NCBI GenBank assembly: GCA_037447655.1 | Contig: JBBHKE010000113.1 | Location: 21,023-85,022 of the forward strand | Source of the DNA: Zygnema cylindricum | Lineage: Eukaryota > Streptophyta > Zygnematophyceae > Zygnematales > Zygnemataceae | Direction: 5' to 3' | DNA: 64,000 bases | Shown here: positions 1-64,000 of the stretch, one piece after another | Numbering within the stretch: the stretch's first letter is position 1 | Layout of the letters: every line of letters starts with the position of its first letter | The notes under the pieces: model-generated | What the model saw: the letters and a program-made list of their open reading frames with translations, nothing else | Told to the model about the DNA's origin: nothing | The model's database searches: none | Made by a program: the position numbers and the translations under genes

Positions 1-2
1 AT

Positions 3-956
3 GATGATAGATTAGAAAAGATGGTAAATCAAAAAATGGTGGAAGGTGTAAAAATTAGTCAAAAACCATCATCAAATGTATGTGATGGTTGTGCAATGGG
101 AAAAATTCATAAGTTGCCTTTCCCTTTGCAAACTGATCATAGAAGTAGCAGGGTGTTAGAACTAATTTATTCAGATGTATGGGGGCCATCTAGGTATCCA
201 TCTTTGGGAGGTGCTAAGTTTATACTTACCTTTACTGATGACTATAGTAGATTTACTACAGTTTATTTTTTAAAGAGTAAAGATGAAGTTTTTTCAAAAT
301 TTAAGGAGTATAAGGCTTGGGTTAAAAATCTGCATGAGAGAAAGATAGGGGGATTCACATCTGATAATGGAGGGGAGTACATTTTTAATGAATTTACAGA
401 ATTCCTAAAATTGCATAGAATCTCACGTCAGCTAACCGTTCCCTATTCTCTCAAACAAAATGGTGTTTCAGAGAGGATGAATAGGACCATATCAGAGTGT
501 GCTAGGACTATGATGGCTGATATGGACATAGATTACAAGTTTTGGGCAGAGGCCATGAATTGTGCAGCTTATGTGAGAAACACGCTAGAAACAAGGGCAG
601 TAAAAGAAAAAACACCGTACGAAATGTGGACAGGACAAAAACCTGATGTAAGTCACTTCAAAGTTTTTGGAAGTAAGATATTCTTGCTAGATAATGATCC
701 ACAAAAATGGAAATTAGAGCCAAAAGGCATACCAGGCATATTTTTAGGGTATGATGATGATGCCAAGGGTTATAAAGTTTATGACATTAGGAGAAATAGA
801 GTTGTGGTAGCCAGAAACATCATAGTTAAGGATGAGGGAAAAAGAATAGATGTATTTAGTCACAATACAGATGAAAAGAAAGATAGAAGTGTTGATTATA
901 TCTTTTTAGAGGAAAATCCTATGTTTTTCAACAAAAAATGTAGAAAATGCATCTAG
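3..956 (+). pseudogene. CopA GAG-pre-integrase and integrase fragment
   Basis: The frame is open from the window edge, so the first in-frame ATG at 21 is not the true start. It begins in the GAG-pre-integrase zinc region (CDGCAMGKIHKLPFP) and continues into the rve integrase core. The catalytic triad is visible: HSD-like aspartate in YSDVWGP, aspartate in TSDNGGEY, and glutamate in QNGVSERMNR. The enzyme would insert cDNA into host DNA in the nucleus. The frame stops at 954-956, while homology continues in another frame at 973. A small indel in the A-rich stretch near 930-945 probably caused the shift. Conserved residues are intact, but the protein is broken from RT. Confidence 0.9.
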
Positions 957-2774
957 TTTAACTCAAAATGACTTGGAATCATCTTCTCCACCAGAAATAG
1001 GAAGTGTTATGCATGAAAGAGTTGTAGAATCTCCTCTTCCTCAAGCCGAAACTGAATTACAAGAGGAATCACATGTATCGAGGAGGAGGAACGAACCATC
1101 TATACCAGCGACAGAATTTCCAGGTGGAGTTAGGCGAAGTGCACGACTCAGGGGAGAAAGTGCAGCCTTTGCTCATTCTGCACACGTAGAAGAGCCTTTA
1201 ACATTGAAAGAAGCTTTTTCGAGTAATGAAAGGGAACATTGGGTGGAAGCCATCAATGAGGAAATGAAGTCCATCATGGAGACCCAAAGATTGGATCTGG
1301 TGGAACTTCCTCCAGGAAGAAAAGCTATTGGAAGTAAATGGGTGTTTAAATCACAATTGAACCCAGATAATACCATAGACAGGTATAAGGCTCGCTTGGT
1401 TGCTAAGGGATATAATAAAAAGGAGGGGATAGATTATGAAGAAACTTTTTCACCGGTTGTAAGGTTTCTATCTGTCCGCATCGTACTTACATTAGCTGCC
1501 ATAGAGGATTTTGACATCCACCAAATGGATGTCAAAACTGCATTTTTGAATGGTGATTTAGATGAGGTCATCTATATGAAGCAAACAGAGGGTTATGAGG
1601 AAGCAGGAAAAGAAAATCTTGTTTGCAGACTTTTAAAATCTTTGTATGGCCTAAAACAGGCCCCTAGACAGTGGAACCGAAAGTTAGATGAGTTCTTGAC
1701 AGGATTAGGATTTACTAGAATTAGCTCAGATCATTCAGTATATGTGATGTGTGGTGATAATCCTGATGAGGTGATATTCATTGCTGTGTATGTTGATGAT
1801 TTGCTGCTCATTAGTAGGAACAAAGAGGGAATTGCTAGGGTAAAACAGACTCTTAATTCAAAATTTGAAATGAAGGATTTGGGTGAGGCAAAATATATCC
1901 TTGGAATACAAGTTGAAAGAGATAGAGAAAAGAAAATAATTAGACTAACTCAAAAAGAAGCGATAGGAAACATGTTGGAAAAATTTGGCTTGGTAGATGC
2001 CAAAGGTTGTGCAACTCCTATGGAGTATAAGCAAAAACTTGAAGGAATGGAGCATGAGTTTGGAGTCATAATAGATGAGGAACTCAGTGCAGAAGAGCAA
2101 AAATTTATGTCCCAAATACCCTACAGACAAGTAGTAAGAAGTCTAATTTACTTCATGAATTGTACTAGGCCCGATATAGCTGCAGCTGTTGGTGTATTGA
2201 GCAAAAGTCTGCAAAATCCACCAAAGAGAGATTGGGAAGCTGCAAAAAGGGTTTTAAGGTATCTTGTTGGGACTAGAAATCTTTGGCTTACTTTGGGAGG
2301 GGACAAGGTTAGCATTAATACTTTGAGTGATGCTAGCTATGGTGATGTGCCTAGTAGGAAGTCTACAACTGGGTATGTCATTCAGATTGGAAATGGTACT
2401 TGTAGTTGGAGTAGTAAACTTCAAAAGGTCACGGCTCAATCTACTATGGAAGCCGAATACATGGCAGCGAGCGCAGCCTTGAAAGAGTTGTTATGGATTA
2501 AGGTATTTCTTCAAGAATAGGGTTTTACGCAACACGGGACAGAAATAATGTGGTGCGACAATCAAGCAACCATTCATGTGGCTACAAACACAAGTCACCA
2601 TTTAAGAGTAAACATATGGACATTCGGCTTCATTTGGTACGTGAGAAAGTCTTTGCAAAAGTGGTAAGACTTTGTTATTTGCCTGATGAGAAAATGGTTG
2701 CGGACATGTTGACAAAAGCCCTTCCCGCTCATAAATTGGAGTACTGCAGAAAAGCATGTGGTCTAAGTGAGTAA
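957..2774 (+). pseudogene. CopA reverse transcriptase and RNase H
   Basis: The main open stretch runs 973-2520. It holds the serine/proline linker, the copia RT core (KWVFKSQLNPDNTIDRYKAR), the palm motif AVYVDDLLLIS with the catalytic YVDD, and the RNase H start (LSDASYGDVPSRKSTTGY). A stop at 2518-2520 interrupts RNase H. The same frame continues through CDNQATIHVATNTSHH, then a one-base loss moves homology to another frame (2650-2774), which ends in the usual copia C-terminus ACGLSE. At least one nonsense mutation and one frameshift disable it. RT residues look intact, suggesting fairly recent decay. Confidence 0.9.
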
Positions 2775-2796
2775 GCATTCTAAAGCTTAAGTGGAG

Positions 2797-3487
2797 TATT
2801 GAAAAGCAAGCTTTAGTAAGCCTTAGAAATTTGAGTCTAGAACTTAGAATATTTTTGGAATACCAACTGTTCAATATTGACCAAATTTAGTGTGGATTTT
2901 TTTGTAGTATCTACACGAATTGATATCTTTAAGTTAATTAGTGTGTAAGGTCGCCAATGAATGTAGACGTGATAAGAATCACCCGGATTTTTAGGGTACA
3001 GATATTGTTAGTGGACAATTCTGGTCGAAACACTTAGATTTTTGTCAGTAGGGTGTTTGGTGAACCATGTACATACGTTTTAGATGTTTTCTAGATATTT
3101 TAGATGTTTTCTAGATCTTTTGAGTATTTAGTTCAATTAGGATTGATCAATTCAATAGAGAATGTACATTCTACACAAGAATTAAGGAAATGAGAGCACT
3201 GAGTGCAGTTTAAGGTGTTTTATGCTCTATTGTCTCTAATTTGCTTGTAGTACATGTTTGTTTAATTGAAATACCTCTTTCGTTTGGAGTTACATATCTT
3301 ACACTATAGATCTAGTCTTCTAGACATTTCTCTTTGGGTTTGCTTCTGCTAACATGTTTGATAATGGCTCAACTCCTATTGCAAGTGCTCCTATAAGCCC
3401 TAGTGCTCCACCTGCTCTTGCTGGTGCAAGTGTGACTCCTAGTGGGAGTGGATCACAATCTAGTCTTAATGCCCATGACCTACAACA
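2797..3487 (+). repeat. CopA 3' LTR
   Basis: The LTR follows a purine-rich tract (AAAGCTTAAGTGGAG) that resembles the CopC polypurine tract. It starts TATTGAAAAG, with the expected TG mutated to TA, and ends CCTACAACA, matching the CAGAACAACA end of CopC. Minus-strand gypsy RT sequence begins at 3488, which fixes the right boundary. An ATG at 3354 opens a frame that runs to the LTR end (MFDNGSTPIASAP, serine/alanine/proline-rich). It corresponds to the LTR-encoded Gag N-terminus seen in CopC. Length is about 691 bp. The 5' partner is outside the window. Confidence 0.8.
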
Positions 3488-3893
3488 CCAGCCCTGTGTC
3501 CACCAAATTCTGCACCTTTGGGATGATGAACTCTTTCTCCTTGAAGCTGAGAGGTTACTATTTCTGCCAAACGGTCGCCGTCTCGTGGGTCAGGGCAATG
3601 CGAAAACGGGTCCCCTTATAAATCCCTACATCTGTGTTAGACCAAGAGAACACCTGCCCATTCTCCTCTAAGAGCTTGGAGAGTCGGGCCTTCTGCTGTG
3701 GGTCTAGCTGTTCCCCTAAAGTCCAGTCCATCTTCCCGTGTTCCAGTGCCCCGAATTCATCTTGTGGCCGACCCCAAAGGGAGATGTCGAATTCTTGTTC
3801 TACTTGTGGATCCATCCCAAGCTCGGCTACTAAAACGCTGTTGCTAACAACTTCCCCTAAGCTGCAGTGTTTCGAACCTCTGCTCCCCCCCAC
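3488..3893 (-). pseudogene. GypA reverse transcriptase, N-terminal part
   Basis: The frame from 3893 to 3558 reads LGEVVSNSVL, then KMDWTLGEQLDPQQKAR and GQVFSWSNTDVGIYKGTRF. This is the gypsy region just upstream of the RT palm, where the pol chain contacts the template strand. A stop follows WQK. Homology resumes in another frame as FKEKEFIIPKVQNLVDTGL up to 3488, where the CopA LTR begins. The rest of RT should lie beyond CopA, off the window. The match to 28832-29200 of GypC is collinear. Stops and truncation make it a pseudogene. Confidence 0.82.
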
Positions 3894-3964
3894 TCAGGAA
3901 ACTCCTGGGTGCAGTGTTCTTTGTGATTATCATTTGTTGAATTCTTCCCTTTTTGCCTTACTCC

Positions 3965-5164
3965 CCCCCTTAAGCTGTAGAGCTGCTTGCTTGGCCAACA
4001 ACTGTGGAGCTTGAAGGTATGTTGTTCGTGACTTTCGAGAATGTAGGTTGGAGAATGCCAGAGAATGTTGCATCACCCAAGAAATTGCATTCAAATCCAT
4101 ACTTTACCAAACTACACTACACCTTTTTGAGGCTGAGACCCCTGGTGCTGTTATTGATGCCGATCAAAATCCCATTGCTTCTTCTCGTTCCTTGATGCTT
4201 GGTGCTGTCCACGTAGCGGTCTTACTGTCAAAGATCATTCATGGTGCGCCCTTCCTGTTAACATGCTTTTTACGGGAAGATACCAAGGTTGGTAAGGCCC
4301 TCCGTGGATTTGCGGGTATATTGGAAATGAAGAAGGGCGTTCGGTCGGCTGTGGTCATAGGGGTTGCCATTCGCCCTGGTCCGAGAATCTGTTAAAATGT
4401 GATGTTAGGATATGGAACCTGTGTGTTCAATAGCTGTTGGAGGACAAGAAGTAGAACCAAGTTGGTACAGTAAGCCTGAACCCGTTGGGCTTTTGACTCG
4501 ACCTGAGCTACAACAAACACTATGGGAGTCCCTAGAACCTTGGTCACTTCGTTCTACCTGTTGACTACATGTTTCTTTTTATCATCTGTGGGGTGAACAT
4601 TTTCCAAGACGTACCTTACTGGTGTATGTTCTCGAGTTCTTGTAACCCCGTTATTAGCCGAGTCATTTGAAAAAATATTAAACTACGGACATCCTGGTGT
4701 CTCTTGCCCTTTCATGCTAACGAATACCCCTGGCAAGGCCATCTAGCAATGACCAAGTCTACCTTGCCAAGTTTCTCCAAATGTAAATACGTGATGCTGC
4801 CTACATTTTGGGGAAGAGTACGGTGAGAGTTAGACATGGCAGACACCGGCAGTTGCTGTGGGTAAAGTTTTTAGAGCTTTTGCAGTCTATGCTCACTAAC
4901 TGCACGGGCGTCCAGGTCAATCTCGACTGCCAAGTACATTTCTACTTGGTATCCATCTATCACGACGGCTTTCAGATCGGAACTAATGCCGGAAAATAGC
5001 GAGAGAATCCGGAGTCCTGAGGGCAGGATATCCAGTGACACCACCTGTCGGTTGAAGTTCTTCCCTGGGTTAGGAACCATTGGGAGTTTAGGCCTGATGA
5101 ACCTTGCTATTTCGCATGATATGGCGGCAAAGCTCTTATCCACTCCTTGCCGAAGTGTGGCCAT
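3965..5164 (-). pseudogene. GypA C5 cytosine DNA methyltransferase-like domain
   Basis: Minus-strand translation shows the ordered motifs of C5-MTases. Motif I is RILSLFSGI (about 4985-5015), motif II is AVEIDLDARAVSEHRL, and motif IV is ARWPCQGYSLA with the catalytic Cys codon at 4733-4735. Motif VI is YVLENVHPTDD, reached after a frameshift near 4600. A motif VIII-like SKAQRVQAYCTNL and a motif X-like SMDLNAI follow. The enzyme family transfers a methyl group from S-adenosylmethionine to cytosine C5. Here the domain sits before RT inside a retrotransposon polyprotein. Several stops and at least one frameshift make this copy non-coding today, but the catalytic PCQ is kept. Motif reading is by eye; a profile search would settle it. 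Confidence 0.75.
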
Positions 5165-5647
5165 CTATACCAATCTACTTTGATACACTCTTTCCCATCG
5201 CTTGGAAATGGGGAAATGCTAGATGGAATTCGCGATATCGGTGGAATCTTTGAATAACTCTGAAGAAGTGAATGCAGAGTATGTTGTTCTACGACCACCG
5301 ATGCAGGTGGAGGAGCAGCAGTAGTAGTAGAAGTAGACATGATACACTCTCAGGAGCTATCAAGAATCCTACCAAAAAGCTCTTCTTAAGTGCTCACCAA
5401 TTATTATACAAGCATCCAATCCTCACAAAATTCTAACTGAATATAGAGTAACATAAACAATGACAACTCCCAAAGTTTCAGCACAATTGACTTAACAACA
5501 CTCAATATATAATACTCAGAAGTTTCCCAAAAACTGTCTGCAGTTTTACTACTTCGAAGTCTGGATGCATAATATGTTCTGAGTCCTAAGTCTTATACTT
5601 GTGTTGAACTGGCAACACCAGTGTACTTGAGAGGTACGCCAAACCAC

Positions 5648-5765
5648 CAAGCTACCACTAATTTTTCAAGCTACCACTGAGCTATCACTAAGCTACCACT
5701 GAGCTATCATTAAGCTACCACTGAGTTACCCACTAAGTTACCACTGAGTTACCCACTAAGTTGAC
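5648..5765. repeat. Short tandem repeat of AAGCTACCACTGAG type
   Basis: About seven imperfect copies of a 13-16 bp unit (aagctaccactgagctatc and variants) lie in tandem within the CopB LTR. The unit drifts toward taagttaccactgagttacc at the right end. This is local expansion inside the LTR, of unknown role. Confidence 0.75.
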
Positions 5766-5884
5766 TAGAATCATATCTATCGTATTTGCTCTATCCTGTA
5801 CAGAATCACATTAAGAATATCAGACGTTGCGTTGTCCGTACGAACCATATCAAATATAATCGTGGTTGTGTTTTCCTGTGTGTG

Positions 5885-5990
5885 TTGCAGCTTCGTTGCT
5901 GCGCTGCTCTGCTGCTGCGCTGCACTGCTGTTGCGCTGCACTGCTGTATAGCAGCAGCGCTACGCTGTTCCGCTGCTCTGAGACTCAAAG
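5885..5990. repeat. GCTGC-rich microsatellite-like tract in CopB LTR
   Basis: This is an imperfect array of GCTGCGCTGC, GCTGCTGTT and similar units. Translated fragments here are only alanine/cysteine-rich artefacts. A related CAGCG/TAGCAG array occurs in the CopF LTR at 34510-34650, so such repeats appear to be a subfamily trait. Confidence 0.75.
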
Positions 5991-6173
5991 CTTTCCAGAA
6001 GACAACACTCCCCTAAAGCTTTAGACTCAGTATACCGGCGCAGCTGCGGTGAAAATCTAGCGCAGCATCGCAGCATAACAATATAACAATTAGCAAGTCA
6101 CCCAGTCCCACTATATCTCAATGGTGGACTAATCGCAGAGTGGCAGTATAGCAGTGCAGCAATTCAACTATTC

Positions 6174-6405
6174 ACTTAATCCCACTGCGTCCCTACAATA
6201 ATTTAGCTTAGGAGCAAGAATAGCTTTAGTGAGCATATCACCAATCATTTTTGCATATGGCAAATAACATAATTTAATTACTCTAGAGAACACTTTTCTC
6301 TTACAAAGTGTAATCGTACATCCATGTGCTTGCTTTTGAAGTGATGAATCGGGTTAGAAGCAATGGCAATGGCAGCGTCGTTATCACACTAGATCACTTG
6401 TGGAC
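6174..6405 (-). pseudogene. CopB RNase H C-terminus
   Basis: Minus-strand translation gives GPQVI, a stop in place of the expected Trp, then CDNDAAIAIASNP, KSKHMDVRLHFVRE, LPYAKMIGDMLTKAILAPKL and the usual copia end CRDAVGLSE. A frame slip in the middle separates the blocks. This is the distal part of the RNase H domain that removes tRNA and genomic RNA during reverse transcription. It continues from the RT fragment at 11976 once CopC is excised. It is non-functional. Confidence 0.8.
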
Positions 6406-6410
6406 CAACC
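6406..6410. other. CopC target-site duplication, left copy
   Basis: CAACC immediately left of the CopC LTR repeats exactly at 11976-11980 on the other side. A 5-bp duplication is what copia integrases make. Confidence 0.85.
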
Positions 6411-7145
6411 TGTTGTTCTGAGACAAGTGTTGGTACTGAAGATGAAGAAGATGCAGCAGTAGTCATCGTAGAACAAATCAAGAGAGGAAGCTTCCACAAA
6501 TACCGATGGCTGAACAGCAACTTTGACAGACTATAACTTTCAGAAAAACGCTGCAAACGTCCTGAAAATTTGCCACAATGTAGATAACATACAAAGGAAC
6601 ACACACACAAAATTTCAATCAATTCCGCTTACAAATCTGTGAGATATGTAGAAATGAAATTACATAAAACTGAGTGTACAGTTTTCATATCATTTGTTCC
6701 TAAAAATCAAATTCACTAAGTCCTACTTTTATACACCGAAACTACACTAAGCTGTACGGAGGCATTCCAGCCGTACATCTAACATTCTATCACACATATT
6801 TACACCGAAGTTCAGACAACGTAAAGTGATAATGATCTAGTCACGCCTCGTCACTATTTGTTGGCGGCTGTCAGCGGTCCGATTAGAGGATTTGGCACCG
6901 TAGAATTGACTTCACGAAGTCCAGTGGTCCTGCCGAATTTCCGTACGTCCACGGAGGACATACTCACGCATTCTCCCAAGTGACGACACGTGTCCCAAGT
7001 GTGAATGAACCGTGAACTCCCAACTTCACTGTCACACTAATTTCGGTAAGTACTGAACCGAACTCAACCAAAAATAGCTTAAGTCCTGAACAGCTCTCTC
7101 TCACAGCTGAGGCATAAAGAGGACTAAAGCTTTCTAAAAACAACA
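6411..7145 (-). repeat. CopC 3' LTR
   Basis: It starts right after the polypurine tract at 7146 and ends at the CAACC duplication at 6406-6410. It is nearly identical to 11238-11975, apart from a GGC triplet and a few substitutions. It retains the ATG and codons for the serine-rich Gag N-terminus (MTTAASSSSSVPTLVSEQQ), here without a downstream gag. It lacks the tRNA-like and GTAC-hairpin modules seen in CopD/E/G LTRs. Confidence 0.92.
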
Positions 7146-7160
7146 CTCCCCTAAAGCTTT
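7146..7160 (-). other. CopC polypurine tract
   Basis: In element orientation AAAGCTTTAGGGGAG directly precedes the 3' LTR. It is the RNase H-resistant primer site for plus-strand DNA. CopB has the same sequence at 6008-6022. Confidence 0.8.
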
Positions 7161-7168
7161 AGACTCTG

Positions 7169-10100
7169 CTAGTCACTCAGTCCACAAGCCTCTCTACAGA
7201 ACTTCAATTTGGGAGCAGGTAAGGGTTTTGTCATCATATCAGCCACCATTTGCTCATCCGGTAAATAACTCAACTTCAAGACTTTTCCCATCACCTTTTC
7301 TCTTACAAAGTGTAGCTTGATATCAATGTGCTTACTCTTAAAGTGATGACTGGGATTAGATGCAATAGCGATTGCTGCCTGATTATCACACCACACTATA
7401 TGTGGTCCAGATTGCATAAAGAGAAGCTCTTGGAGAAGAGACTTTACCCAAAGTAACTCTTTAACTGCCGAGCTGGCAGCCATGTACTCAGCCTCCATGG
7501 TAGACTGAGCCGTTACCTTCTGAAGTTTGCTGCTCCAGCAGCAAGTTCCACTTCCGATCTTCAAAATGTATCCGGTGGTGGAGCGTCGGCTCGGCATATC
7601 TCCGTAGCTCGCATCGCTCCATGTATGAATTTTGACTTCCTCTCCACCGAGAGAGAGTCTAAGATTTTGAGTTCCTGCAAGATAACGAAGAACTCTCTTT
7701 GCTGCCTCATAGTCTGATTTCTTTGGATTCTGAAGGCTTCGGCTTAAGGCTCCAACCGCTGCTGCGATGTCGGGACGAGTACAATTCATGAAATAAATGA
7801 GGCTTCCGACAATCTGCCTGTAAGGAATGGAGGACATAGAATCTGCCTCCCCTGAATCTAAGAAACCATCAACCAAAACACCACCATCCATTTTCGTGCC
7901 TTCCAATTTCTGCCTGAATTCCATAGGAGTGGCACTCCCCTTTGCGTCCGACATGCCAAACTTTTCTAACATGTTCTTGATTGCTTCCTTTTGAGTTAAA
8001 TAAATAATTTTCTGTTTCCTGTCTCTTTCTACTTGAATTCCTAGAATATACTTAGCCTCACCCAAGTCTTTCATTTCAAACCGGGAATTCAAAGCTGATT
8101 TTATTTTATTAATCTCATTGATGGATTTGCTAATTAGTAGCAAATCATCTACATAAACTGCCACATAAATCACTCCATCATCACCTTGCATTACATAGAC
8201 TGAGTGATCTGAACTGATCCTGGTAAAGCCTAGATTGGTTAAAAACTCATCTAATTTCAGGTTCCATTGCCTCGGAGCCTGTTTCAGACCATAAAGGGAC
8301 TTCAACAGTTTACAGACCAGATTTTCTTTCCCTTTTTCTGCATACATCTCTGGCTGCTTCATATAAATTACTTCCTCCAAATCACCATGCAAGAAAGTTG
8401 TCTTAACATCCATCTGATGCAATTCCATATCTTCTATTGCAGCAAGAGATAGCAAAACTCTAACAGTAGGAAAGCGAACCACAGGAGAGAAGGTCTCTTC
8501 ATAGTCAATTCCCTCCTTTTGGCTAAATCCCTTAGCAACCAGTCTAGCTTTATATCTCTCAATTGTATTATCAGGATTCAATTTTAATTTGAAGACCCAC
8601 TTACAACCGATAGCTTTCCTGTTCGGTGGGAGCTCCACAAGTTCCCAAGTTTGGGCTTCCATAATTGACTTTATCTCTTCATTTGCAGCCGAGATCCAAT
8701 GATCCTTTTCAGGAACGGAAAAAGCTTCATGAATAGTAAGCGGCTCCCCTGTGCTTGCAGAAAAAGCACTCTCAACTCGGTCGCCTCGAAGGCGGCTACT
8801 TTGCCTTCTTCCCCCCGGAAAATCTGACGCGGGAACGGTTGGTTCCTTAGATTGCCGCACAAGGCGTGTATTCGAAGGAGCATCGACAGAACGAGCAGCT
8901 CCAGAAAGAGTATTAGACGGCCCAGAGGCATTTGGGAGAGAGGTAGAAGAAGTAGAAGAGGATGGAGTAAAAGGTACCTGCTCAAGAATGATATACTCTT
9001 GTATTTTCTCTTTCCTTTCAGCTGCATCCATGCTAAAAACGTCAACAGATTGACTTTCTTCTTTAATCTGAATATTCCTGGCTGTTTGAAGACATCCTCT
9101 CTGAGGATTATACACTCTATAACCTGCAGATTCATCATCATAGCCTAAAAAGACGCCAGGTACAGATTTTGGACTAAGCTTCCAATTAGGAAGATTATCC
9201 AAGATAAAACATTTGCTACCAAAAACTCTAAAATGACTAACATTTGGCTTTTTGCCTGTCCAAACTTCATAAGGTGTCTTACCCCTAACAGCCCGGGTTT
9301 CCACTCTATTTCTGATATAAGAAGCACAATGAAAAGCTTCCCCCCAAAACTTTGGATCCACACCTTTATCGGCCATCATAGATCGAGCACATTCAGTCAA
9401 AGTCCGATTAAGTCTCTCGGCAACACCATTTTGTTCCGGTGTGTACGGAGCAGTAAATTCACGAGAGATGCCATTCTCTTTCAAAAAATCAGCAAATGCA
9501 TGAGATACATACTCTCCACCATTATCCGTTCGCAAAGCAAGAATAGATTTGCCGTGAAGTTTCTCCGCCCAGATTTTGTAGTGCTTAAAGTGAGTGAAGA
9601 CTTCTCCCTTCTCCTTCATGAAGTATAGGCGACTATATCGGGAGTAATCGTCTGTAAAGGTGACAAAGAAGCGGTTGCCACCAAGAGAGGGAACTTTGGA
9701 AGGGCCGAAGACATCAGAGTGAATAATACCAAGGAGATCTGTGGCTCGATGATCAGAAATTTGTGGTAGAGGAAGCTTGTGAAGCTTTCCGAGAGCACAA
9801 CCATCACAAACATGGGACTCTTTTTGACCAAGCTTGACTCCCTCTATCATATTATGGTTTATCATCTTAGTAAGTCTCTCATGGTGCACATGACCAAGCC
9901 TTTTATGCCACAAAACATTATCACATAGGACACTGGAGTACGCAAAATCAATTTTATTAGCCAGGTCCATGCGGTACAAAAAGTTTGGGCCTCTAGTTCC
10001 TACTAGAGCTACTCTTCCATTCTTGCTCACTATTTTCTTGCCATTTTTCTGGAGAACCTCAAAGCCTTTGCTTTCAGCTACAGAAGTAGAAAACAGATTT

Positions 10101-11293
10101 TTCTTGAACTTTGGAACAAAGAAGACATCATACAAAGTTCTCTTAAAAACCTTTCCATCTATCACACAATCGAGATCTATGTTTCCTTTGGCATTTGATT
10201 CAACAGCATAGCCACAAGCATAAAAGATCTGACGTAAAGGAATAGAAGACATCTCCTTAAACCAAGACTTGTTCCAACACATGTGTGAAGAGCTGCCGGA
10301 ATCCATTATCCATCCGAGGTCCTTTTCTCCTTCCATCATGTCGAGTTTGGCGAGAGCAAAGAACTCTTTGTCATCAGTTTTTGGAAAACTGATCACACCA
10401 GGTGTCGTTTCCTCGGTCTTTTTCTTCTCCAATTCCGTATCCTCCGCTGAAAATGCAACAATTTTATTCGGAGGTTTTTGGGAAATGGGAGGTCCGCGGT
10501 GTCTCCATCCTTTCCGAAAGGTACCTGTTTCAAGAGCTTTTATATACAAAGGACAAGCTCTGAAGGAGTGACCATCAGTATAGCAATAAACACATTTCTC
10601 AAACTGAGGATTAAACTGATTCCCTTGATATCTATTTTCCCTCTGAAACTGAGCCGTAAATGCTACAGCTGGTTTTCCAAATCCTAAAACTGTCTGAGTA
10701 GCCTCTTCTGCCAAGATAAACTCTATAGCTGTTTGCAAATTCCAAAGAGGTTTAGACAATTTTTTCATTTCATCTGAGGCTCCTTTATATTCATTAAGAA
10801 GCCCCTTTAGGAGAATCATGGCCTGATGATAAGGGGAGAAAGTCCCCCCAGAACATGCATTTTCTGACAGTAACATTCGAAACCGATTAGTGTATTCCAC
10901 CATGCTACCGCCTGTGTACTTATACTCATAGATTTGACCAGCAGTTATAATCTCATGCTGGTCACTAGCTTTAACATAAGAAGATTTCAATGCATCCCAC
11001 AAATCTGATGCCTTTGCAACATTAATATATGTCATATGCAATTCTTTTGATATCATAAGCTTTACTAAATGCAAAGCCTGGTCATTTTTCTGATCAAAAC
11101 TGGCATCAGATTCTGCCAATGATCCATTTAACACATCAATAAGTTTCACTTGCTTGAAGTAAGACTTAACCAAATCTGCCCAATACAGATATTCACGTCC
11201 ATCAAAGACCGGAATTCGTGAAGGCGGGCCCGTGACCTGTTGTTCTGAGACAAGTGTTGGTACTGAAGATGAAGAAGATGCAGCAGTAGTCAT
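7169..11293 (-). CDS. CopC Gag-Pol polyprotein (intact)
   Basis: This is a 1374-residue frame without stops. The chosen ATG (11293-11291) lies in the 5' LTR; an upstream in-frame ATG at 11437 exists but would add LTR promoter/leader sequence. Order: Gag of the UBN2/DUF4219 type (about 20-230), zinc knuckle CVYCYTDGHSFRAC (about 234-247), and protease with DSG at about 331. GAG-pre-integrase with HKRLGHVHHERL and CDGCALGK (about 452-505) follows. The integrase has D527, D590 and E626 in HSDVFGP, RTDNGGEY and QNGVAERLNR. RT has YVDD near 1047, and RNase H ends in REACGLSD. All catalytic residues are present, so it should encode a full set for copying and integration. One frame for Gag and Pol is normal for plant copia. 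Confidence 0.93.
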   Translation of the reverse strand: MTTAASSSSSVPTLVSEQQVTGPPSRIPVFDGREYLYWADLVKSYFKQVKLIDVLNGSLAESDASFDQKNDQALHLVKLMISKELHMTYINVAKASDLWDALKSSYVKASDQHEIITAGQIYEYKYTGGSMVEYTNRFRMLLSENACSGGTFSPYHQAMILLKGLLNEYKGASDEMKKLSKPLWNLQTAIEFILAEEATQTVLGFGKPAVAFTAQFQRENRYQGNQFNPQFEKCVYCYTDGHSFRACPLYIKALETGTFRKGWRHRGPPISQKPPNKIVAFSAEDTELEKKKTEETTPGVISFPKTDDKEFFALAKLDMMEGEKDLGWIMDSGSSSHMCWNKSWFKEMSSIPLRQIFYACGYAVESNAKGNIDLDCVIDGKVFKRTLYDVFFVPKFKKNLFSTSVAESKGFEVLQKNGKKIVSKNGRVALVGTRGPNFLYRMDLANKIDFAYSSVLCDNVLWHKRLGHVHHERLTKMINHNMIEGVKLGQKESHVCDGCALGKLHKLPLPQISDHRATDLLGIIHSDVFGPSKVPSLGGNRFFVTFTDDYSRYSRLYFMKEKGEVFTHFKHYKIWAEKLHGKSILALRTDNGGEYVSHAFADFLKENGISREFTAPYTPEQNGVAERLNRTLTECARSMMADKGVDPKFWGEAFHCASYIRNRVETRAVRGKTPYEVWTGKKPNVSHFRVFGSKCFILDNLPNWKLSPKSVPGVFLGYDDESAGYRVYNPQRGCLQTARNIQIKEESQSVDVFSMDAAERKEKIQEYIILEQVPFTPSSSTSSTSLPNASGPSNTLSGAARSVDAPSNTRLVRQSKEPTVPASDFPGGRRQSSRLRGDRVESAFSASTGEPLTIHEAFSVPEKDHWISAANEEIKSIMEAQTWELVELPPNRKAIGCKWVFKLKLNPDNTIERYKARLVAKGFSQKEGIDYEETFSPVVRFPTVRVLLSLAAIEDMELHQMDVKTTFLHGDLEEVIYMKQPEMYAEKGKENLVCKLLKSLYGLKQAPRQWNLKLDEFLTNLGFTRISSDHSVYVMQGDDGVIYVAVYVDDLLLISKSINEINKIKSALNSRFEMKDLGEAKYILGIQVERDRKQKIIYLTQKEAIKNMLEKFGMSDAKGSATPMEFRQKLEGTKMDGGVLVDGFLDSGEADSMSSIPYRQIVGSLIYFMNCTRPDIAAAVGALSRSLQNPKKSDYEAAKRVLRYLAGTQNLRLSLGGEEVKIHTWSDASYGDMPSRRSTTGYILKIGSGTCCWSSKLQKVTAQSTMEAEYMAASSAVKELLWVKSLLQELLFMQSGPHIVWCDNQAAIAIASNPSHHFKSKHIDIKLHFVREKVMGKVLKLSYLPDEQMVADMMTKPLPAPKLKFCREACGLSD
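11223..11237 (-). other. CopC primer-binding site
   Basis: In element orientation the 15 bases after the LTR read GGTCACGGGCCCGCC. CopD, CopE, CopG and CopH have GGTTATGGGCCCACC or close variants at the same place, which match the complement of the initiator tRNA-Met anticodon arm as I remember it. CopC differs at three positions. It may be a drifted site, or it may use another tRNA. The site is translated as Val-Thr-Gly-Pro within Gag. Confidence 0.6.
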
Positions 11294-11975
11294 CGTAGAA
11301 CAAATCAAGAGAGGAAGCTTCCACAAATACCGATGGCTGAACAGCAACTTTGACAGACTATAACTTTCAGAAAAATGCTCCAAACGTCCTGAAAATTTGC
11401 CACAATGTAGATAACATACAAAGGAACACACACACAAAATTTCAATTATTTCCGTTTACAAATCTGTGAGATATGTAGAAATGAAATTACATAAAACTGA
11501 GTGTACAGTTTTCATATCATTTGTTCCTAAAAATCAAATTCACTAAGTCCTGCTTTTATACACCGAAACTACACTAAGCTGTACGGAGGCATTCCAGCCG
11601 TACATCTAACATTCTATCACACATATTTACACCGAAGTTTAGACAACGTAAAGTGATAATGATCTAGTCACGCCTCGTCACTATTTGTTGGCGGCGGCTG
11701 TCAGCGGTCCGATTAGAGGATTTGGCACTGTAGAATTGACTTCACGAAGTCCAGTGGTCCTGCCGAATTTCCGTACGTCCACGGAGGACATACTCACGCA
11801 TTCTCCCAAGTGACGACACGTGTCCCAAGTGTGAATGAACCGTGAACTCCCAACTTCACTGTCACACTAATTTCGGTAAGTACTGAACCGAACTCAACCA
11901 AAAATAGCTTAAGTCCTGAACAGCTCTCTCTCACAGCTGAGGCATAAAGAGGACTAAAGCTTTCTAAAAACAACA
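11238..11975 (-). repeat. CopC 5' LTR
   Basis: This 738-bp LTR has TG...CA ends and is flanked on the right by the CAACC duplication at 11976-11980. It contains the promoter for CopC and the Gag start codon. The last 56 bases encode residues 1-18 and part of codon 19. The partner is at 6411-7145. Confidence 0.92.
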
Positions 11976-13555
11976 CAACCTGCATGTATCCTAGTTCTTC
12001 CAACATGGATTTTACCCATAAGAGTTTTTTGAGGGCCGAGCTTGCTGCCATATATTCTAACTCCATTGTCGATTGTGCTGTAACCTTTTGAAGTTTGTTG
12101 CTCTAGCAGCAAGTACCATTCCCAATTTGTAGAACGAATGCCGTGGTGGATTTCGGGCTTGGCATGTCGCCATAGCTTGCATCACTCCACGTTTGCAGCT
12201 TCACTTCTCCTCTGCCTAGAGTGAGTTTGAGGTCTTTAGTTCCTGCCAAATATCTTAAGACTCTCCTTGCTGCATCAAGATCAGATTTTCTCGGATTTTT
12301 AAGACTCCTACTCAGTACCCCGACTGTTGCAGCGATGTCAGGACGGGTACAGTTCATGAAATATATTAAGCTTCCCACTATGTGTCTATAGGGTATTATT
12401 CTCATTGGATCATTCTCCCCTAACTCTAAATACTTGCTTACAATGACACCTGGTTCTGTCTCTACTCCCTCTAATTTTTGCCGAAACTCTTTTGGAGTTA
12501 AACATCCTTTTACCCCCCGCATTCCGTACTCATCTAACATGTTTCCAATAGCCTCTTTTTCAATCAATTTTATTATTTTTTTATTTTTGTCCCTCTTTAC
12601 CAAAATTCCCAAAATATATTTTGCCTCACCGAGGTCTTTCATCTCGAACCGTGAATTTAGAGCAGTTTTGATTTTGTTAATTTAAGACATTGATTTGCTA
12701 ATTAATAGTAAATCATCTACATACACTGTTATATACACTATCCCATTTTCACCTTTTAGAACGTAGACAGAGTGATCACTACTTATCCTTTGAAATTCTA
12801 GGCTAGTCAAGAATTCATCAAGCTTCAGATTCCACTGTCTGGGGGCCTGTTTTAGGGTGTACAGAGATTTTAGCAGCTTGCATACTAAGTGCTCTTTTGC
12901 TGGTTCCACATACTCTTCAGGCTGCTACATGTAAATGGTCTCTTATAGTTCTCTGTGCAAAAAGGCCGTCTTTACATCCATCTGATGTATTTCCATATCT
13001 TTTATAGCAGCTAAGGAAGGCAAAATCCTAACTGTCAGAAATCTTAGAACCGGAGAAAATGCTTTTTCAAAATTGATTCCTTCCTTTTAATTATACCGCT
13101 TTGCCACAAGTCTGACCTTATAACGTTTAATGGTGTTGTTGGGATTTAACTTCACCTTGAATACCCATTTGTTGCCGATCGCTTATCGGTCCGGAAGAAG
13201 GTTCACAAGCTCCCATGTTTGAGCCTCCATGATGGACTTCATTTCGTCGTTTGCTGCCTCGATCTAGTGATTCCGTTCTGGTGATGAGAAGGCCTCGTGA
13301 ATGGTCAAAGGCTCCCCTGAGGCTGTCGAGTAGGCAAAGTGAGAACTTGCTTGCAGGCGGCTGCTGGATCTTCTTCCCCTTGGAAATTCAGAGGCTGAGA
13401 TCGTCGGATGCCGCGCATTACGCTGATTGCACTGGTTGCGATCTTTGTGGATTGATCGCTGGTGGTCTGGTTGGAACTGAACTTGTTGAGGAACTTGGAG
13501 AGAGTTTGACTCCGGAGTCACTACCGGAGAATGTAGTATCTGTGGGACAATTTCT
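11976..13555 (-). pseudogene. CopB reverse transcriptase / RNase H fragment
   Basis: The minus strand encodes, in pieces, the pre-RT linker (EFPRGRRSSSRLQ, about 13264-13555), RT, and RNase H start. RT shows NLKLDEFLTSLEFQRISSDH and TVYVDDLLLISKS (12682-12909). RNase H shows TWSDASYGDMPSPKSTTAF (12103-12642) and EYMAASSALKKLLWVKSMLEEL. Stops near 12660, 12930, 13090 and 13265 and shifts separate the blocks. The fragment joins 6174-6405 after removal of CopC. On the right it is cut by the CopD LTR. It once copied element RNA but is now inactive. Confidence 0.85.
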
Positions 13556-13892
13556 TGCATGTCCTCCATTGGACTACAAAATACAGGAAGCCTCTATATA
13601 GTATTTAACTAACCCACTTCAAGCCACAACTACTGCTGCCCAAGAATGCAAACTAACAATTTGACTGCCGCCCTTGTGGAGCCTAGACTCCACTGAGGTT
13701 GTAGCAAAAAGAATCACTGAAAACGGCCAACCAACCGATAAGTTATAGGGTGGCAAAGATGGCAATTTAGACAAACTCTCAGAGAGAGTGGACTATCTAC
13801 CTAATTTTTCCTAAGTCATAGTTTTTCCTAGTTCTCTCTGACAGTTCTATCTACTGCCTGTACGAACAAATCGCAAAACTGTATAGTACTTG

Positions 13893-13916
13893 AAAGTACT
13901 AGTGCTGATGTACTTT
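13893..13916 (-). promoter_or_regulatory. GTAC hairpin in CopD LTR
   Basis: AAAGTAC and GTACTTT form 7-bp inverted arms around a 10-base spacer. The same arrangement appears in the LTRs of CopG, CopH and both unpaired LTRs. A role as a transcription-factor site or RNA hairpin is inferred only from conservation. Confidence 0.5.
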
Positions 13917-14311
13917 CTGTACGGCCTCTGTAGGACAAGGCCATTAAGCAGACGCGTGTCCATTTTCCACTCGTCCGTACGTTCCTCGGAATTCCCGCGA
14001 CCGAATGATGTCTCTCCACATGGCGCCACGTCATGCCACGTCACTAAATGCCAAAGTGACCATTCCGGGATTTCGGGGATGATGTGTGCCGTTAGATTTG
14101 ACGCGAATTTTAATCTCAGCCGTAATAAATACTTGCATGATATTTATTTCGCTGTCGAAACAAAATGCGCGATATCCATTTCAAACGAGTACAGTACTTC
14201 CTACTTTGTAGAACTATATCCATGCGTGGCATAAAGAGTTTCAGTTAAATGAATCTTATACAACACAATAGTTTAAATAGTAATGAAATCCAATATCTCC
14301 TAAGGGACTTC

Positions 14312-14386
14312 TACGACAGACTGGTTAGAGCTAACGGCTACGCCGCGCTCTGCCGGTCGGGGGTTCGAGTCCTGCCCGACTCAACC
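14312..14386 (+). other. tRNA-like segment, antisense to CopD LTR
   Basis: On the plus strand GGTTAGAGC is followed by a GAGC/GCTC hairpin, then GGTTCGAGTCC, a consensus Pol III B box. This is the layout of the D arm and T arm of a tRNA. The acceptor stem does not pair well and no credible anticodon arm is visible, so it is not a functional tRNA gene. The CopE LTR has the same segment at 18828-18903, also antisense to the LTR. Confidence 0.6.
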
Positions 14387-14612
14387 TTTTGTTGAGAGTG
14401 ACTTAATTCACTCTTTAGTCCTTCCTATAGAGTTGAGGCAGCCATGGCTCCATTGCTCTCTCTCTCTCCTTCAGTGACTACAACAAGTATGGGGGCGAGA
14501 GAGAGAAGAGATGGAGGCAGGCTGCCTACATTTTCTTTGCATGTTTTCTGCTAATTAATTTAGATCTAGAAAATATAATAAAAAATACTTATTTCAACAC
14601 TCCCTTTATTTT

Positions 14613-16397
14613 CTAGTCTAATTTTAACTTTACTTTTAAGCCACATTTTTCCCTACAATATTTTAACTTTGGAGAGGGCACAGGTTTGGTCATCATGTTA
14701 GCCACCATTTCCTCGTCAAATCTATATACAAGATTCACGATTTTATTCTCAACTTTTTCTCTTACAAAACTTAATCTTATGTCCATATGTTTAGCCTTAA
14801 AATGATGTTTTGGATTGGCTACAATTGCTATGGCCGCTTGATTATCACAAAAAACTACATGCACTCCCTCTTTCATATACCCCAGTTCTTGCAGCAAGGA
14901 CTTGACCCACATCAACTCTTTCACAGCAGAACAAGAGGCCATGTACTCAACCTCCATAGTGGACTGAGCAACAACTTTTTGTTGCTTACTGATCCAACAG
15001 CATGCACCTTCCCCAACATACAACACATACCTAGAAGTGCATCGTCTCATAGGTGCGTCCCCATAACTGGCATCACTCCAAGTAGTGATGTCTGTGTGCT
15101 CCCCTCCCAAATGCAACCACAGGTCTCTGGTTCCTACCAGATATCTCATGACTCTCTTAGCTGCCTCCCAATCCCTCTTCCTAGGATCATTAAGACTCCT
15201 ACTGAGTACTCCGACTGCTGCCGCTATGTTCGGCCTGGTACAGTTCATAAAATAGATTAAACTTCATACGACCTGTCTATAAGGGATAGTCTTCATAAAA
15301 TCTCTCTCTTCTGTACTCATTTGATCATCTAAGATCATCACTCCTCCTTCTACACTCCCAACACATAATTTTTTCAAGTCCATGGGAGTGGTACAACTGT
15401 TAGCATTTTCCATCTGGAACTTCTCAAGCATATTACGTATTGCTTCTTTCTGAGTAAGTCTGATAATCTTCTTCCCCCTATCTCTTTCCATTTAAATCCC
15501 CAAAATATATTTTGCCTCCCCTAAATCCTTCATATCAAATCTGCTTCTAAGATTTGTTTTTAACTTATTTATCTTTTTCAAGGATTTACTCAACACAAGC
15601 AGATCATCCACATAAATTGCAATAAAAATGACACCATTCTCATCTTCAAACATATATATAGAATGGTCAGAGCTGATACGGATATATCCTTGACTGGTAA
15701 GAAACTCATCTAGTTTCTTATTCCACTGTCGGGGAGCCTGCTTTAGTCCATATAAGGACTTTATGGGCCTGCAGACTTTGCTCTCTTCTCCTTCTTCCAC
15801 GAACCCCTCGGGTTGTCTCATGAAAATTTCTTCCTCTGCCTCACCATTGAGGAAAGCAGTCTTGATGTCCATCTGATGTATCTCCATGTCTTCCGCTCCT
15901 GCCAGACTGAGGAGAATCCTTACTGATGGGAACCGAACAACTGGAGCAAAGGTTTCCTCATAGTTAATCCCCTCCTTTTGGGTGAACCCTTTCGTTACGA
16001 ATCGAGCCTTATATCTCTCAATGGTATTATCTGGGTTCAGTTTTAGTTTAAATACCCATTTACACCCAATATGTTTTCTGTCTGGAGGACAATCTGCTAG
16101 TTCCCAAGTATTTGCTTCCATGATAGAAGCCATCTCATCATTTATAGCTCTAATCCATCTTTCTTTCTCTAGACTATTCACTGCCTCCGAGTAAGACTGA
16201 GGCTCATCAGGGTGAGATAGCTTAGTTACTTTATGAGCGGCTTGTTTTTCCTGTAATCTTTTGCTGCTCCTCCTTCCTCCCTCAAATTCCGAAGCAGGAA
16301 TGGATAGAAGTCTTGGATTTCTTCTCATTGTCTCATCGGCTCCCCTGTCCATGGAAACCGATTCTTGTCCCACTTCTTCTATCTCCTTGAAGTCCAT
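14613..16397 (-). pseudogene. CopD reverse transcriptase and RNase H
   Basis: Three frames are separated by single lesions. The first (16397-15492) carries the linker (SIPASEFEGGRRSSKRLQ), RT (KWVFKLKLNPDNTIERYKAR) and AIYVDDLLVLSKS. The next (15491-15264) carries the RT connection after a stop where Gln is expected. The last (15248-14613) is RNase H with SDASYGDAPMRRCTSRY, EVEYMASCSAVKELMWVKS and the end REKCGLKVKLKLD. The catalytic RT aspartates are intact. With only two or three disabling changes this is a fairly young pseudogene. Confidence 0.87.
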
Positions 16398-17635
16398 AAG
16401 AGTATGTGAGGTTTCCGGTGAGTCTTCGTATCTTGGATCTCTCTTAAGTGTGTAATCACGGTTTCATCCATGTCCCTTTTGGGAACGACCGAGTTCTCCT
16501 CACTTTCGGACTCAAATCTGATCCTTATCTTCTTTGTATAGTTGAAGGGGTCAAATGACTTCCCTTCATCATTGACAACTAAGTGTTTGACCAGAATGAT
16601 ATCTTTCTTTGCTAAGTCATAGACTCTATATCCCTTAACATCCTCATAATATCCCACAAAGTATCCAGGTTTTCCCTTAGCATCTAGTTTCCAGTTTTTC
16701 CTATCCGTGTCAAGACTGTAAACTTGGCTACCAAATACTTTAAGATGTGAGATATCTAGTTTCCTTCCAACCCATCTCTCATAAGGTGTCACTCCCTTTA
16801 TAGCTGAGGTAAGGACTCTATTCTTAATGTAGTTGGCACAGTTCATTGCTTCTGCCCAAAATCTCTTTCCTATTTTCTTGTCTGCCAACATACTGCATGC
16901 ACTATCTTTTAGTGGTCGATTTAACCTCTCAGCTACCCCATTTTGTTCCGAGTTATATGGTACAGTTTTCTGGTGCTGCATTCCCTCATCTCTCAGATAT
17001 TCCTCAAACTCGTTAGAGGTATATTCCCCCCCATTATCACTCTTTATCCTCTTAATGGGGGTTTCATGCAACTTCTCACTCCAAGCTTTATATTCTTTGA
17101 AGTAAGTTGATGCTTCAGACTTTGTTTTCGGAAAGTAGACTCTGGAGTATCTAGACCAGTCATCAGTTATTGTCATCATAAACCTCTTTCCCCCAACAGA
17201 AGGTACTTTTGCAGGTCCCGAAATATCTGTGTGGACCAAATCTAACACTTTCTCACCTCTATATGTGGCGGCTTTGGGAAAGGGAAGTCTGTGAGTCTTA
17301 CCTTGAGCACAACCACTACAATGATCCATCATTTCATTATCCCCAAACTGAATGCCATCTACTACCCCAAGCTTTTTCATTTCCCTTAACCTATCAAAAT
17401 GCACATGCCCCAACCGCTTATGCCAAATCATCACCTTAGGAACACCAACATAGTAAGTATTCTTCTTTTTATTACTCAGGTTAAGCCTAAACATTCCTTG
17501 GTTACCCTTATCTGCTGTGAAGTAAACCTTCTGTCTCCAAGGGATCTCTTTCTCCTCCTGACTCACGTCAAGAACAAGCTCCCCATCCTCCTCAAAGGAC
17601 TTTTCCTCGATGTCTTCTGTCACCTTTGTGACCAA
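16379..17635 (-). pseudogene. CopD GAG-pre-integrase and integrase, protease deleted
   Basis: A 418-residue open stretch begins in the acidic linker (TEDIEEKSFEEDGELVL), passes IPWRQK, and jumps straight to VYFTADKGNQGMFRL. CopE and CopG have over 100 residues between these points, including the DSG protease motif. The jump keeps frame, so this is a clean internal deletion. It continues with HKRLGHVHFDRL, CSGCAQGKTHRLPFP, and integrase residues in HTDISGP, KSDNGGEY and QNGVAERLNR. The integrase triad is intact. Without a protease the element could not mature its own polyprotein. The frame then shifts into RT at about 16390. Confidence 0.85.
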
Positions 17636-18605
17636 AAGTGCCTTTTTCTTCCCTCCAAAATAACCCCCTCCGTGATTCTCTTGGAGCCTCGGCTACGACA
17701 GCTTGACACAATCTACGATAAAGTGTCCTGACTTTTTGCAAAAATGACATAGGTCCTTTGGGGGCCTTGGTCTTCCAGGCTGAACTCTTTATTCTTTGTA
17801 TAGATTTTCGGATCTAGTCTCCACGTGTCTTCTCCGGCGTCTAGAGCTTGAACGCTATTTCCTCCTCATTGATTTCAATTTTGTTCTCTTGCACAAGTAT
17901 CATGCGGACCACTATATTCCACGTCTATAAACTATCAGTCATTCCGTGTACTCTGTATACTATATTCTCATACTCATCGCGTAACTTCATGATGAGAGTG
18001 TTAACCTTCATCTTCATTCTACCTGTCCATTTGGAACTCTCCATCTCCCTATACAAACAAAAAAGATCATTACAGTAGTCTAACATCTTTCCCCATTTGT
18101 AAGTATAATTTCCAAACTATTGCTCTGCCAACTGGAGCTCATGAATTATACCAGCTCTATAGATCTCTATCAAACTCACCCACAACTCCTCGGCCTTGTA
18201 AACGTGAATGTGGGGAGTTGCCAAAGCTTGTGTGAGGTGTCTCAGAATGAAGTTCTTGGCAGCCATGTTGGTGTCTTCCCACATTTGAGTATCGGTCTCC
18301 ACAGTATTCACAATCGCCGCTCCGGGTGTGGTGGGAATAAAAGCAATAGGAGTAAGAGGTGTCTCCTTTTCTTTCCCCTTTTGGGACACACTGATGTTCC
18401 GATCATCTGCCTCCTGTGCTGCAATAGATGTTGCTACAGACAACCTTATTACACCAAATCCAGGTGGTGTTCCTTGAGGTGGACGTTTCACTTGTCCAAT
18501 AACAATACCCAAGTATCGTTTTTCACACAAAGCCCCTATCATCATGGCTTCCCAATCGATAAACCCGGATCCATTGAAGATGGGCACCCTAGAGGGTGGG
18601 CCCAT
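17636..18605 (-). pseudogene. CopD Gag with zinc knuckle
   Basis: The first frame (18605-18117) starts MGPPSRVPIFNG, the conserved Gag opening whose first bases are the primer-binding site. It includes MAAKNFILRHLTQALATPH, a UBN2-type Gag core. Stops then interrupt the rest (18116-17760). The zinc knuckle LCHFCKKSGHFIVDC is readable at about 17730-17775, followed by a stop. Gag would form the virus-like particle and bind element RNA. The full clade start, seven codons upstream in the LTR, is lost here because the 5' LTR is missing. Confidence 0.83.
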
Positions 18606-18827
18606 AAGCTACAATTTGTTGAAATTATTAGATTTATGTTATATTTTCTAGGTCTAAAAAGATCAGTACATATGAAAAAACAAAAAGGCGAACAGCCTTC
18701 CTCCACCTCCTCTCTCTACCCACCATACTTGTCGTAGTCACTAAGGCATAGAGAGAGTGGTTGAGCCATGGATGTCCTAGCTCAGCAGGCAGGACTAAAG
18801 AGTGACTTATGTCACTCTGAACAAAAG

Positions 18828-18903
18828 GTTGAGCCAGGAAGGACTTGAACCCCTGACCGGTAGAGCGCGGCGTAGCCGTTAGCTCTAACCAGTCCGTCGT
18901 AGA
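18828..18903 (-). other. tRNA-like segment, antisense to CopE LTR
   Basis: On the minus strand GACTGGTTAGAGC, a GAGC/GCTC hairpin and GGTTCAAGTCC occur in tRNA order. The last is an excellent Pol III B box. It is a close relative of 14312-14386 in CopD. The acceptor stem is poor, so it is tRNA-derived rather than a tRNA gene. Confidence 0.62.
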
Positions 18904-19148
18904 ATTCTATTAGGATACATTATGTTTATAAATTATATAAACATTGTTGAAACCTTGACTTCGATTAACGGGATGACAAACGGAAAAACATAAAACCAAT
19001 ATTATGTAGTGCGAACATTATCTCGTACCAAAACAAATGTGTCGGACATTTGTTTCGCGACGTGCATTTAATGTCGGATTTAATCCAATGGCGTATATCA
19101 CTGCCGAGATCACGAAATGGTCACTTTGGCGTTTATGGAAGTGGCATG

Positions 19149-19162
19149 ACGTGGCGCCACGT
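19149..19162. promoter_or_regulatory. ACGTGGCGCCACGT palindrome in CopE LTR
   Basis: This perfect 14-bp palindrome carries a G-box-like CACGTGG at its right end. Variants are in the LTRs of CopD (CATGGCGCCACGT), 48159 (GAGCCACGTGG) and 51197 (CTGGCGCCACGTGG). Plant bZIP and bHLH factors bind CACGTG cores; use here is inferred. Confidence 0.5.
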
Positions 19163-19583
19163 GGAGGGATGACATTTGGTCGTATGAATTTTGGGGAACA
19201 TAAGGACAAGTTAAAAGTGGGCACGCGTCCACTTAATGTCATTGCCGTACATAGGTCGTACAGGAAATACATCGGCCATAGTAATTTTTTGTACCCTACA
19301 GTGATCTGATTGGTTCGTACTTCAATTGATAGGGGTTATGAGAGGGATTTCAGACTTAGAGAATTTCGTAGATATGTACCTCTCTCCTTTTGAGAGTTTG
19401 TATAACCTTGGCATTTCTGCCCACTCATAACTTATCACCTGGTTGGGCGTTTTCAGAGATTCTTTTTTATACGGGCTTAGGGGAGTCCAAGCTACACAAG
19501 GGTGAAGTTAGATTGTCTGCTTGGGTAGCAGTGGTTGCCATTGAAAGTGGCCTATCTAGAGGCTTCTTGTATTTTGTAGTCCA

Positions 19584-20803
19584 ATGGAGGACACAGAATT
19601 TCAAGTTATGGGCCCACTCTCTAGGGTGCCCACCTTCAATGGATATAGGTTCATTTATTGGGAAGCCATAATGATGGGAGCTTTGTGCAAAAAACGATAC
19701 TGGGGTATCGTCAGTGGACAAGTGAAACGTGCACCTTCAAGAACTCCACCATGATTTGGAGGAGTAAGATTTCCTGCAGCAATGGCTGCCTCAGTGGAGG
19801 AGGCAGACGATGGGGACAACAATGTGTCCGAAAAGGGGAAAGGGAAGGAGACACCCCTCAATCCTATTGCCACAGTACCGGGAGCGGCAACTGTGAAAAC
19901 CACGGAAAACGATACTCAAATGTGTGAGGATGGAAACATGGCGTCCAAGAACTTCATTCTGAGGCACCTCACTCAAGCTTTGGCCACCTCTCATCTTCAC
20001 ATTTACAAGGCCGAGGAGTTGTGGGTGAGTTTGGTGTTGATTTATAGAGCTAAAATGATTCAAGAGCTCCAGTTGCCTGAGCAAAAGCTAGTGAGTTACA
20101 CTTACAAAGGAGGAAAGATGTTAGATTACTGTAATGATCTTTCTTATTTGTATATGGAGATGGAAAGTGCCGGGTGGACAGGTACAATGAAAATGAAAGT
20201 AAACACCCTTATCATAAAGTTACCAGATGAGTACGAGAACATAGTGTACCGAGTACAGGAAATACTTGATAGTTCATGGAAATGGAACAGGTGATACTTG
20301 TGCAGGAAAACACAATGGAGATTAGGAGAAGAGGAAAGAGCATTCAAGCTCTAACAGCAGGAGGGGACCGATGGGGGAAGGGTCCGAATAAACCGTACAA
20401 AGGGGGAAGAGATCATTCTGGAGGACCTAGGCCCCCCAAGGGTCTTTGTCATTTTTGCAAAAAGCCAGGACACTTGATCGCAGATTGTGTTAAACTTGCG
20501 GAGTCGAGGCTCCAAGAGAAGCGTGGAGAAGGTTCTTCCGAAAGGAAAAACACGACACTTGTAGTTACAAAAGTGACAAGAGAAATCGAGGATGATTCTT
20601 TTAGGGAAAATAGGGAGCTTCTTCTTGACGAGAGTCAAGAGGAGAAGGAGATCCCTCGGAGACAAAAATGTGCTCTCGAAGCAATTCGGGAAGCTCCACT
20701 GGAAAGGTGGATTATTGACTCAAGCGTATTTATGCATATGTGTCGTGATAAGCATCTCTTTACTAAGTTAAGGAAAATCACTACTTTAGAGATAGAGTAT
20801 TAG
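19584..20803 (+). pseudogene. CopE Gag and protease
   Basis: The start ATG is in the last 20 bases of the LTR and gives MEDTEFQVMGPLSRVPTFNG. A frame slip near 19680-19780 separates this from the Gag core (MASKNFILRHLTQALATSH, 19782-20294). A second frame (20276-20803) has the zinc knuckle LCHFCKKPGHLIADC, the acidic linker, and the protease site. There DSGASMHMC of CopG reads DSSVFMHMC, so the catalytic-loop Gly is replaced. A stop follows EIEY at 20801. It cannot be functional. Confidence 0.84.
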
Positions 20804-20812
20804 GATAGGAGA

Positions 20813-22238
20813 GTGGTTATAACAGATCTAGTGGGATCGGTAGATTTAAAATTCTTACTGGAGGGAAAGACGTACATACTCACCTTTTCATATGTACTAT
20901 ACAATGCTCACTTGAGTAAAAATCTTGTCTCTACGTATGTGTTAGATGACAAAGAGTTTGATACCTTCACTAGAAAGGGAGTCTTTACAGCTAAGTATAG
21001 GGATTAAGTTTACTTCACAGCAGATAAGGGTAGCCAAAGAATGTTAAGGCTTAACCTGAGTAATGAAAGAAGAATGCTTACTATGTTGGTGTTCCTAAGT
21101 TGATGATTTGGCATACACGGTTAGGGCATGTGCATTTTGATAGGTGGAGGGAAATGAAAAAACCACAGGAAGTAGAAGGCATACAGTTTGGGGATAATGA
21201 AATGATGGATGATTATAGTGGCTGTGCTCAAGGTAAGGCTCAAAGACTTCCCTTTCCCAATGTCGCCACATATAGAGGTGAGAAAGTATTAGATTTGGTC
21301 CACACAGATATTTGGAGACTTGCAAAAGTACCTTCGGTTCGAGGAAAGAGGTTTATGATGACAATAACCGATGACTAGTCTAGATACTATAAAGTCTAAT
21401 TTCTAAAAACAAAGTCTGAAGCATCAATTTTCTTTAAAGAATATAAAGCCTAGAGTGAGAAGTTCCATAAAACCCCCATTAAGAGGATAAGGAGTGATAA
21501 TGGGGGGGAATATACCTCTAACCAGTTTGAGGAATATCTGAGAGATGAGGGAGTGCAGCACCAAAAAATTGTACCATATAACCCAGAACAAAATGGGGTA
21601 GCTGAGAGGTTGAATCGAACACTAAGAGATAGTGCATGCAATATGTTGGTAGACAAGAAAATAGGAAAGAAATTTTGGGCAGAAGCAATGAATTGTATGA
21701 TAGAGAGTGACACCTTATGAGAGATGGGCTGGAAGGAAACTAGATATCTCACATCTTAAAGTATTCGGTAGCCAAGTTACAGTCTTAACACGCATAGGAA
21801 AAACTAGAAACTACATGCTAAGGGAAAACCTGGTTACATTCTGGGATATGATTAGGATGTTAAGGGATATAGAGTCTATGAATTAGCAAAGAAAAATATC
21901 ATTCTGGTCAAACACATAGTTGTCATGGATGAAAGGAAGTCATTTGACACCTTCAAATATACAAAGAATATAAGAATAAGATTTGAGTCTGAAAGTGAGA
22001 AGAACTCGGTTTTTCTCGAATAGGACATGATTGAAACCGTGATTGCAGATTTAGGGAAGATTCGAGATACAAGGGACTCACCGAAAACCTCAAATACCCC
22101 TATAGACTTCGAGAAGATAGAAGACTTGGGACAAGAACCGGCTTCTATGGACAAAGGAGCCGATGAGACAGTGAGGAGAATTCTAAGACTTCCATCCATT
22201 CCAGCTTTGGAGTTTGAATGAGGGAGAAAAAGCAACAA
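20813..22238 (+). pseudogene. CopE integrase region
   Basis: Fragments in several frames carry protease tail (LVGSVDLKFLLEGKTYILTF), the GAG-pre-integrase zinc region (HTRLGHVHFDRWREMKK, CAQGKAQRLPFP), and integrase core (HTDIWRLAK, RSDNGGEY, QNGVAERLNR). Stops occur at about 21007, 21378, 21455 and 21690, and some sequence is missing near 21700. The catalytic Asp and Glu codons are still readable but the chain is broken. Confidence 0.82.
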
Positions 22239-23465
22239 AAAGATATAGGAAAAAAATGCCGCTCATAAGGTAACTAAGCTACCTCACCCAGATGAGCCTC
22301 AGTCTTACTTGGAGGCAGTGAATAGTCCGGAGATAGAAAGATGGATTAGAGCCATAAATGATGAGATGGCCTCCATCATGGAAGCAAATACTTGGGAACT
22401 AGCGGATTGTCCTCCAGACAAAAAACCTTATTGGGTGTAAATGGGTATTTAAACTAAAACTGAACCCAGATAATACCATTAAAAGATATAAGGCTCAATC
22501 AGTAGCGAAAGGATTCACCTAAAAGGAGGTGATTGACTATGAGGAGACCTTTGCTCCTATTGTTCGGTTCCCGTCAGTAAGGATTCTCCTCAGTCTGGCA
22601 GCAGCGGAAGACATGGAAATACACAAGATGGATATTAAAACTGCTTTTCTTAAGGGTGAGTTAGAGGAAGAAATTTTCATGAGGCAACCCGAGGGGTTCG
22701 TGGACGAAGGAGAAGAGAGCAAAGTCTGCTGGCTTATAAAGTCCTTACATGGACTTACGCAGGTTCCCCGACAGTGGAATAACAAACTAGATGAGTTTCT
22801 CACCTGTTTAGAATATATCAAGATCAGCTCTGACCATTCTATCTATATGTTTGAAGATGAGAATGGTGTCATTTTTATTGCAATTTATGTGGATGATGTG
22901 CTTGTGTTGAGTAAATCTTTGGAAAAAATCAATAAGTTAAAGAAAGATCTTAGAAGCATATTTGATATCAATGATTTAGGGGAGGCAAGATATATTTTGG
23001 GGATTCAAATGGAGAGAGATATAGTGGGAAGAAGATTATTAGACTTACTTAGAAAAAAGAAAATAGGTAATATGCTTGGGAAATTCCAGTTGGAAAATAC
23101 TAACAAATCTATCACTCCCATGGACTTGAAAAAAGTAAGTGATGGGAGTGTAGAACGAGGAGTGATGATCTTAGTAATCAGGTGAGTCCAGGCGAGAGAG
23201 AGTTTATGAAGTATATCCATTTAAGATAAGTCTTGGAAGTTTAATCTATTTTATGAACTGTACCAGGCCGGACATAGCGGCAGCAATAGAAGTACTCAGT
23301 AGGAGTCTTAATGATCTTAGGAAGAGAGATTGGGAGGGAGCCAAGAGAGTCATCAGATATCTAGTGGGAACTAGTGAGTTATGGTTGCATTTAGGGAGGG
23401 AGCACACCGACATCACTACATGGAGTGATGCCCGTTATGGGGACGCACCTATGAGAGGATGCATT
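22239..23465 (+). pseudogene. CopE reverse transcriptase and partial RNase H
   Basis: RT is best preserved at 22529-23185, with YEETFAPIVRFPSVRILLSLAAAED split over the start, and AIYVDDVLVLSKS. RNase H begins MNCTRPDIAAAIEVLSRSL at 23253 and reaches TWSDARYGDAPMRG before similarity ends at about 23465. Frameshifts lie near 22430, 23030 and 23185. YVDD is intact. The break at 23465 is sharp and followed by unrelated sequence. Confidence 0.85.
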
Positions 23466-23699
23466 TCTGGGAATTGTCGAGCGTGCTTGATTATCGTGAG
23501 GGAACGGCTCGCAGTCCTGAGTCGTCGGCATTAGAGTCCTGCAAATAAACCCCGAATGCAAATGCTTCCCAAAATGATGGACATGCACACTTCTGCACGT
23601 ATCCCTCTTATAGATATGCTTGCCCAATAGGAGAGTTGCTTAAACAGGGAATATGGATGAGCAAAAGGGGAAGGCGAAAGTCATCCCCTCCCCCTTCTT
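23466..23699. other. Unassigned junction sequence
   Basis: No coding similarity, repeat or LTR is recognised between the CopE break and the 3' untranslated-like end of GypB. It marks a rearrangement or deletion joint. Confidence 0.5.
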
Positions 23700-23790
23700 T
23701 TCCCCCCCTAACCGGTGAAAAAGGATTTAGGTCTCGGGAATCGGGCTGATATCCCCATTTCCTTTTCTTCCTCTGCAGAATTGGTTAAAT
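23700..23790 (-). other. Gypsy 3' untranslated motif shared with GypC
   Basis: On the minus strand GGGGATATCAGCCCG, then CCGAGACC and AAATCC, match the region before the GypC 3' LTR (32085-32125: GGGATATCAGCCC, CCGAGACCCCAAACCC). It identifies the minus-strand unit here as the same gypsy lineage, reading right to left. The LTR that should follow is absent. Confidence 0.6.
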
Positions 23791-25871
23791 GAGAAGAGAA
23801 AGGCCAAGTTGGGCTGACAAACTGAGCTGGCGAGACGACTCCCGTATCCTCTTCCTCGGGATCGGAACCGTGTCTCCTCTTCTAGAAGGTGAGGCCCCCT
23901 GAGGTGTGGATCCACCTCCCACAGAGGAAGTACCGGCGCCAGAAAATATGGTTGGAGGAAGGGCGTTTTCCACTACTCCCCTATATCCAGAAGAATATTG
24001 TGACACTCACACAACGGTTGCCACTAATGGAATGTGGAGACGAGGCTTGTTCACACGCTTTTGGGGGATTTCAGGTGGCGGAGACGGCGAATAAGATGGA
24101 GACGGAGACGGAAACGGCAGATCCCTTGTGGGGAAAGGTGTCAGTCTCCTTTTCGCCTCCGGAAGGTCTCGAGAGGTGGAGTACCAGAGCTGGAGGAAAG
24201 GGAGCATCGGTGAGGAGGTGAATAGACGGGTACGTCGTATTTGTAGGGTAACACAGGCGGTCCAGGCAACCCACGGACAGCTGTTGTAGGAGAAACAAAT
24301 GGCAAAGGAGAGGGATCGGGACAGTCCCGGGGCTCTGTGGGGTGTTCTGGAGAGTGAGATGGAAAAAACGGAGGAGCAAAAGGTTGGAGCTCCGAGGATT
24401 ATCCGAAAGAAGTGGGAGGAGGTGTTGGCGCTCTCAAGAGGATGTGGATTCTTTCGTCAGGTCATAACTCCACTAAAGCCTCCACGGCAGTAGATACCTC
24501 CACCGAGACAAAAGTAGTTTCTCCTCGATGAGCCGAAGCGGTCCCAAAAGGTAAATATGCACCAAAACCCTCTGCATTAGGCCCTTGTCTCCCTCCCCTT
24601 TCTGCAGAAGAGGAGGCTCTTGGCTTGGCTCTGAGGACGGACCGCCGGGCTGAGTGCTTGAGAGGGGCGAGGTCACCACACCCGGTGCTTCGGAATGCGG
24701 CCCTGTCTTTAGTGTGGGAGGAATTATCCCGCTGAGAATCCCACTGGTCCTACGCCGAGCTTCCCTAATAAGTGTCAATTCCTGTTCCCAAGCCTTCCGT
24801 CTCTCTTCCTCTAAGGTCTCCCAATCTACCGTGGCGGGTTCGGCCCCCGCCGTAGCCTGTCCTTGGGATTTCAGAACCTCCACTAGTTCCTTGGCTTTTT
24901 CCACTACTTTGGTAAGATCCGCTATCTCGGTGCCCGGAAATTCGGGATCATTAGGTCTGGTCCGCCACCATCCCTCGGACAAATCTGCTGATCCCGTGCC
25001 CGGAACCTCGGGATTAATAGGTTTGGATCTCCAGAGCCCTTCGACAGGGCGGACACGAGCAGTGTTGGGAACAAGTCTCTCGGTCGAGGGTGGAATTGGA
25101 GTCGGGGACGTCTCCTCCTTCGAGAAAGGTGCGAATCTCCCCTTGCTGTCACGGTGGTCAAACTTCTTTCCCCTCACTGAATCTGGTGCGCCCCTCTTGA
25201 TACCCCCTTCTCCTTCACGAGGCCTAGAAGAGGTACCTTCCCGGGTGGGTCGGCTGGCTGCACTGTCTTGAGAGGAAGATCGGGGAGGGCGAGAATAGGG
25301 AGCCCTCTGGGACCGATCTGGCACTGATTGTGAAGAGATGCTCTCCGAAGAGCTGCTCAAAATCTCCACCACCCCTCCGACGGGTCTAACCACTCTGACT
25401 CGATCTGTCCGCGCCACTCTCTGTACCAACTCCTTCTTCACCTTGAGCTCATGGAGGTCGTGAAGGGCAAGGAGTTCCTTACGCCCTGGTCGACGGGTGT
25501 CCGTCAAAACAGCGGGGTCAATCTGGATCTCGGCTCGTGGAATCTTGGATCGGGTATGTAGCCCGACCTCGGGAAGGGGGCCCACATAGGGCTCCCTTTG
25601 TGCTTGCCTCTTTGGCCGAGCCCTGGGAAACTCCTTATTCCTCTCCTCAGCATGGACCCTGGCGGCTTCTGCCAAAGAAAGGGTAATGTTCGGGAGTCAG
25701 ACTAGGAGGTTGAGGAGGAGGAGAACCACCAGACGGTTCCTTGGCTGGCGATCTAAAAACAGTCTCTATGGGCTCCGACTCCTCGGACCTCAAAGATTCC
25801 CCTTCCGGCATGGGCCTCTCCGGTCGACCTTGCTCTCCGGATCCGTTATCCGGAGTCTCGCCTCCCCCCAT
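23785..25871 (-). pseudogene. GypB: long Pro/Ser/charged gag-like ORF, no pol
   Basis: A frame from 25871 (MGGGETPDNGSGEQGRPERP) passes by a small shift near 25660 into a 400-residue frame (25675-24473). That frame is rich in Arg, Glu, Ser and Pro, with LHDLHELKVKKELVQRVART and a helical stretch near KVVEKAKELVEVLKSQGQA. Proline-rich pieces continue to 23785. No zinc knuckle, protease, RT or integrase is seen before the shared 3' untranslated motif. Position and composition suggest a gag of a non-autonomous gypsy derivative, but I do not recognise a family. Another possibility is a cellular gene fragment. Confidence 0.5.
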
Positions 25872-26024
25872 GATGACAAAGGTGTAGGGGGGAAGAGTGG
25901 TGAATAGAAGAAAAGCTCGCTTCCAAAAAGAGGGCTTCTAAAGTGAAAGCTCCTATCCCTTCTAATCCGAGAAGACAGGTGGCTTTTTAGTACTGTGCTT
26001 TGTCGACGAGAAGTCTATTGCATT

Positions 26025-26131
26025 TGTTCCCTCAAAACCCACTGTCCTGATCCAGGGGGTTTTCAGCTTACTCCAAAAAAGTAACTCCAAAGCAAAGAGA
26101 ACTCCAGATGTAGACACAAATGCACAACCAC

Positions 26132-26164
<33 letters not shown>

Positions 26165-27190
26165 TAAATATGATTGGCTTTCCAGATTTAACAATATCAC
26201 CTTGCCCCAGAAAAGAGAATAAAAGGTATAAAATGTGAAATGTAGCGAAACGAGCTCAACATACCCCAGCAATCAACGATGAAAATGACAAAAAGGCGAC
26301 CCCTCTCCCGAGAGTATCGTCAAAAGGTATGGTACTCCTGCAACCTTCGGTGTCAGCAGCTCGGAACTGACCAGACTCTTCTTGGTTCAAAACAGCAAAA
26401 AGTCCAAAATCACCCAAAAAGGAAGATAGTGCCAACTTCCCGCCCGGACTGTGATTTCCACAAAAGACAAATCCAAAACCAAGATGACAATAGAGTCGAA
26501 ACAACACAAAGATTCTCCAAAAGAAGGTTTGTTGGAATTTCTGAGGGTTTTCACAGGAGACAGTACTGAAAAGCAACCTGTCTCCTTCGACCCCAAGTGC
26601 CTTATACATCAAAGTTTGTCAAATTGCGAGTCCAAAAGTCAAAGCTACGCTATTAACCAATGAGCGGCAAGCAAGTGTAATTGAACTGACACAAGACAAA
26701 TTAATCTGTACTACACTCGGGGCAAAAAGTTCTGCTCCGGACTGCGGCTAGATCCGCGGCCGGAAGTATTTATTCGGTCCACAATTATAAGACAAAATCC
26801 TGAAAATGACACAAACTTGCCAGACTTTGACCTAACGTAATAAATGGACGAAAAGTCAGCTGAGACTGAACTAAATTTCTATTGACGGCTACCAGTATAA
26901 TTTAAATGCAAATCCGAAAGGTTACGTGGCCATCTAGAATGTACCCCCCACGGGGGCTGGTGGCAAATGGCTCCCTGTAACGGAATTACAATTTTTGAGA
27001 CGGTAGAACTTTGTCATCCGGCCTCCGTTTGGCGCCAAATAAAGTGCGTTCCGCTCAGTGTAGGAAATACAAGGATCTCATCCGGCTTGGTGCATTCACT
27101 CATCCGTACTCTGAGGACCGTACAGGGAATAAGGGGCCCAGAAATCCTTGGTGATATAAAGGAATGCCTGAAAAGCACATGAGCTTGACA
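26025..27190 (+). repeat. GypC-type LTR, left copy
   Basis: It begins TGTTCCCTCAAAACCC and ends CATGAGCTTGACA (TG...CA), and repeats in the same direction at 32266-33410. Shared blocks include CCTTGCCCCAGAAAAGAG, GGTTTGTTGGAA and AGTGCCTTATACATCAAAG. It contains a (TA)15 microsatellite. Downstream the sequence enters the middle of a protease, so gag and the primer region are missing. A deletion must have joined this LTR to the protease. Confidence 0.78.
26133..26162. repeat. (TA)15 microsatellite
   Basis: A pure run of TA dinucleotides lies inside the left GypC LTR. The right LTR has only a short GATATATATA at the same place, so the run expanded after the copies separated. Confidence 0.9.
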
Positions 27191-27575
27191 TATCATCAAA
27201 GCACTAGAAATTGAATTCTCAGATGACGCAGGCCAGAGGGTGAAAATTACACTCCCCTTTTTAGTGGTTGAAGGGACTCAATTTGAAATTCTGTTAGGAA
27301 TAGCAACTTGGACCTGGCTAAATATGAGTTTAAGCGTGTGGAAAAAACAAAGTACCGTTCGGGACCCCGGAAATCTCGAAAGAGCCAAAGTGGTGGTTCC
27401 TTTGGATTTATGGAATAGGGGGAAAACAAATGTCGCGGTGTCTGGATGTTACCCGGTATATACTACATTATCTCTGACGTCACTGTTTGGCAATTCCACA
27501 AATATAGCGGAAAAATTCTAGCAATTCCTCATTTCCAAGCGGTGGGAAGAGGAATACGTTAATAGATTATTACAG
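27191..27575 (+). pseudogene. GypC retropepsin C-terminal half
   Basis: The frame from 27191 reads IKALEIEFSDDAGQRVKI, then LPFLVVEGTQFEILLGIATW, the flap-to-C-terminal part of a retropepsin (LLG motif), and continues to a stop after NIAEKF at 27519. Aspartic proteases of this type release the domains of the polyprotein. The catalytic D[ST]G half is missing because the left LTR begins exactly upstream. An extension (EEEYVNRLLQ) leads into the methyltransferase region. Confidence 0.6.
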
Positions 27576-28700
27576 GTGGGAAAACTCCGGAGGGGAGTGG
27601 ATCAAACTTTCGCCACTCTATTATTAAAGCAAGTTGTTTCTACACACCAGTCTGATGCTTCCAAAACAAAATCCGATAACGAGGAGTTCGATCGACAAGT
27701 GGTGTCCTATGCAGTCCTTCATTCCGGACTGCGTATTTTATGTATCTTTTTGGGGATTAGTTCCGATATGGAAGCGGTTTTGAAGACATGATATATGGTG
27801 GAATTATACATAGCCGTGGAGATATAACCCGACGCACGGGTTGTCAGCGAACACGGCCTCCACCAACTTCACCACTTATATCCTCAACAGCTTCTAGTAT
27901 CAGCCTTCTCCAAAGCTCATCGGAGTCTTCCCCAAAATGTAGAAAACATCATGGCGACCCATCTGGCCAGTTTCAGAAGATTGGATTTGGTGTCGGCACG
28001 TTGGCCTTTTCAGGGATACTCCTTAGCAGGACATGAAAAAGGGCATCAAGACCGCAGAAGTGGAACCTTTTACCGGTTGATCAAATTAATCTTGTGGCTT
28101 CAACAGCTCCAGGACAAATCAGTGGGTTACGTTTTGGAAAATGTCCACCCGGGAGATGATCAACGAAAACAGGTTGCGACAGCTGGAATCACGTAACCCG
28201 GATTTTAGGAGCTCCCTTGGTTTTCGACGCCGCCCAAATGGGATCCCGGGCACAGAGAGTTACGGCATATTGGACCAATATGATCCCGCTTCCGGTCCTC
28301 CGACAACTGTTGGAGAAGGAAATCCCTGACCCGCAAAATTCTGTGGAGCAAATACTTGTGGATGGTAGAATGGCCACCGTGTGACCCAACCGAACCTCTC
28401 CCCATTCTTTCGGTGCAACAAACCGGGATTCCCACGGAAAGCACTCTCGACTTTGGTCTCTTTTCCTTATAGTCACGCTTATCGGAAAGGAGCTGCAGGA
28501 ATGACTTTTGACAGCAAGGCCGGACTTTGGACAACACCGACGATTGTCGAACTGGAAAGAAACAATGGGATTTCATAAAGGCACCACAGCAGCACCAAGT
28601 ATGTCAGACCTTCAGAGGTGCAGCCTTATTGGGCAAAGGATGGATTTGAATTCAATCACATAGGTGCTCAAGCATGCACTCGCCTTCTCTTGCCACAAGT
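27576..28700 (+). pseudogene. GypC C5 cytosine DNA methyltransferase-like domain
   Basis: One frame (27576-28196, two internal stops near 27789 and 27817) carries motif I-like RILCIFLGISSD, motif II-like AVEI, motif IV-like ARWPFQGYSLAGHEKG and motif VI YVLENVHPGDD. After a shift a second frame carries LGAPLVFDAAQMGSRAQRV (motif VIII), ETMGFHKGTTAAPS, and GQRMDLNSI (motif X). Spacing and order are those of C5-MTases, and no other family has this set. The catalytic Cys of PCQ is Phe here (codon 28008-28010). In GypA the same codon encodes Cys, so this is a loss. The domain would methylate cytosine, perhaps element cDNA. This copy is dead. Confidence 0.78.
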
Positions 28701-28831
28701 CCCCGGGATCAAGGGCTATTTACCTTCAAGCTCCTCAGTTTTTAGCGATGTAGGTAACTTTGCAGCTTGAGGGGGGGAGAGAAAGGAGAAGAAAAGGAAA
28801 AAATCACATTTGACCGCCGCAGGTTTTCCTA

Positions 28832-29700
28832 TTGGGGGGGGGCGGCGGCTCAGATGGCGACAGCTTAGCGGAAGTTGTCAACAGTAGTGTTCTAGCCAGA
28901 GGGGTAGGGGCAGATCCACCGGTAGGGTTTGAATTCAACATTAACCTCTGGGGTAGACCCCAGGAAGCTTGGGCTGCCGTTGAGCCGGGGAAAATGGATT
29001 GGACCCTAGGGGAGCAGTTGGACCCTCAACAGAAGGCGCGACTTTCCGAATTGTTGGCCAAAAACAAAGAGGTGTTCTCATGGTCCAAAACTGATGTCGG
29101 TATTTACAAAGGAACACCTTTCCGAACCAATTTGATCGAGGAGACGACTACTGTTTTGCAGAAGCAGTATCCTTTAGCTTCAAAGAGAAAGAATTCAATG
29201 CGACGAAAGTCTAGACTTTGGTGGAGGCCGGATTGGTTTAGGACAGCACAGGACTTCATGGGTTCGCTTCCCCGACAGTTCTCCCTCCAAAGAAGGACTC
29301 GTCCAGGAAGCTTGTAGATTTCCAGATGTGTGGAGATTATCGCATGCTAAACACTACCACCATCTCTGACCGGTATCTAATGCTGACCCTGGAAGAGATA
29401 TTCGACTCTCTTGCTAGTGCCACTATCTACTCCACTCTAGACATGAAGAATGATTTACACCAGATTGCCATGGAACCGAAGCACAGGGAGAGAACCGTAT
29501 TTTGGATTAGTTCCAGACTTTATGAATGGATCTACATGCCATTCGGGCTCAAGAACGCCCCGGCCAAATTCCAACGGGCAATGGACGAAGCTCTCCTAGG
29601 AATCGATAATGCCCGGTGCTATATTGATGACGTTATCATCTTCTCCAAGACTTTTGAGGAACATCTGGAGCATGTCCAGATCGTTCTCCGGGCACTCTAA
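28832..29700 (+). pseudogene. GypC reverse transcriptase
   Basis: The N-terminal block (28832-29317) matches GypA (LGEQLDPQQKAR, VFSWSKTDVGIYKGTPF). A shift leads to the palm frame (29326-29700) with MCGDYRMLNTTTISDRY, STLDMKNDLHQIAM, MPFGLKNAPAKFQRAMDEA, and CYIDDVIIFSKT carrying the catalytic YIDD. It ends at a stop where the homology continues. This is a typical Ty3/gypsy RT. Catalytic residues persist, but at least one shift and one stop break it. Confidence 0.88.
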
Positions 29701-30420
29701 GCAGCGGGCTTGAAATGTCACCCATGCAAAGTTAATTTTGGTGTACATAAAATCATTTACCTTGGACATGAGGTGACTCCAAGGACAGTGGGTCCCCACA
29801 TGGTCAAGGTGGCAGCCCATGACGCTCTTCCCCCACCGCAGGACATCTTGACCCTTCGCACCTTTCTGGGTCTGGCTAACTACTATCGACGGTTTATCCT
29901 CGAGTTCAGCAGTCACGCTCAGCACCTCAACCAACTATTGCGGAAGGACCAAGAATGGCAGTGGGCCGAAGAACAACACATCGCCTTCCAGTTCTTGAAC
30001 GATGCTCTAAAGCAACACCCAGTGCTCCCTATGCTTGATCACCAGAGGCCTTTCCTCCTTTACACAAATTATAGCAGGTTTGGATAGGGAGCGGTTTTGG
30101 CTCAATTCGATGATGCGAGAGCTGAATATGTGGTGGCCTACGCCAGTCAGAGCAAGAACAGGGCAGAGGGAAATCATAGTAGTTACCACGGAGAGCTACT
30201 CGCAGCGGTTAGGGCAATCTAGCATTTCTGGCTTTATTTGTACGGGGTCCATTTCACTCTGATCACGGATCACCAACCCCTAAAATGGATCATGGAAAAT
30301 GGCAAGTTAACTGGCAAACTCGCCAGATGGGTTTTTATCCTGCAGGAATATAATTTCGACATTGTTCACCGGGCAGGGGAAATCCTTGGCTATAACGACG
30401 GACTTAGCTAGAATCCCGAC
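29701..30420 (+). pseudogene. GypC RT connection and RNase H
   Basis: The frame continues after a stop as AAGLKCHPCKVNFGVHKI, YLGHEVTPRTVGPH, and ANYYRRFILEFSSHAQHLNQ, the gypsy RT thumb. RNase H follows: LYTNYSRFG, a stop, GAVLAQFDDARAEYVVAYAS, HGELLAAVRAI, TDHQPLKWIM and LARWVFILQEYNFDIVHRAG. The first RNase H Asp appears replaced (TNYS for TDAS). Stops at 30087, 30220 and near 30410 inactivate it. Confidence 0.86.
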
Positions 30421-31774
30421 CCTCCACCATAGATTCCACTAAGGCTCGGCATGATGAGGACCCGAAAATAAGTCGTGACTCATTCGAGCATCTTCCGCCT
30501 TCCTCTGGCTTCTCCAATCTGGGGGGGAACTGCCAACTTTCTCGGCCGATGTGGAGGGGAAGGCGCCCCTATGGGCAGGACAAAAGGATATCTGGAACGA
30601 TCCGGATTCCCTCCAATCTATCCAGTAGGGGGCACATATTCCCCACTTGACTGGAATTCAATTATCTCGAGTGCAGACTCGAATGGCGGCGTACAATTAG
30701 GACGGAGGAGTTCTCCTCTGGAAATGGTCACATGGCACCAGGAAAGTGGTTCCTCCTCCCTCACACCGAGAAACTATGATTTCCAATCTCCATCAGCAAT
30801 GTCGGACACTTCGGGGCAGAAGCGGACCACGTCCATGGTTACGGGCTCTTATTGGTGGCACGGGTTGCGGACCCAAGTCAACCGAATTGTGCAAACTTGC
30901 TCCTCATGCGGCCGAGTCAAGGCAGCTTTTAACAAAAAGGGCGGGAGTGAGCTTCATTTGCTTCCTATCCGAGGAATATTTTATTGGTGGTCTTTCGATC
31001 TTTTGGGACCTCTTCCAACCAGCAGGCGGGGGAACCGCTTCGTGGTGGTCATGATAGAATATTTTTCCAAGTGGATCGAGTTGGTAGTTTTTTACGGAAG
31101 GAGTCATAGGCAATTGCATATGCCTGCTTGCAAAGGGTTTTAGCCCAATTCAGAGTGCCTGCAGAAGTTCTAACGGACCAAGGCTCCAAATTTTCTAGAG
31201 AATTTTCCAACCTTTTGGAAAAATGCCTTGTCGACCATCGGCTGACCAACCGTGACCACCCGCAAGCCGACGGTTTGGCCGAAAGGTGCGTACAAATAGT
31301 GAAGCGGTCACTACGAAAATATGCAATTGAAGAAGATTTGGGGGAGTGGGACAGGAGGGTGTCGTGGATTGCTATATGTTACACATTCAGTAGGCATGCT
31401 TCGCTCCACTCCTACAGTCCTTACTTCATTTTATTTGGACGGCATCCCATCCTTCTCGGGGCTGCATCGGCCCAAGCGGTGGTCCTCCTAGAGATGGATG
31501 ACAAGGGAACACTCGCAAAACTGATCGCCGACAAAGCCAAGATAATTCACCGAGAGATGCCTCTCGCCATGAGAAATTTGCAAGCGGCTCAACATCGAGA
31601 TCGGTTGTGGTATTCTCAGCGCCAGAGCTAGAATTATGTGCCACGTGAGCGATGATTTATGCCGGGGGACTTTGTATATCAGATGCAATAGAAGAAGGAC
31701 ACGCTGGATATTTCTGTCGTGCGAGTAATTTTGAAAGTTGTCAAGGTTTACAATAAAGGAGTTTTTACATTGGA
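30421..31774 (+). pseudogene. GypC integrase
   Basis: The zinc-binding region is broken, but VNRIVQTCSSCGRVKAA gives its CxxC. The rve core is split: SFDLLGPLPTSRRGNRF with the first Asp, then after a shift VLTDQGSKFSREF and HPQADGLAERCVQIVKRSL, giving D and E. FSRHASLHSYSPYFILFGRHP is the usual gypsy integrase C-terminal part. Homology runs on as DTLDISVVRVILKVVKV and KDGRRITDNRINVAPCHL. It would integrate element DNA. Frameshifts and stops make it inactive. Confidence 0.84.
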
Positions 31775-32047
31775 GTGAAAGGATGGTCGAAGAATTACAG
31801 ACAATCGGATCAATGTGGCCCCTTGCCATCTTCGAGACTGGAGGACCAACCCAATTTTCACATAACTTACTTTGCAGATCCTCCTTGCTGTTCATCATTT
31901 TGGAATCAGTTCTCCCAGCTGCTTGACTTATTGGTCTGCAATCAGTGTGGTCAGTGTTGGCATTGCGCCTGTTTCCCATCCTCTTGGGAGCCACGCTCTC
32001 TACCCTACAGCACATGGTTCTGTGGGAACTGCGAATGGGGCGGGTAA
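31775..32047 (+). pseudogene. PHD-like zinc finger at the end of GypC pol
   Basis: Following the integrase C-terminus, this frame contains CC, then LLVCNQCGQCWHCACF, a gap with LP, and TWFCGNCEWGG. The spacing C-x2-C, H-x2-C, about 20 residues, and W-x-C-x2-C resembles the second half of a PHD finger. The first C-x2-C is reduced to a CC pair. PHD fingers usually read histone H3 tails, so a role in targeting integration to marked chromatin is plausible. The frame differs from the integrase frame, and the copy is decayed. Confidence 0.5.
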
Positions 32048-32134
32048 TTTTATGTCTTAGTCACGGTTGACTAAGGGGGGGGAAATTGGGATATCAGCCC
32101 ACTACCGAGACCCCAAACCCTTTCCGATTGCACT

Positions 32135-32265
32135 TGTTCCCTCAAAACCCACTGTCTTGATGCAGGAGGTTTCAGTTTACTCCGGAATGGTCACTCCAAA
32201 GCAAAGAGAACTCCAGATGAAGACACAAATGCACCACCACTCCTCTTCGGGGAGTCGAACGCACT
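32135..32265 (+). repeat. Extra tandem copy of the GypC LTR start
   Basis: About 105 bp from TGTTCCCTCAAAACCC to GCACCACCAC duplicate the beginning of the right LTR at 32266, with a 25-bp linker (TCCTCTTCGGGGAGTCGAAC then GCACT) between. It may be a template-switch product or remnant of an overlapping insertion. Confidence 0.75.
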
Positions 32266-33410
32266 TGTTCCCTCAAAACCCACTGTCCTGATCTAAGGGG
32301 TTTCAGTTTACTTCGGAATAGTCACTCCAAAGCAAAGATAACTCCAGATGAAGACACAAATGCACCACCACATAGAGAGATATATATAGGAAATAGGATT
32401 GGCTTTCCACATTTAACAATATCACCTTGCCCCAGAAAAGAGAATAAAGGAAAGAGAATGTGAAATATAGCGAAGCAAACTTAACATACCCCAGCAATAA
32501 ACAATGACAATGAGAGAAAGGCGACCCCTCTCTTGATAGTATCGTAAATACGTATGGTGCTCCTTCAACCTCCAGTTTCCGCAGCTCGGAACTGACCAGA
32601 CTCTTCTCGTTTTCAAACAGCAAAAAGTCCAAAAATCACCCAAAAAGCAGAGAGTGCCAACTACCCGCCCGGACTCTGATTCCCACAAAAGACAGATCTA
32701 AAACTAAAATGGCAATATAGTCAAAACAAAACAAAGATTCTCCAAAAGAAGGTTTGTTGGAACTTCTGAGGGTTTTCACAAGAGATAGTACTTAAAAGCA
32801 ACCTGTCTCCTTCTACCCCAAGTGCCTTATACATCAAAGTTTGTCAAATTGCAGGTCCAAAAGTCAAAGCTACGCCATTAACCAATGAGCCGCAAGCAGG
32901 TGTTATTGAACTGACATAAGACAAAATAATTCGTACTACAATCAGGGCAAAAAGTTCTGTTCCAGACTGCGGCAAGATCCTCGGCCGGAAGTAATTATTT
33001 TGTCCATTATTGTAAGACAAAGTCTTGAAAAGGACACTAACTCGCCATACTTTAACCTAACGTAATTTATGGACAAAAAGTCAACTGAGCCTGAGCTAAA
33101 TTCCTACTAACGGCTAACAACCTAACCTAGATGCAAATCCGGAAAGTTACGTGGCAATCCACAATATACCCCTCACGAAGGCTGTTGGAACCTAGTCCCA
33201 TGTAACGGAATTGCAATTTCTGAAGCGGTAGAGCTTGGTCATTCGGCCTCCGTTAGATGCGAAAGTGCTTTCCGCTCAGTTTAGGAAATACAACGGTCTT
33301 GTCCAGCTAGGTGCGCTCACTCCTCCGTACTCTGAAGATCGTACAGGGGAAAAAGGCTCGGAACTCCTGGGTGAAATTCATGTGTGCCTGAAAAGTACAT
33401 GAGCTTGACA
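32266..33410 (+). repeat. GypC-type LTR, right copy
   Basis: It runs from TGTTCCCTCAAAACCC to CATGAGCTTGACA and is collinear with 26025-27190 with moderate divergence. It follows the GypC 3' untranslated motif, so it serves as the GypC 3' LTR. It also directly precedes the GypD ORFs, so it could equally be the 5' LTR of a second element. The two LTRs differ more than those of CopC or CopG, so this element is older. Confidence 0.78.
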
Positions 33411-34414
33411 ACGCTCAAACGCTGAGGAACAGGAGCGCGAACCGACACCTCCACCGATTGCGGAACGTGCATTTGATCTCGAGGTGATAACGGATCTAAA
33501 TAAGGAGAGTACCACCGACGAGCAGTCTTCAAAGAGCTCCGAAAAGAAGGTCGAGGTGTAGTATCCAAGTGGGGATGATGTGTTCATCCTCCAACGAGAG
33601 GAAGGGGAAACGGAAAGGGAAAGTGAAAGAGAAAAAGAAATGCCTGACTATCTTTTACTACTACCTACCGACCCAAGATTTCCGATCTCGCCTTCAGCTT
33701 CCCCAAACGCTATTACTGGGATCCTTCAGAGTAGGCAATAGCGTGGCGTATAGAAGATCTGGAGAACCAATCAATACCCCTGCCAGTGTGCCATCACATC
33801 CGGCATGGAATTTCATGAGGACGAAGGACCTGGGGAACAATCATAAGGGTTATGTGCAGTTAAACCCTCATGCACTACCGTTCATAGAGGTGGTCGCGGA
33901 CCACTACCGGAAGAGGGTGGACGTTCCAGGATTACTCCACCATTACCATCCATGGGATGTTCGCCTACACGACATTTTTTCGCGGGCTGAAGTCACACTA
34001 GAAGTGTGAACACTCAAGTAAGCCCGGAAAAATTCCCTACAACGAGCTCGAGCTGCCAAAAAGCACGTTTCCTTCAAATTGAGGAAAGTACCTTGGTGGG
34101 AACCGGCGAAGGAAGCGGCAGCAGAGGCTCCGCAAATTGCAGCATCGGAAGCTCCCCAAAGTCTAACGCCAGAAGCATCTACACTTGAGGCCGTTCCCCC
34201 AAAGCCTGTTGAGCCAGCGGCTGCACCGAAAGAAAAAGGGGACCAGCTACGGGAGCGAATCGTCAGGAGACGCTTGGCAGCAAGAGATCACCACATCTCA
34301 CTCTTAGAGACCCGATGTGTGCAGCTCCAAAACCACTTGGATACCTTGCGGAAAGAATTTGAAGAGTACCGAGAGGACACCTACGAAATGCTTCGTCAGC
34401 TCCGGTCGCCCTGA
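33411..34414 (+). pseudogene. GypD: unknown acidic and coiled-coil ORF fragments
   Basis: Directly after the LTR a frame reads EEQEREPTPPPIAERAFDLE and STTDEQSSKSSEKKVEV, then stops, and resumes with GEPINTPASVPSHPAWNFMR and YVQLNPHALPFIEVVADHYR (33569-34009). A third frame (34079-34414) has WWEPAKEAAAEAP, an Ala/Pro/Glu-rich linker, and LLETRCVQLQNHLDTLRKEF, a clear coiled coil near the C-terminus. Position suggests a gypsy gag, but no zinc knuckle or known domain is recognised. It ends 79 bp before the CopF LTR. Confidence 0.45.
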
Positions 34415-34493
34415 GTAAGTACCATTCAGCGGGACGCTGAATCCTTAGTGGGAGGCACTGTAATAGAGTTACAGAACTATGTACAATATAGGA

Positions 34494-35068
34494 TGTTGTT
34501 GCGGTTCAGAGCAGCGCAGCTGCGATGCAAACAACCACAGTATAGCAGCGGAGCAACGCAACGTAGCAGTATAGCAACGTAGCGTAGCAACATAGCAACC
34601 CAACGTAGGAACATCGCGACCCAGCGTAGCAGTATAGCAACACCGCATAATGTAGATTTGACTACATTGTTTTAGAAGATAGTCGGATAAATCGTGGTTG
34701 ACCGAGAAGGCCTACGTGTACATAGGCATAGTACCTAGTTGTCTAGCAACTGATTAGTTTAAATAGTCCAGTAGACCTAGTCAACAGCAGACTCTTGAAT
34801 AGACATTTACAGCGAGCTTTCAACCTTGTAATATTTTCCCGATTAATAAAGCTCAATCTTTTTTGTGAATATTGTGTACCTTACAGCCGCTACGAGGGGA
34901 TTCTTGGGGATCATTCCGTTGTGTACTTTGAGTGTGGTGTCATTATCTTGTCACTTTTACACTATTTTTCAGACTTTTTTTGTGAAAGCTTTTTGCTTGT
35001 TTTTATTCTGAGATGACTACACCTGCATCTTCATCGTCTTCAGTATTAGCAATTTTCTCATAACAATA
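34494..35068 (+). repeat. CopF 5' LTR
   Basis: It starts TGTTGTTGCGGTTCAGAG and ends CTCATAACAATA before AGGTCACGGGCCCGCC, the CopC-type primer site. The first 150 bp are an array of TAGCAGTATAGCAACG-like units, as in the CopB LTR. ATG at 35013 opens MTTPASSSSSVLAIFS, which ends in a stop, and corresponds to the CopC Gag start. The length is about 575 bp. Confidence 0.75.
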
Positions 35069-37566
35069 GGTCACGGGCCCGCCTTCACGAATTTCGCTTT
35101 TTGATAAGAGGGAATATCTATATTGGGCAGATCTTATCAAGTCTTACTCTGTACAAGTGAAACTTTTTAATGATTTTAATGGATCTATGGCAGAAAATGA
35201 TGCCAACTATGATTAAAAGAACGAGTAGGCTCTTCATCTAATAAAGTTAATGATATCTAAAGAGCTGTATATGACGTACATTCAGGCTACTAAAGCATTA
35301 AAAATCTTCGATGCTTTGAAAATATATATATTTTAGAGCTAATGCAAAACATGAGATTATAACTAGTGGGCAGAAGTGGGAATATAAGTATATAGGTGGA
35401 AGCATGGCGGAATATTGTAATAAATTTTGACTTATAATAAAATTGGAAAAGAAAGATTGGAATCTAGCTACGATATAGAGTATGTGCTAGGAAAAGAAGC
35501 AAATCAGCTGGCATTTAATTGTAGAAAGCCAACTGTAGCTTACAATGCTCAGTTTCAGAAAGATAATAAATTTCAAAAAAATCATTTTTTTCATCAGTAT
35601 GAAAGGTGTGTCTATTGCTATAACAATGGTCGTTTGTAAAGATTTTGTCCGTTGTATATAAAACCGTGTGAAAGAGATCATTATCGCAAAGGATAGAAGG
35701 TGAAAATATCTCTACTTACTCCGAGGCCTCCGATCAAAACTGCGGCTTTTTCGGCGGAGAAGAGGAACTGGTGAAAGAAATAAATAGGTGTTTCATTTTC
35801 CTAAAACTGACGGCACCGAGTTCTTTGCTCTTGCCAAGTAATGGAGGGCAAGAAAGATCTCGGGTGGATTATGGACTTTAGAAGTTTGTCACACATGTGT
35901 TGGAACAAGTCATATTTTAAGAATATGTCACTTATCCATACTTGTCATATCTTTTATGCTTGCAGTGCTACAGTTGATGTCAATGCTAAGGGTAGAATAG
36001 ATTTGAATTGCGAGATAGATGGTAAAGTTGTAAAAAGAACTTTGCATGATGTTTTATATGTACCAGAATTAAAGAAAAATATGTTTTCTACTTTGGTTAC
36101 AGAAAGTAAGTGATTCCATGTGCTGCAAAGCAAACGGGATAAGATAGTAAGCAAAGATGGGAGAGTAGCCTTAGTGGGAAATAGATGCCTAAACATGTTG
36201 TATTGGATAGACTTGGTTAATAAAGTTGATTTTGTGTACTCTAGTGTCCTTTCTGAAATGTTTTGTGGCATAAAAGGCCTGGTCATGTGCATAATGAGAG
36301 GTTAGAAAAGGTGATGGAGACAAGTATCATAGAAGGTGTTAACCTTTGTCAAAAGGAATCCCACGTTTTTATTATTGTGCTTTTGGGAAGCTTCATAAGC
36401 TTCCTTTACCACAAATTTCAGATTATCGAGCAAGGGATCTTCTCAACCTTATCCACTCGGATGTATGGGGGCTGACAAAAGTTCCTTCCCTTGGTAGCAA
36501 CAAATACCTTGTTACCTTCACAGATAATCCCTCACGTTTCAGCCGAGTGTACTTTATGAAGAAGAAGAGCAAGGTCTTTACACATTTGAAGCATTAACGG
36601 ATCTGGCCGGAGAAACTTCATGGGAAACCGATCCTTGTTTTGCTCTCTGACAATGGTGGAGAGTATGTATCAACTGCCTTTGCTGAATATTTGAAAGAAA
36701 AAGGAATTTCCCATAAGTTTACTGTTCCTTACACTCAAAAAATTAATGGTGTGGCTGAGAGACTCAATATGACTTTGACTAAATGTGCTAAGTCTTTGAT
36801 GATGGATAAAGGTGTGGATCCAAAATTCTGGGGGGAAGCTTTTCAATGTGCTTCCTACATTAGAAATATAATAGAAACCAGATTTGTTAAGGATAAAACA
36901 CCTTAAAACAGCTTAGAAAATGTTGATAGGAAAGAAGTCAAATGTCAATCATTTTAGAGTCTTTGGCAGCGAATGTTTTATGTTGGATAATCTTTCAAAT
37001 TGGAAATTAAGTCTGAAATCTCCACTTGGCATATTTCTGGGCTATGATGATGAATCTGTAAGATATAAAGTGTATAATACTCATAAAAACACAATTCAGA
37101 TTGCTAAAAATGTTCAGATCAAAGAAGAAAGTCAATCTGTCACTAATTTTGGCATGAATGAGACAGAAAAGAAAGAAAAACTATAGGAATATATCATCTT
37201 TGAGCAGATTTTAATCAAGCAATCTGCAACTTCCTATTCCTCTTTTACCTCTGAACTGCCACATGTTTTTGAGCAACCACATCCTCGAAGTGTTGCGGAT
37301 GCAACTGAGTCTCCTCCTCCTCCTCCTCTTTCAAGGCAACTCCACGGACCAACCGTTCCCGCTTCAAATTTTCCAGGGGGAAGAAAACAAAGCACCCTGT
37401 TGAGAGGTAATCGAGTGTACCATGATTATTCTAGAAACACACGGGAGCCTCTTACCATTCAAGAATCTTTTTCCGTTGCAAAAAAAAATCTATCGATTGC
37501 TAGAGCAAATGACAAGATAAAGTCAATCATGGAGGCTCAAACGTGGGAGCTTGTGGAACTTCCACC
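35069..37566 (+). pseudogene. CopF gag, protease and integrase remnants
   Basis: The series of short frames includes Gag core (GPPSRISLFDKREYLYWADL, LHLIKLMISKELYMTYIQ), zinc knuckle (ERCVYCYNNGRL, then a stop), and the protease site (GWIMDFRSLSHMCWNKS, with DSG changed to DFR). It continues with GAG-pre-integrase (HKRPGHVHNERL) and integrase (HSDVWGL, LSDNGGEY, INGVAERLN). It ends in the linker and VELPP at the CopG insertion. More than ten stops or shifts are present. Relationship to CopC is clear throughout. Confidence 0.87.
37562..37566. other. CopG target-site duplication, left copy
   Basis: CCACC here and at 44016-44020 flanks CopG. Removing CopG restores the CopF codons for LPPNRKAI. 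Confidence 0.88.
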
Positions 37567-37777
37567 AGTAGAAACTAATGGTTTATTTAGTATTTTCTAG
37601 GTCTGAAAAGAAATATAGAAGTTGAGGCAGTCTATCTCTAACTTCTCTCTCCAACTCTCAAACTTGTCGCAGTCACTGAGAAATTGAACAGGAAGCTAGA
37701 GCCATGGCTACCTTGGCTATCCTGAGGTTTACGGGAATTTTATATTAGGGTTTACATATTTAATTAAAATGTATGTG

Positions 37778-37871
37778 CCGGCGGCAGGATTTGATCCTTG
37801 TACCTGCCGGCCGGCAGACACGAAGTAGCTGGTAGCCTTAGCCGTTTAATCTAGTGGTAGTGTTACCTAGC
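37778..37871 (-). other. tRNA-like segment, antisense to CopG 5' LTR
   Basis: On the minus strand TAGATTAAACGGCTAAGGC is followed about 30 bases later by GGTACAAGGATCAAATCCTG, with a T-arm-like stem-loop and B-box-like GGATCAAATCC. A GCCGGC-rich stem replaces the anticodon arm. It is less tRNA-like than the CopE copy but occupies the same place in the LTR. Confidence 0.5.
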
Positions 37872-38248
37872 ATATAGTTTGATAATTATTTAGATATGTA
37901 TACAAGCGATAAACCATTTAACTGAAATTAATTACGGGATACATAGATCCAGTAATATATAATGTACGACTTACGGTACGGACAAAAATCAGTACCGCGC
38001 ATTTGTTTCGTAAATGAAACAAATACCGCGCATGTATTTATTACGGCTACGATTAAAGCCGAATTTAATCGTACGGCCGGGATTAGCGCCGAGATCGCAG
38101 AGGAAGATTTCGGCGGTTTGTGGCCATCGCCATATCGGATGACGCGTGGCAAAATTCCGTTGGATTGTGGAAACTCCGGAGATTATGGCACCGAATCCGG
38201 ATTTGACATGTGTCGACATTTTGGCCATGTCGTACAATGTCCGTACAT

Positions 38249-38272
38249 AAAGTACACCGGCAGCTGTACTTT
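38249..38272. promoter_or_regulatory. GTAC hairpin in CopG 5' LTR
   Basis: AAAGTACA, an 8-base CCGGCAGC spacer, and TGTACTTT form perfect 8-bp arms. It lies just upstream of CTGATTGGTTCCGTAC, which includes an inverted CCAAT box. The module recurs in the LTRs at 13893, 48825 and 51987. It is the best candidate for a conserved LTR promoter element. Confidence 0.55.
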
Positions 38273-38595
38273 TGCGTACGGAACTCACTTCTGATTGGTT
38301 CCGTACATCAGTAGATAGAGTCTGTGAGAGAGATAGGACTTAGAAAAATTAGAAGATAGGACCCTCTCTCCCAGAGAGCTTCTGTACAAAAGGTCAACTT
38401 TGACCCTCCATAACTTACTGCTCAGGGGAGCAAATTCAGAGATTCTTTTTGCTATCGACTCAGGGGAGTCTTGTCTTCACATGGGTGAAGTTGGTCAGAG
38501 TTTTTGTCTGCCAGGGTGGCAGTTATTTTTGCTTAAACACAAAGGGGTCAGGATTATCCTAGAGGCTTCTTGGAAGCTGTCCACTCTGAGGACTT

Positions 38596-39051
38596 ATGGA
38601 GGTCTCAGAGTTTCAGATTATGGGCCCACCCTCTAGGGTACCTATCTTTAATGGAACTGGCTTCATATACTGGGAAAGTATGATGATAGGAGCTCTTTGC
38701 GAAAAAAGGTTTTGGGGGATAGTGAGTGGACGATTGGGGCGTCCATCAAGTCTTGGAATTCCTCCAGGGTTTAAAGGAAGCAGATTCACCAGGAAAGAGG
38801 ATTCACCTTCAACGGAGGAAACAAAGGAAGGAGAGGTGGTGGACAAAGGAAAGGAGAAGGAGGCGACCACACCAATAGCAACTGGTTTAGCATTCATGTC
38901 ACCTATTCCGAGGAATGAGGAGAATGATACTGAAACCTGGGACTTCAACAATATGGCGGCAAAACACTTCATCCTACGCCATCTCACTCAAGGACTTGCA
39001 TGTCCTCATTTGCAGGTAGAGAGGCATCCGATCTTTGGATGGCTCTCATAG
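38596..39051 (+). pseudogene. CopG Gag, N-terminal frame
   Basis: This 151-residue frame starts MEVSEFQIMGPPSRVPIFNG. The first six codons and part of the seventh are LTR sequence, and IMGP is the primer site. It includes an acidic linker and MAAKHFILRHLTQGLACPH, the UBN2-type Gag core. It ends at a stop at 39049-39051, while the homologous chain continues in the next frame from about 39010. CopE keeps a continuous reading here (HIYKAEELWVSL), which points to a small indel rather than a programmed shift. A CAGGTAG at the join could also be a splice-like sequence. Confidence 0.85.
38616..38630 (+). other. CopG primer-binding site (initiator tRNA-Met anticodon arm)
   Basis: GATTATGGGCCCACC follows the LTR. 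From memory, plant initiator tRNA-Met has GGTGGGCCCATAACC in its anticodon arm, so 14 of 15 bases are complementary. This is the half-tRNA type of priming known for Drosophila copia. The ATG inside is also read as a Gag codon. Confidence 0.7.
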
Positions 39052-42000
39052 AGATGTACCGAAGTGGTACGATTCAGCAACAACAGTTGGCTGATCAGAA
39101 AGTTAAGGAGTATGTATACAAAGGGGGAAATATGTTGGATTTTTGCAATGAGCTTGTTACACTCTTCATGGAGCTAGAGAGTGCGGGTAAAGTTTTTAGT
39201 GAAAAAGAAAAAGTTAACTGTTTACTAATGAAGTTACCTGATGAGTTCGAGAACATAGTCAACCGTGTGCAGGACTTGCCGGACTCAAGGTGGATATGGA
39301 ACTCAGTGGTAGGGATGATTCTCGTTCGAGAGAATACGATTGAGATCCGAAGGGGAGGAAAGAGTGGCCAAGCCTTGGCAACAGCGACCGATTGGAGGAA
39401 CAAGGATTCTCGGAAACCAGTCCGAAACTATGGGGGTAGGGAGCAGAAAAAACAGGTTGGCGAGTTCGAACCAAGGGCTCCCAAAGGTTTATGTCATTTT
39501 TGTAAGAAACCGGGGCACTATATGGCAGAGTGCACCAAGCTAACCGAGCTTCGGTTAAAGGAGGGGCAGACCGGTGGTACCCCGAGAGGAAAGAAAAAGG
39601 CCCTTGTCACACAGGTACTTGAGGCGGAATCCGAGGACGAGGACGATGAGCTCCTTTTGGATGAGGAGTTGGAGGCGAAAACTGAGGTTGAAATTCCACG
39701 AAGGCAGAAATGTGCTTACGGTGGATTGAAAGGTGAAGCAGGCTGGATTATAGATTCAGGTGCCTCAATGCACATGTGTAAGGATAGACACCTGTTCACT
39801 AAGATAAGAAAGATTCCCACCGTAGAGATAGAGTACGGGGATGGGAGGATAGTCACCACTACTCTTGTAGGATCGGTAGATCTGAAAGTGTTAGTAGAAG
39901 GAAAGACATCCATATTAACATTCTCCGATGTATTGTTTATTCCGGAGCTGAACAAAAACCTTATCTCTACATCAGTATTAGATGATAAGGGTTTTTTCAC
40001 TAGCACTAGGGAAGGAGTCTTTACTGCTAGTTTTGAGGAGGATGTCTATTTCATTGCTGAGAAAGGTAGCCATGGGATGTTTAGGCTGATCTTAAGTAAT
40101 GAAACGAAGAAACTTTATTATGCTGGTGTTCATGATATTATGATGTGGCATAAGAGGCTTGGGCATGTGAATCTAGATAAGTTAAGAGAGATGAAAAAGA
40201 TGGGAGTGGTGGAAGGGATTCAGTTCAGTGAGAGTGATGATATAAGTGATTGTAGTGGGTGTGCTCAAGGTAAAGCACACAGATTACCCTTTCCAAAAAC
40301 AGCCACCTACAAGGGAGAAAAACTTCTAGATCTAGTACACACAGATATTTGGGGACCGGCTAGAGTGCCCTCACCGGGGGGGAAGAGATTTATGATGACT
40401 ATAACTGATGATTGGTCTCGGTATTCCCGAGTATATTTTTTGAAAAACAAGTTAGAGGCTGAGGACTTTTTTAGACAATATAAAGCATGGAGCGAAAAAC
40501 TCCATGAAACTCCAATCAAGAGAGTAAGGAGTGACAATGGTGGAGAGTATACTTCTAACCAGTTTGAGGATTTTTTGAGGGAAGATGGGGTTCAACACCA
40601 AAAGACAGTGCCAGAAAATCCTGAACAGAATGGGGTAGCTGAAAGGTTAAATAGAACACTAAGTGATAATGCTAGAAGTATGTTGTCGGATAAGAAGATA
40701 GGAAAAAGGTTTTGGGCAGAAGCAATGAACTGTGCTAATTACCTCAAAAATAGAGTTCTTACTTCAGCTATAAAAGATCAAACACCTTATGAGAGATGGA
40801 CAAGCCGGAAACCAGACTTATCTCATTTAAAGGTTTTCGGCAGTCAAGTATTCAGTCTAGATACTGATCGGTCCAATTGGAAGCTAGATCCTAAAGGAAA
40901 ACCGGGATACTTATTAGGATATGATGAGGATGTTAAAGGATATAGAGTTTATGATCTAAAAAGAGAAGATATAATCTTAGTAAAGCATCTAGTAGTTATG
41001 GATGAAGGAAAGTCTGTGGATCCCTTCAAATATACAAAGTCAGTAAAAATCAGATTTGAGTCAGAAAATTCTGATGACTTTGAGCTTCCTAACTATCCAG
41101 GTTTTAGAGACGATGACATTCTTGCAGGAACAAATCAGACCGAAAAGGACTCGGCTGTGGAAACTCCAGTGACAACTCTACTCGAAGCGGAAGACGTGGT
41201 GGAAATTGATTCGGAATCAAGGGATAGGGGAGAAGCCGAGTTTGTTCGAAAGAATCCACGAGAACCATCTATTCCGGCCTCAGATTTTGAGGGAGGGAGG
41301 AGAAGTAGCAAAAGACTGCAAGAAAAACAGGTTAATAACAAGGTAACTAAACTATCTCATCAAGATGAACCTCAAACTTATCGAGAGGCGATGACTTGTC
41401 CAGAAAGAAACCGGTGGAAGACAGCCATCAATGAGGAGATGGCTTCAATCATGGCAGCCGATACTTGGGAGCTGGTGGACTGTCCACCTAACCGAAAACC
41501 AATCGGTTGTAAGTGGGTTTTCAAACTAAAACTGAACCCAGATAACACAATCGAGCGCTACAAGGCCAGATTAGTGGCAAAGGGATTTACACAAAAGGAA
41601 GGAATTGACTACGAGGAAACCTTTGCCCCGGTGGTCAGATTTCCCTCCGTCCGCATACTTCTCAGTTTAGCAACGGCGGAAGACATGGAAGTGCACCAGA
41701 TGGACATCAAAACAGCCTTTTTGCAGGAAGAATTGGAAGAGGAGATCTTCATGCGACAACCCGAAGGGTTTGTGGAAGAAGGAGAGGAGAGTAAGGTATG
41801 CCGGCTGATTAAATCTCTTTATGGTTTGAAACAGGCGCCCCGACAGTGGAATAAGAAGCTTCATGAGTTTCTTACCGGTCTAGGATATATTCGGATCAGC
41901 TCAGATCACTCAATCTATGTTTTCGAAGATGAGGAAGGTTTTATATTTATTGCAATTTATGTTGATGATTTGCTTGTTTTAAGTAAATCAATGGAAAAAA

Positions 42001-42953
42001 ATAATAAACTGAAAACCGATCTTAAGGGGAGATTTGAAATGAAGGATATGGGGGAAGCAAAATATATTTTGGGAATTCAAGTAGAGAGAGACCGAAAAAG
42101 GAAAATTATAAGACTGACTCAAAAAGAAGCAATAGGGAACATGCTTGAAAAATTTCAAATGGATAAAGCTAATAGTTGTACAACTCCAATGGAATTGAAG
42201 AAGGGAAGTGAGGGGAGTGAGGAAGAAGGAGTCATAGTCTTAGACGAGGAATTATCTCCTGAAGAACAGAAGTTCATGCAGACTATTCCTTACAGGCAAG
42301 TAGTGGGAAGTCTAATCTATTTTATGAATTGTACCCGGCCGGATTTAGCTGCAGCTGTAGGAGTGCTGAGTAGAAGTCTAAATGCTCCCACTAAGAAGGA
42401 TTGGGAGGCAGCTAAGAGAGTCTTTAGATACTTGGTAGGAACTAGAGATCTATGGTTGCATTTGGGTGGGGAGAATACTGACATCACTACTTGGAGTGAT
42501 GCCAGTTATGGTGATGCTCCGATGAGGAGATGTACTTCTGGATATGTATTATATGTGGGTGATGGGGCTTGCTGTTGGAGTAGCAAACAGCAAAAGGTTA
42601 TTGCTCAGTCCACCATGGAGGCTGAGTATATGGCCTCTTGCTCTGCTGTAAAAGAATTGATGTGGGTCAAGTCTTTGCTTGGTGAGCTTGGTCACCTTAA
42701 GAGTGGTGTGCAGAAAATATTTTGTGATAATCAGGCAGCAATCGCTATTTCTGCCAATCCTAAACACCATTTTAAAGCCAAACACATGGACATCAGACTC
42801 AGCTTTGTTAGAGAGAAAGTAGAAAACAAAATAATCAGTTTAGAGTACAGACCAGATAGTGAGATGGTAGCAGATATGATGACCAAACCTGTGCCTTCCC
42901 CTAAGCTAATTTTTTGCAGGGAGAAGTGTGGTCTGAAATTAAAGATTGACTAG
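39000..42953 (+). CDS. CopG Gag-Pol, main frame
   Basis: This 1317-residue frame has no stops. Only residues after about 6 are homologous, because its first ATG lies in the overlap with the upstream gag frame. Order: Gag C-terminal half, zinc knuckle LCHFCKKPGHYMAEC (about 165-178), protease IIDSGASMHMC (about 251-261), GAG-pre-integrase (HKRLGHVNLDKL, CSGCAQGKAHRLPFP). The integrase has catalytic residues in HTDIWGP, RSDNGGEY and QNGVAERLNR. RT has AIYVDDLLVLSKS, and RNase H has TWSDASYGDAPMRRCTSGY, ending REKCGLKLKID. All catalytic motifs are intact. The single gag frameshift upstream would block a full Gag-Pol unless bypassed. Confidence 0.92.
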   Translation: MSSFAGREASDLWMALIEMYRSGTIQQQQLADQKVKEYVYKGGNMLDFCNELVTLFMELESAGKVFSEKEKVNCLLMKLPDEFENIVNRVQDLPDSRWIWNSVVGMILVRENTIEIRRGGKSGQALATATDWRNKDSRKPVRNYGGREQKKQVGEFEPRAPKGLCHFCKKPGHYMAECTKLTELRLKEGQTGGTPRGKKKALVTQVLEAESEDEDDELLLDEELEAKTEVEIPRRQKCAYGGLKGEAGWIIDSGASMHMCKDRHLFTKIRKIPTVEIEYGDGRIVTTTLVGSVDLKVLVEGKTSILTFSDVLFIPELNKNLISTSVLDDKGFFTSTREGVFTASFEEDVYFIAEKGSHGMFRLILSNETKKLYYAGVHDIMMWHKRLGHVNLDKLREMKKMGVVEGIQFSESDDISDCSGCAQGKAHRLPFPKTATYKGEKLLDLVHTDIWGPARVPSPGGKRFMMTITDDWSRYSRVYFLKNKLEAEDFFRQYKAWSEKLHETPIKRVRSDNGGEYTSNQFEDFLREDGVQHQKTVPENPEQNGVAERLNRTLSDNARSMLSDKKIGKRFWAEAMNCANYLKNRVLTSAIKDQTPYERWTSRKPDLSHLKVFGSQVFSLDTDRSNWKLDPKGKPGYLLGYDEDVKGYRVYDLKREDIILVKHLVVMDEGKSVDPFKYTKSVKIRFESENSDDFELPNYPGFRDDDILAGTNQTEKDSAVETPVTTLLEAEDVVEIDSESRDRGEAEFVRKNPREPSIPASDFEGGRRSSKRLQEKQVNNKVTKLSHQDEPQTYREAMTCPERNRWKTAINEEMASIMAADTWELVDCPPNRKPIGCKWVFKLKLNPDNTIERYKARLVAKGFTQKEGIDYEETFAPVVRFPSVRILLSLATAEDMEVHQMDIKTAFLQEELEEEIFMRQPEGFVEEGEESKVCRLIKSLYGLKQAPRQWNKKLHEFLTGLGYIRISSDHSIYVFEDEEGFIFIAIYVDDLLVLSKSMEKNNKLKTDLKGRFEMKDMGEAKYILGIQVERDRKRKIIRLTQKEAIGNMLEKFQMDKANSCTTPMELKKGSEGSEEEGVIVLDEELSPEEQKFMQTIPYRQVVGSLIYFMNCTRPDLAAAVGVLSRSLNAPTKKDWEAAKRVFRYLVGTRDLWLHLGGENTDITTWSDASYGDAPMRRCTSGYVLYVGDGACCWSSKQQKVIAQSTMEAEYMASCSAVKELMWVKSLLGELGHLKSGVQKIFCDNQAAIAISANPKHHFKAKHMDIRLSFVREKVENKIISLEYRPDSEMVADMMTKPVPSPKLIFCREKCGLKLKID

Positions 42954-42966
42954 AAAATAAGGGGAG

Positions 42967-44015
42967 TGTAGAAACTAATGGTTTATTTAGTATTTTCTAG
43001 GTCTGAAAAGAAATATAGAAGTCGAGGCAATCTATCTCTAACTTCTCTCTCCAACTCTCAAACTTGTCGCAGTCACTGAAAAATTGGAGAGGAAGCTAGA
43101 GCCATGGCTACCTTGGCTATCCTGAGGTTTACGGGAATTTTATATTAGGGTTTACATATTTAATTAAAATGTATGTGCCGGCGGCAGGATTTGATCCTTG
43201 TACCTGCCGGCCGGCAGACACGAAGTAGCTGGTAGCCTTAGCCGTTTAATCTAGTGGTAGTGTTACCTAGCATATAGTTTGATAATTATTTAGAAATGTA
43301 TACAAGCGATAAACCATTTAACTGAAATTAATTACGGGATACATAGATCCACTAATATATAATGTACGACTTACGGTACGGACAAAAATCAGTACCGCGC
43401 ATTTGTTTCGTAAATGAAACAAATACCGCGCATGTATTTATTACGGCTACGATTAAAGCCGAATTTAATCGTACGGCCGGGATTAGCGCCGAGATCGCGG
43501 AGGAAGATTTCGGCGGTTTGTGGCCATCGCCACATCGGATGACGCGTGGCAAAATTCCGTTGGATTGTGGAAACTCCGGAGATTATGGCACCGAATCCGG
43601 ATTTGACATGTGTCGACATTTTGGCCATGTCGTACAATGTCCTTACATAAAGTACACCGGCAGCTGTACTTTTGCGTACGGAACTCAATTCTGATTGGTT
43701 CCGTACATCAGTAGATAGAGTCTGTGAGAGAGATAGGACTTAGAAAAATTAGAAGATAGGACCCTCTCTCTCAGAGAGCTTCTGTACAAAAGGTCAACTT
43801 TGACCCTCCATAACTTACTGCTCAGGGGAGCAAATTCAGAGATTCTTTTTGCTATCGACTCAGGGGAGTCTTGTCTTCACAGGGGTGAAGTTGGTCAGAG
43901 TTTTTGTCTGCCAGGGTGGCAGTTATTTTTGCTTAAACACAAAGGGGTCAGGATTATCCTAGAGGCTTCTTGGAAGCTGTCCACTCTGAGGACTTATGGA
44001 GGTCTCAGAGTTTCA
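42967..44015 (+). repeat. CopG 3' LTR
   Basis: It starts TGTAGAAAC after the purine tract GAAAATAAGGGGAG and ends GAGTTTCA, followed by the CCACC duplication at 44016-44020. It has the same length as the 5' LTR (1049 bp) with about 14 substitutions. It carries its own tRNA-like segment at 43178-43271 and GTAC hairpin near 43649-43672. Confidence 0.93.
43178..43271 (-). other. tRNA-like segment, antisense to CopG 3' LTR
   Basis: This is the 3' LTR copy of the segment at 37778-37871, identical as far as I can see. It carries the same GGATCAAATCC B-box-like sequence. Confidence 0.5.
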
Positions 44016-44604
44016 CCACCGAATCGGAAAGCAATCAATTGTAAGTGGGTTTCCAAGTGAAAACTAAATCTTGATATTACGATTGAGAGACATAAGACTA
44101 GGCTTGATGATAAGGGTTATATCCAAAAAGATGGTATTGTTTACGGGGAGAATTTCTCACCTGTAGTTTGCTTTCCTATTATTAGGATATTTTTATCTGT
44201 AGCACCAATAGAGGATAAGGAACGGCGTCAGCTGCATCTAAAAATAACTTCTTGCATGGGGATTTAGAGGAAATTATATATATGAAGCAGCTAAAGAGGT
44301 ATGCAAAAAAAAAAAAAAGATAATATGGTGTGTAAACAGTTGAAGTCTCTTTATAGTCTGAAGCGGGCTCCACGGCAGTGGAACGTGAAACTAGATGAAT
44401 TTTTTACACATCTAGGAGTTACTACAATCAGCTCAGATCATTCAGTTTATATAATAGAATGAGAAGATGAAGTTATATATATATATATTGATGTTTATGT
44501 GGATGATTTGTTGTTGCTGAGAAAATCCATTAATGAAATTAACAAAATAAAAACAACTTTGAATTCCAGGTTCGAAATGAAGTATTTAGGGGAGGCTAAA
44601 TATA
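44016..44604 (+). pseudogene. CopF reverse transcriptase fragment
   Basis: Continuing from 37566, the sequence reads NRKAINCKWVSK, then with stops LYSLKRAPRQWNVKLDEFF, TISSDHSVY, and DVYVDDLLLLRKSINEINKI, ending SRFEMKYLGEAKY at the K junction. The YVDD is intact. A poly-A run at 44306-44320 causes a shift. It matches CopC RT closely. Confidence 0.87.
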
Positions 44605-45680
44605 TGTCAAGCCGCATTGTGTCGTTATATTCATTTAGTTAATTTATAGCAGTGTCGCGGATTGCAGCCAAACTAATTTGTATTTAGGTGTAATTTTAGG
44701 TTTTGCAGGTACGTATATACAATTTAGATCTTACATATACTTCCCGTGAGTTCCGCCAACGACAAATTTGTATGTTCGCGCGAAAAATCATCTAAGTCGT
44801 CAACTCGAAAGTAAAACAATCATCGAAATCAAGGATCTTCGTCGTCAACGCGAATTTTATTCGACGGTTGTTATAATTCGAACGTACGAACAAGCAAATT
44901 GTGAATTCTGATAGGATGAAACTTAAGTCGTAAACCGTTTGAGGTTCACGCATTCACATGTAAATAGGAAGGGATTTTATCCGTAAGTCGTAGATTATAT
45001 AACGTAGGGCATGGGATTTTAGTCGCCTATAGGCTAAATCCAAACTAGACGCATTACTCACATGGCACGCTCAAATTTCATTGGTTCATTTTGCTTAGGC
45101 GTATACGTTGTTACTTAGTAGATTTTAGGTCATTTGCTGCACGCAATTTTCTGAGTACAGGAAATTTTCAGTATTGGAGATTTTTGCCGCCATTATTTCT
45201 CCTGTAAAATTGTCTAGGCAACTTAATGGCAATTTTCTACCTTACCGTGAAGCATTTAGTATTCTCACACAATATCATTCTTTTGTAAAGCTCTTTATAT
45301 TAATCTATACGGCTCAAGACCTGCATGGTTTCGCTTGAATTTTCTTCATTTTCTCTCGTGGACTTCTTTTTTGGGTTGTGGCTAAACCCTAATTAGTGTG
45401 GGAATTACATGTTGACCATATTATTTTGCTATCATTTATTTCCTGTGACTTTGCATTTATTTCTATTTTGCTTTATGTGCATCCTCTGAGCTTGGTTATC
45501 TCAAACTCATAAGTGTTTTCTATATTGTCGTTTTTGTTCTTGTTTTCCATTTCGTTTGTTTTCTTTTTCGATCTATTTCTTAAGCCTAATTTCGGACTAT
45601 CTTCAGTAGGATAACTCCTATAAGGAATAAACCCAAACCGTAGAGCCTAGTGGTTACCCATCGGCTTAGTATTCCTGTAC

Positions 45681-45956
45681 TCATAAAACTGTTAGTTTTC
45701 CGACTTGATTATGATTCGGCAAGCCTTTGTCAAAAATAGGTGCTCGTTGTTGGACGGTATAATCCCAAAGGGTTCGATCGGCCAACGTCGGCATATGAAC
45801 GACCGTTCGGGCCATTCTTGTGAACTGTTCTTTCATTTCCGCCATTAAGGCCGCGAATTGTTTCTTCATCATAGCTGCCATGGTAGCTTGCATCTCGATC
45901 TTTTCTCTCTCTCTACGGGAAATCTTAGGAGGAGTTGATTCTTTCCCGGTCTCCAT
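45681..45956 (-). CDS. Unknown coiled-coil ORF in K
   Basis: This 91-residue frame begins METGKESTPPKISRREREK and continues with a Met/Gln/Lys/Glu-rich helix (MAAMMKKQFAALMAEMKEQF) of coiled-coil character, then TLWDYTVQQRAPIFDKGL. The composition resembles the N-terminus of some retroelement Gag proteins, but I do not recognise a family. It is on the opposite strand from the protease-like ORF. It may be a fragment or chance frame. Confidence 0.35.
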   Translation of the reverse strand: METGKESTPPKISRREREKIEMQATMAAMMKKQFAALMAEMKEQFTRMARTVVHMPTLADRTLWDYTVQQRAPIFDKGLPNHNQVGKLTVL

Positions 45957-46336
45957 AGGTGGGGTGACCGGCTATGTGGAACGGGCGTGAATATCCCATT
46001 TTCGAGAAAAAAATCCTCTCCCCTCTATCGGAAACGGCTTTAGCTATTGCAACTGAAACACTTACAATCTTAGATGGTACAATTCAAGATGCTCATCACG
46101 TTTAGGAAAGGTTGAGCATTTTGTGAGCCATGATTGAAGACATGCCTAAGGCTTCTCCCATTTTGGATGAGGTCACAACAGCTGCTCTTTTTTGAGCGTT
46201 GCATCTGAAACTGTGATTTTTTGGTGGTCCAGCCAATTTCGGCGGACGAACGTAGTACGTTGGATCCTCACGTCACTTTTCTTGATTAGAGCCGATACTC
46301 ATTCACAGTCAATGGTGTCGCCCTTCCCTCCCTTTC

Positions 46337-46822
46337 ATGAACACCAGAGCCAAACCCGTGATCCTCGGATCCGAATTTGCCTTGAAGCTTGGCCTCACGG
46401 CAGATAAGCTGCAACGTACAATCACACGTTTACTAACTTCAGCTAGTACCACGGAGTCGGTCCTTAGAATCACCAAATACTCCCCCATGTTTCGATTTAA
46501 AACAGAAACCAAAACCAAATTTTGTGAAATTTCCTCACATGCACTCATTACTAAGTGTAGTCATTACAAATGTTTGGTTGGCCAGGACGTTATTTTTTGG
46601 GTTGGCGGCGGTGTAGATTTACATGACCAAACCTTCTCTTACAGACCCAGTCACTTATGTGAGCGGAAGAGTTGTCTTCAACTTATTTCGACACAGAAAC
46701 CATTACCCACCATGGCTCATTCAGGGACTGCACTTCCGGCTTATGCTAGTATCAACACAATAAAAATTGACATCCTTCTAGACATTCTCCGAGTTGTCAA
46801 GCTAGATTCTCATAAGATTTAG
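46337..46822 (+). pseudogene. Retropepsin-like fragment in K
   Basis: The frame starts MNTRAKPVILGSEFALKLGL, followed by TRLLTSASTTESVLRITKYS, FRFKTETKTKFCEISSHALI, and HYKCLVGQDVIFWVGGGVDL. This resembles the retropepsin region of gypsy-like elements, from just after the active Asp to the LVGQ (LLG-like) C-terminal motif. The catalytic D[ST]G should lie just upstream, where frames are broken. The function would be polyprotein cleavage. No pol follows. Confidence 0.45.
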
Positions 46823-47220
46823 GGTTTTCAAGGTGTAGATATCAAGACTATTCAAGAGCACGCCAAGAAGTGTGCTTCATGTTTTTTGCTAGATTTGTCG
46901 CAGGATTTGGATTCCATGCAGATGCTCATTACAAAGGAAAATTCTGATTTTCGGCTTCGCGAGCTCTCGATTATGTTGGCCAACTCCTCCGTAAACTAAA
47001 GAGCTGGGGGGAAGGATAATAGATCTCCCTCTCGGGTGCCCACTCACCTTCCACCTTTTTCTTGTTATTGTTGTATTATATTTTGTTGTCGTATCTTATT
47101 TGGCTATGTATTATATTCCATTTTTCTTTGTGATTTGCATTGTTCGTTTTTGTTTCCACATTTTGGTTATACAACTCTTTAGGTTGCATGCTTCTTGATG
47201 TAATTGGACGCATGCACGAC

Positions 47221-48158
47221 AATATTTTGGAAATTTAGGTAGAAAGGGATAGAAAACAACGATTAATTTACTTGACACTGAAGGAATCCATTGGGAACAT
47301 GCTTGAGAGGTTCAGCATGTCAGAGGCAAAGGGGAGAGCTACTCCAAGGTAGTTCACACTAAAAATATAGGGGAAGTAATCAGATGGCAAGATCGTGATT
47401 GATGACTCTTTGGAGTCAAAGGAGGCAGATTCTATGTCCTCCATTCTTTACAAGTAGATTGTCGAGACTCTTATCTAGTTCATGAACACTACCCGATCGG
47501 ACATTGCAACAGTTGTTACAACCTTAAGCGGATGTATGCAAAATCCTAAGAAGCCAGATTTGGAGGAAGCAAATAGGGTTCTTTAGTATCTTGCAGGAAC
47601 TCGAAACATCTAACTCTCTCTCAGTGGAGAGGAAGTGAAAATAAAGACTTAGAGTGATGCGAGCTATGGAGATATGCAAAGTGAACACTCTACCACCGGA
47701 TATATTCTAAAGATTGGAAGTGGGACATGTTGTTGGATTAGCAAACTTCAGTAGGTGACAGTTTAGTCTACTATGGAGGTTGAGTACATGGCGCCAACTC
47801 AACAGTCAAGGAGTTACTTTAGGTAAAGTCTTTCTTTCAAGAGCTTTTGTTTATGTAGTCGGGACCTCAGATAGTGTGGTGTGACAATCAAGTAACTATT
47901 GCTATTGCATCTAACCGTAGCCATCATTCCTAAAGTAAACACATTGATATCAAGCTTTGCTATTGCTATTGCATCTAACCCTAGCCATCATTTCTAAAAT
48001 AAACACATTGATATCAAGCTGCATTTAATGATAGAGGAGGTTATGGGAAGAGTTTTGAAACTCGGTTATTTACCAGATAAGCAGATGATTAAAGACATGA
48101 TGCCTAAATCCTTGTCTTCACCTCAATTATAATTTTGCAGAGAGGCATATGGTTTAAG
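47221..48158 (+). pseudogene. CopF RT connection and RNase H
   Basis: Homology to CopC resumes with VERDRKQRLIYLTLKESIGN and continues through PDIATVVTTLS, SDASYGDMQSEHSTTGY, LKIGSGTCCW, and the distal RNase H. About 45 bp around 47955-48015 is locally duplicated (GCTATTGCATCTAACC, CACATTGATATCAAGCT appear twice). It ends at REAYGLS. Stops are frequent. Confidence 0.86.
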
Positions 48159-49182
48159 TGTTGAAATTAATAGATTTCTTGAGTATTTTCTAGGTTTAAA
48201 TGTTAGTATAAAAGAAAAAGAAAAAGGACAGACAGCCTGCCTACACCTCCTCTCTCTAGCCCCCATACTTGTTGTGGTCACTGAAGGATAGAGAGATTGG
48301 TTGATCCATGGTTGCCTGAGTTCAACAGGCAGATATTTTTTAAGGCTACTAAAAATATACTTGACAGACCCGGGATTTGATCCCGGTACCTGCGGTTCGT
48401 CAAGCTGGCGGATAGTGGTTAGCTTTATCCTACTAGACTAGGACCAATGCTAAATGCTATAGTATGTGATAGATATATATATATTTAGGAAGGAGCAAAT
48501 CCATTTAACTAAAACTGTGTACGGCGTGCATGGATACAATTTTATGAATGTACCAATTCAAAACGGATACCACGCATTTTGTTTCGACAACGAAACAAAT
48601 ATCGCGCAAGTATTTATTACGGCCAAGATAGCGTCTCGCTGCAAATCCAACAGCGCACATCATCGCCGAAATCCCGGAGTAGTCACTTTGGCGTTTAGTG
48701 ACGTGGCATGACCTAGAGCCACGTGGAGAGATGACATTCGGTCATAAGAATTCCGAGGAATGTACGGACGAGTGAAAAGGAGACACGCGTCCGCTTAATA
48801 GTCCTGTCGTACATAAGCCGTACAAAAGGTACACCGGCAGTAGTACTTTTTGGTACGATACAGTAATCTGATTGGTCCGTACTTCAGTAGATAAAAGTTA
48901 TTAGAGGGAATCAGGACTTAGAAAATTTTGGTAGGCAGTCACCTCTCCTTTTGAGAGTTTGTACAAATTGGCATTTTTAGTGCCTCATAACTTATCGCCT
49001 GGTTGGGTGTTTTTAGAGATTCTTTTTCCTACGGACTCAAGCGAGTCCATGCTGCACAGGGGTGCATTCAGATTGTTAGCTTGATTGCCTGGCCAGCAGT
49101 GGCTGTGGGTTAAAGTGGGCTAGTTAACAACTATCTAGAGGCTTTTTGTATTCTGTAGTCCAATGGAGGACACAAAATTGCA
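48159..49182 (+). repeat. Unpaired LTR of the CopE/CopG clade
   Basis: It starts TGTTGAAATTAATAG and ends ATGGAGGACACAAAATTGCA. It carries an antisense tRNA-like segment (48362-48448), a G-box-like CCACGTGG (48719-48726), a GTAC hairpin (48825-48849) and ATTGG (48871-48875). The flanks (TTAAG, AGTAG) do not match, so it is not a clean solo LTR. On the left it abuts the last codons of CopF. On the right it abuts minus-strand CopH gag. Confidence 0.82.
48362..48448 (-). other. tRNA-like segment in LTR 48159-49182
   Basis: On the minus strand CCTAGTCTAGTAGGATAAAG is followed by GGTACCGGGATCAAATCCCG, a good T-arm-like hairpin with B-box-like GGATCAAATCC. It corresponds in place and direction to the segments in CopE and CopG. 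Confidence 0.55.
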
Positions 49183-49407
49183 AGTAGATGTTCTAGCTGC
49201 TGTAGTTGTGGAGGCGCTAGAAAAACATGTTCCTCTAAACCCCGGTGGTGGTCGGCATTGAATATGTGCGAACACTATGCCCATAGGTGTTTCTCAAAGA
49301 GAGCCCCTTCCATCATCCTCTCCCAATTAAGAAAGTCTGATCCATCATATATGGGTACCCTAGAGGGTGGGCCCATAACCTTAAACTCTTTGGCCTCCAT
49401 TGGCCAA
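49183..49407 (-). pseudogene. CopH Gag N-terminus
   Basis: From an ATG at 49407 inside the LTR the minus strand reads MEAKEFKVMGPPSRVPIYDG, then SDFLNWERMMEGALFEKH. After a shift it reads LWGIVFAHIQ and PPGFRG, matching CopG Gag (FWGIVSGRLG, PPGFKG). The primer-binding site GGTTATGGGCCCACC (49366-49380) is complementary in all 15 bases to the initiator tRNA-Met anticodon arm as I remember it. The rest of the element is missing, cut by the LTR at 48159-49182. Confidence 0.8.
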
Positions 49408-50277
49408 CAGAGTATGCAACCTATGTAAAGCCTCTACGATAATATCTGCCCCTTCCACTTTCCCATTGTATAAGTGCCACCCTGGCACACAAATAATCCA
49501 ACGACCTTCACCTTTGTGAGGCCCGATTCCTCTGAGGCGAACACAAAAAAAATCGTTGAATTTGCTCCATTGAGCAATAAGTTATGGTTGGTTAAAGATG
49601 ACCTTTATAGTTACAAGCTCTCTCAAAGAGAGGTGGCTAAATTTCACAAAGTCCTGGTCTGCCTACTCACACCTACCTATTACTAAACCCTATACATATA
49701 GGAACAGTGTACAGTACAAGAAGGTACAGTGGTTGATGTACTTCTTGTACGGCCATTGTACAACATGGCCTTCCAGGTGACGCCAGATCGAAAGCCATGG
49801 TTCCTACTCTCATCTTCACCGGTGTTTAATAATGTTGCGCCACGTGGCATCGCGTGACGCTATCTCCAAAAGCCGCCAAAAGTTCATTCTGGGGTGGCGG
49901 CTGCATCTGCGGCCGTCCGATCAAATGTATTTACTTGGTTTGGATTCACGTCCGTGCATGGATCGTTTCACATGCGCCTCGTTGTCATTTTGAACCGTTT
50001 AATGAATTAGCCGTCGTATCATTATTTATTTTACTTATCAAACCCAATAAGGTGTCTCGTTACTACAACGACTTGACGGATAAGGCGACAGGCTACTTCT
50101 GAACTATGTAGGACCTATGATCAAATCCGAGACAGTCCAACATTTTTGGGAAAGTGTCTTCGATTCCAGTGTGCCACCTTCTGATCAAGGAGGCAGCCAT
50201 GGTTTTCTCTGATCCTCTCTTTTCTCTAGAGTCTAACTAAAATAGAGAAGTGAACTATTAATTACCCCTTTTCAACA
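49381..50277 (-). repeat. CopH 5' LTR
   Basis: In element orientation it starts TGTTGAAAAGGGG (right end) and ends AAAGAGTTTAA next to the primer site, with CA changed to AA. It holds a long GTAC hairpin (49714-49750, arms of about 14 bp) and the G-box-like GCGCCACGTGGC (49836-49847). A degenerate tRNA-like stretch with GATCAAATCC lies near 50090-50155. The length is about 897 bp. Confidence 0.77.
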
Positions 50278-50530
50278 CGTTTAAACGTCGACCACGTGAA
50301 AACGAGCTGTAACGGTTACAATATGGGAATGTGTTTCCAAATAATTTTTAGATGTATAAATTATTATTAATAATTTATTAGCTTGGTCATTGAACCCAAA
50401 AGACTATTAATGATATTATTTGTTTCTTCACATTAATAATCTTTCTAAAATAATAGCTATTGAGGGTGATATGGTATTACTTTTTATTCCATATTCAATT
50501 CCTGTAAGTCAAATGCCATTTCGGGTCGAC
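50278..50530. other. AT-rich sequence without recognised features
   Basis: This is non-coding sequence between the CopH LTR and the next TIR element. No gene or repeat is recognised. Confidence 0.5.
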
Positions 50531-51384
50531 TAAGGGTCAAGTTCAATCAGTTGAAAAGTGGGGTAGTTTACAAAAATCCGCGACTATCTATACCAAACGG
50601 TACCGCTTTTTTTTTTATATACGATAAACAACATTATAGAGAATCTTGCCACTACTCTTCGAAGGTCTGGGAGGTAACACTTACCGTTGGATATTCATCC
50701 ACGAGGCGTTCGCTTCATTTTTCTCTGTAGCTACCAACGTACTTCAAGGAGGTGGGTTAGCAGATACATAAGAAAATCAATCGCGACACGCTGGACGATT
50801 AAGGTACGTGTCATGATGGAGAACCAACGAAAATTGAAAAAATTTGCACATGACACGCTCTTTCCAAAATAGAACTGAAAATAAAAATGTAATTAAGTAA
50901 CTCTCCTTCGTCACTCTATTTTCAGTAAGTTTTGTTCGTCACACTATTTCTGTCAAAAGACTTTCGTTATGTTTGAAAACATGAACCTTAAAAAGTGAGG
51001 TGGCGTAGACGACTGACATCTGCAAAAAGTATAAAAATTTAGTCGTATGATGACTTAGTACGCAGGTACATGGTATGCAAGTGAAGATTTGAATAAAAAT
51101 TTGTCGGTGCTAAAAATCTTAAAGATATTCAATATTGGATCGTAGCTTACGTGGTGCCAATCAATTTAGAACACGTGGTTTACAAACTCTTCGTGATGTT
51201 GATATTTGGGTATTTTCTAGGTCTTTATTAGATAGAAAAGGGTAGAGGCAGTCTGCCTCTGACTCCCTTCTCCAAGCCCCCACACTTGTCGTAGTCACTG
51301 AAGGCTGGAGAGGGAGCTAGAGCCATGGCTGCCTAAGCTCTTCAGAGAGACAGGAGTAGATAAATATGTTTCCTAAAAAGATGT

Positions 51385-51478
51385 TTGACGGATCCAGGAA
51401 TTGATCCCGGGACCTAACGGCCGTCAAACATTCCGCAGTCGTTAGCTTTGTCCATTTAGTCTAGGACTAGTGCTGGTA
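51385..51478 (-). other. tRNA-like segment in the solo LTR
   Basis: On the minus strand CCTAGACTAAATGGACAAAG precedes GGTCCCGGGATCAATTCCTG, with B-box-like GGATCAATTCC. The segment is closely related to 48362-48448 and lies at the same LTR position. Confidence 0.52.
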
Positions 51479-51816
51479 CGTATAGGGTTTGATAAATATC
51501 TAAATAGTTAAAGGTAGGATTTTCCATTTAACTGGGTTACGGTATATAGGGCATAGAAACAGTTGTACTTTTAGTACCGGGCAAAATAAATTGTACGGAC
51601 ATTTATTTCGACGGTCCGTTTTAATTACGATGTCAATCGGACGGCCGTGGTTAGCGCCGACATCGCGGAAAGTAAAATTGGCAGTTTGTAGACGCCGCCA
51701 CTCTGGATGACACGTGGCAACATCGTACGGGATTACGGAATTTCCGGAACGGCAGAAAACAAATGCGGGAGTGACAAATGTCGCACTCTGGCGACATCGT
51801 ACAATGTACGTACAGA

Positions 51817-52012
51817 AAAGTACTCCGGCACTTGTACTTTCTTGTACGGTACCATTTTTATGACGCGGCATGACCTGGCGCCACGTGGAGAGATCAGAGT
51901 TGGAGGCAGGAATTCCGGAGAATACAAGAGCGAATCCGGATAGGACATTTGTTGACTTATTAGCCATGTCGTACGATGTCCGTACAAAAGGTACACCGGC
52001 ATTTGTACCTTT
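51817..52012. promoter_or_regulatory. Duplicated GTAC-hairpin promoter block in solo LTR
   Basis: Two hairpins, AAAGTAC...GTACTTT (51817-51840) and AAAGGTAC...GTACCTTT (51987-52012), each surround a CCGGCA spacer. Between them lies the G-box-like GGCGCCACGTGG. The second is followed by GTGATTGGTCCGTAC. GTAC is many times more frequent here than expected by chance. Confidence 0.55.
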
Positions 52013-52871
52013 ATGTACTATACAGTAATGTGATTGGTCCGTACCTCAGTACTAGAGGGTTTAGAGAGGGGTTTAGGACTTAGAATATTTCGGGTAGGTA
52101 GATGACTCTCCCAGAGAGCACCTTGTATAAATGGCAAACTTTGGCCAGCCATAACTATCAATTCAGTTGACCAAATTCAGTGATTCTTGTTGCTGCGGAC
52201 TCAGGGGAGTCCAGGCTACACAGGGATGTAGTCGGTCAGAGTCTTTGCCTGCCTGGGTGGCTGCATTTCTTAGGGAAAGTCAAAGTGGGTGAATGTGTCC
52301 AAATCTCATATTCTAACTTTGCATTCTGTGGTGGAACTGAGCACACAGAAAGTGTTAATTCACAAGGGTGAAGCTATATTGGGGTTCTGATTGTCAAGGG
52401 GTCAATCATTTGGGTTTATATCAAGTTGGAGTCGGCACTATCTAGATTAGCTTCCTTTGGACCTGCGAATTCTGTGTGGCAATGGAGCCCATAGAATTTC
52501 ACGTGATGGAACATTGTCTCAATCAACCTGGCACGTAGAGTTGGTCGTACGATTACATAAACCACTGATGGAACGCCACCCTAATATGTTTGCAAGATTA
52601 CATTCAAGTTGGGGTTCTGCACGGGAGTTGTTCGTACTTTGCAGAAGTACGTAGCTCGTTTCTTTTGCTTTTCAAATGCAGCCTCTTAAAGCTCGTTTTC
52701 TTCATTGAATTTTTCGAATTTTGAAGAGACGTCTACATAAATTAGAGTGAGGAAGCAGACATAGTTATTCACACGGTATAATTTTACAGAGAATTTGACT
52801 GACGCTGGTTCAGATTTTATAAAAAACGTTGGTTATCCGTCATTTGACAGTTCGATTTTTCCAATAATTCA

Positions 52872-53811
52872 GGGTACGTCCCCATGTATTAAAGTATCGA
52901 TTTTAATCAGTCGTTTTCACCGAAGACGCAGTTCCGTACGAGAAAAACTTTTGCTGTACAAAAAAATCAATTCTTTAAAAGTACAGCAAACCTCAAGTCG
53001 ATACTTTGAATTTACTTCGTGTTTGTCGTCATGTGAACGTATTTTGGCGTTTTCCTTTTTTCGACCCCTGGGCAAGAGAATCCAGCCCCTCAAAAAACTT
53101 CTTCAAAAATCACCTCGCGACCTGATTTCATGGAAAGTACCGCCCAAACAACGAATGAAAAATGTCCCACGCACGCGCCACACGAGTGGGAAAATTCTAG
53201 GACGAGGGAGAGTACTCACTATTTTTCTGCCTGCCCGTCACGTGCATGTACGGAAAAGACGAGGATGTACGGAAAAAATCTGCAGGGGTCTTGGACCTCC
53301 AATTTCATTCATGGGTCCTCGGTAGAATTTTGCATCGTCGTCGCCTCTTCCCTCTCCCTCTCACACTATCACTTTTATCTCACACTTTTGAGAATGAGGC
53401 ACGACAAAACTGGTATGAAATGAAAGATATTTGAAAATTAATTCTGTTGACTACCTTTATGTATATTTTTATGGCAAGTAGAGCGAAAAAGGTTGAGAAA
53501 ACGAAATCGGGTATCCATGGCGGAAAGTTCTTGAATTTGTGACGTCACAAGTGAGCGTGACGTCACAATGTTACAAAACCCTAAACATCTGCCATGTCAC
53601 AAAATTACAAAATTGTAGCTGTCTACAACTGTCGCTGTTTTTGTTGGCGTCAACAATTTCGTAGTCGTAAGTTGTACCTACGTCTACACCCGTCACATTT
53701 CAAAGTTCCGATTCCATTTTCGCACATAGGGACGCTTTTCAAAGTAGTACGGAACACTTCACTACAGTCCAAAATACTTTTTCAAAGTATCACTTACATG
53801 GGGAGGTACCC
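52872..53811 (+). mobile_element. TIR element copy 1 (GGGTACGTCCCCATGT family)
   Basis: Ends GGGTACGTCCCCATGT and ACATGGGGAGGTACCC form a 16-bp TIR with one mismatch. TCA flanks both ends. Length is 940 bp. It is collinear with copy 2 at 55086 and inverted relative to copy 3 at 59551. Short frames inside differ between copies, so it appears non-coding and non-autonomous. A PIF/Harbinger-type 3-bp duplication is the best fit. Confidence 0.78.
53540..53565. promoter_or_regulatory. Paired TGACGTCA palindromes
   Basis: Two perfect TGACGTCA octamers lie 18 bp apart within TIR copy 1. One or two occur at the matching place in copy 2 (55757-55764) and copy 3 (59852-59859). The octamer is the classic CRE-type bZIP site; function here is inferred. 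Confidence 0.5.
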
Positions 53812-53814
53812 TCA

Positions 53815-55085
53815 CTCATAGTTCAATTTTACAGGAAACTGACTGACACGTGTCACGATCCTATGAGATGCGTTAGCTACGCGTAATTTGACAGTTCGAA
53901 TTTCGAATAGTTCCCTCAAAGTTCAAAATTTTAAGGACGCTTATCAAGATCCTACGAGAATACGTTGTCTAGGCGTCGTTTGAAAACCTAGCTTAAGTAC
54001 TTATGGAACAGGGTAGCATGTACGGATATACGATACACGACAATCGTACGAGAGGCCAGACCGTACCACTTATGACAAATGGGGGGATCGTGTAAAAAAG
54101 AAAGATTTGCGCTCTTTTTATGGAACTTTGTCCTCACTAGTCCCATTTGTTTTTTAGTGACCAAAATCCCATGTAAATCACTCATTTGTCCTTTTCCTAG
54201 TGACGAATAAGAAAATCCAATTATTTACCAGGACTCTCCTCAATTATTAGGTCAAATTCTCTAATGTAGTCTTTAATTTTTTGCTTCGAAGTCTGACACG
54301 CGTCGATAAATTATTGGTGCCGCTGATTTGCTCGCGGGCACTGTACGGATTTGGTGGTTTTATACGGGGTCAATATTTAAGGATCCTGCGTATCGGGAAC
54401 CGATTTTTGCTAGTTGTGAAAATTCGCTCGGATCCGAGCTTGCACAAAAAGCCGAAAAATCTTCTGGAAAAAGTTGTAGCAGTTTCTTGAAGCTCCCACG
54501 TGCAATCATTGTGTAACTGCTTGTTTAATCCCTCGCAACAAAATGTACTTTTGTCCCATTTGTAAAACTTGTTGCAACCAAATCTATTGTACGGACATGT
54601 ATTCTACGTGGCTCGTGAGAAGTCTTTAAAATTCTTTTTTTTTTAAACATTTCCGGCCGGGATTTTTGTCGTTTCCTTCAGAAATGTACTTTAACATGTG
54701 AATTCTATCCTACAGGTTGCAGAAGCGACAGAACGTACAGCCACTAAAAATATCTCAGCAACTGTTAAAATAAAATAAAAAAAACAAATAAGGCTTCGTG
54801 TGCATGAGCCCAGAGGGCTACTGTGTACTGTAGAGCCCTACCGGCCAATGTCACGTCACCTTAGGAACCACATTTCCTGTCATTTTGTTCTTTCGTCCGT
54901 ACGATTGCCATCTGGACGATGACGATTCGCCCATCGTTGAAAATTCAAAATTGTCACGGAAAGTGGCCTGATGAGCGCCTGGCCCCCCTAGCCCTGAGGC
55001 TCTTTTTTCGTAGCCAACAAATAATGTTGCGTCAGTCCTAGTGTCCACCATCATCAGGTCTACGATCCTAGACTCCCAGACCTAA
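53815..55085. other. AT-rich intergenic sequence
   Basis: No coding frame is convincing. The first 90 bp (53820-53910) resemble 52778-52868 on the other side of TIR copy 1 (AATTTTACAG, TTGACTGAC, ATTTGACAGTTCGA). This indicates an older duplication or larger repeat around the insertion. Confidence 0.5.
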
Positions 55086-56026
55086 GGGTACGTCCCCATG
55101 TGGTATACTTTTCTCTGTCTTTTTGCCCTAAAATTCAGGGAACTTTGACAAAAACTTTAGCCGTACGAAAAAATCATTTTTACCAAAGTAAAGTAAACGT
55201 CAATTCATACTTTGGATGTACGGCGTGTTTGTCGTCATGTGAACGCATTTTGGCGTTTTCCCCTTTTCGACCCCCGGGCAAGAGAATCCAGCCCAAAAAA
55301 AAACTTCATCCAAAATCACCTCGAGGGGGTGATTTTAGTTCAAGTACCTTCCAATCAGCGAATGAAAAATGACCCACGCACGCGCCACAAGAGTGTGAAA
55401 ATTTTAGGACGAGGGAGAGTCCTCGCTATTTTTCTCCGTGCCCGTCACGCGCATGTACGGAAAAAATCTGCAGGGGTCTCAGACCTCCACTTTCATTCAT
55501 GGGGTCCTTTGCAAAATTTTGCGCCGTCGTCGCCTCTCCCCTCTCCCTCTCACACCATCGCTACAATCTCACACTTTTTAGAATGAGAGACAACAATATT
55601 GGTATAAAATGAAAGATATTTTAAAAATATTATTTTTGACATTTTTTAGGTTTTTTTATAATGGCAAGTCGAGCGAGAAAAGTAGAAAAAACGAGATCGG
55701 AAAACCATGGCAGAAAGTTATTGAATCAGTGACGTCGACATTGTCACAAGTGAGCATGACGTCACAATATCACCAAACCCTAAACATCTACGATTTCACA
55801 AAAATCTAGACGTCTACAACTGTCGCTGTTTTTGTTGGCGTCACCAATCATCGGAAGTTTCGTAGTCGCCTTCAATCGTCACAAGTTATACCTACGTCTA
55901 CAACCGTCACATTTCAAAGTTCCGATTTCATTTTCGCACATAGGGACGCTCTTCAAAGTAGTACGGAGAATCCTTACTACAGTCCAAAATACTTTATCAA
56001 AGTACCGATTACATGGGGACGTACAC
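55086..56026 (+). mobile_element. TIR element copy 2 (GGGTACGTCCCCATGT family)
   Basis: Ends GGGTACGTCCCCATGT and ACATGGGGACGTACAC are inverted repeats, flanked by TAA on both sides (55083-55085, 56027-56029). Length is 941 bp. It shares long blocks with copy 1 (GTCGTCATGTGAACGCATTT, GGCAAGAGAATCCAGCCC). No transposase. Confidence 0.8.
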
Positions 56027-56029
56027 TAA

Positions 56030-56821
56030 TTCCAACATGCGCGTCCAATCAATTTTGTTTCCTTGAAAATTTCGTGGTTTCCATTCACTGGTCCCCGGAC
56101 TAATACTGTGCAGTACACCATGAATCGTTATTAGCGTTGAGAAATTATTAGTGTTAAAAAATAATTAGGGTTATTACTTATGAACACTACTTACAATTTT
56201 TACTTTTTTTTTTTTTAAGTTTAGCAACTAAATTTTTTGTCCGTTTCACCTTGTCACAGACAATACATGGAGTGCCACGAACAAAGATTCGGGTGTCCAA
56301 TTCGTTATCCACACGTGTAAACAGCAAGCTGCGCCGAATCCATTTGTGTCAGAGCCACAACAGTTACAGTGGAGGGCATATTTGCAATATCTGAGAACGT
56401 TATAATTTTTAAACATATTTTATCCGTACACACATGTGCGGCAAAAAATCCCGACCATATCTTGACAGAATTTACAGAATTACAGCTATGACCAGATTGG
56501 AAAATGGCCATACGCACTTATGGGGCGGTTGATGAAGGTATACATAATATGTACAAAAACCGTAGCTAGATTTTGTTAACCAGTAAGTGGAGCCATTGGA
56601 AGTATCGGGTTTGATGTACAAACCAAGTCCACATGTCGGTGATACAATCTAGCGCTGGAAGTTAGAAATCATTTCGTACAGATAAGAATGTACAAACACA
56701 TTTCTTCCATTTCCGACAAAGAGGTCACGGTGGATGTACGGATTGAGGAGTACACGGTAAATGAAGTGAAATCGGCAGCATAATTGGCTTTTGTCTATGG
56801 ATTACTTGATTAGGACTGACG
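56030..56821. other. Intergenic sequence without recognised features
   Basis: AT-rich DNA with scattered TGTACGGA motifs. Neither strand holds a convincing gene. Confidence 0.5.
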
Positions 56822-56829
56822 GTCAATAC

Positions 56830-57192
56830 CATAGTTCAAAAGTAGGCGTTTCAATCGTAGGCCTTTTGTCAGCGCCTTTATCGTAAGTTGTGTTATGGGC
56901 TTTTCATGTGATCTTCTTAGATCACTACTTTGATCAGAGACCGTCCGATCGTCCGAATCTGACGGTTAAAATAAAAAATACCTCAAAACTCACAGAAAAA
57001 TATTTTTTTGTCCGAATGTTTTTTAAAATTTAGACATGACGTTTAATTCTCTGTAGAACGGTGTGCAACTCAACCCTGTTACTATGTTATTTCATTTTGC
57101 GGTCAATACAATATGGGTCTTAAGGGTATATTGTATTTTTTGCGTACAATAGGCATATTGTATGGGCGACTTTCACCTACTTTTGAACTATG
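56830..57192 (+). mobile_element. hAT-like MITE, copy a
   Basis: Ends CATAGTTCAAAAGTAGG and CCTACTTTTGAACTATG are a perfect 17-bp TIR. The 8-bp GTCAATAC is exactly duplicated on both sides (56822-56829, 57193-57200). An 8-bp duplication and CA...TG ends fit the hAT superfamily. The 363-bp body is non-coding. Confidence 0.88.
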
Positions 57193-57263
57193 GTCAATAC
57201 ATTTTTTTTTTTTTTTATGGACAAAATGGAAAGCAACATTATTGTGAGGGTAATCACTAATTA

Positions 57264-58011
57264 AGGTGAACATCCATCAGGCATTTCTAGTAATCGTACG
57301 GACACGTTTAGTGGTTGTATCACTTCTCCATCAGGTTGTGCCAACGAGGCACCAATTGCTGACGTGCTGGATTGCGATTGAAAGCACGTAGGATCTTGTT
57401 CAGTCGGCCGGGAAAATTAAAAGATTCGAAAAGCACAAAATCTAAACGGCGTATGTACGGACGAACGCAAATTTAAATATCTAGCAGCGCTACGCGGATG
57501 TACAATTTGTACATTTTTTGTCATTTCGTTGTTCCAACCGTTTCGAAATCATTTTCAAAATAAAAATGTGTACTTTATCGTTTGCCATTATGTTTTGTAC
57601 GCAAAGTCCTTTCCAGGAAGGAAAAGAGTCGCCAGAAAGATATCCTGCGTCAAAGATTTATTCGTCACTTTCAAATCCGCTCTGTACGAAGGCACGTGGC
57701 CTTTGCGAATTGTGAGGTGGTCATCGTTCGTCCACCGTGGATGATACCTTTTTGTTTCCAAGTGTACCAATAGATGTGTGGCAAGTCTCCTCCTGAGGAC
57801 AATTGAGGAGACTCTCCAGACACTCAGCAAAAAGCGTTTGCTTCGAAAATGCAAAATCGGACGGTCGAAATTCTCGCCCAAAAGTTTGGAGAATCTTGCC
57901 GAATCTCCAATAAACATGTTTTAAAAAAAAAAAAAAAATCAGTACGGCTTAGTAGGGAAAGGTACGTTTCCCAGTAAACAACCCTACTCTTTGCCTGATG
58001 GAGCACGACTC
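57264..58011 (+). mobile_element. TIR element Z (PIF/Harbinger-like MITE)
   Basis: Ends AGGTGAACATCCATCAGG and CCTGATGGAGCACGACTC are imperfect inverted repeats, flanked by TTA on both sides (57261-57263, 58012-58014). The 748-bp body shares blocks with X and Y (GAGAATCTTGCC, GCTTCGAAAATG-like, ACGGTCG). A 16-base A run lies near 57925-57940. No transposase is seen. Confidence 0.62.
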
Positions 58012-58014
58012 TTA

Positions 58015-58700
58015 GTATTTACATTGTAGAAATATGTTCTCATGTTAAGGGTGAATAATACAATTCTAGACTTTAGGGCAAAATATACGAAAATCTACCC
58101 CGACAACTATACGGATAACACTATTTAGTATTTACTAGCGAGGATAAATTTGCGCTAGTGTAATTAGTAAATACTAAATACCGTACGATTTTCAGTGCTA
58201 GACTCGATTTATGGATGATCGAAAGCATATATCACACGGAATTTGCATTACAATATAGCACTGCACTGTACGGAAAATTTACCCTAGTTTTGAAAACAAA
58301 TAGTACATTTCGTACAAATATTTGGGTATATAAGTACGACTATGTTGTAGAACCGTACAATTTACCCACGTCTACATCAAACTCCATCGTTGGATTACTT
58401 GCGTTGCTAGCCAGTGATCGCAGTAATGGTACAAAAAAAGGACAGAGTTTGTCTATTTTTCGTACAGTTTCGAGACTGCAGTAATTTAAATAACCGCGCT
58501 TTTGTAATTTCTTTATGGATCGTAAAGCAAGAAAATAAAAATGGCCAAATCTCGAGAACTTTACGGTTTCAAATCCTATGGGATATCGTAGCGTGTCACT
58601 TGTACGGTCATGCTTTGCACGCTCTCTTTACTTTGCGATAGATTTGTTGGATTTGTGTACTCTCTCACGTGAAATGGTGTACGGAACACGAAACAAGTAC
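58015..58700. other. Intergenic sequence without recognised features
   Basis: Non-coding AT-rich DNA. TATTTAGTATTTACTAG and CTAGTGTAATTAGTAAAT near 58110-58180 form a loose inverted repeat. Confidence 0.45.
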
Positions 58701-58708
58701 GTTTTTAC

Positions 58709-59165
58709 CATAGTTCAAAAGTAGGTGAAAGTACGCCCATACAATATGCCTATTGTACGCAAAACATTCAATATGACCTTAAGACCCATATTGTATTGGT
58801 CGCAAAATGAAAAAAAACAGTAACAGGGTTGAGTTGCACATCAATTGATAGAGAATTAAACGTCATGTCTAAATTAAAAAAAAAATCGGACAAAAAAATA
58901 TTTTTTTTGTGAGTTTTGAGGTATTTTTTATTTAAACCGTCAGATTTGGACGATTAGACGGTCGCTGATAAAAGTAGCGATCTAAGAAGATCACATGAAA
59001 AGCCCATAACACAACTTACTACAGGACTATCGTCAAATTTGGACGATTAGACGGTCACTGATCAAAGTGGCGATTTAAGAAGATCACATGAAAAGCCTAT
59101 AACACAATTTACGATAAAGGCGCCTACAAAAGGCCTACAATAGAAACGCCTACTTTTGAACTATG
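58709..59165 (-). mobile_element. hAT-like MITE, copy b
   Basis: It has the same TIR as copy a (CATAGTTCAAAAGTAGG) in reverse orientation. The flanks GTTTTTAC and TTTCTTAC match at six of eight bases, a decayed 8-bp duplication. The body is longer (457 bp) because an 80-95 bp block (GATTTGGACGATTAGACGGTC to TCACATGAAAAGCC) is repeated in tandem at about 58945-59030 and 59033-59110. Confidence 0.8.
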
Positions 59166-59173
59166 TTTCTTAC

Positions 59174-59547
59174 CGCTCGTTGTCTCGCTGTACCTTAACG
59201 TACTTCTTTTACGACTTCTTAACAAATTTGTCTCAAATGGTTTGTCGTTTTGCCACCGGCTCAACTTCAAAGTTTTAGAGCGTGCACGATAAAATGATAA
59301 ATGTACTAGAGTGGATTTAAAGATTTTAATTGTTGAAAGACAAACTAAAAATTGCCTCGCTAAGGACATTTGAACCGTTAACCTAAGTTTTAAAGAGCGA
59401 TGCAAAAATACAGTACGGTAAAGTTACGGATAACGGTCGAAAAATACAGTACGATAGTGTACGACTAATCGAGTGTAGTAAATTTAAAGTGGTCATGCTC
59501 CACTAAAAACATGATATTATATATATTTTTTTTAATACGAACCTTTG
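59174..59547. other. Intergenic sequence without recognised features
   Basis: Non-coding DNA between two TIR elements; no gene or repeat recognised. Confidence 0.45.
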
Positions 59548-59550
59548 TTA

Positions 59551-60529
59551 GGGCACTTTCCCATGTAACCGAAACTTTAATCTTGTAACATAGTTTCTAG
59601 CGAAGATTCTCCTTACTACTTTCAGAGCATTCCGATGTAAGCGCAAATAACTTGTTACTTTAAAAAGTGACAAACGTAGACATGTACGAAACACGTGACA
59701 GATAAACGGTACAAAAAATGTTGCGAAACTTCCACTCGGCTTAAATTTAAGACGTCCACCCGCACGCTATACAATTTCTGTCACTTCGTAATGTATGTAC
59801 GACACATTGTCCACGTGGAGGCATTGTAGATGTTCAGGGTTTGTGACATTATGACGTCACGCTCAACTATGAGAGCGCCGACGTCACAAATTCTAAAACT
59901 TTCCGCCATGGTTTCTCGATTCTGTATTTTTGTCCTTTCTCACTCTACTTGCCATCATAATACGTCCAAAGATAGTCAAAAGAAATCGTTCTTAGAGATC
60001 TTTCATTTGATACCATTGTTGACGTTTTTCATTGCAAAAATCGTGAGATAAACGTGGTAGTGGGAGAGGGAGAGAGAAAGAGGCGATTTCACGGACTTCG
60101 CTTTTGCGAAATGGCGTCCGTTGGTCGAGACCCCTCCACGGCCCCTGTACGAAAAAAAGCGCACGGAAAAAAGTCACGCACAGGCTGTAAACGTGCAGTG
60201 GGTTTTTTATTTGTACTCCGCGCACAAAAATTGTCAAAAACTTCCGACACGTGCGACAACATTTGTCCATTCTTTCACCTCATAGAACTTTATTTAGAAT
60301 CACCTCTCGAGGTGATTTTGTATAAAGTTTGAAGATGAGCTGGAAGGACGCGAAAGTGGGCTGAAACGCGCTAGACGACAAACTGGAGTACATATAAAGT
60401 TTTAAGGTAACGCAACTTGTACGGTCGTAATTTCAATTTTTTGGTACGGCTGCGGATTTTCATTTTTTTTCAAGTTATAGTGTAAAACGACACAAAGTAA
60501 TTGTAACTTTAGCACATGGGAAAGTGCCC
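59551..60529 (-). mobile_element. TIR element copy 3 (GGGTACGTCCCCATGT family, diverged)
   Basis: Perfect 16-bp ends GGGCACTTTCCCATGT and ACATGGGAAAGTGCCC enclose 979 bp. The interior is the reverse complement of copies 1 and 2 (for example the AGACCCCT, GTACGAAAAAAAG and TCGAGGTGATTT blocks). Flanks are TTA and TTT. Different but complementary changes at the two ends suggest this is a distinct subfamily, not simple decay. Confidence 0.75.
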
Positions 60530-60888
60530 TTTTAACATGATTGTTTCTGATTTTAGGTCAAGAAAAAATTAAATCGAAACTAAGGGTAATTATTCCGTAC
60601 TAGCCACGTGTGAAATTAGATCTTAATAATTTACACTCAAAAACCATTTGTGGAATCGTATTTTTTTTTGAATATATACAGAGTCTTACTGGGGATCATC
60701 ATGTAAGCAATAATGTTTTGGATAGACCTAAAAAAATTGTATGAAGTCGTCAAAAATATATAAATGTTAATCATAGCAGCAAACTCCTATTGGCTCATCA
60801 CAGTTTATTCATCGATTCGTCCTTTTAGAAAATGCCATGCTTCAATATTGTTCATCCTTTTTCTTTTCTCTTTTTATTTTCCTTTTTC
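60530..60888. other. Intergenic sequence without recognised features
   Basis: AT-rich DNA with a pyrimidine-rich stretch at 60850-60890; no gene seen. Confidence 0.45.
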
Positions 60889-60891
60889 TAA

Positions 60892-62399
60892 GGGTGGCGT
60901 TTCATCAGGAAATTCTATAATTGTACAACAAACATTACAGGATGCTACAATTTGAACGATGTTCTATCGCGCAGAGTCTGTAATCCACGTGCTCAAAACT
61001 GAATGGTACCACGTAAGATAAGATCGCATATTGAAAATCTTTAAATATTCTTCTTACCGACCAACTTCAACTTGAAATCTTCATTTGCGTACCATGTATG
61101 TGTGGACCAGGTCATCGTACGACATAATTTTTGTACTCTTTGCCATAGATGTCTTATTCGTACGGATTTGGATTTTTTTACGAAAACTACGTAGTATTCG
61201 TTTGTTTTGTAGCTTTCGTAAATTTCGTACGTCTCAACTGTACAGAAAATTGTACGGACATTAAATTTTTTATTTTTTTGCTTCATTTGTGCGCGCTTGT
61301 TTATTATCTTGTCCTCCACTCCGTCTTTAGAAAGAAGCCGCTGTTGGAGACGCCGTAAATTCAAGCGCGCGCCGCTAGTTCGTTGCACTTATCTGTTTTG
61401 CAGTTTTCCTTCATTTGCGCGCTCATATTTTTATCTTAGCGGCGAGCTGCGGAAATTATGGCGTCTCGCATGCGTATTTTTATATGAGCGGCGAGCTGCG
61501 GAATTTATGGCGTCTCGCACGCGTATTTTTATCTGAGCGGCGAGCCGCGGAATTTATGGCGTCTCGCACGCGTATTTTTATCTGAGCGGCGAGCAGCGGA
61601 ATATATGGCGTCTCCAACGGCGGCTTCCTTGAGCCGTTTTGCTTCATTTGCGCGTACATATTTTCATTTGTCCTCCAATCTGTCTTCAGAAGGAAGCCGC
61701 CGTTTGAGACGCCGTAAATTCCGGCGCTCGCCGCTAGTTTGTTGCACTTATTAGTTTTTTAGGGTATTGAATATTTAATTTTTGAAATTTGAAATTAAAA
61801 ATAAACTACGAATTTTACGACGAATTTTATAAAGTTTGAAATTGTTTCATGCGCACGGAACGTAGTATTCGTTAGTTTACTCCGTGCGTTTTATGCGCAT
61901 AGGACATCTATGCTCTTTGCATACGCCTTGTCAGATACCAGCTCAATTTTTTAAGGGTTTTTGACATTTCTGTGTTTCGCGTGACGAATGAGCGGTGCCA
62001 CAAATAGTGTGACGAATGGGCGCTAACAAAAATAGCGTGACGAAAGTTCGTTACGAGATTACTTTTGTGATTTCGGCTAGGATTTTTGAATGGATGTATC
62101 ATGTGCGAAATTTTTCGATTTCCGTTGGTTGCCGTCCTGACACGTATGTTCATTATCCATCGTGTCGCGGCTCAATTTTTTCTGTAAATGGTGATGTACG
62201 ATGTACAGAAACTTTCGAGGCGAATGCTTCGCCAAAATAAATCCAACGGTCATTGTTACCTCCCAGACCTTTGGAGAATATTGACAAGATTCTCTGTAAT
62301 GTTGTTAGCGCATAAAAACAAAATAAGCGGTACGGCCTGATACGGATATGCGCCAATTTCTGTAAACTACCCCACTTTTCGTCTGATGGAACGCCACCC
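60892..62399 (+). mobile_element. TIR element Y (PIF/Harbinger-like, expanded)
   Basis: Ends GGGTGGCGTTTCATCAG and CTGATGGAACGCCACCC are a 17-bp TIR with one mismatch, flanked by TAA (60889-60891, 62400-62402). The 1508-bp length is double that of X and Z because it contains a minisatellite and two flanking direct repeats. The right part matches X in reverse (TACCTCCCAGACC, GTAAACTACCCCACTTTTC). No transposase is seen. Confidence 0.75.
61310..61770. repeat. Direct repeats flanking a 49-bp minisatellite
   Basis: About 90 bp starting GTCCTCCA and including GAGACGCCGTAAATTC and GCCGCTAGTT occur at about 61310-61400 and again at 61671-61762. Between them lie about 3.6 copies of a 49-bp unit starting GGCGAGCTGCGGAATTTATG at 61441, 61490, 61539 and 61588. 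Units are GC-rich and differ by only a few bases. Confidence 0.88.
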
Positions 62400-62633
62400 T
62401 AAGACGAAACCGCAATCCTGGGTGCCGATGCACACGTCAGCATTTCCCTCGCGATTGAATATAGGATTTCGTTATGATAATCATTGCCAAAAAAAAACAT
62501 TTTCCTAACATCGAGACAAAAAAGTTCACGGAAATCAGGACTAATAATATTACTCCATGTTGTCGGCTTTTCCTTCGATCCAAGTATCCGTTTTGGACTT
62601 TGGACCATTTGTTTTCGGATTATGTACGGAATC

Positions 62634-62686
62634 AACAGTACAGTACAGTACACTACAGTACTTAGATGGTACAGTACTGTACTTTG
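62634..62686. repeat. GTACAGTAC palindromic repeat
   Basis: CAGTACAGTACAGTAC, a short loop, and GTACAGTACTGTACTTT give overlapping inverted repeats able to form a hairpin. The 5-bp ACAGT unit repeats in tandem. Confidence 0.7.
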
Positions 62687-62747
62687 ATTCAAGAAAAGTC
62701 GGAAGATGTCGGCGCGACAGGATGGTCACATGGCGACAAATTTTCGC

Positions 62748-62812
62748 GAATCTTTTCCACGTAAAATCTTTTCGATGTAAAATCTTTTCGTGCGAAATAT
62801 TTTCGTGCAAAC
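62748..62812. repeat. 16-bp tandem repeat
   Basis: Four imperfect units of ATCTTTTCGATGTAAA type follow one another (variants ATCTTTTCCACGTAAA, ATCTTTTCGTGCGAAA, TATTTTCGTGCAAAC). Confidence 0.75.
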
Positions 62813-63747
62813 AAGACGGCGCCGCCGCTTCGAAGATAACGATAGTGGCGTATGATTTATCTATGACACGTGGCATAATCGAGCGTGTGAGAGGAGATAG
62901 CCCGCATCCAGTTTCCAATTTCTTCGATCTTTGGTAGGGCTGACCAAAGATCCAATAAGACAAAAAAAGTGGATTATCTCGAGGGAAGTACATCACGACA
63001 AAACTTTCATCAGAAGCGCCAAAAATATGTATTTTTTCACAGAACCATATATAGTCTTTCCAAGTGTTTTCCTATACATTAGAAGTTTTGAGCTATGTAC
63101 CTCATGGCAAAGATTTTTTGTCGTTATCAGAATCATGTCCGTACAGCTGCTTTCTAAAGAGAACAGTCTCTGACGATCGTACTGTACCTCTTGGATCTAC
63201 CGAAATATTTTGTCGTTATTCCACTGCAAGAGGACTTTCCCCCCCCCTTGTAAAAGAATCGGATTTCCCTGCGTCGCCAAGTGTCGCTTTGCGACTTGGA
63301 GCCACTGTGCGACATAAAAGACATTTGCTTTTCGCAGCGGGCGGAAACGACAGGCTGGAAATTACGCACTCTGACACGAGTGAAACTGTTTGATCGGACG
63401 GTGCAGATTCATTCTATCTCATACAGCTGCCACGTTGCAGCAATAATAGAATAAATTCGTCGTATGAAATAATCCAGCTGACATAAAATCAGATTCGTAC
63501 AATGCAGATTGTCCGTTAGCAAGAACCCGCTCGTGTCATAATATGATTGGAAAAAAGTACAGAATCTAGATGCGGTATGATCTGCCTATGTTTTACGTGT
63601 ATACGACAGCCGTGCGTATGATTTTTCCCACCATTCTTGGAAGCATGCCACATCATATCGTCAAAGACCCAATCATCAGCTGGAATTGCACGTGCGATGA
63701 TGCATTCCTGTCGTATGCCACCGTTTAGTGATATCTTGCCGGTAATT

Positions 63748-63990
63748 TTGTCTCACATTCTCACTTCTCTTGTCACTGTCACTTCGCCGCTCTCCTCCAT
63801 CTCTCTGACCCTATTCCCCTTTCTTTCATCCCTCTCTCCCACCTTTGATTTTTTCCTCTTACTCTCATCCCTCTGTCCCTCCTTTCTCTCCACTTTCTCT
63901 CATCCTTACATTCCTCATTTCTCTAGTTCTTTCCTCTTACCGTCCTCTCATAGTCAATATTTTTCTCTCTCTCTCTTTCTCTGCCGACAG
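63748..63990 (+). repeat. Pyrimidine-rich tract
   Basis: About 240 bp are almost entirely C and T on the plus strand (CTCTCC, TTTCTCTC and CATCCCTCTCTCCC units). Such tracts occur in promoters, in MITE interiors and as plain low-complexity DNA. A gene beyond the window cannot be excluded. Confidence 0.8.
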
Positions 63991-64000
63991 CATATGTGCA

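Follow-up and report, generated by a model that had tools for sequence, protein, structure and literature searches.

The 64,000-nucleotide stretch of Zygnema cylindricum DNA that we analysed (hereafter the window) carries on its minus strand a dead fragment which, judged by its sequence, is a decayed member of a multi-copy Gypsy-type LTR retrotransposon family with a DNA methyltransferase (DNMT) of the Dnmt3 class in Pol. Taking the reading as a whole, we consider it probable that this is a decayed Gypsy-family fragment, and that the family produces by readthrough a Pol fusion whose DNMT methylates cDNA or other DNA. This rare kind of element is already published for Klebsormidium, and the window copy is a further, dead member; what is apparently new is the TAG-CAATTC junction, the PHD finger, and the relatives in Marchantia, Closterium and Mesostigma. 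The family is of interest in that elements normally silenced by cytosine methylation appear to retain a methyltransferase of their own under selection. The fragment (copy 1) and a second member of the family in the window (copy 2) comprise the following features.

3487..5281, minus strand: copy 1, a DNMT-bearing Gypsy fragment, dead (78% DNA identity over 1816 columns to genomic copy C1374, L009 6249-8062)
3487..3893, minus strand: spacer and N-terminal Gypsy reverse transcriptase (RT) part of copy 1 (tblastn, C1374 Pol to residue 584)
4074..5020, minus strand: DNMT domain of copy 1, motifs I-X, in two frames (motifs, profile, protein and PDB matches)
5219..5221, minus strand: TAG of copy 1, context TAG CAT TTC
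27192..32090, plus strand: copy 2, dead, with protease tail, DNMT, RT, RNase H, integrase and PHD remnant (tblastn and blastn with the C1374 and C544 copies; translation)
27519..27521, plus strand: TAG of copy 2, context TAG CAA TTC
27723..28660, plus strand: DNMT domain of copy 2, with motif IV reading WPFQ (Cys to Phe)
29218..30414, plus strand: RT and RNase H of copy 2 (tblastn with L011 Pol)
30814..31679, plus strand: integrase of copy 2 (tblastn)
31838..32044, plus strand: stretch of copy 2 resembling the final, PHD-finger part of the integrase frame (tblastn, query the L010 integrase-PHD frame)

Copy 1 runs through a protease tail, a stop, the DNMT, a spacer and the start of the RT, and the C1374 match to window positions 5281-3487 spans it from protease tail to RT, making the fragment wider than the 3965-5164 given in a preliminary description of this DNA. 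The six motifs which that description had placed in order on the minus strand were all found there, though spread over two frames: LSLFSGI (5005), VEIDLDAR (4927) and WPCQGYS (4741), the last holding the catalytic Cys, in one, and LENV (4607), KAQRVQAY (4493) and MDLNAI (4100) in the other. While the catalytic Cys is retained as had been claimed, the second Arg of motif VIII is replaced by Gln (L009 reads AHRVR there), and the DNMT is broken by eight in-frame stops between 5218 and 4074 and by one frame change; as the copy is dead, its retained Cys is uninformative on present function. The first half of this DNMT fell slightly below the cut-off of the Pfam DNA_methylase profile (PF00145; 20.2 bits against 22, E-value 4.4e-4), whereas genomic relatives scored well above it (49.4 and 44.5 bits). 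Read through its stops as X, copy 1 matched two public DNMT proteins (2e-38 and 2e-32, among 5.8 billion sequences), and a PDB search found HhaI, DNMT3A and DRM2 with E-values from 1e-5 to 0.03, HhaI standing about level with DNMT3A when this single broken sequence was used. Pfam gave no match of its own for the spacer/RT block at 3487..3893, which is also present in copy 2 (66%). Chance resemblance of the copy 1 motifs was ruled out by copy 2, C1374, and the public-protein and genomic matches, because copy 2 keeps the motif order and C1374, at the identity given above, has an open frame. At gathering thresholds Rfam matched nothing in the whole window.

The DNMT of copy 2 has its motifs in the same order as copy 1 and, in addition to the Cys to Phe change, is also without the second Arg of motif VIII. 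This copy has Gag remnants beside it, along with a pair of A-type repeats that are 83.6% alike (the repeat types are described below), at 23753-25627 (minus), 26012-27190 and 32253-33410; as these lie inverted to the Pol block relative to C1374, copy 2 is rearranged. Elsewhere in the window, 45696-46777 holds gag-protease remnants of lineage B (see below) in two pieces on opposite strands. Two copia elements, one at 6408-11976 (minus; open frame of 1428 aa, flanking direct repeats 98.5% alike) and one at 37568-44015 (plus; 1339 aa, 98.8%), are young insertions based on their long open frames and closely similar direct repeats.

Intact copies were sought in the genome (352,776,454 bases, 2689 contigs) with the public DNMT relative P0002 as query, and of at least 89 DNMT matches scored from 1578 first-look candidates, 37 had no internal stop and 52 had stops, with surrounding open frames of up to 2395 aa. 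Thirty-one of the 37 stop-free matches were fetched at length and belong to lineages A (18), B (10) and C (3). PF00145 gave 123 scored places from 782 candidates in the genome, host DNMT genes and element copies counted together, and 12 stretches in viral contigs searched with P0002 fit a pattern, with none confirmed. The best preserved copy, C1344 (L012), encodes CCHC, protease, DNMT, RT, RNase H, integrase and PHD finger in one frame, the PHD finger scoring 43.9 bits against a Pfam cut-off of 24 (that of L010 was below this cut-off). C1374 (L009) has a protease frame ending in TAG followed by a frame of 1520 aa that encodes DNMT, RT, RNase H and integrase and closes with a PHD-finger match under the Pfam cut-off; several stops lie between its gag and protease frames. 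In C1920, a zinc-knuckle-like motif (by eye) and a protease region share a frame of 582 aa that likewise ends at the TAG. Alongside DNA_methylase, Pfam identified RVT_1, RNase H, Integrase_H2C2, rve and PHD in the relatives, their protease and CCHC matches being under the respective cut-offs, and the PR-RT-RH-IN order of Ty3/Gypsy elements with a DDE integrase (rve) was found in L009-L012 (by Pfam, with the protease below cut-off). The proposal that a Gypsy element encodes a C5 methyltransferase of its own ahead of RT is thereby supported by profile matches and by genomic relatives, the DNMT lying within a Pol frame in one open frame of 1520 aa and one of 2395 aa.

The element boundaries agree with this placement. 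C1344 is laid out A-coding-B-A-B, where its A copies are 100% identical over 931 bases, and its ends read TGTC...GACA with a 4-bp duplication, TTGG (by eye); C1374 has the same A-B layout with extra sequence in between, these two being the copies, among those examined, in which the layout was resolved. The DNMT thus sits inside the element in both repeat-resolved relatives, a point on which the preliminary description would have failed had it lain outside, and a host gene adjoining the element was ruled out because the DNMT is in frame with RT (and with protease in C1344) and between the repeats. The inner B-A joint of C1344 (L012:390-1807) reads GACA-GC-TGTC, resembling the junction of an LTR-LTR circle and so hinting that these split-repeat Gypsy elements pass through a circular intermediate. 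Another copy, L022 (C1915; lineage B, minus 1634-7873), has end repeats 99.7% alike over 360 bases and a frame interrupted by in-frame TAA and TGA codons; it is young yet apparently broken, or has another mode of expression.

A profile built from 13 family cores and searched against PDB ranked DNMT3A first (7.7e-27), followed by DNMT3C and DNMT3B, with DRM (1e-12), HhaI (3e-9) and DNMT2 (1.3e-6) at lower ranks. For the predicted fold of the public relative P0041 (pLDDT 89.6), all 50 of the 50 listed PDB matches were DNMT3A, B or C structures. Animal DNMT3A aligns with the family at motifs I, IV, VI and VIII and over a C-terminal ExER..GF..RxxLLG block, and resembles it in modelled fold; it differs in having the PCN typical of the Dnmt3 class where the family, which sits in a retrotransposon Pol, has PCQ. 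The catalytic Cys of motif IV is present in 30 of 31 genomic and 34 of 35 public cores, directly followed by Gln in 29 and 33 of these sets, respectively, and among the genomic cores the Glu of motif VI is found in 31/31 and the two Arg of motif VIII in 31/31 and 30/31. Based on the profile and predicted-fold rankings, the family DNMT is a putative Dnmt3-class enzyme with an unusual motif IV (PCQ), and on the same rankings capture of a bacterial Dcm-like enzyme is less likely. We regard it as distinctly unlikely that the enzyme acts on RNA, in the manner of DNMT2, or on viral or competitor nucleic acids instead of on the element's own DNA: a defence role has been proposed for retrotransposon-encoded methylases (PMC6338049), whereas our profile favours DNMT3 over DNMT2 by the E-values above and the modelled fold appears to agree.

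Pairwise comparison of copies with both domains gave a median dN/dS of 0.175 for the DNMT and 0.144 for the RT (17 usable of 136 pairs, i.e., with dS of 0.05-1.5 in both), values that are biased low because copies were chosen for stop-free DNMT matches, and that come from non-independent pairs with L004, L005 and L007 (matches with stops) excluded. By lineage, the DNMT median was 0.194 in A (60 of 153 pairs usable) and 0.237 in B (12 of 45), and the two usable pairs of three in C gave 0.13 and 0.14. These values show the DNMT to be under purifying selection of about the strength seen for RT. We sought CpG depletion in four DNMT-bearing Gypsy copies (L009, L011, L013, L015) and saw none, their CpG observed/expected ratios being 0.67-0.89, with 0.745 for the whole window and 0.51 and 0.48 for the copia elements (7169-11455 and 38934-42953); CpG is thus not scarce in the DNMT elements, and the marked footprint expected of CG self-methylation is absent, which counts mildly against a strong CG effect. 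The DNMT might be passive freight, captured and persisting without benefit to the element, as both window copies are decayed, 52 of the 89 scored matches have stops and the CpG footprint was not seen; we nevertheless consider this very unlikely, based on a DNMT dN/dS about equal to that of RT in the same pairs and on catalytic residues retained across nearly all 66 cores, which come from deep lineages.

At the junction of protease and DNMT, the protease frame of lineages A and C closes with TAG, followed by CAA TTC C, and the same frame resumes into the DNMT. Masking the site and locating it through its flanks made it readable in 18 copies; with the reference L030 added, TAG was found in 19 of 19 readable copies (L032 and L039 were unreadable) and TAG CAA TTC in 18, the exception, L018, reading TAG TAA TTC. 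The DNMT cores of lineages A and C are 45-59% identical to each other. The codon after CAATTC is CCT, CCG or CCA. A further alignment comprised 16 copies selected by exact match to TAGCAATTC, so that invariance of the site itself holds by construction and only the flanks are informative; in these, an invariant third position is seen in 0 of 20 codons before the site and in 3 of 21 after it. A rule known for viral readthrough is UAG-CARYYA, with which the TAG-CAATTC context agrees at five of six bases. Folding downstream of the TAG in two sequences gave z-scores of 0.06 (nothing) and -1.76 (a weak excess of structure). The conserved TAG-CAATTC likely points to programmed readthrough, as far as sequence conservation can indicate. 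The ten lineage B copies have a frame before the DNMT that does not start at such a TAG site, and L011 and L015 read uninterrupted from the protease region into the DNMT with no stop.

We think it unlikely that there is no readthrough, with gag-protease and DNMT-Pol arising as separate products through internal initiation or splicing, or with TAG serving as a sense codon. An ATG lies 19 codons past the TAG in 6 of the 16 aligned copies, as separate initiation would have it, but the other 10 have no in-frame ATG within 24 codons; moreover, CAA and TTC retain their third bases in 18 of 19 copies whereas the following CCN varies. A changed genetic code is unlikely because the open frames of 2395 and 1520 aa have no in-frame TAG. 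Under programmed readthrough in lineages A and C, few ribosomes would pass the TAG, so that DNMT, RT, RNase H and integrase would be made as a single scarce Pol fusion. This fusion would be packaged together with the element RNA, and the DNMT could then methylate freshly made cDNA, or some other DNA, ahead of or during integration, and the PHD finger might assist the integrase in its choice of chromatin. We infer from this that the element may mark its own DNA by methylation, which might let it hide, be tolerated or interfere with silencing. The likely recoding signal would fix how much enzyme is made, and the integrase bears a histone-reading finger. More tentatively, and with some doubt, we speculate that an ancient streptophyte lineage makes its DNMT only in the UAG-readthrough Pol fusion, such that a 5mC writer, RT, integrase and PHD reader would be co-packaged and the element, on integrating, would both write and read the state of its own chromatin. 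The 37 or more stop-free copies of this genome, which fall into two deep lineages, together with the likely recoding signal and the finger, open the question of why a transposon would methylate DNA to direct testing.

Protein searches identified relatives labelled Marchantia polymorpha, Closterium sp. NIES-54 and Mesostigma viride, as well as many without a host label; several carry RT, or integrase and PHD, in the same protein, and no match bore the label K. nitens. Relatives under these three names suggest that the association is old and occurs widely in streptophytes. Our tree, rooted at the midpoint only, contains 25 of the 31 genomic copies (six near-identical to a kept row, dS ≤ 0.02, being excluded), 35 of 46 public proteins (11 with partial cores being excluded, including Closterium P0038, Mesostigma P0045, and Marchantia P0017 and P0022) and two window composites. 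Copy 1 grouped with lineage A copies (99/93) and copy 2 with other lineage A copies (100/98), while two Marchantia rows sit in a separate clade. Lineages A and C grouped with four public proteins, leaving lineage B outside (99/95), although the exact placement of lineage B is uncertain because of a long-branch warning from the tree tool.

Among known systems, a 2025 paper reports DNMT3 members in retrotransposons of streptophytes and dinoflagellates, naming Copia and DIRS (PMC12344493). Our literature search, which covered titles and abstract openings but neither supplements nor most subscription papers, found no description of Gypsy-DNMT elements in Marchantia, Closterium or Zygnema, and within that same scope no mention of a PHD finger, or of readthrough of a stop, for elements of this type. 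The predicted Marchantia protein Mp_4g09160 (P0006, 1278 aa), one of several such proteins, has a DNMT of the same family, a CCHC-type label and, by eye, a protease-like motif; it differs in being an annotated protein without a listed RT domain, and its DNMT is 45% identical. As described in the published text, SymbioDIRS-Dnmt3 of Symbiodinium shares with our family a retroelement DNMT of Dnmt3 class and A-coding-B-A-B repeats, and SymbioLINE-Dnmt a DNMT encoded by a retroelement, but these have a tyrosine recombinase or a LINE endonuclease, respectively, where the family here has a DDE integrase (rve) (PMC5890265). The closest counterpart is KnitGypsy-Dnmt3 of Klebsormidium nitens (de Mendoza et al. 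2018), for which the same text describes Gypsy domains, an intronless Dnmt3-related DNMT in the Pol frame, DIRS-like repeats, purifying selection and several copies (PMC5890265). Its DNMT had no activity in yeast, a result its authors regard as inconclusive, and the words PHD and readthrough are absent from the main text (PMC5890265). It seems improbable that the window element stems from a capture independent of the Klebsormidium one: the family branches are very deep and our tree is without K. nitens sequences, but DNMT class, Pol location and the unusual A-B repeat layout are all as in the published KnitGypsy text (PMC5890265). Based on this fit, in a comparison with the published description, common descent with the Klebsormidium element is likely.
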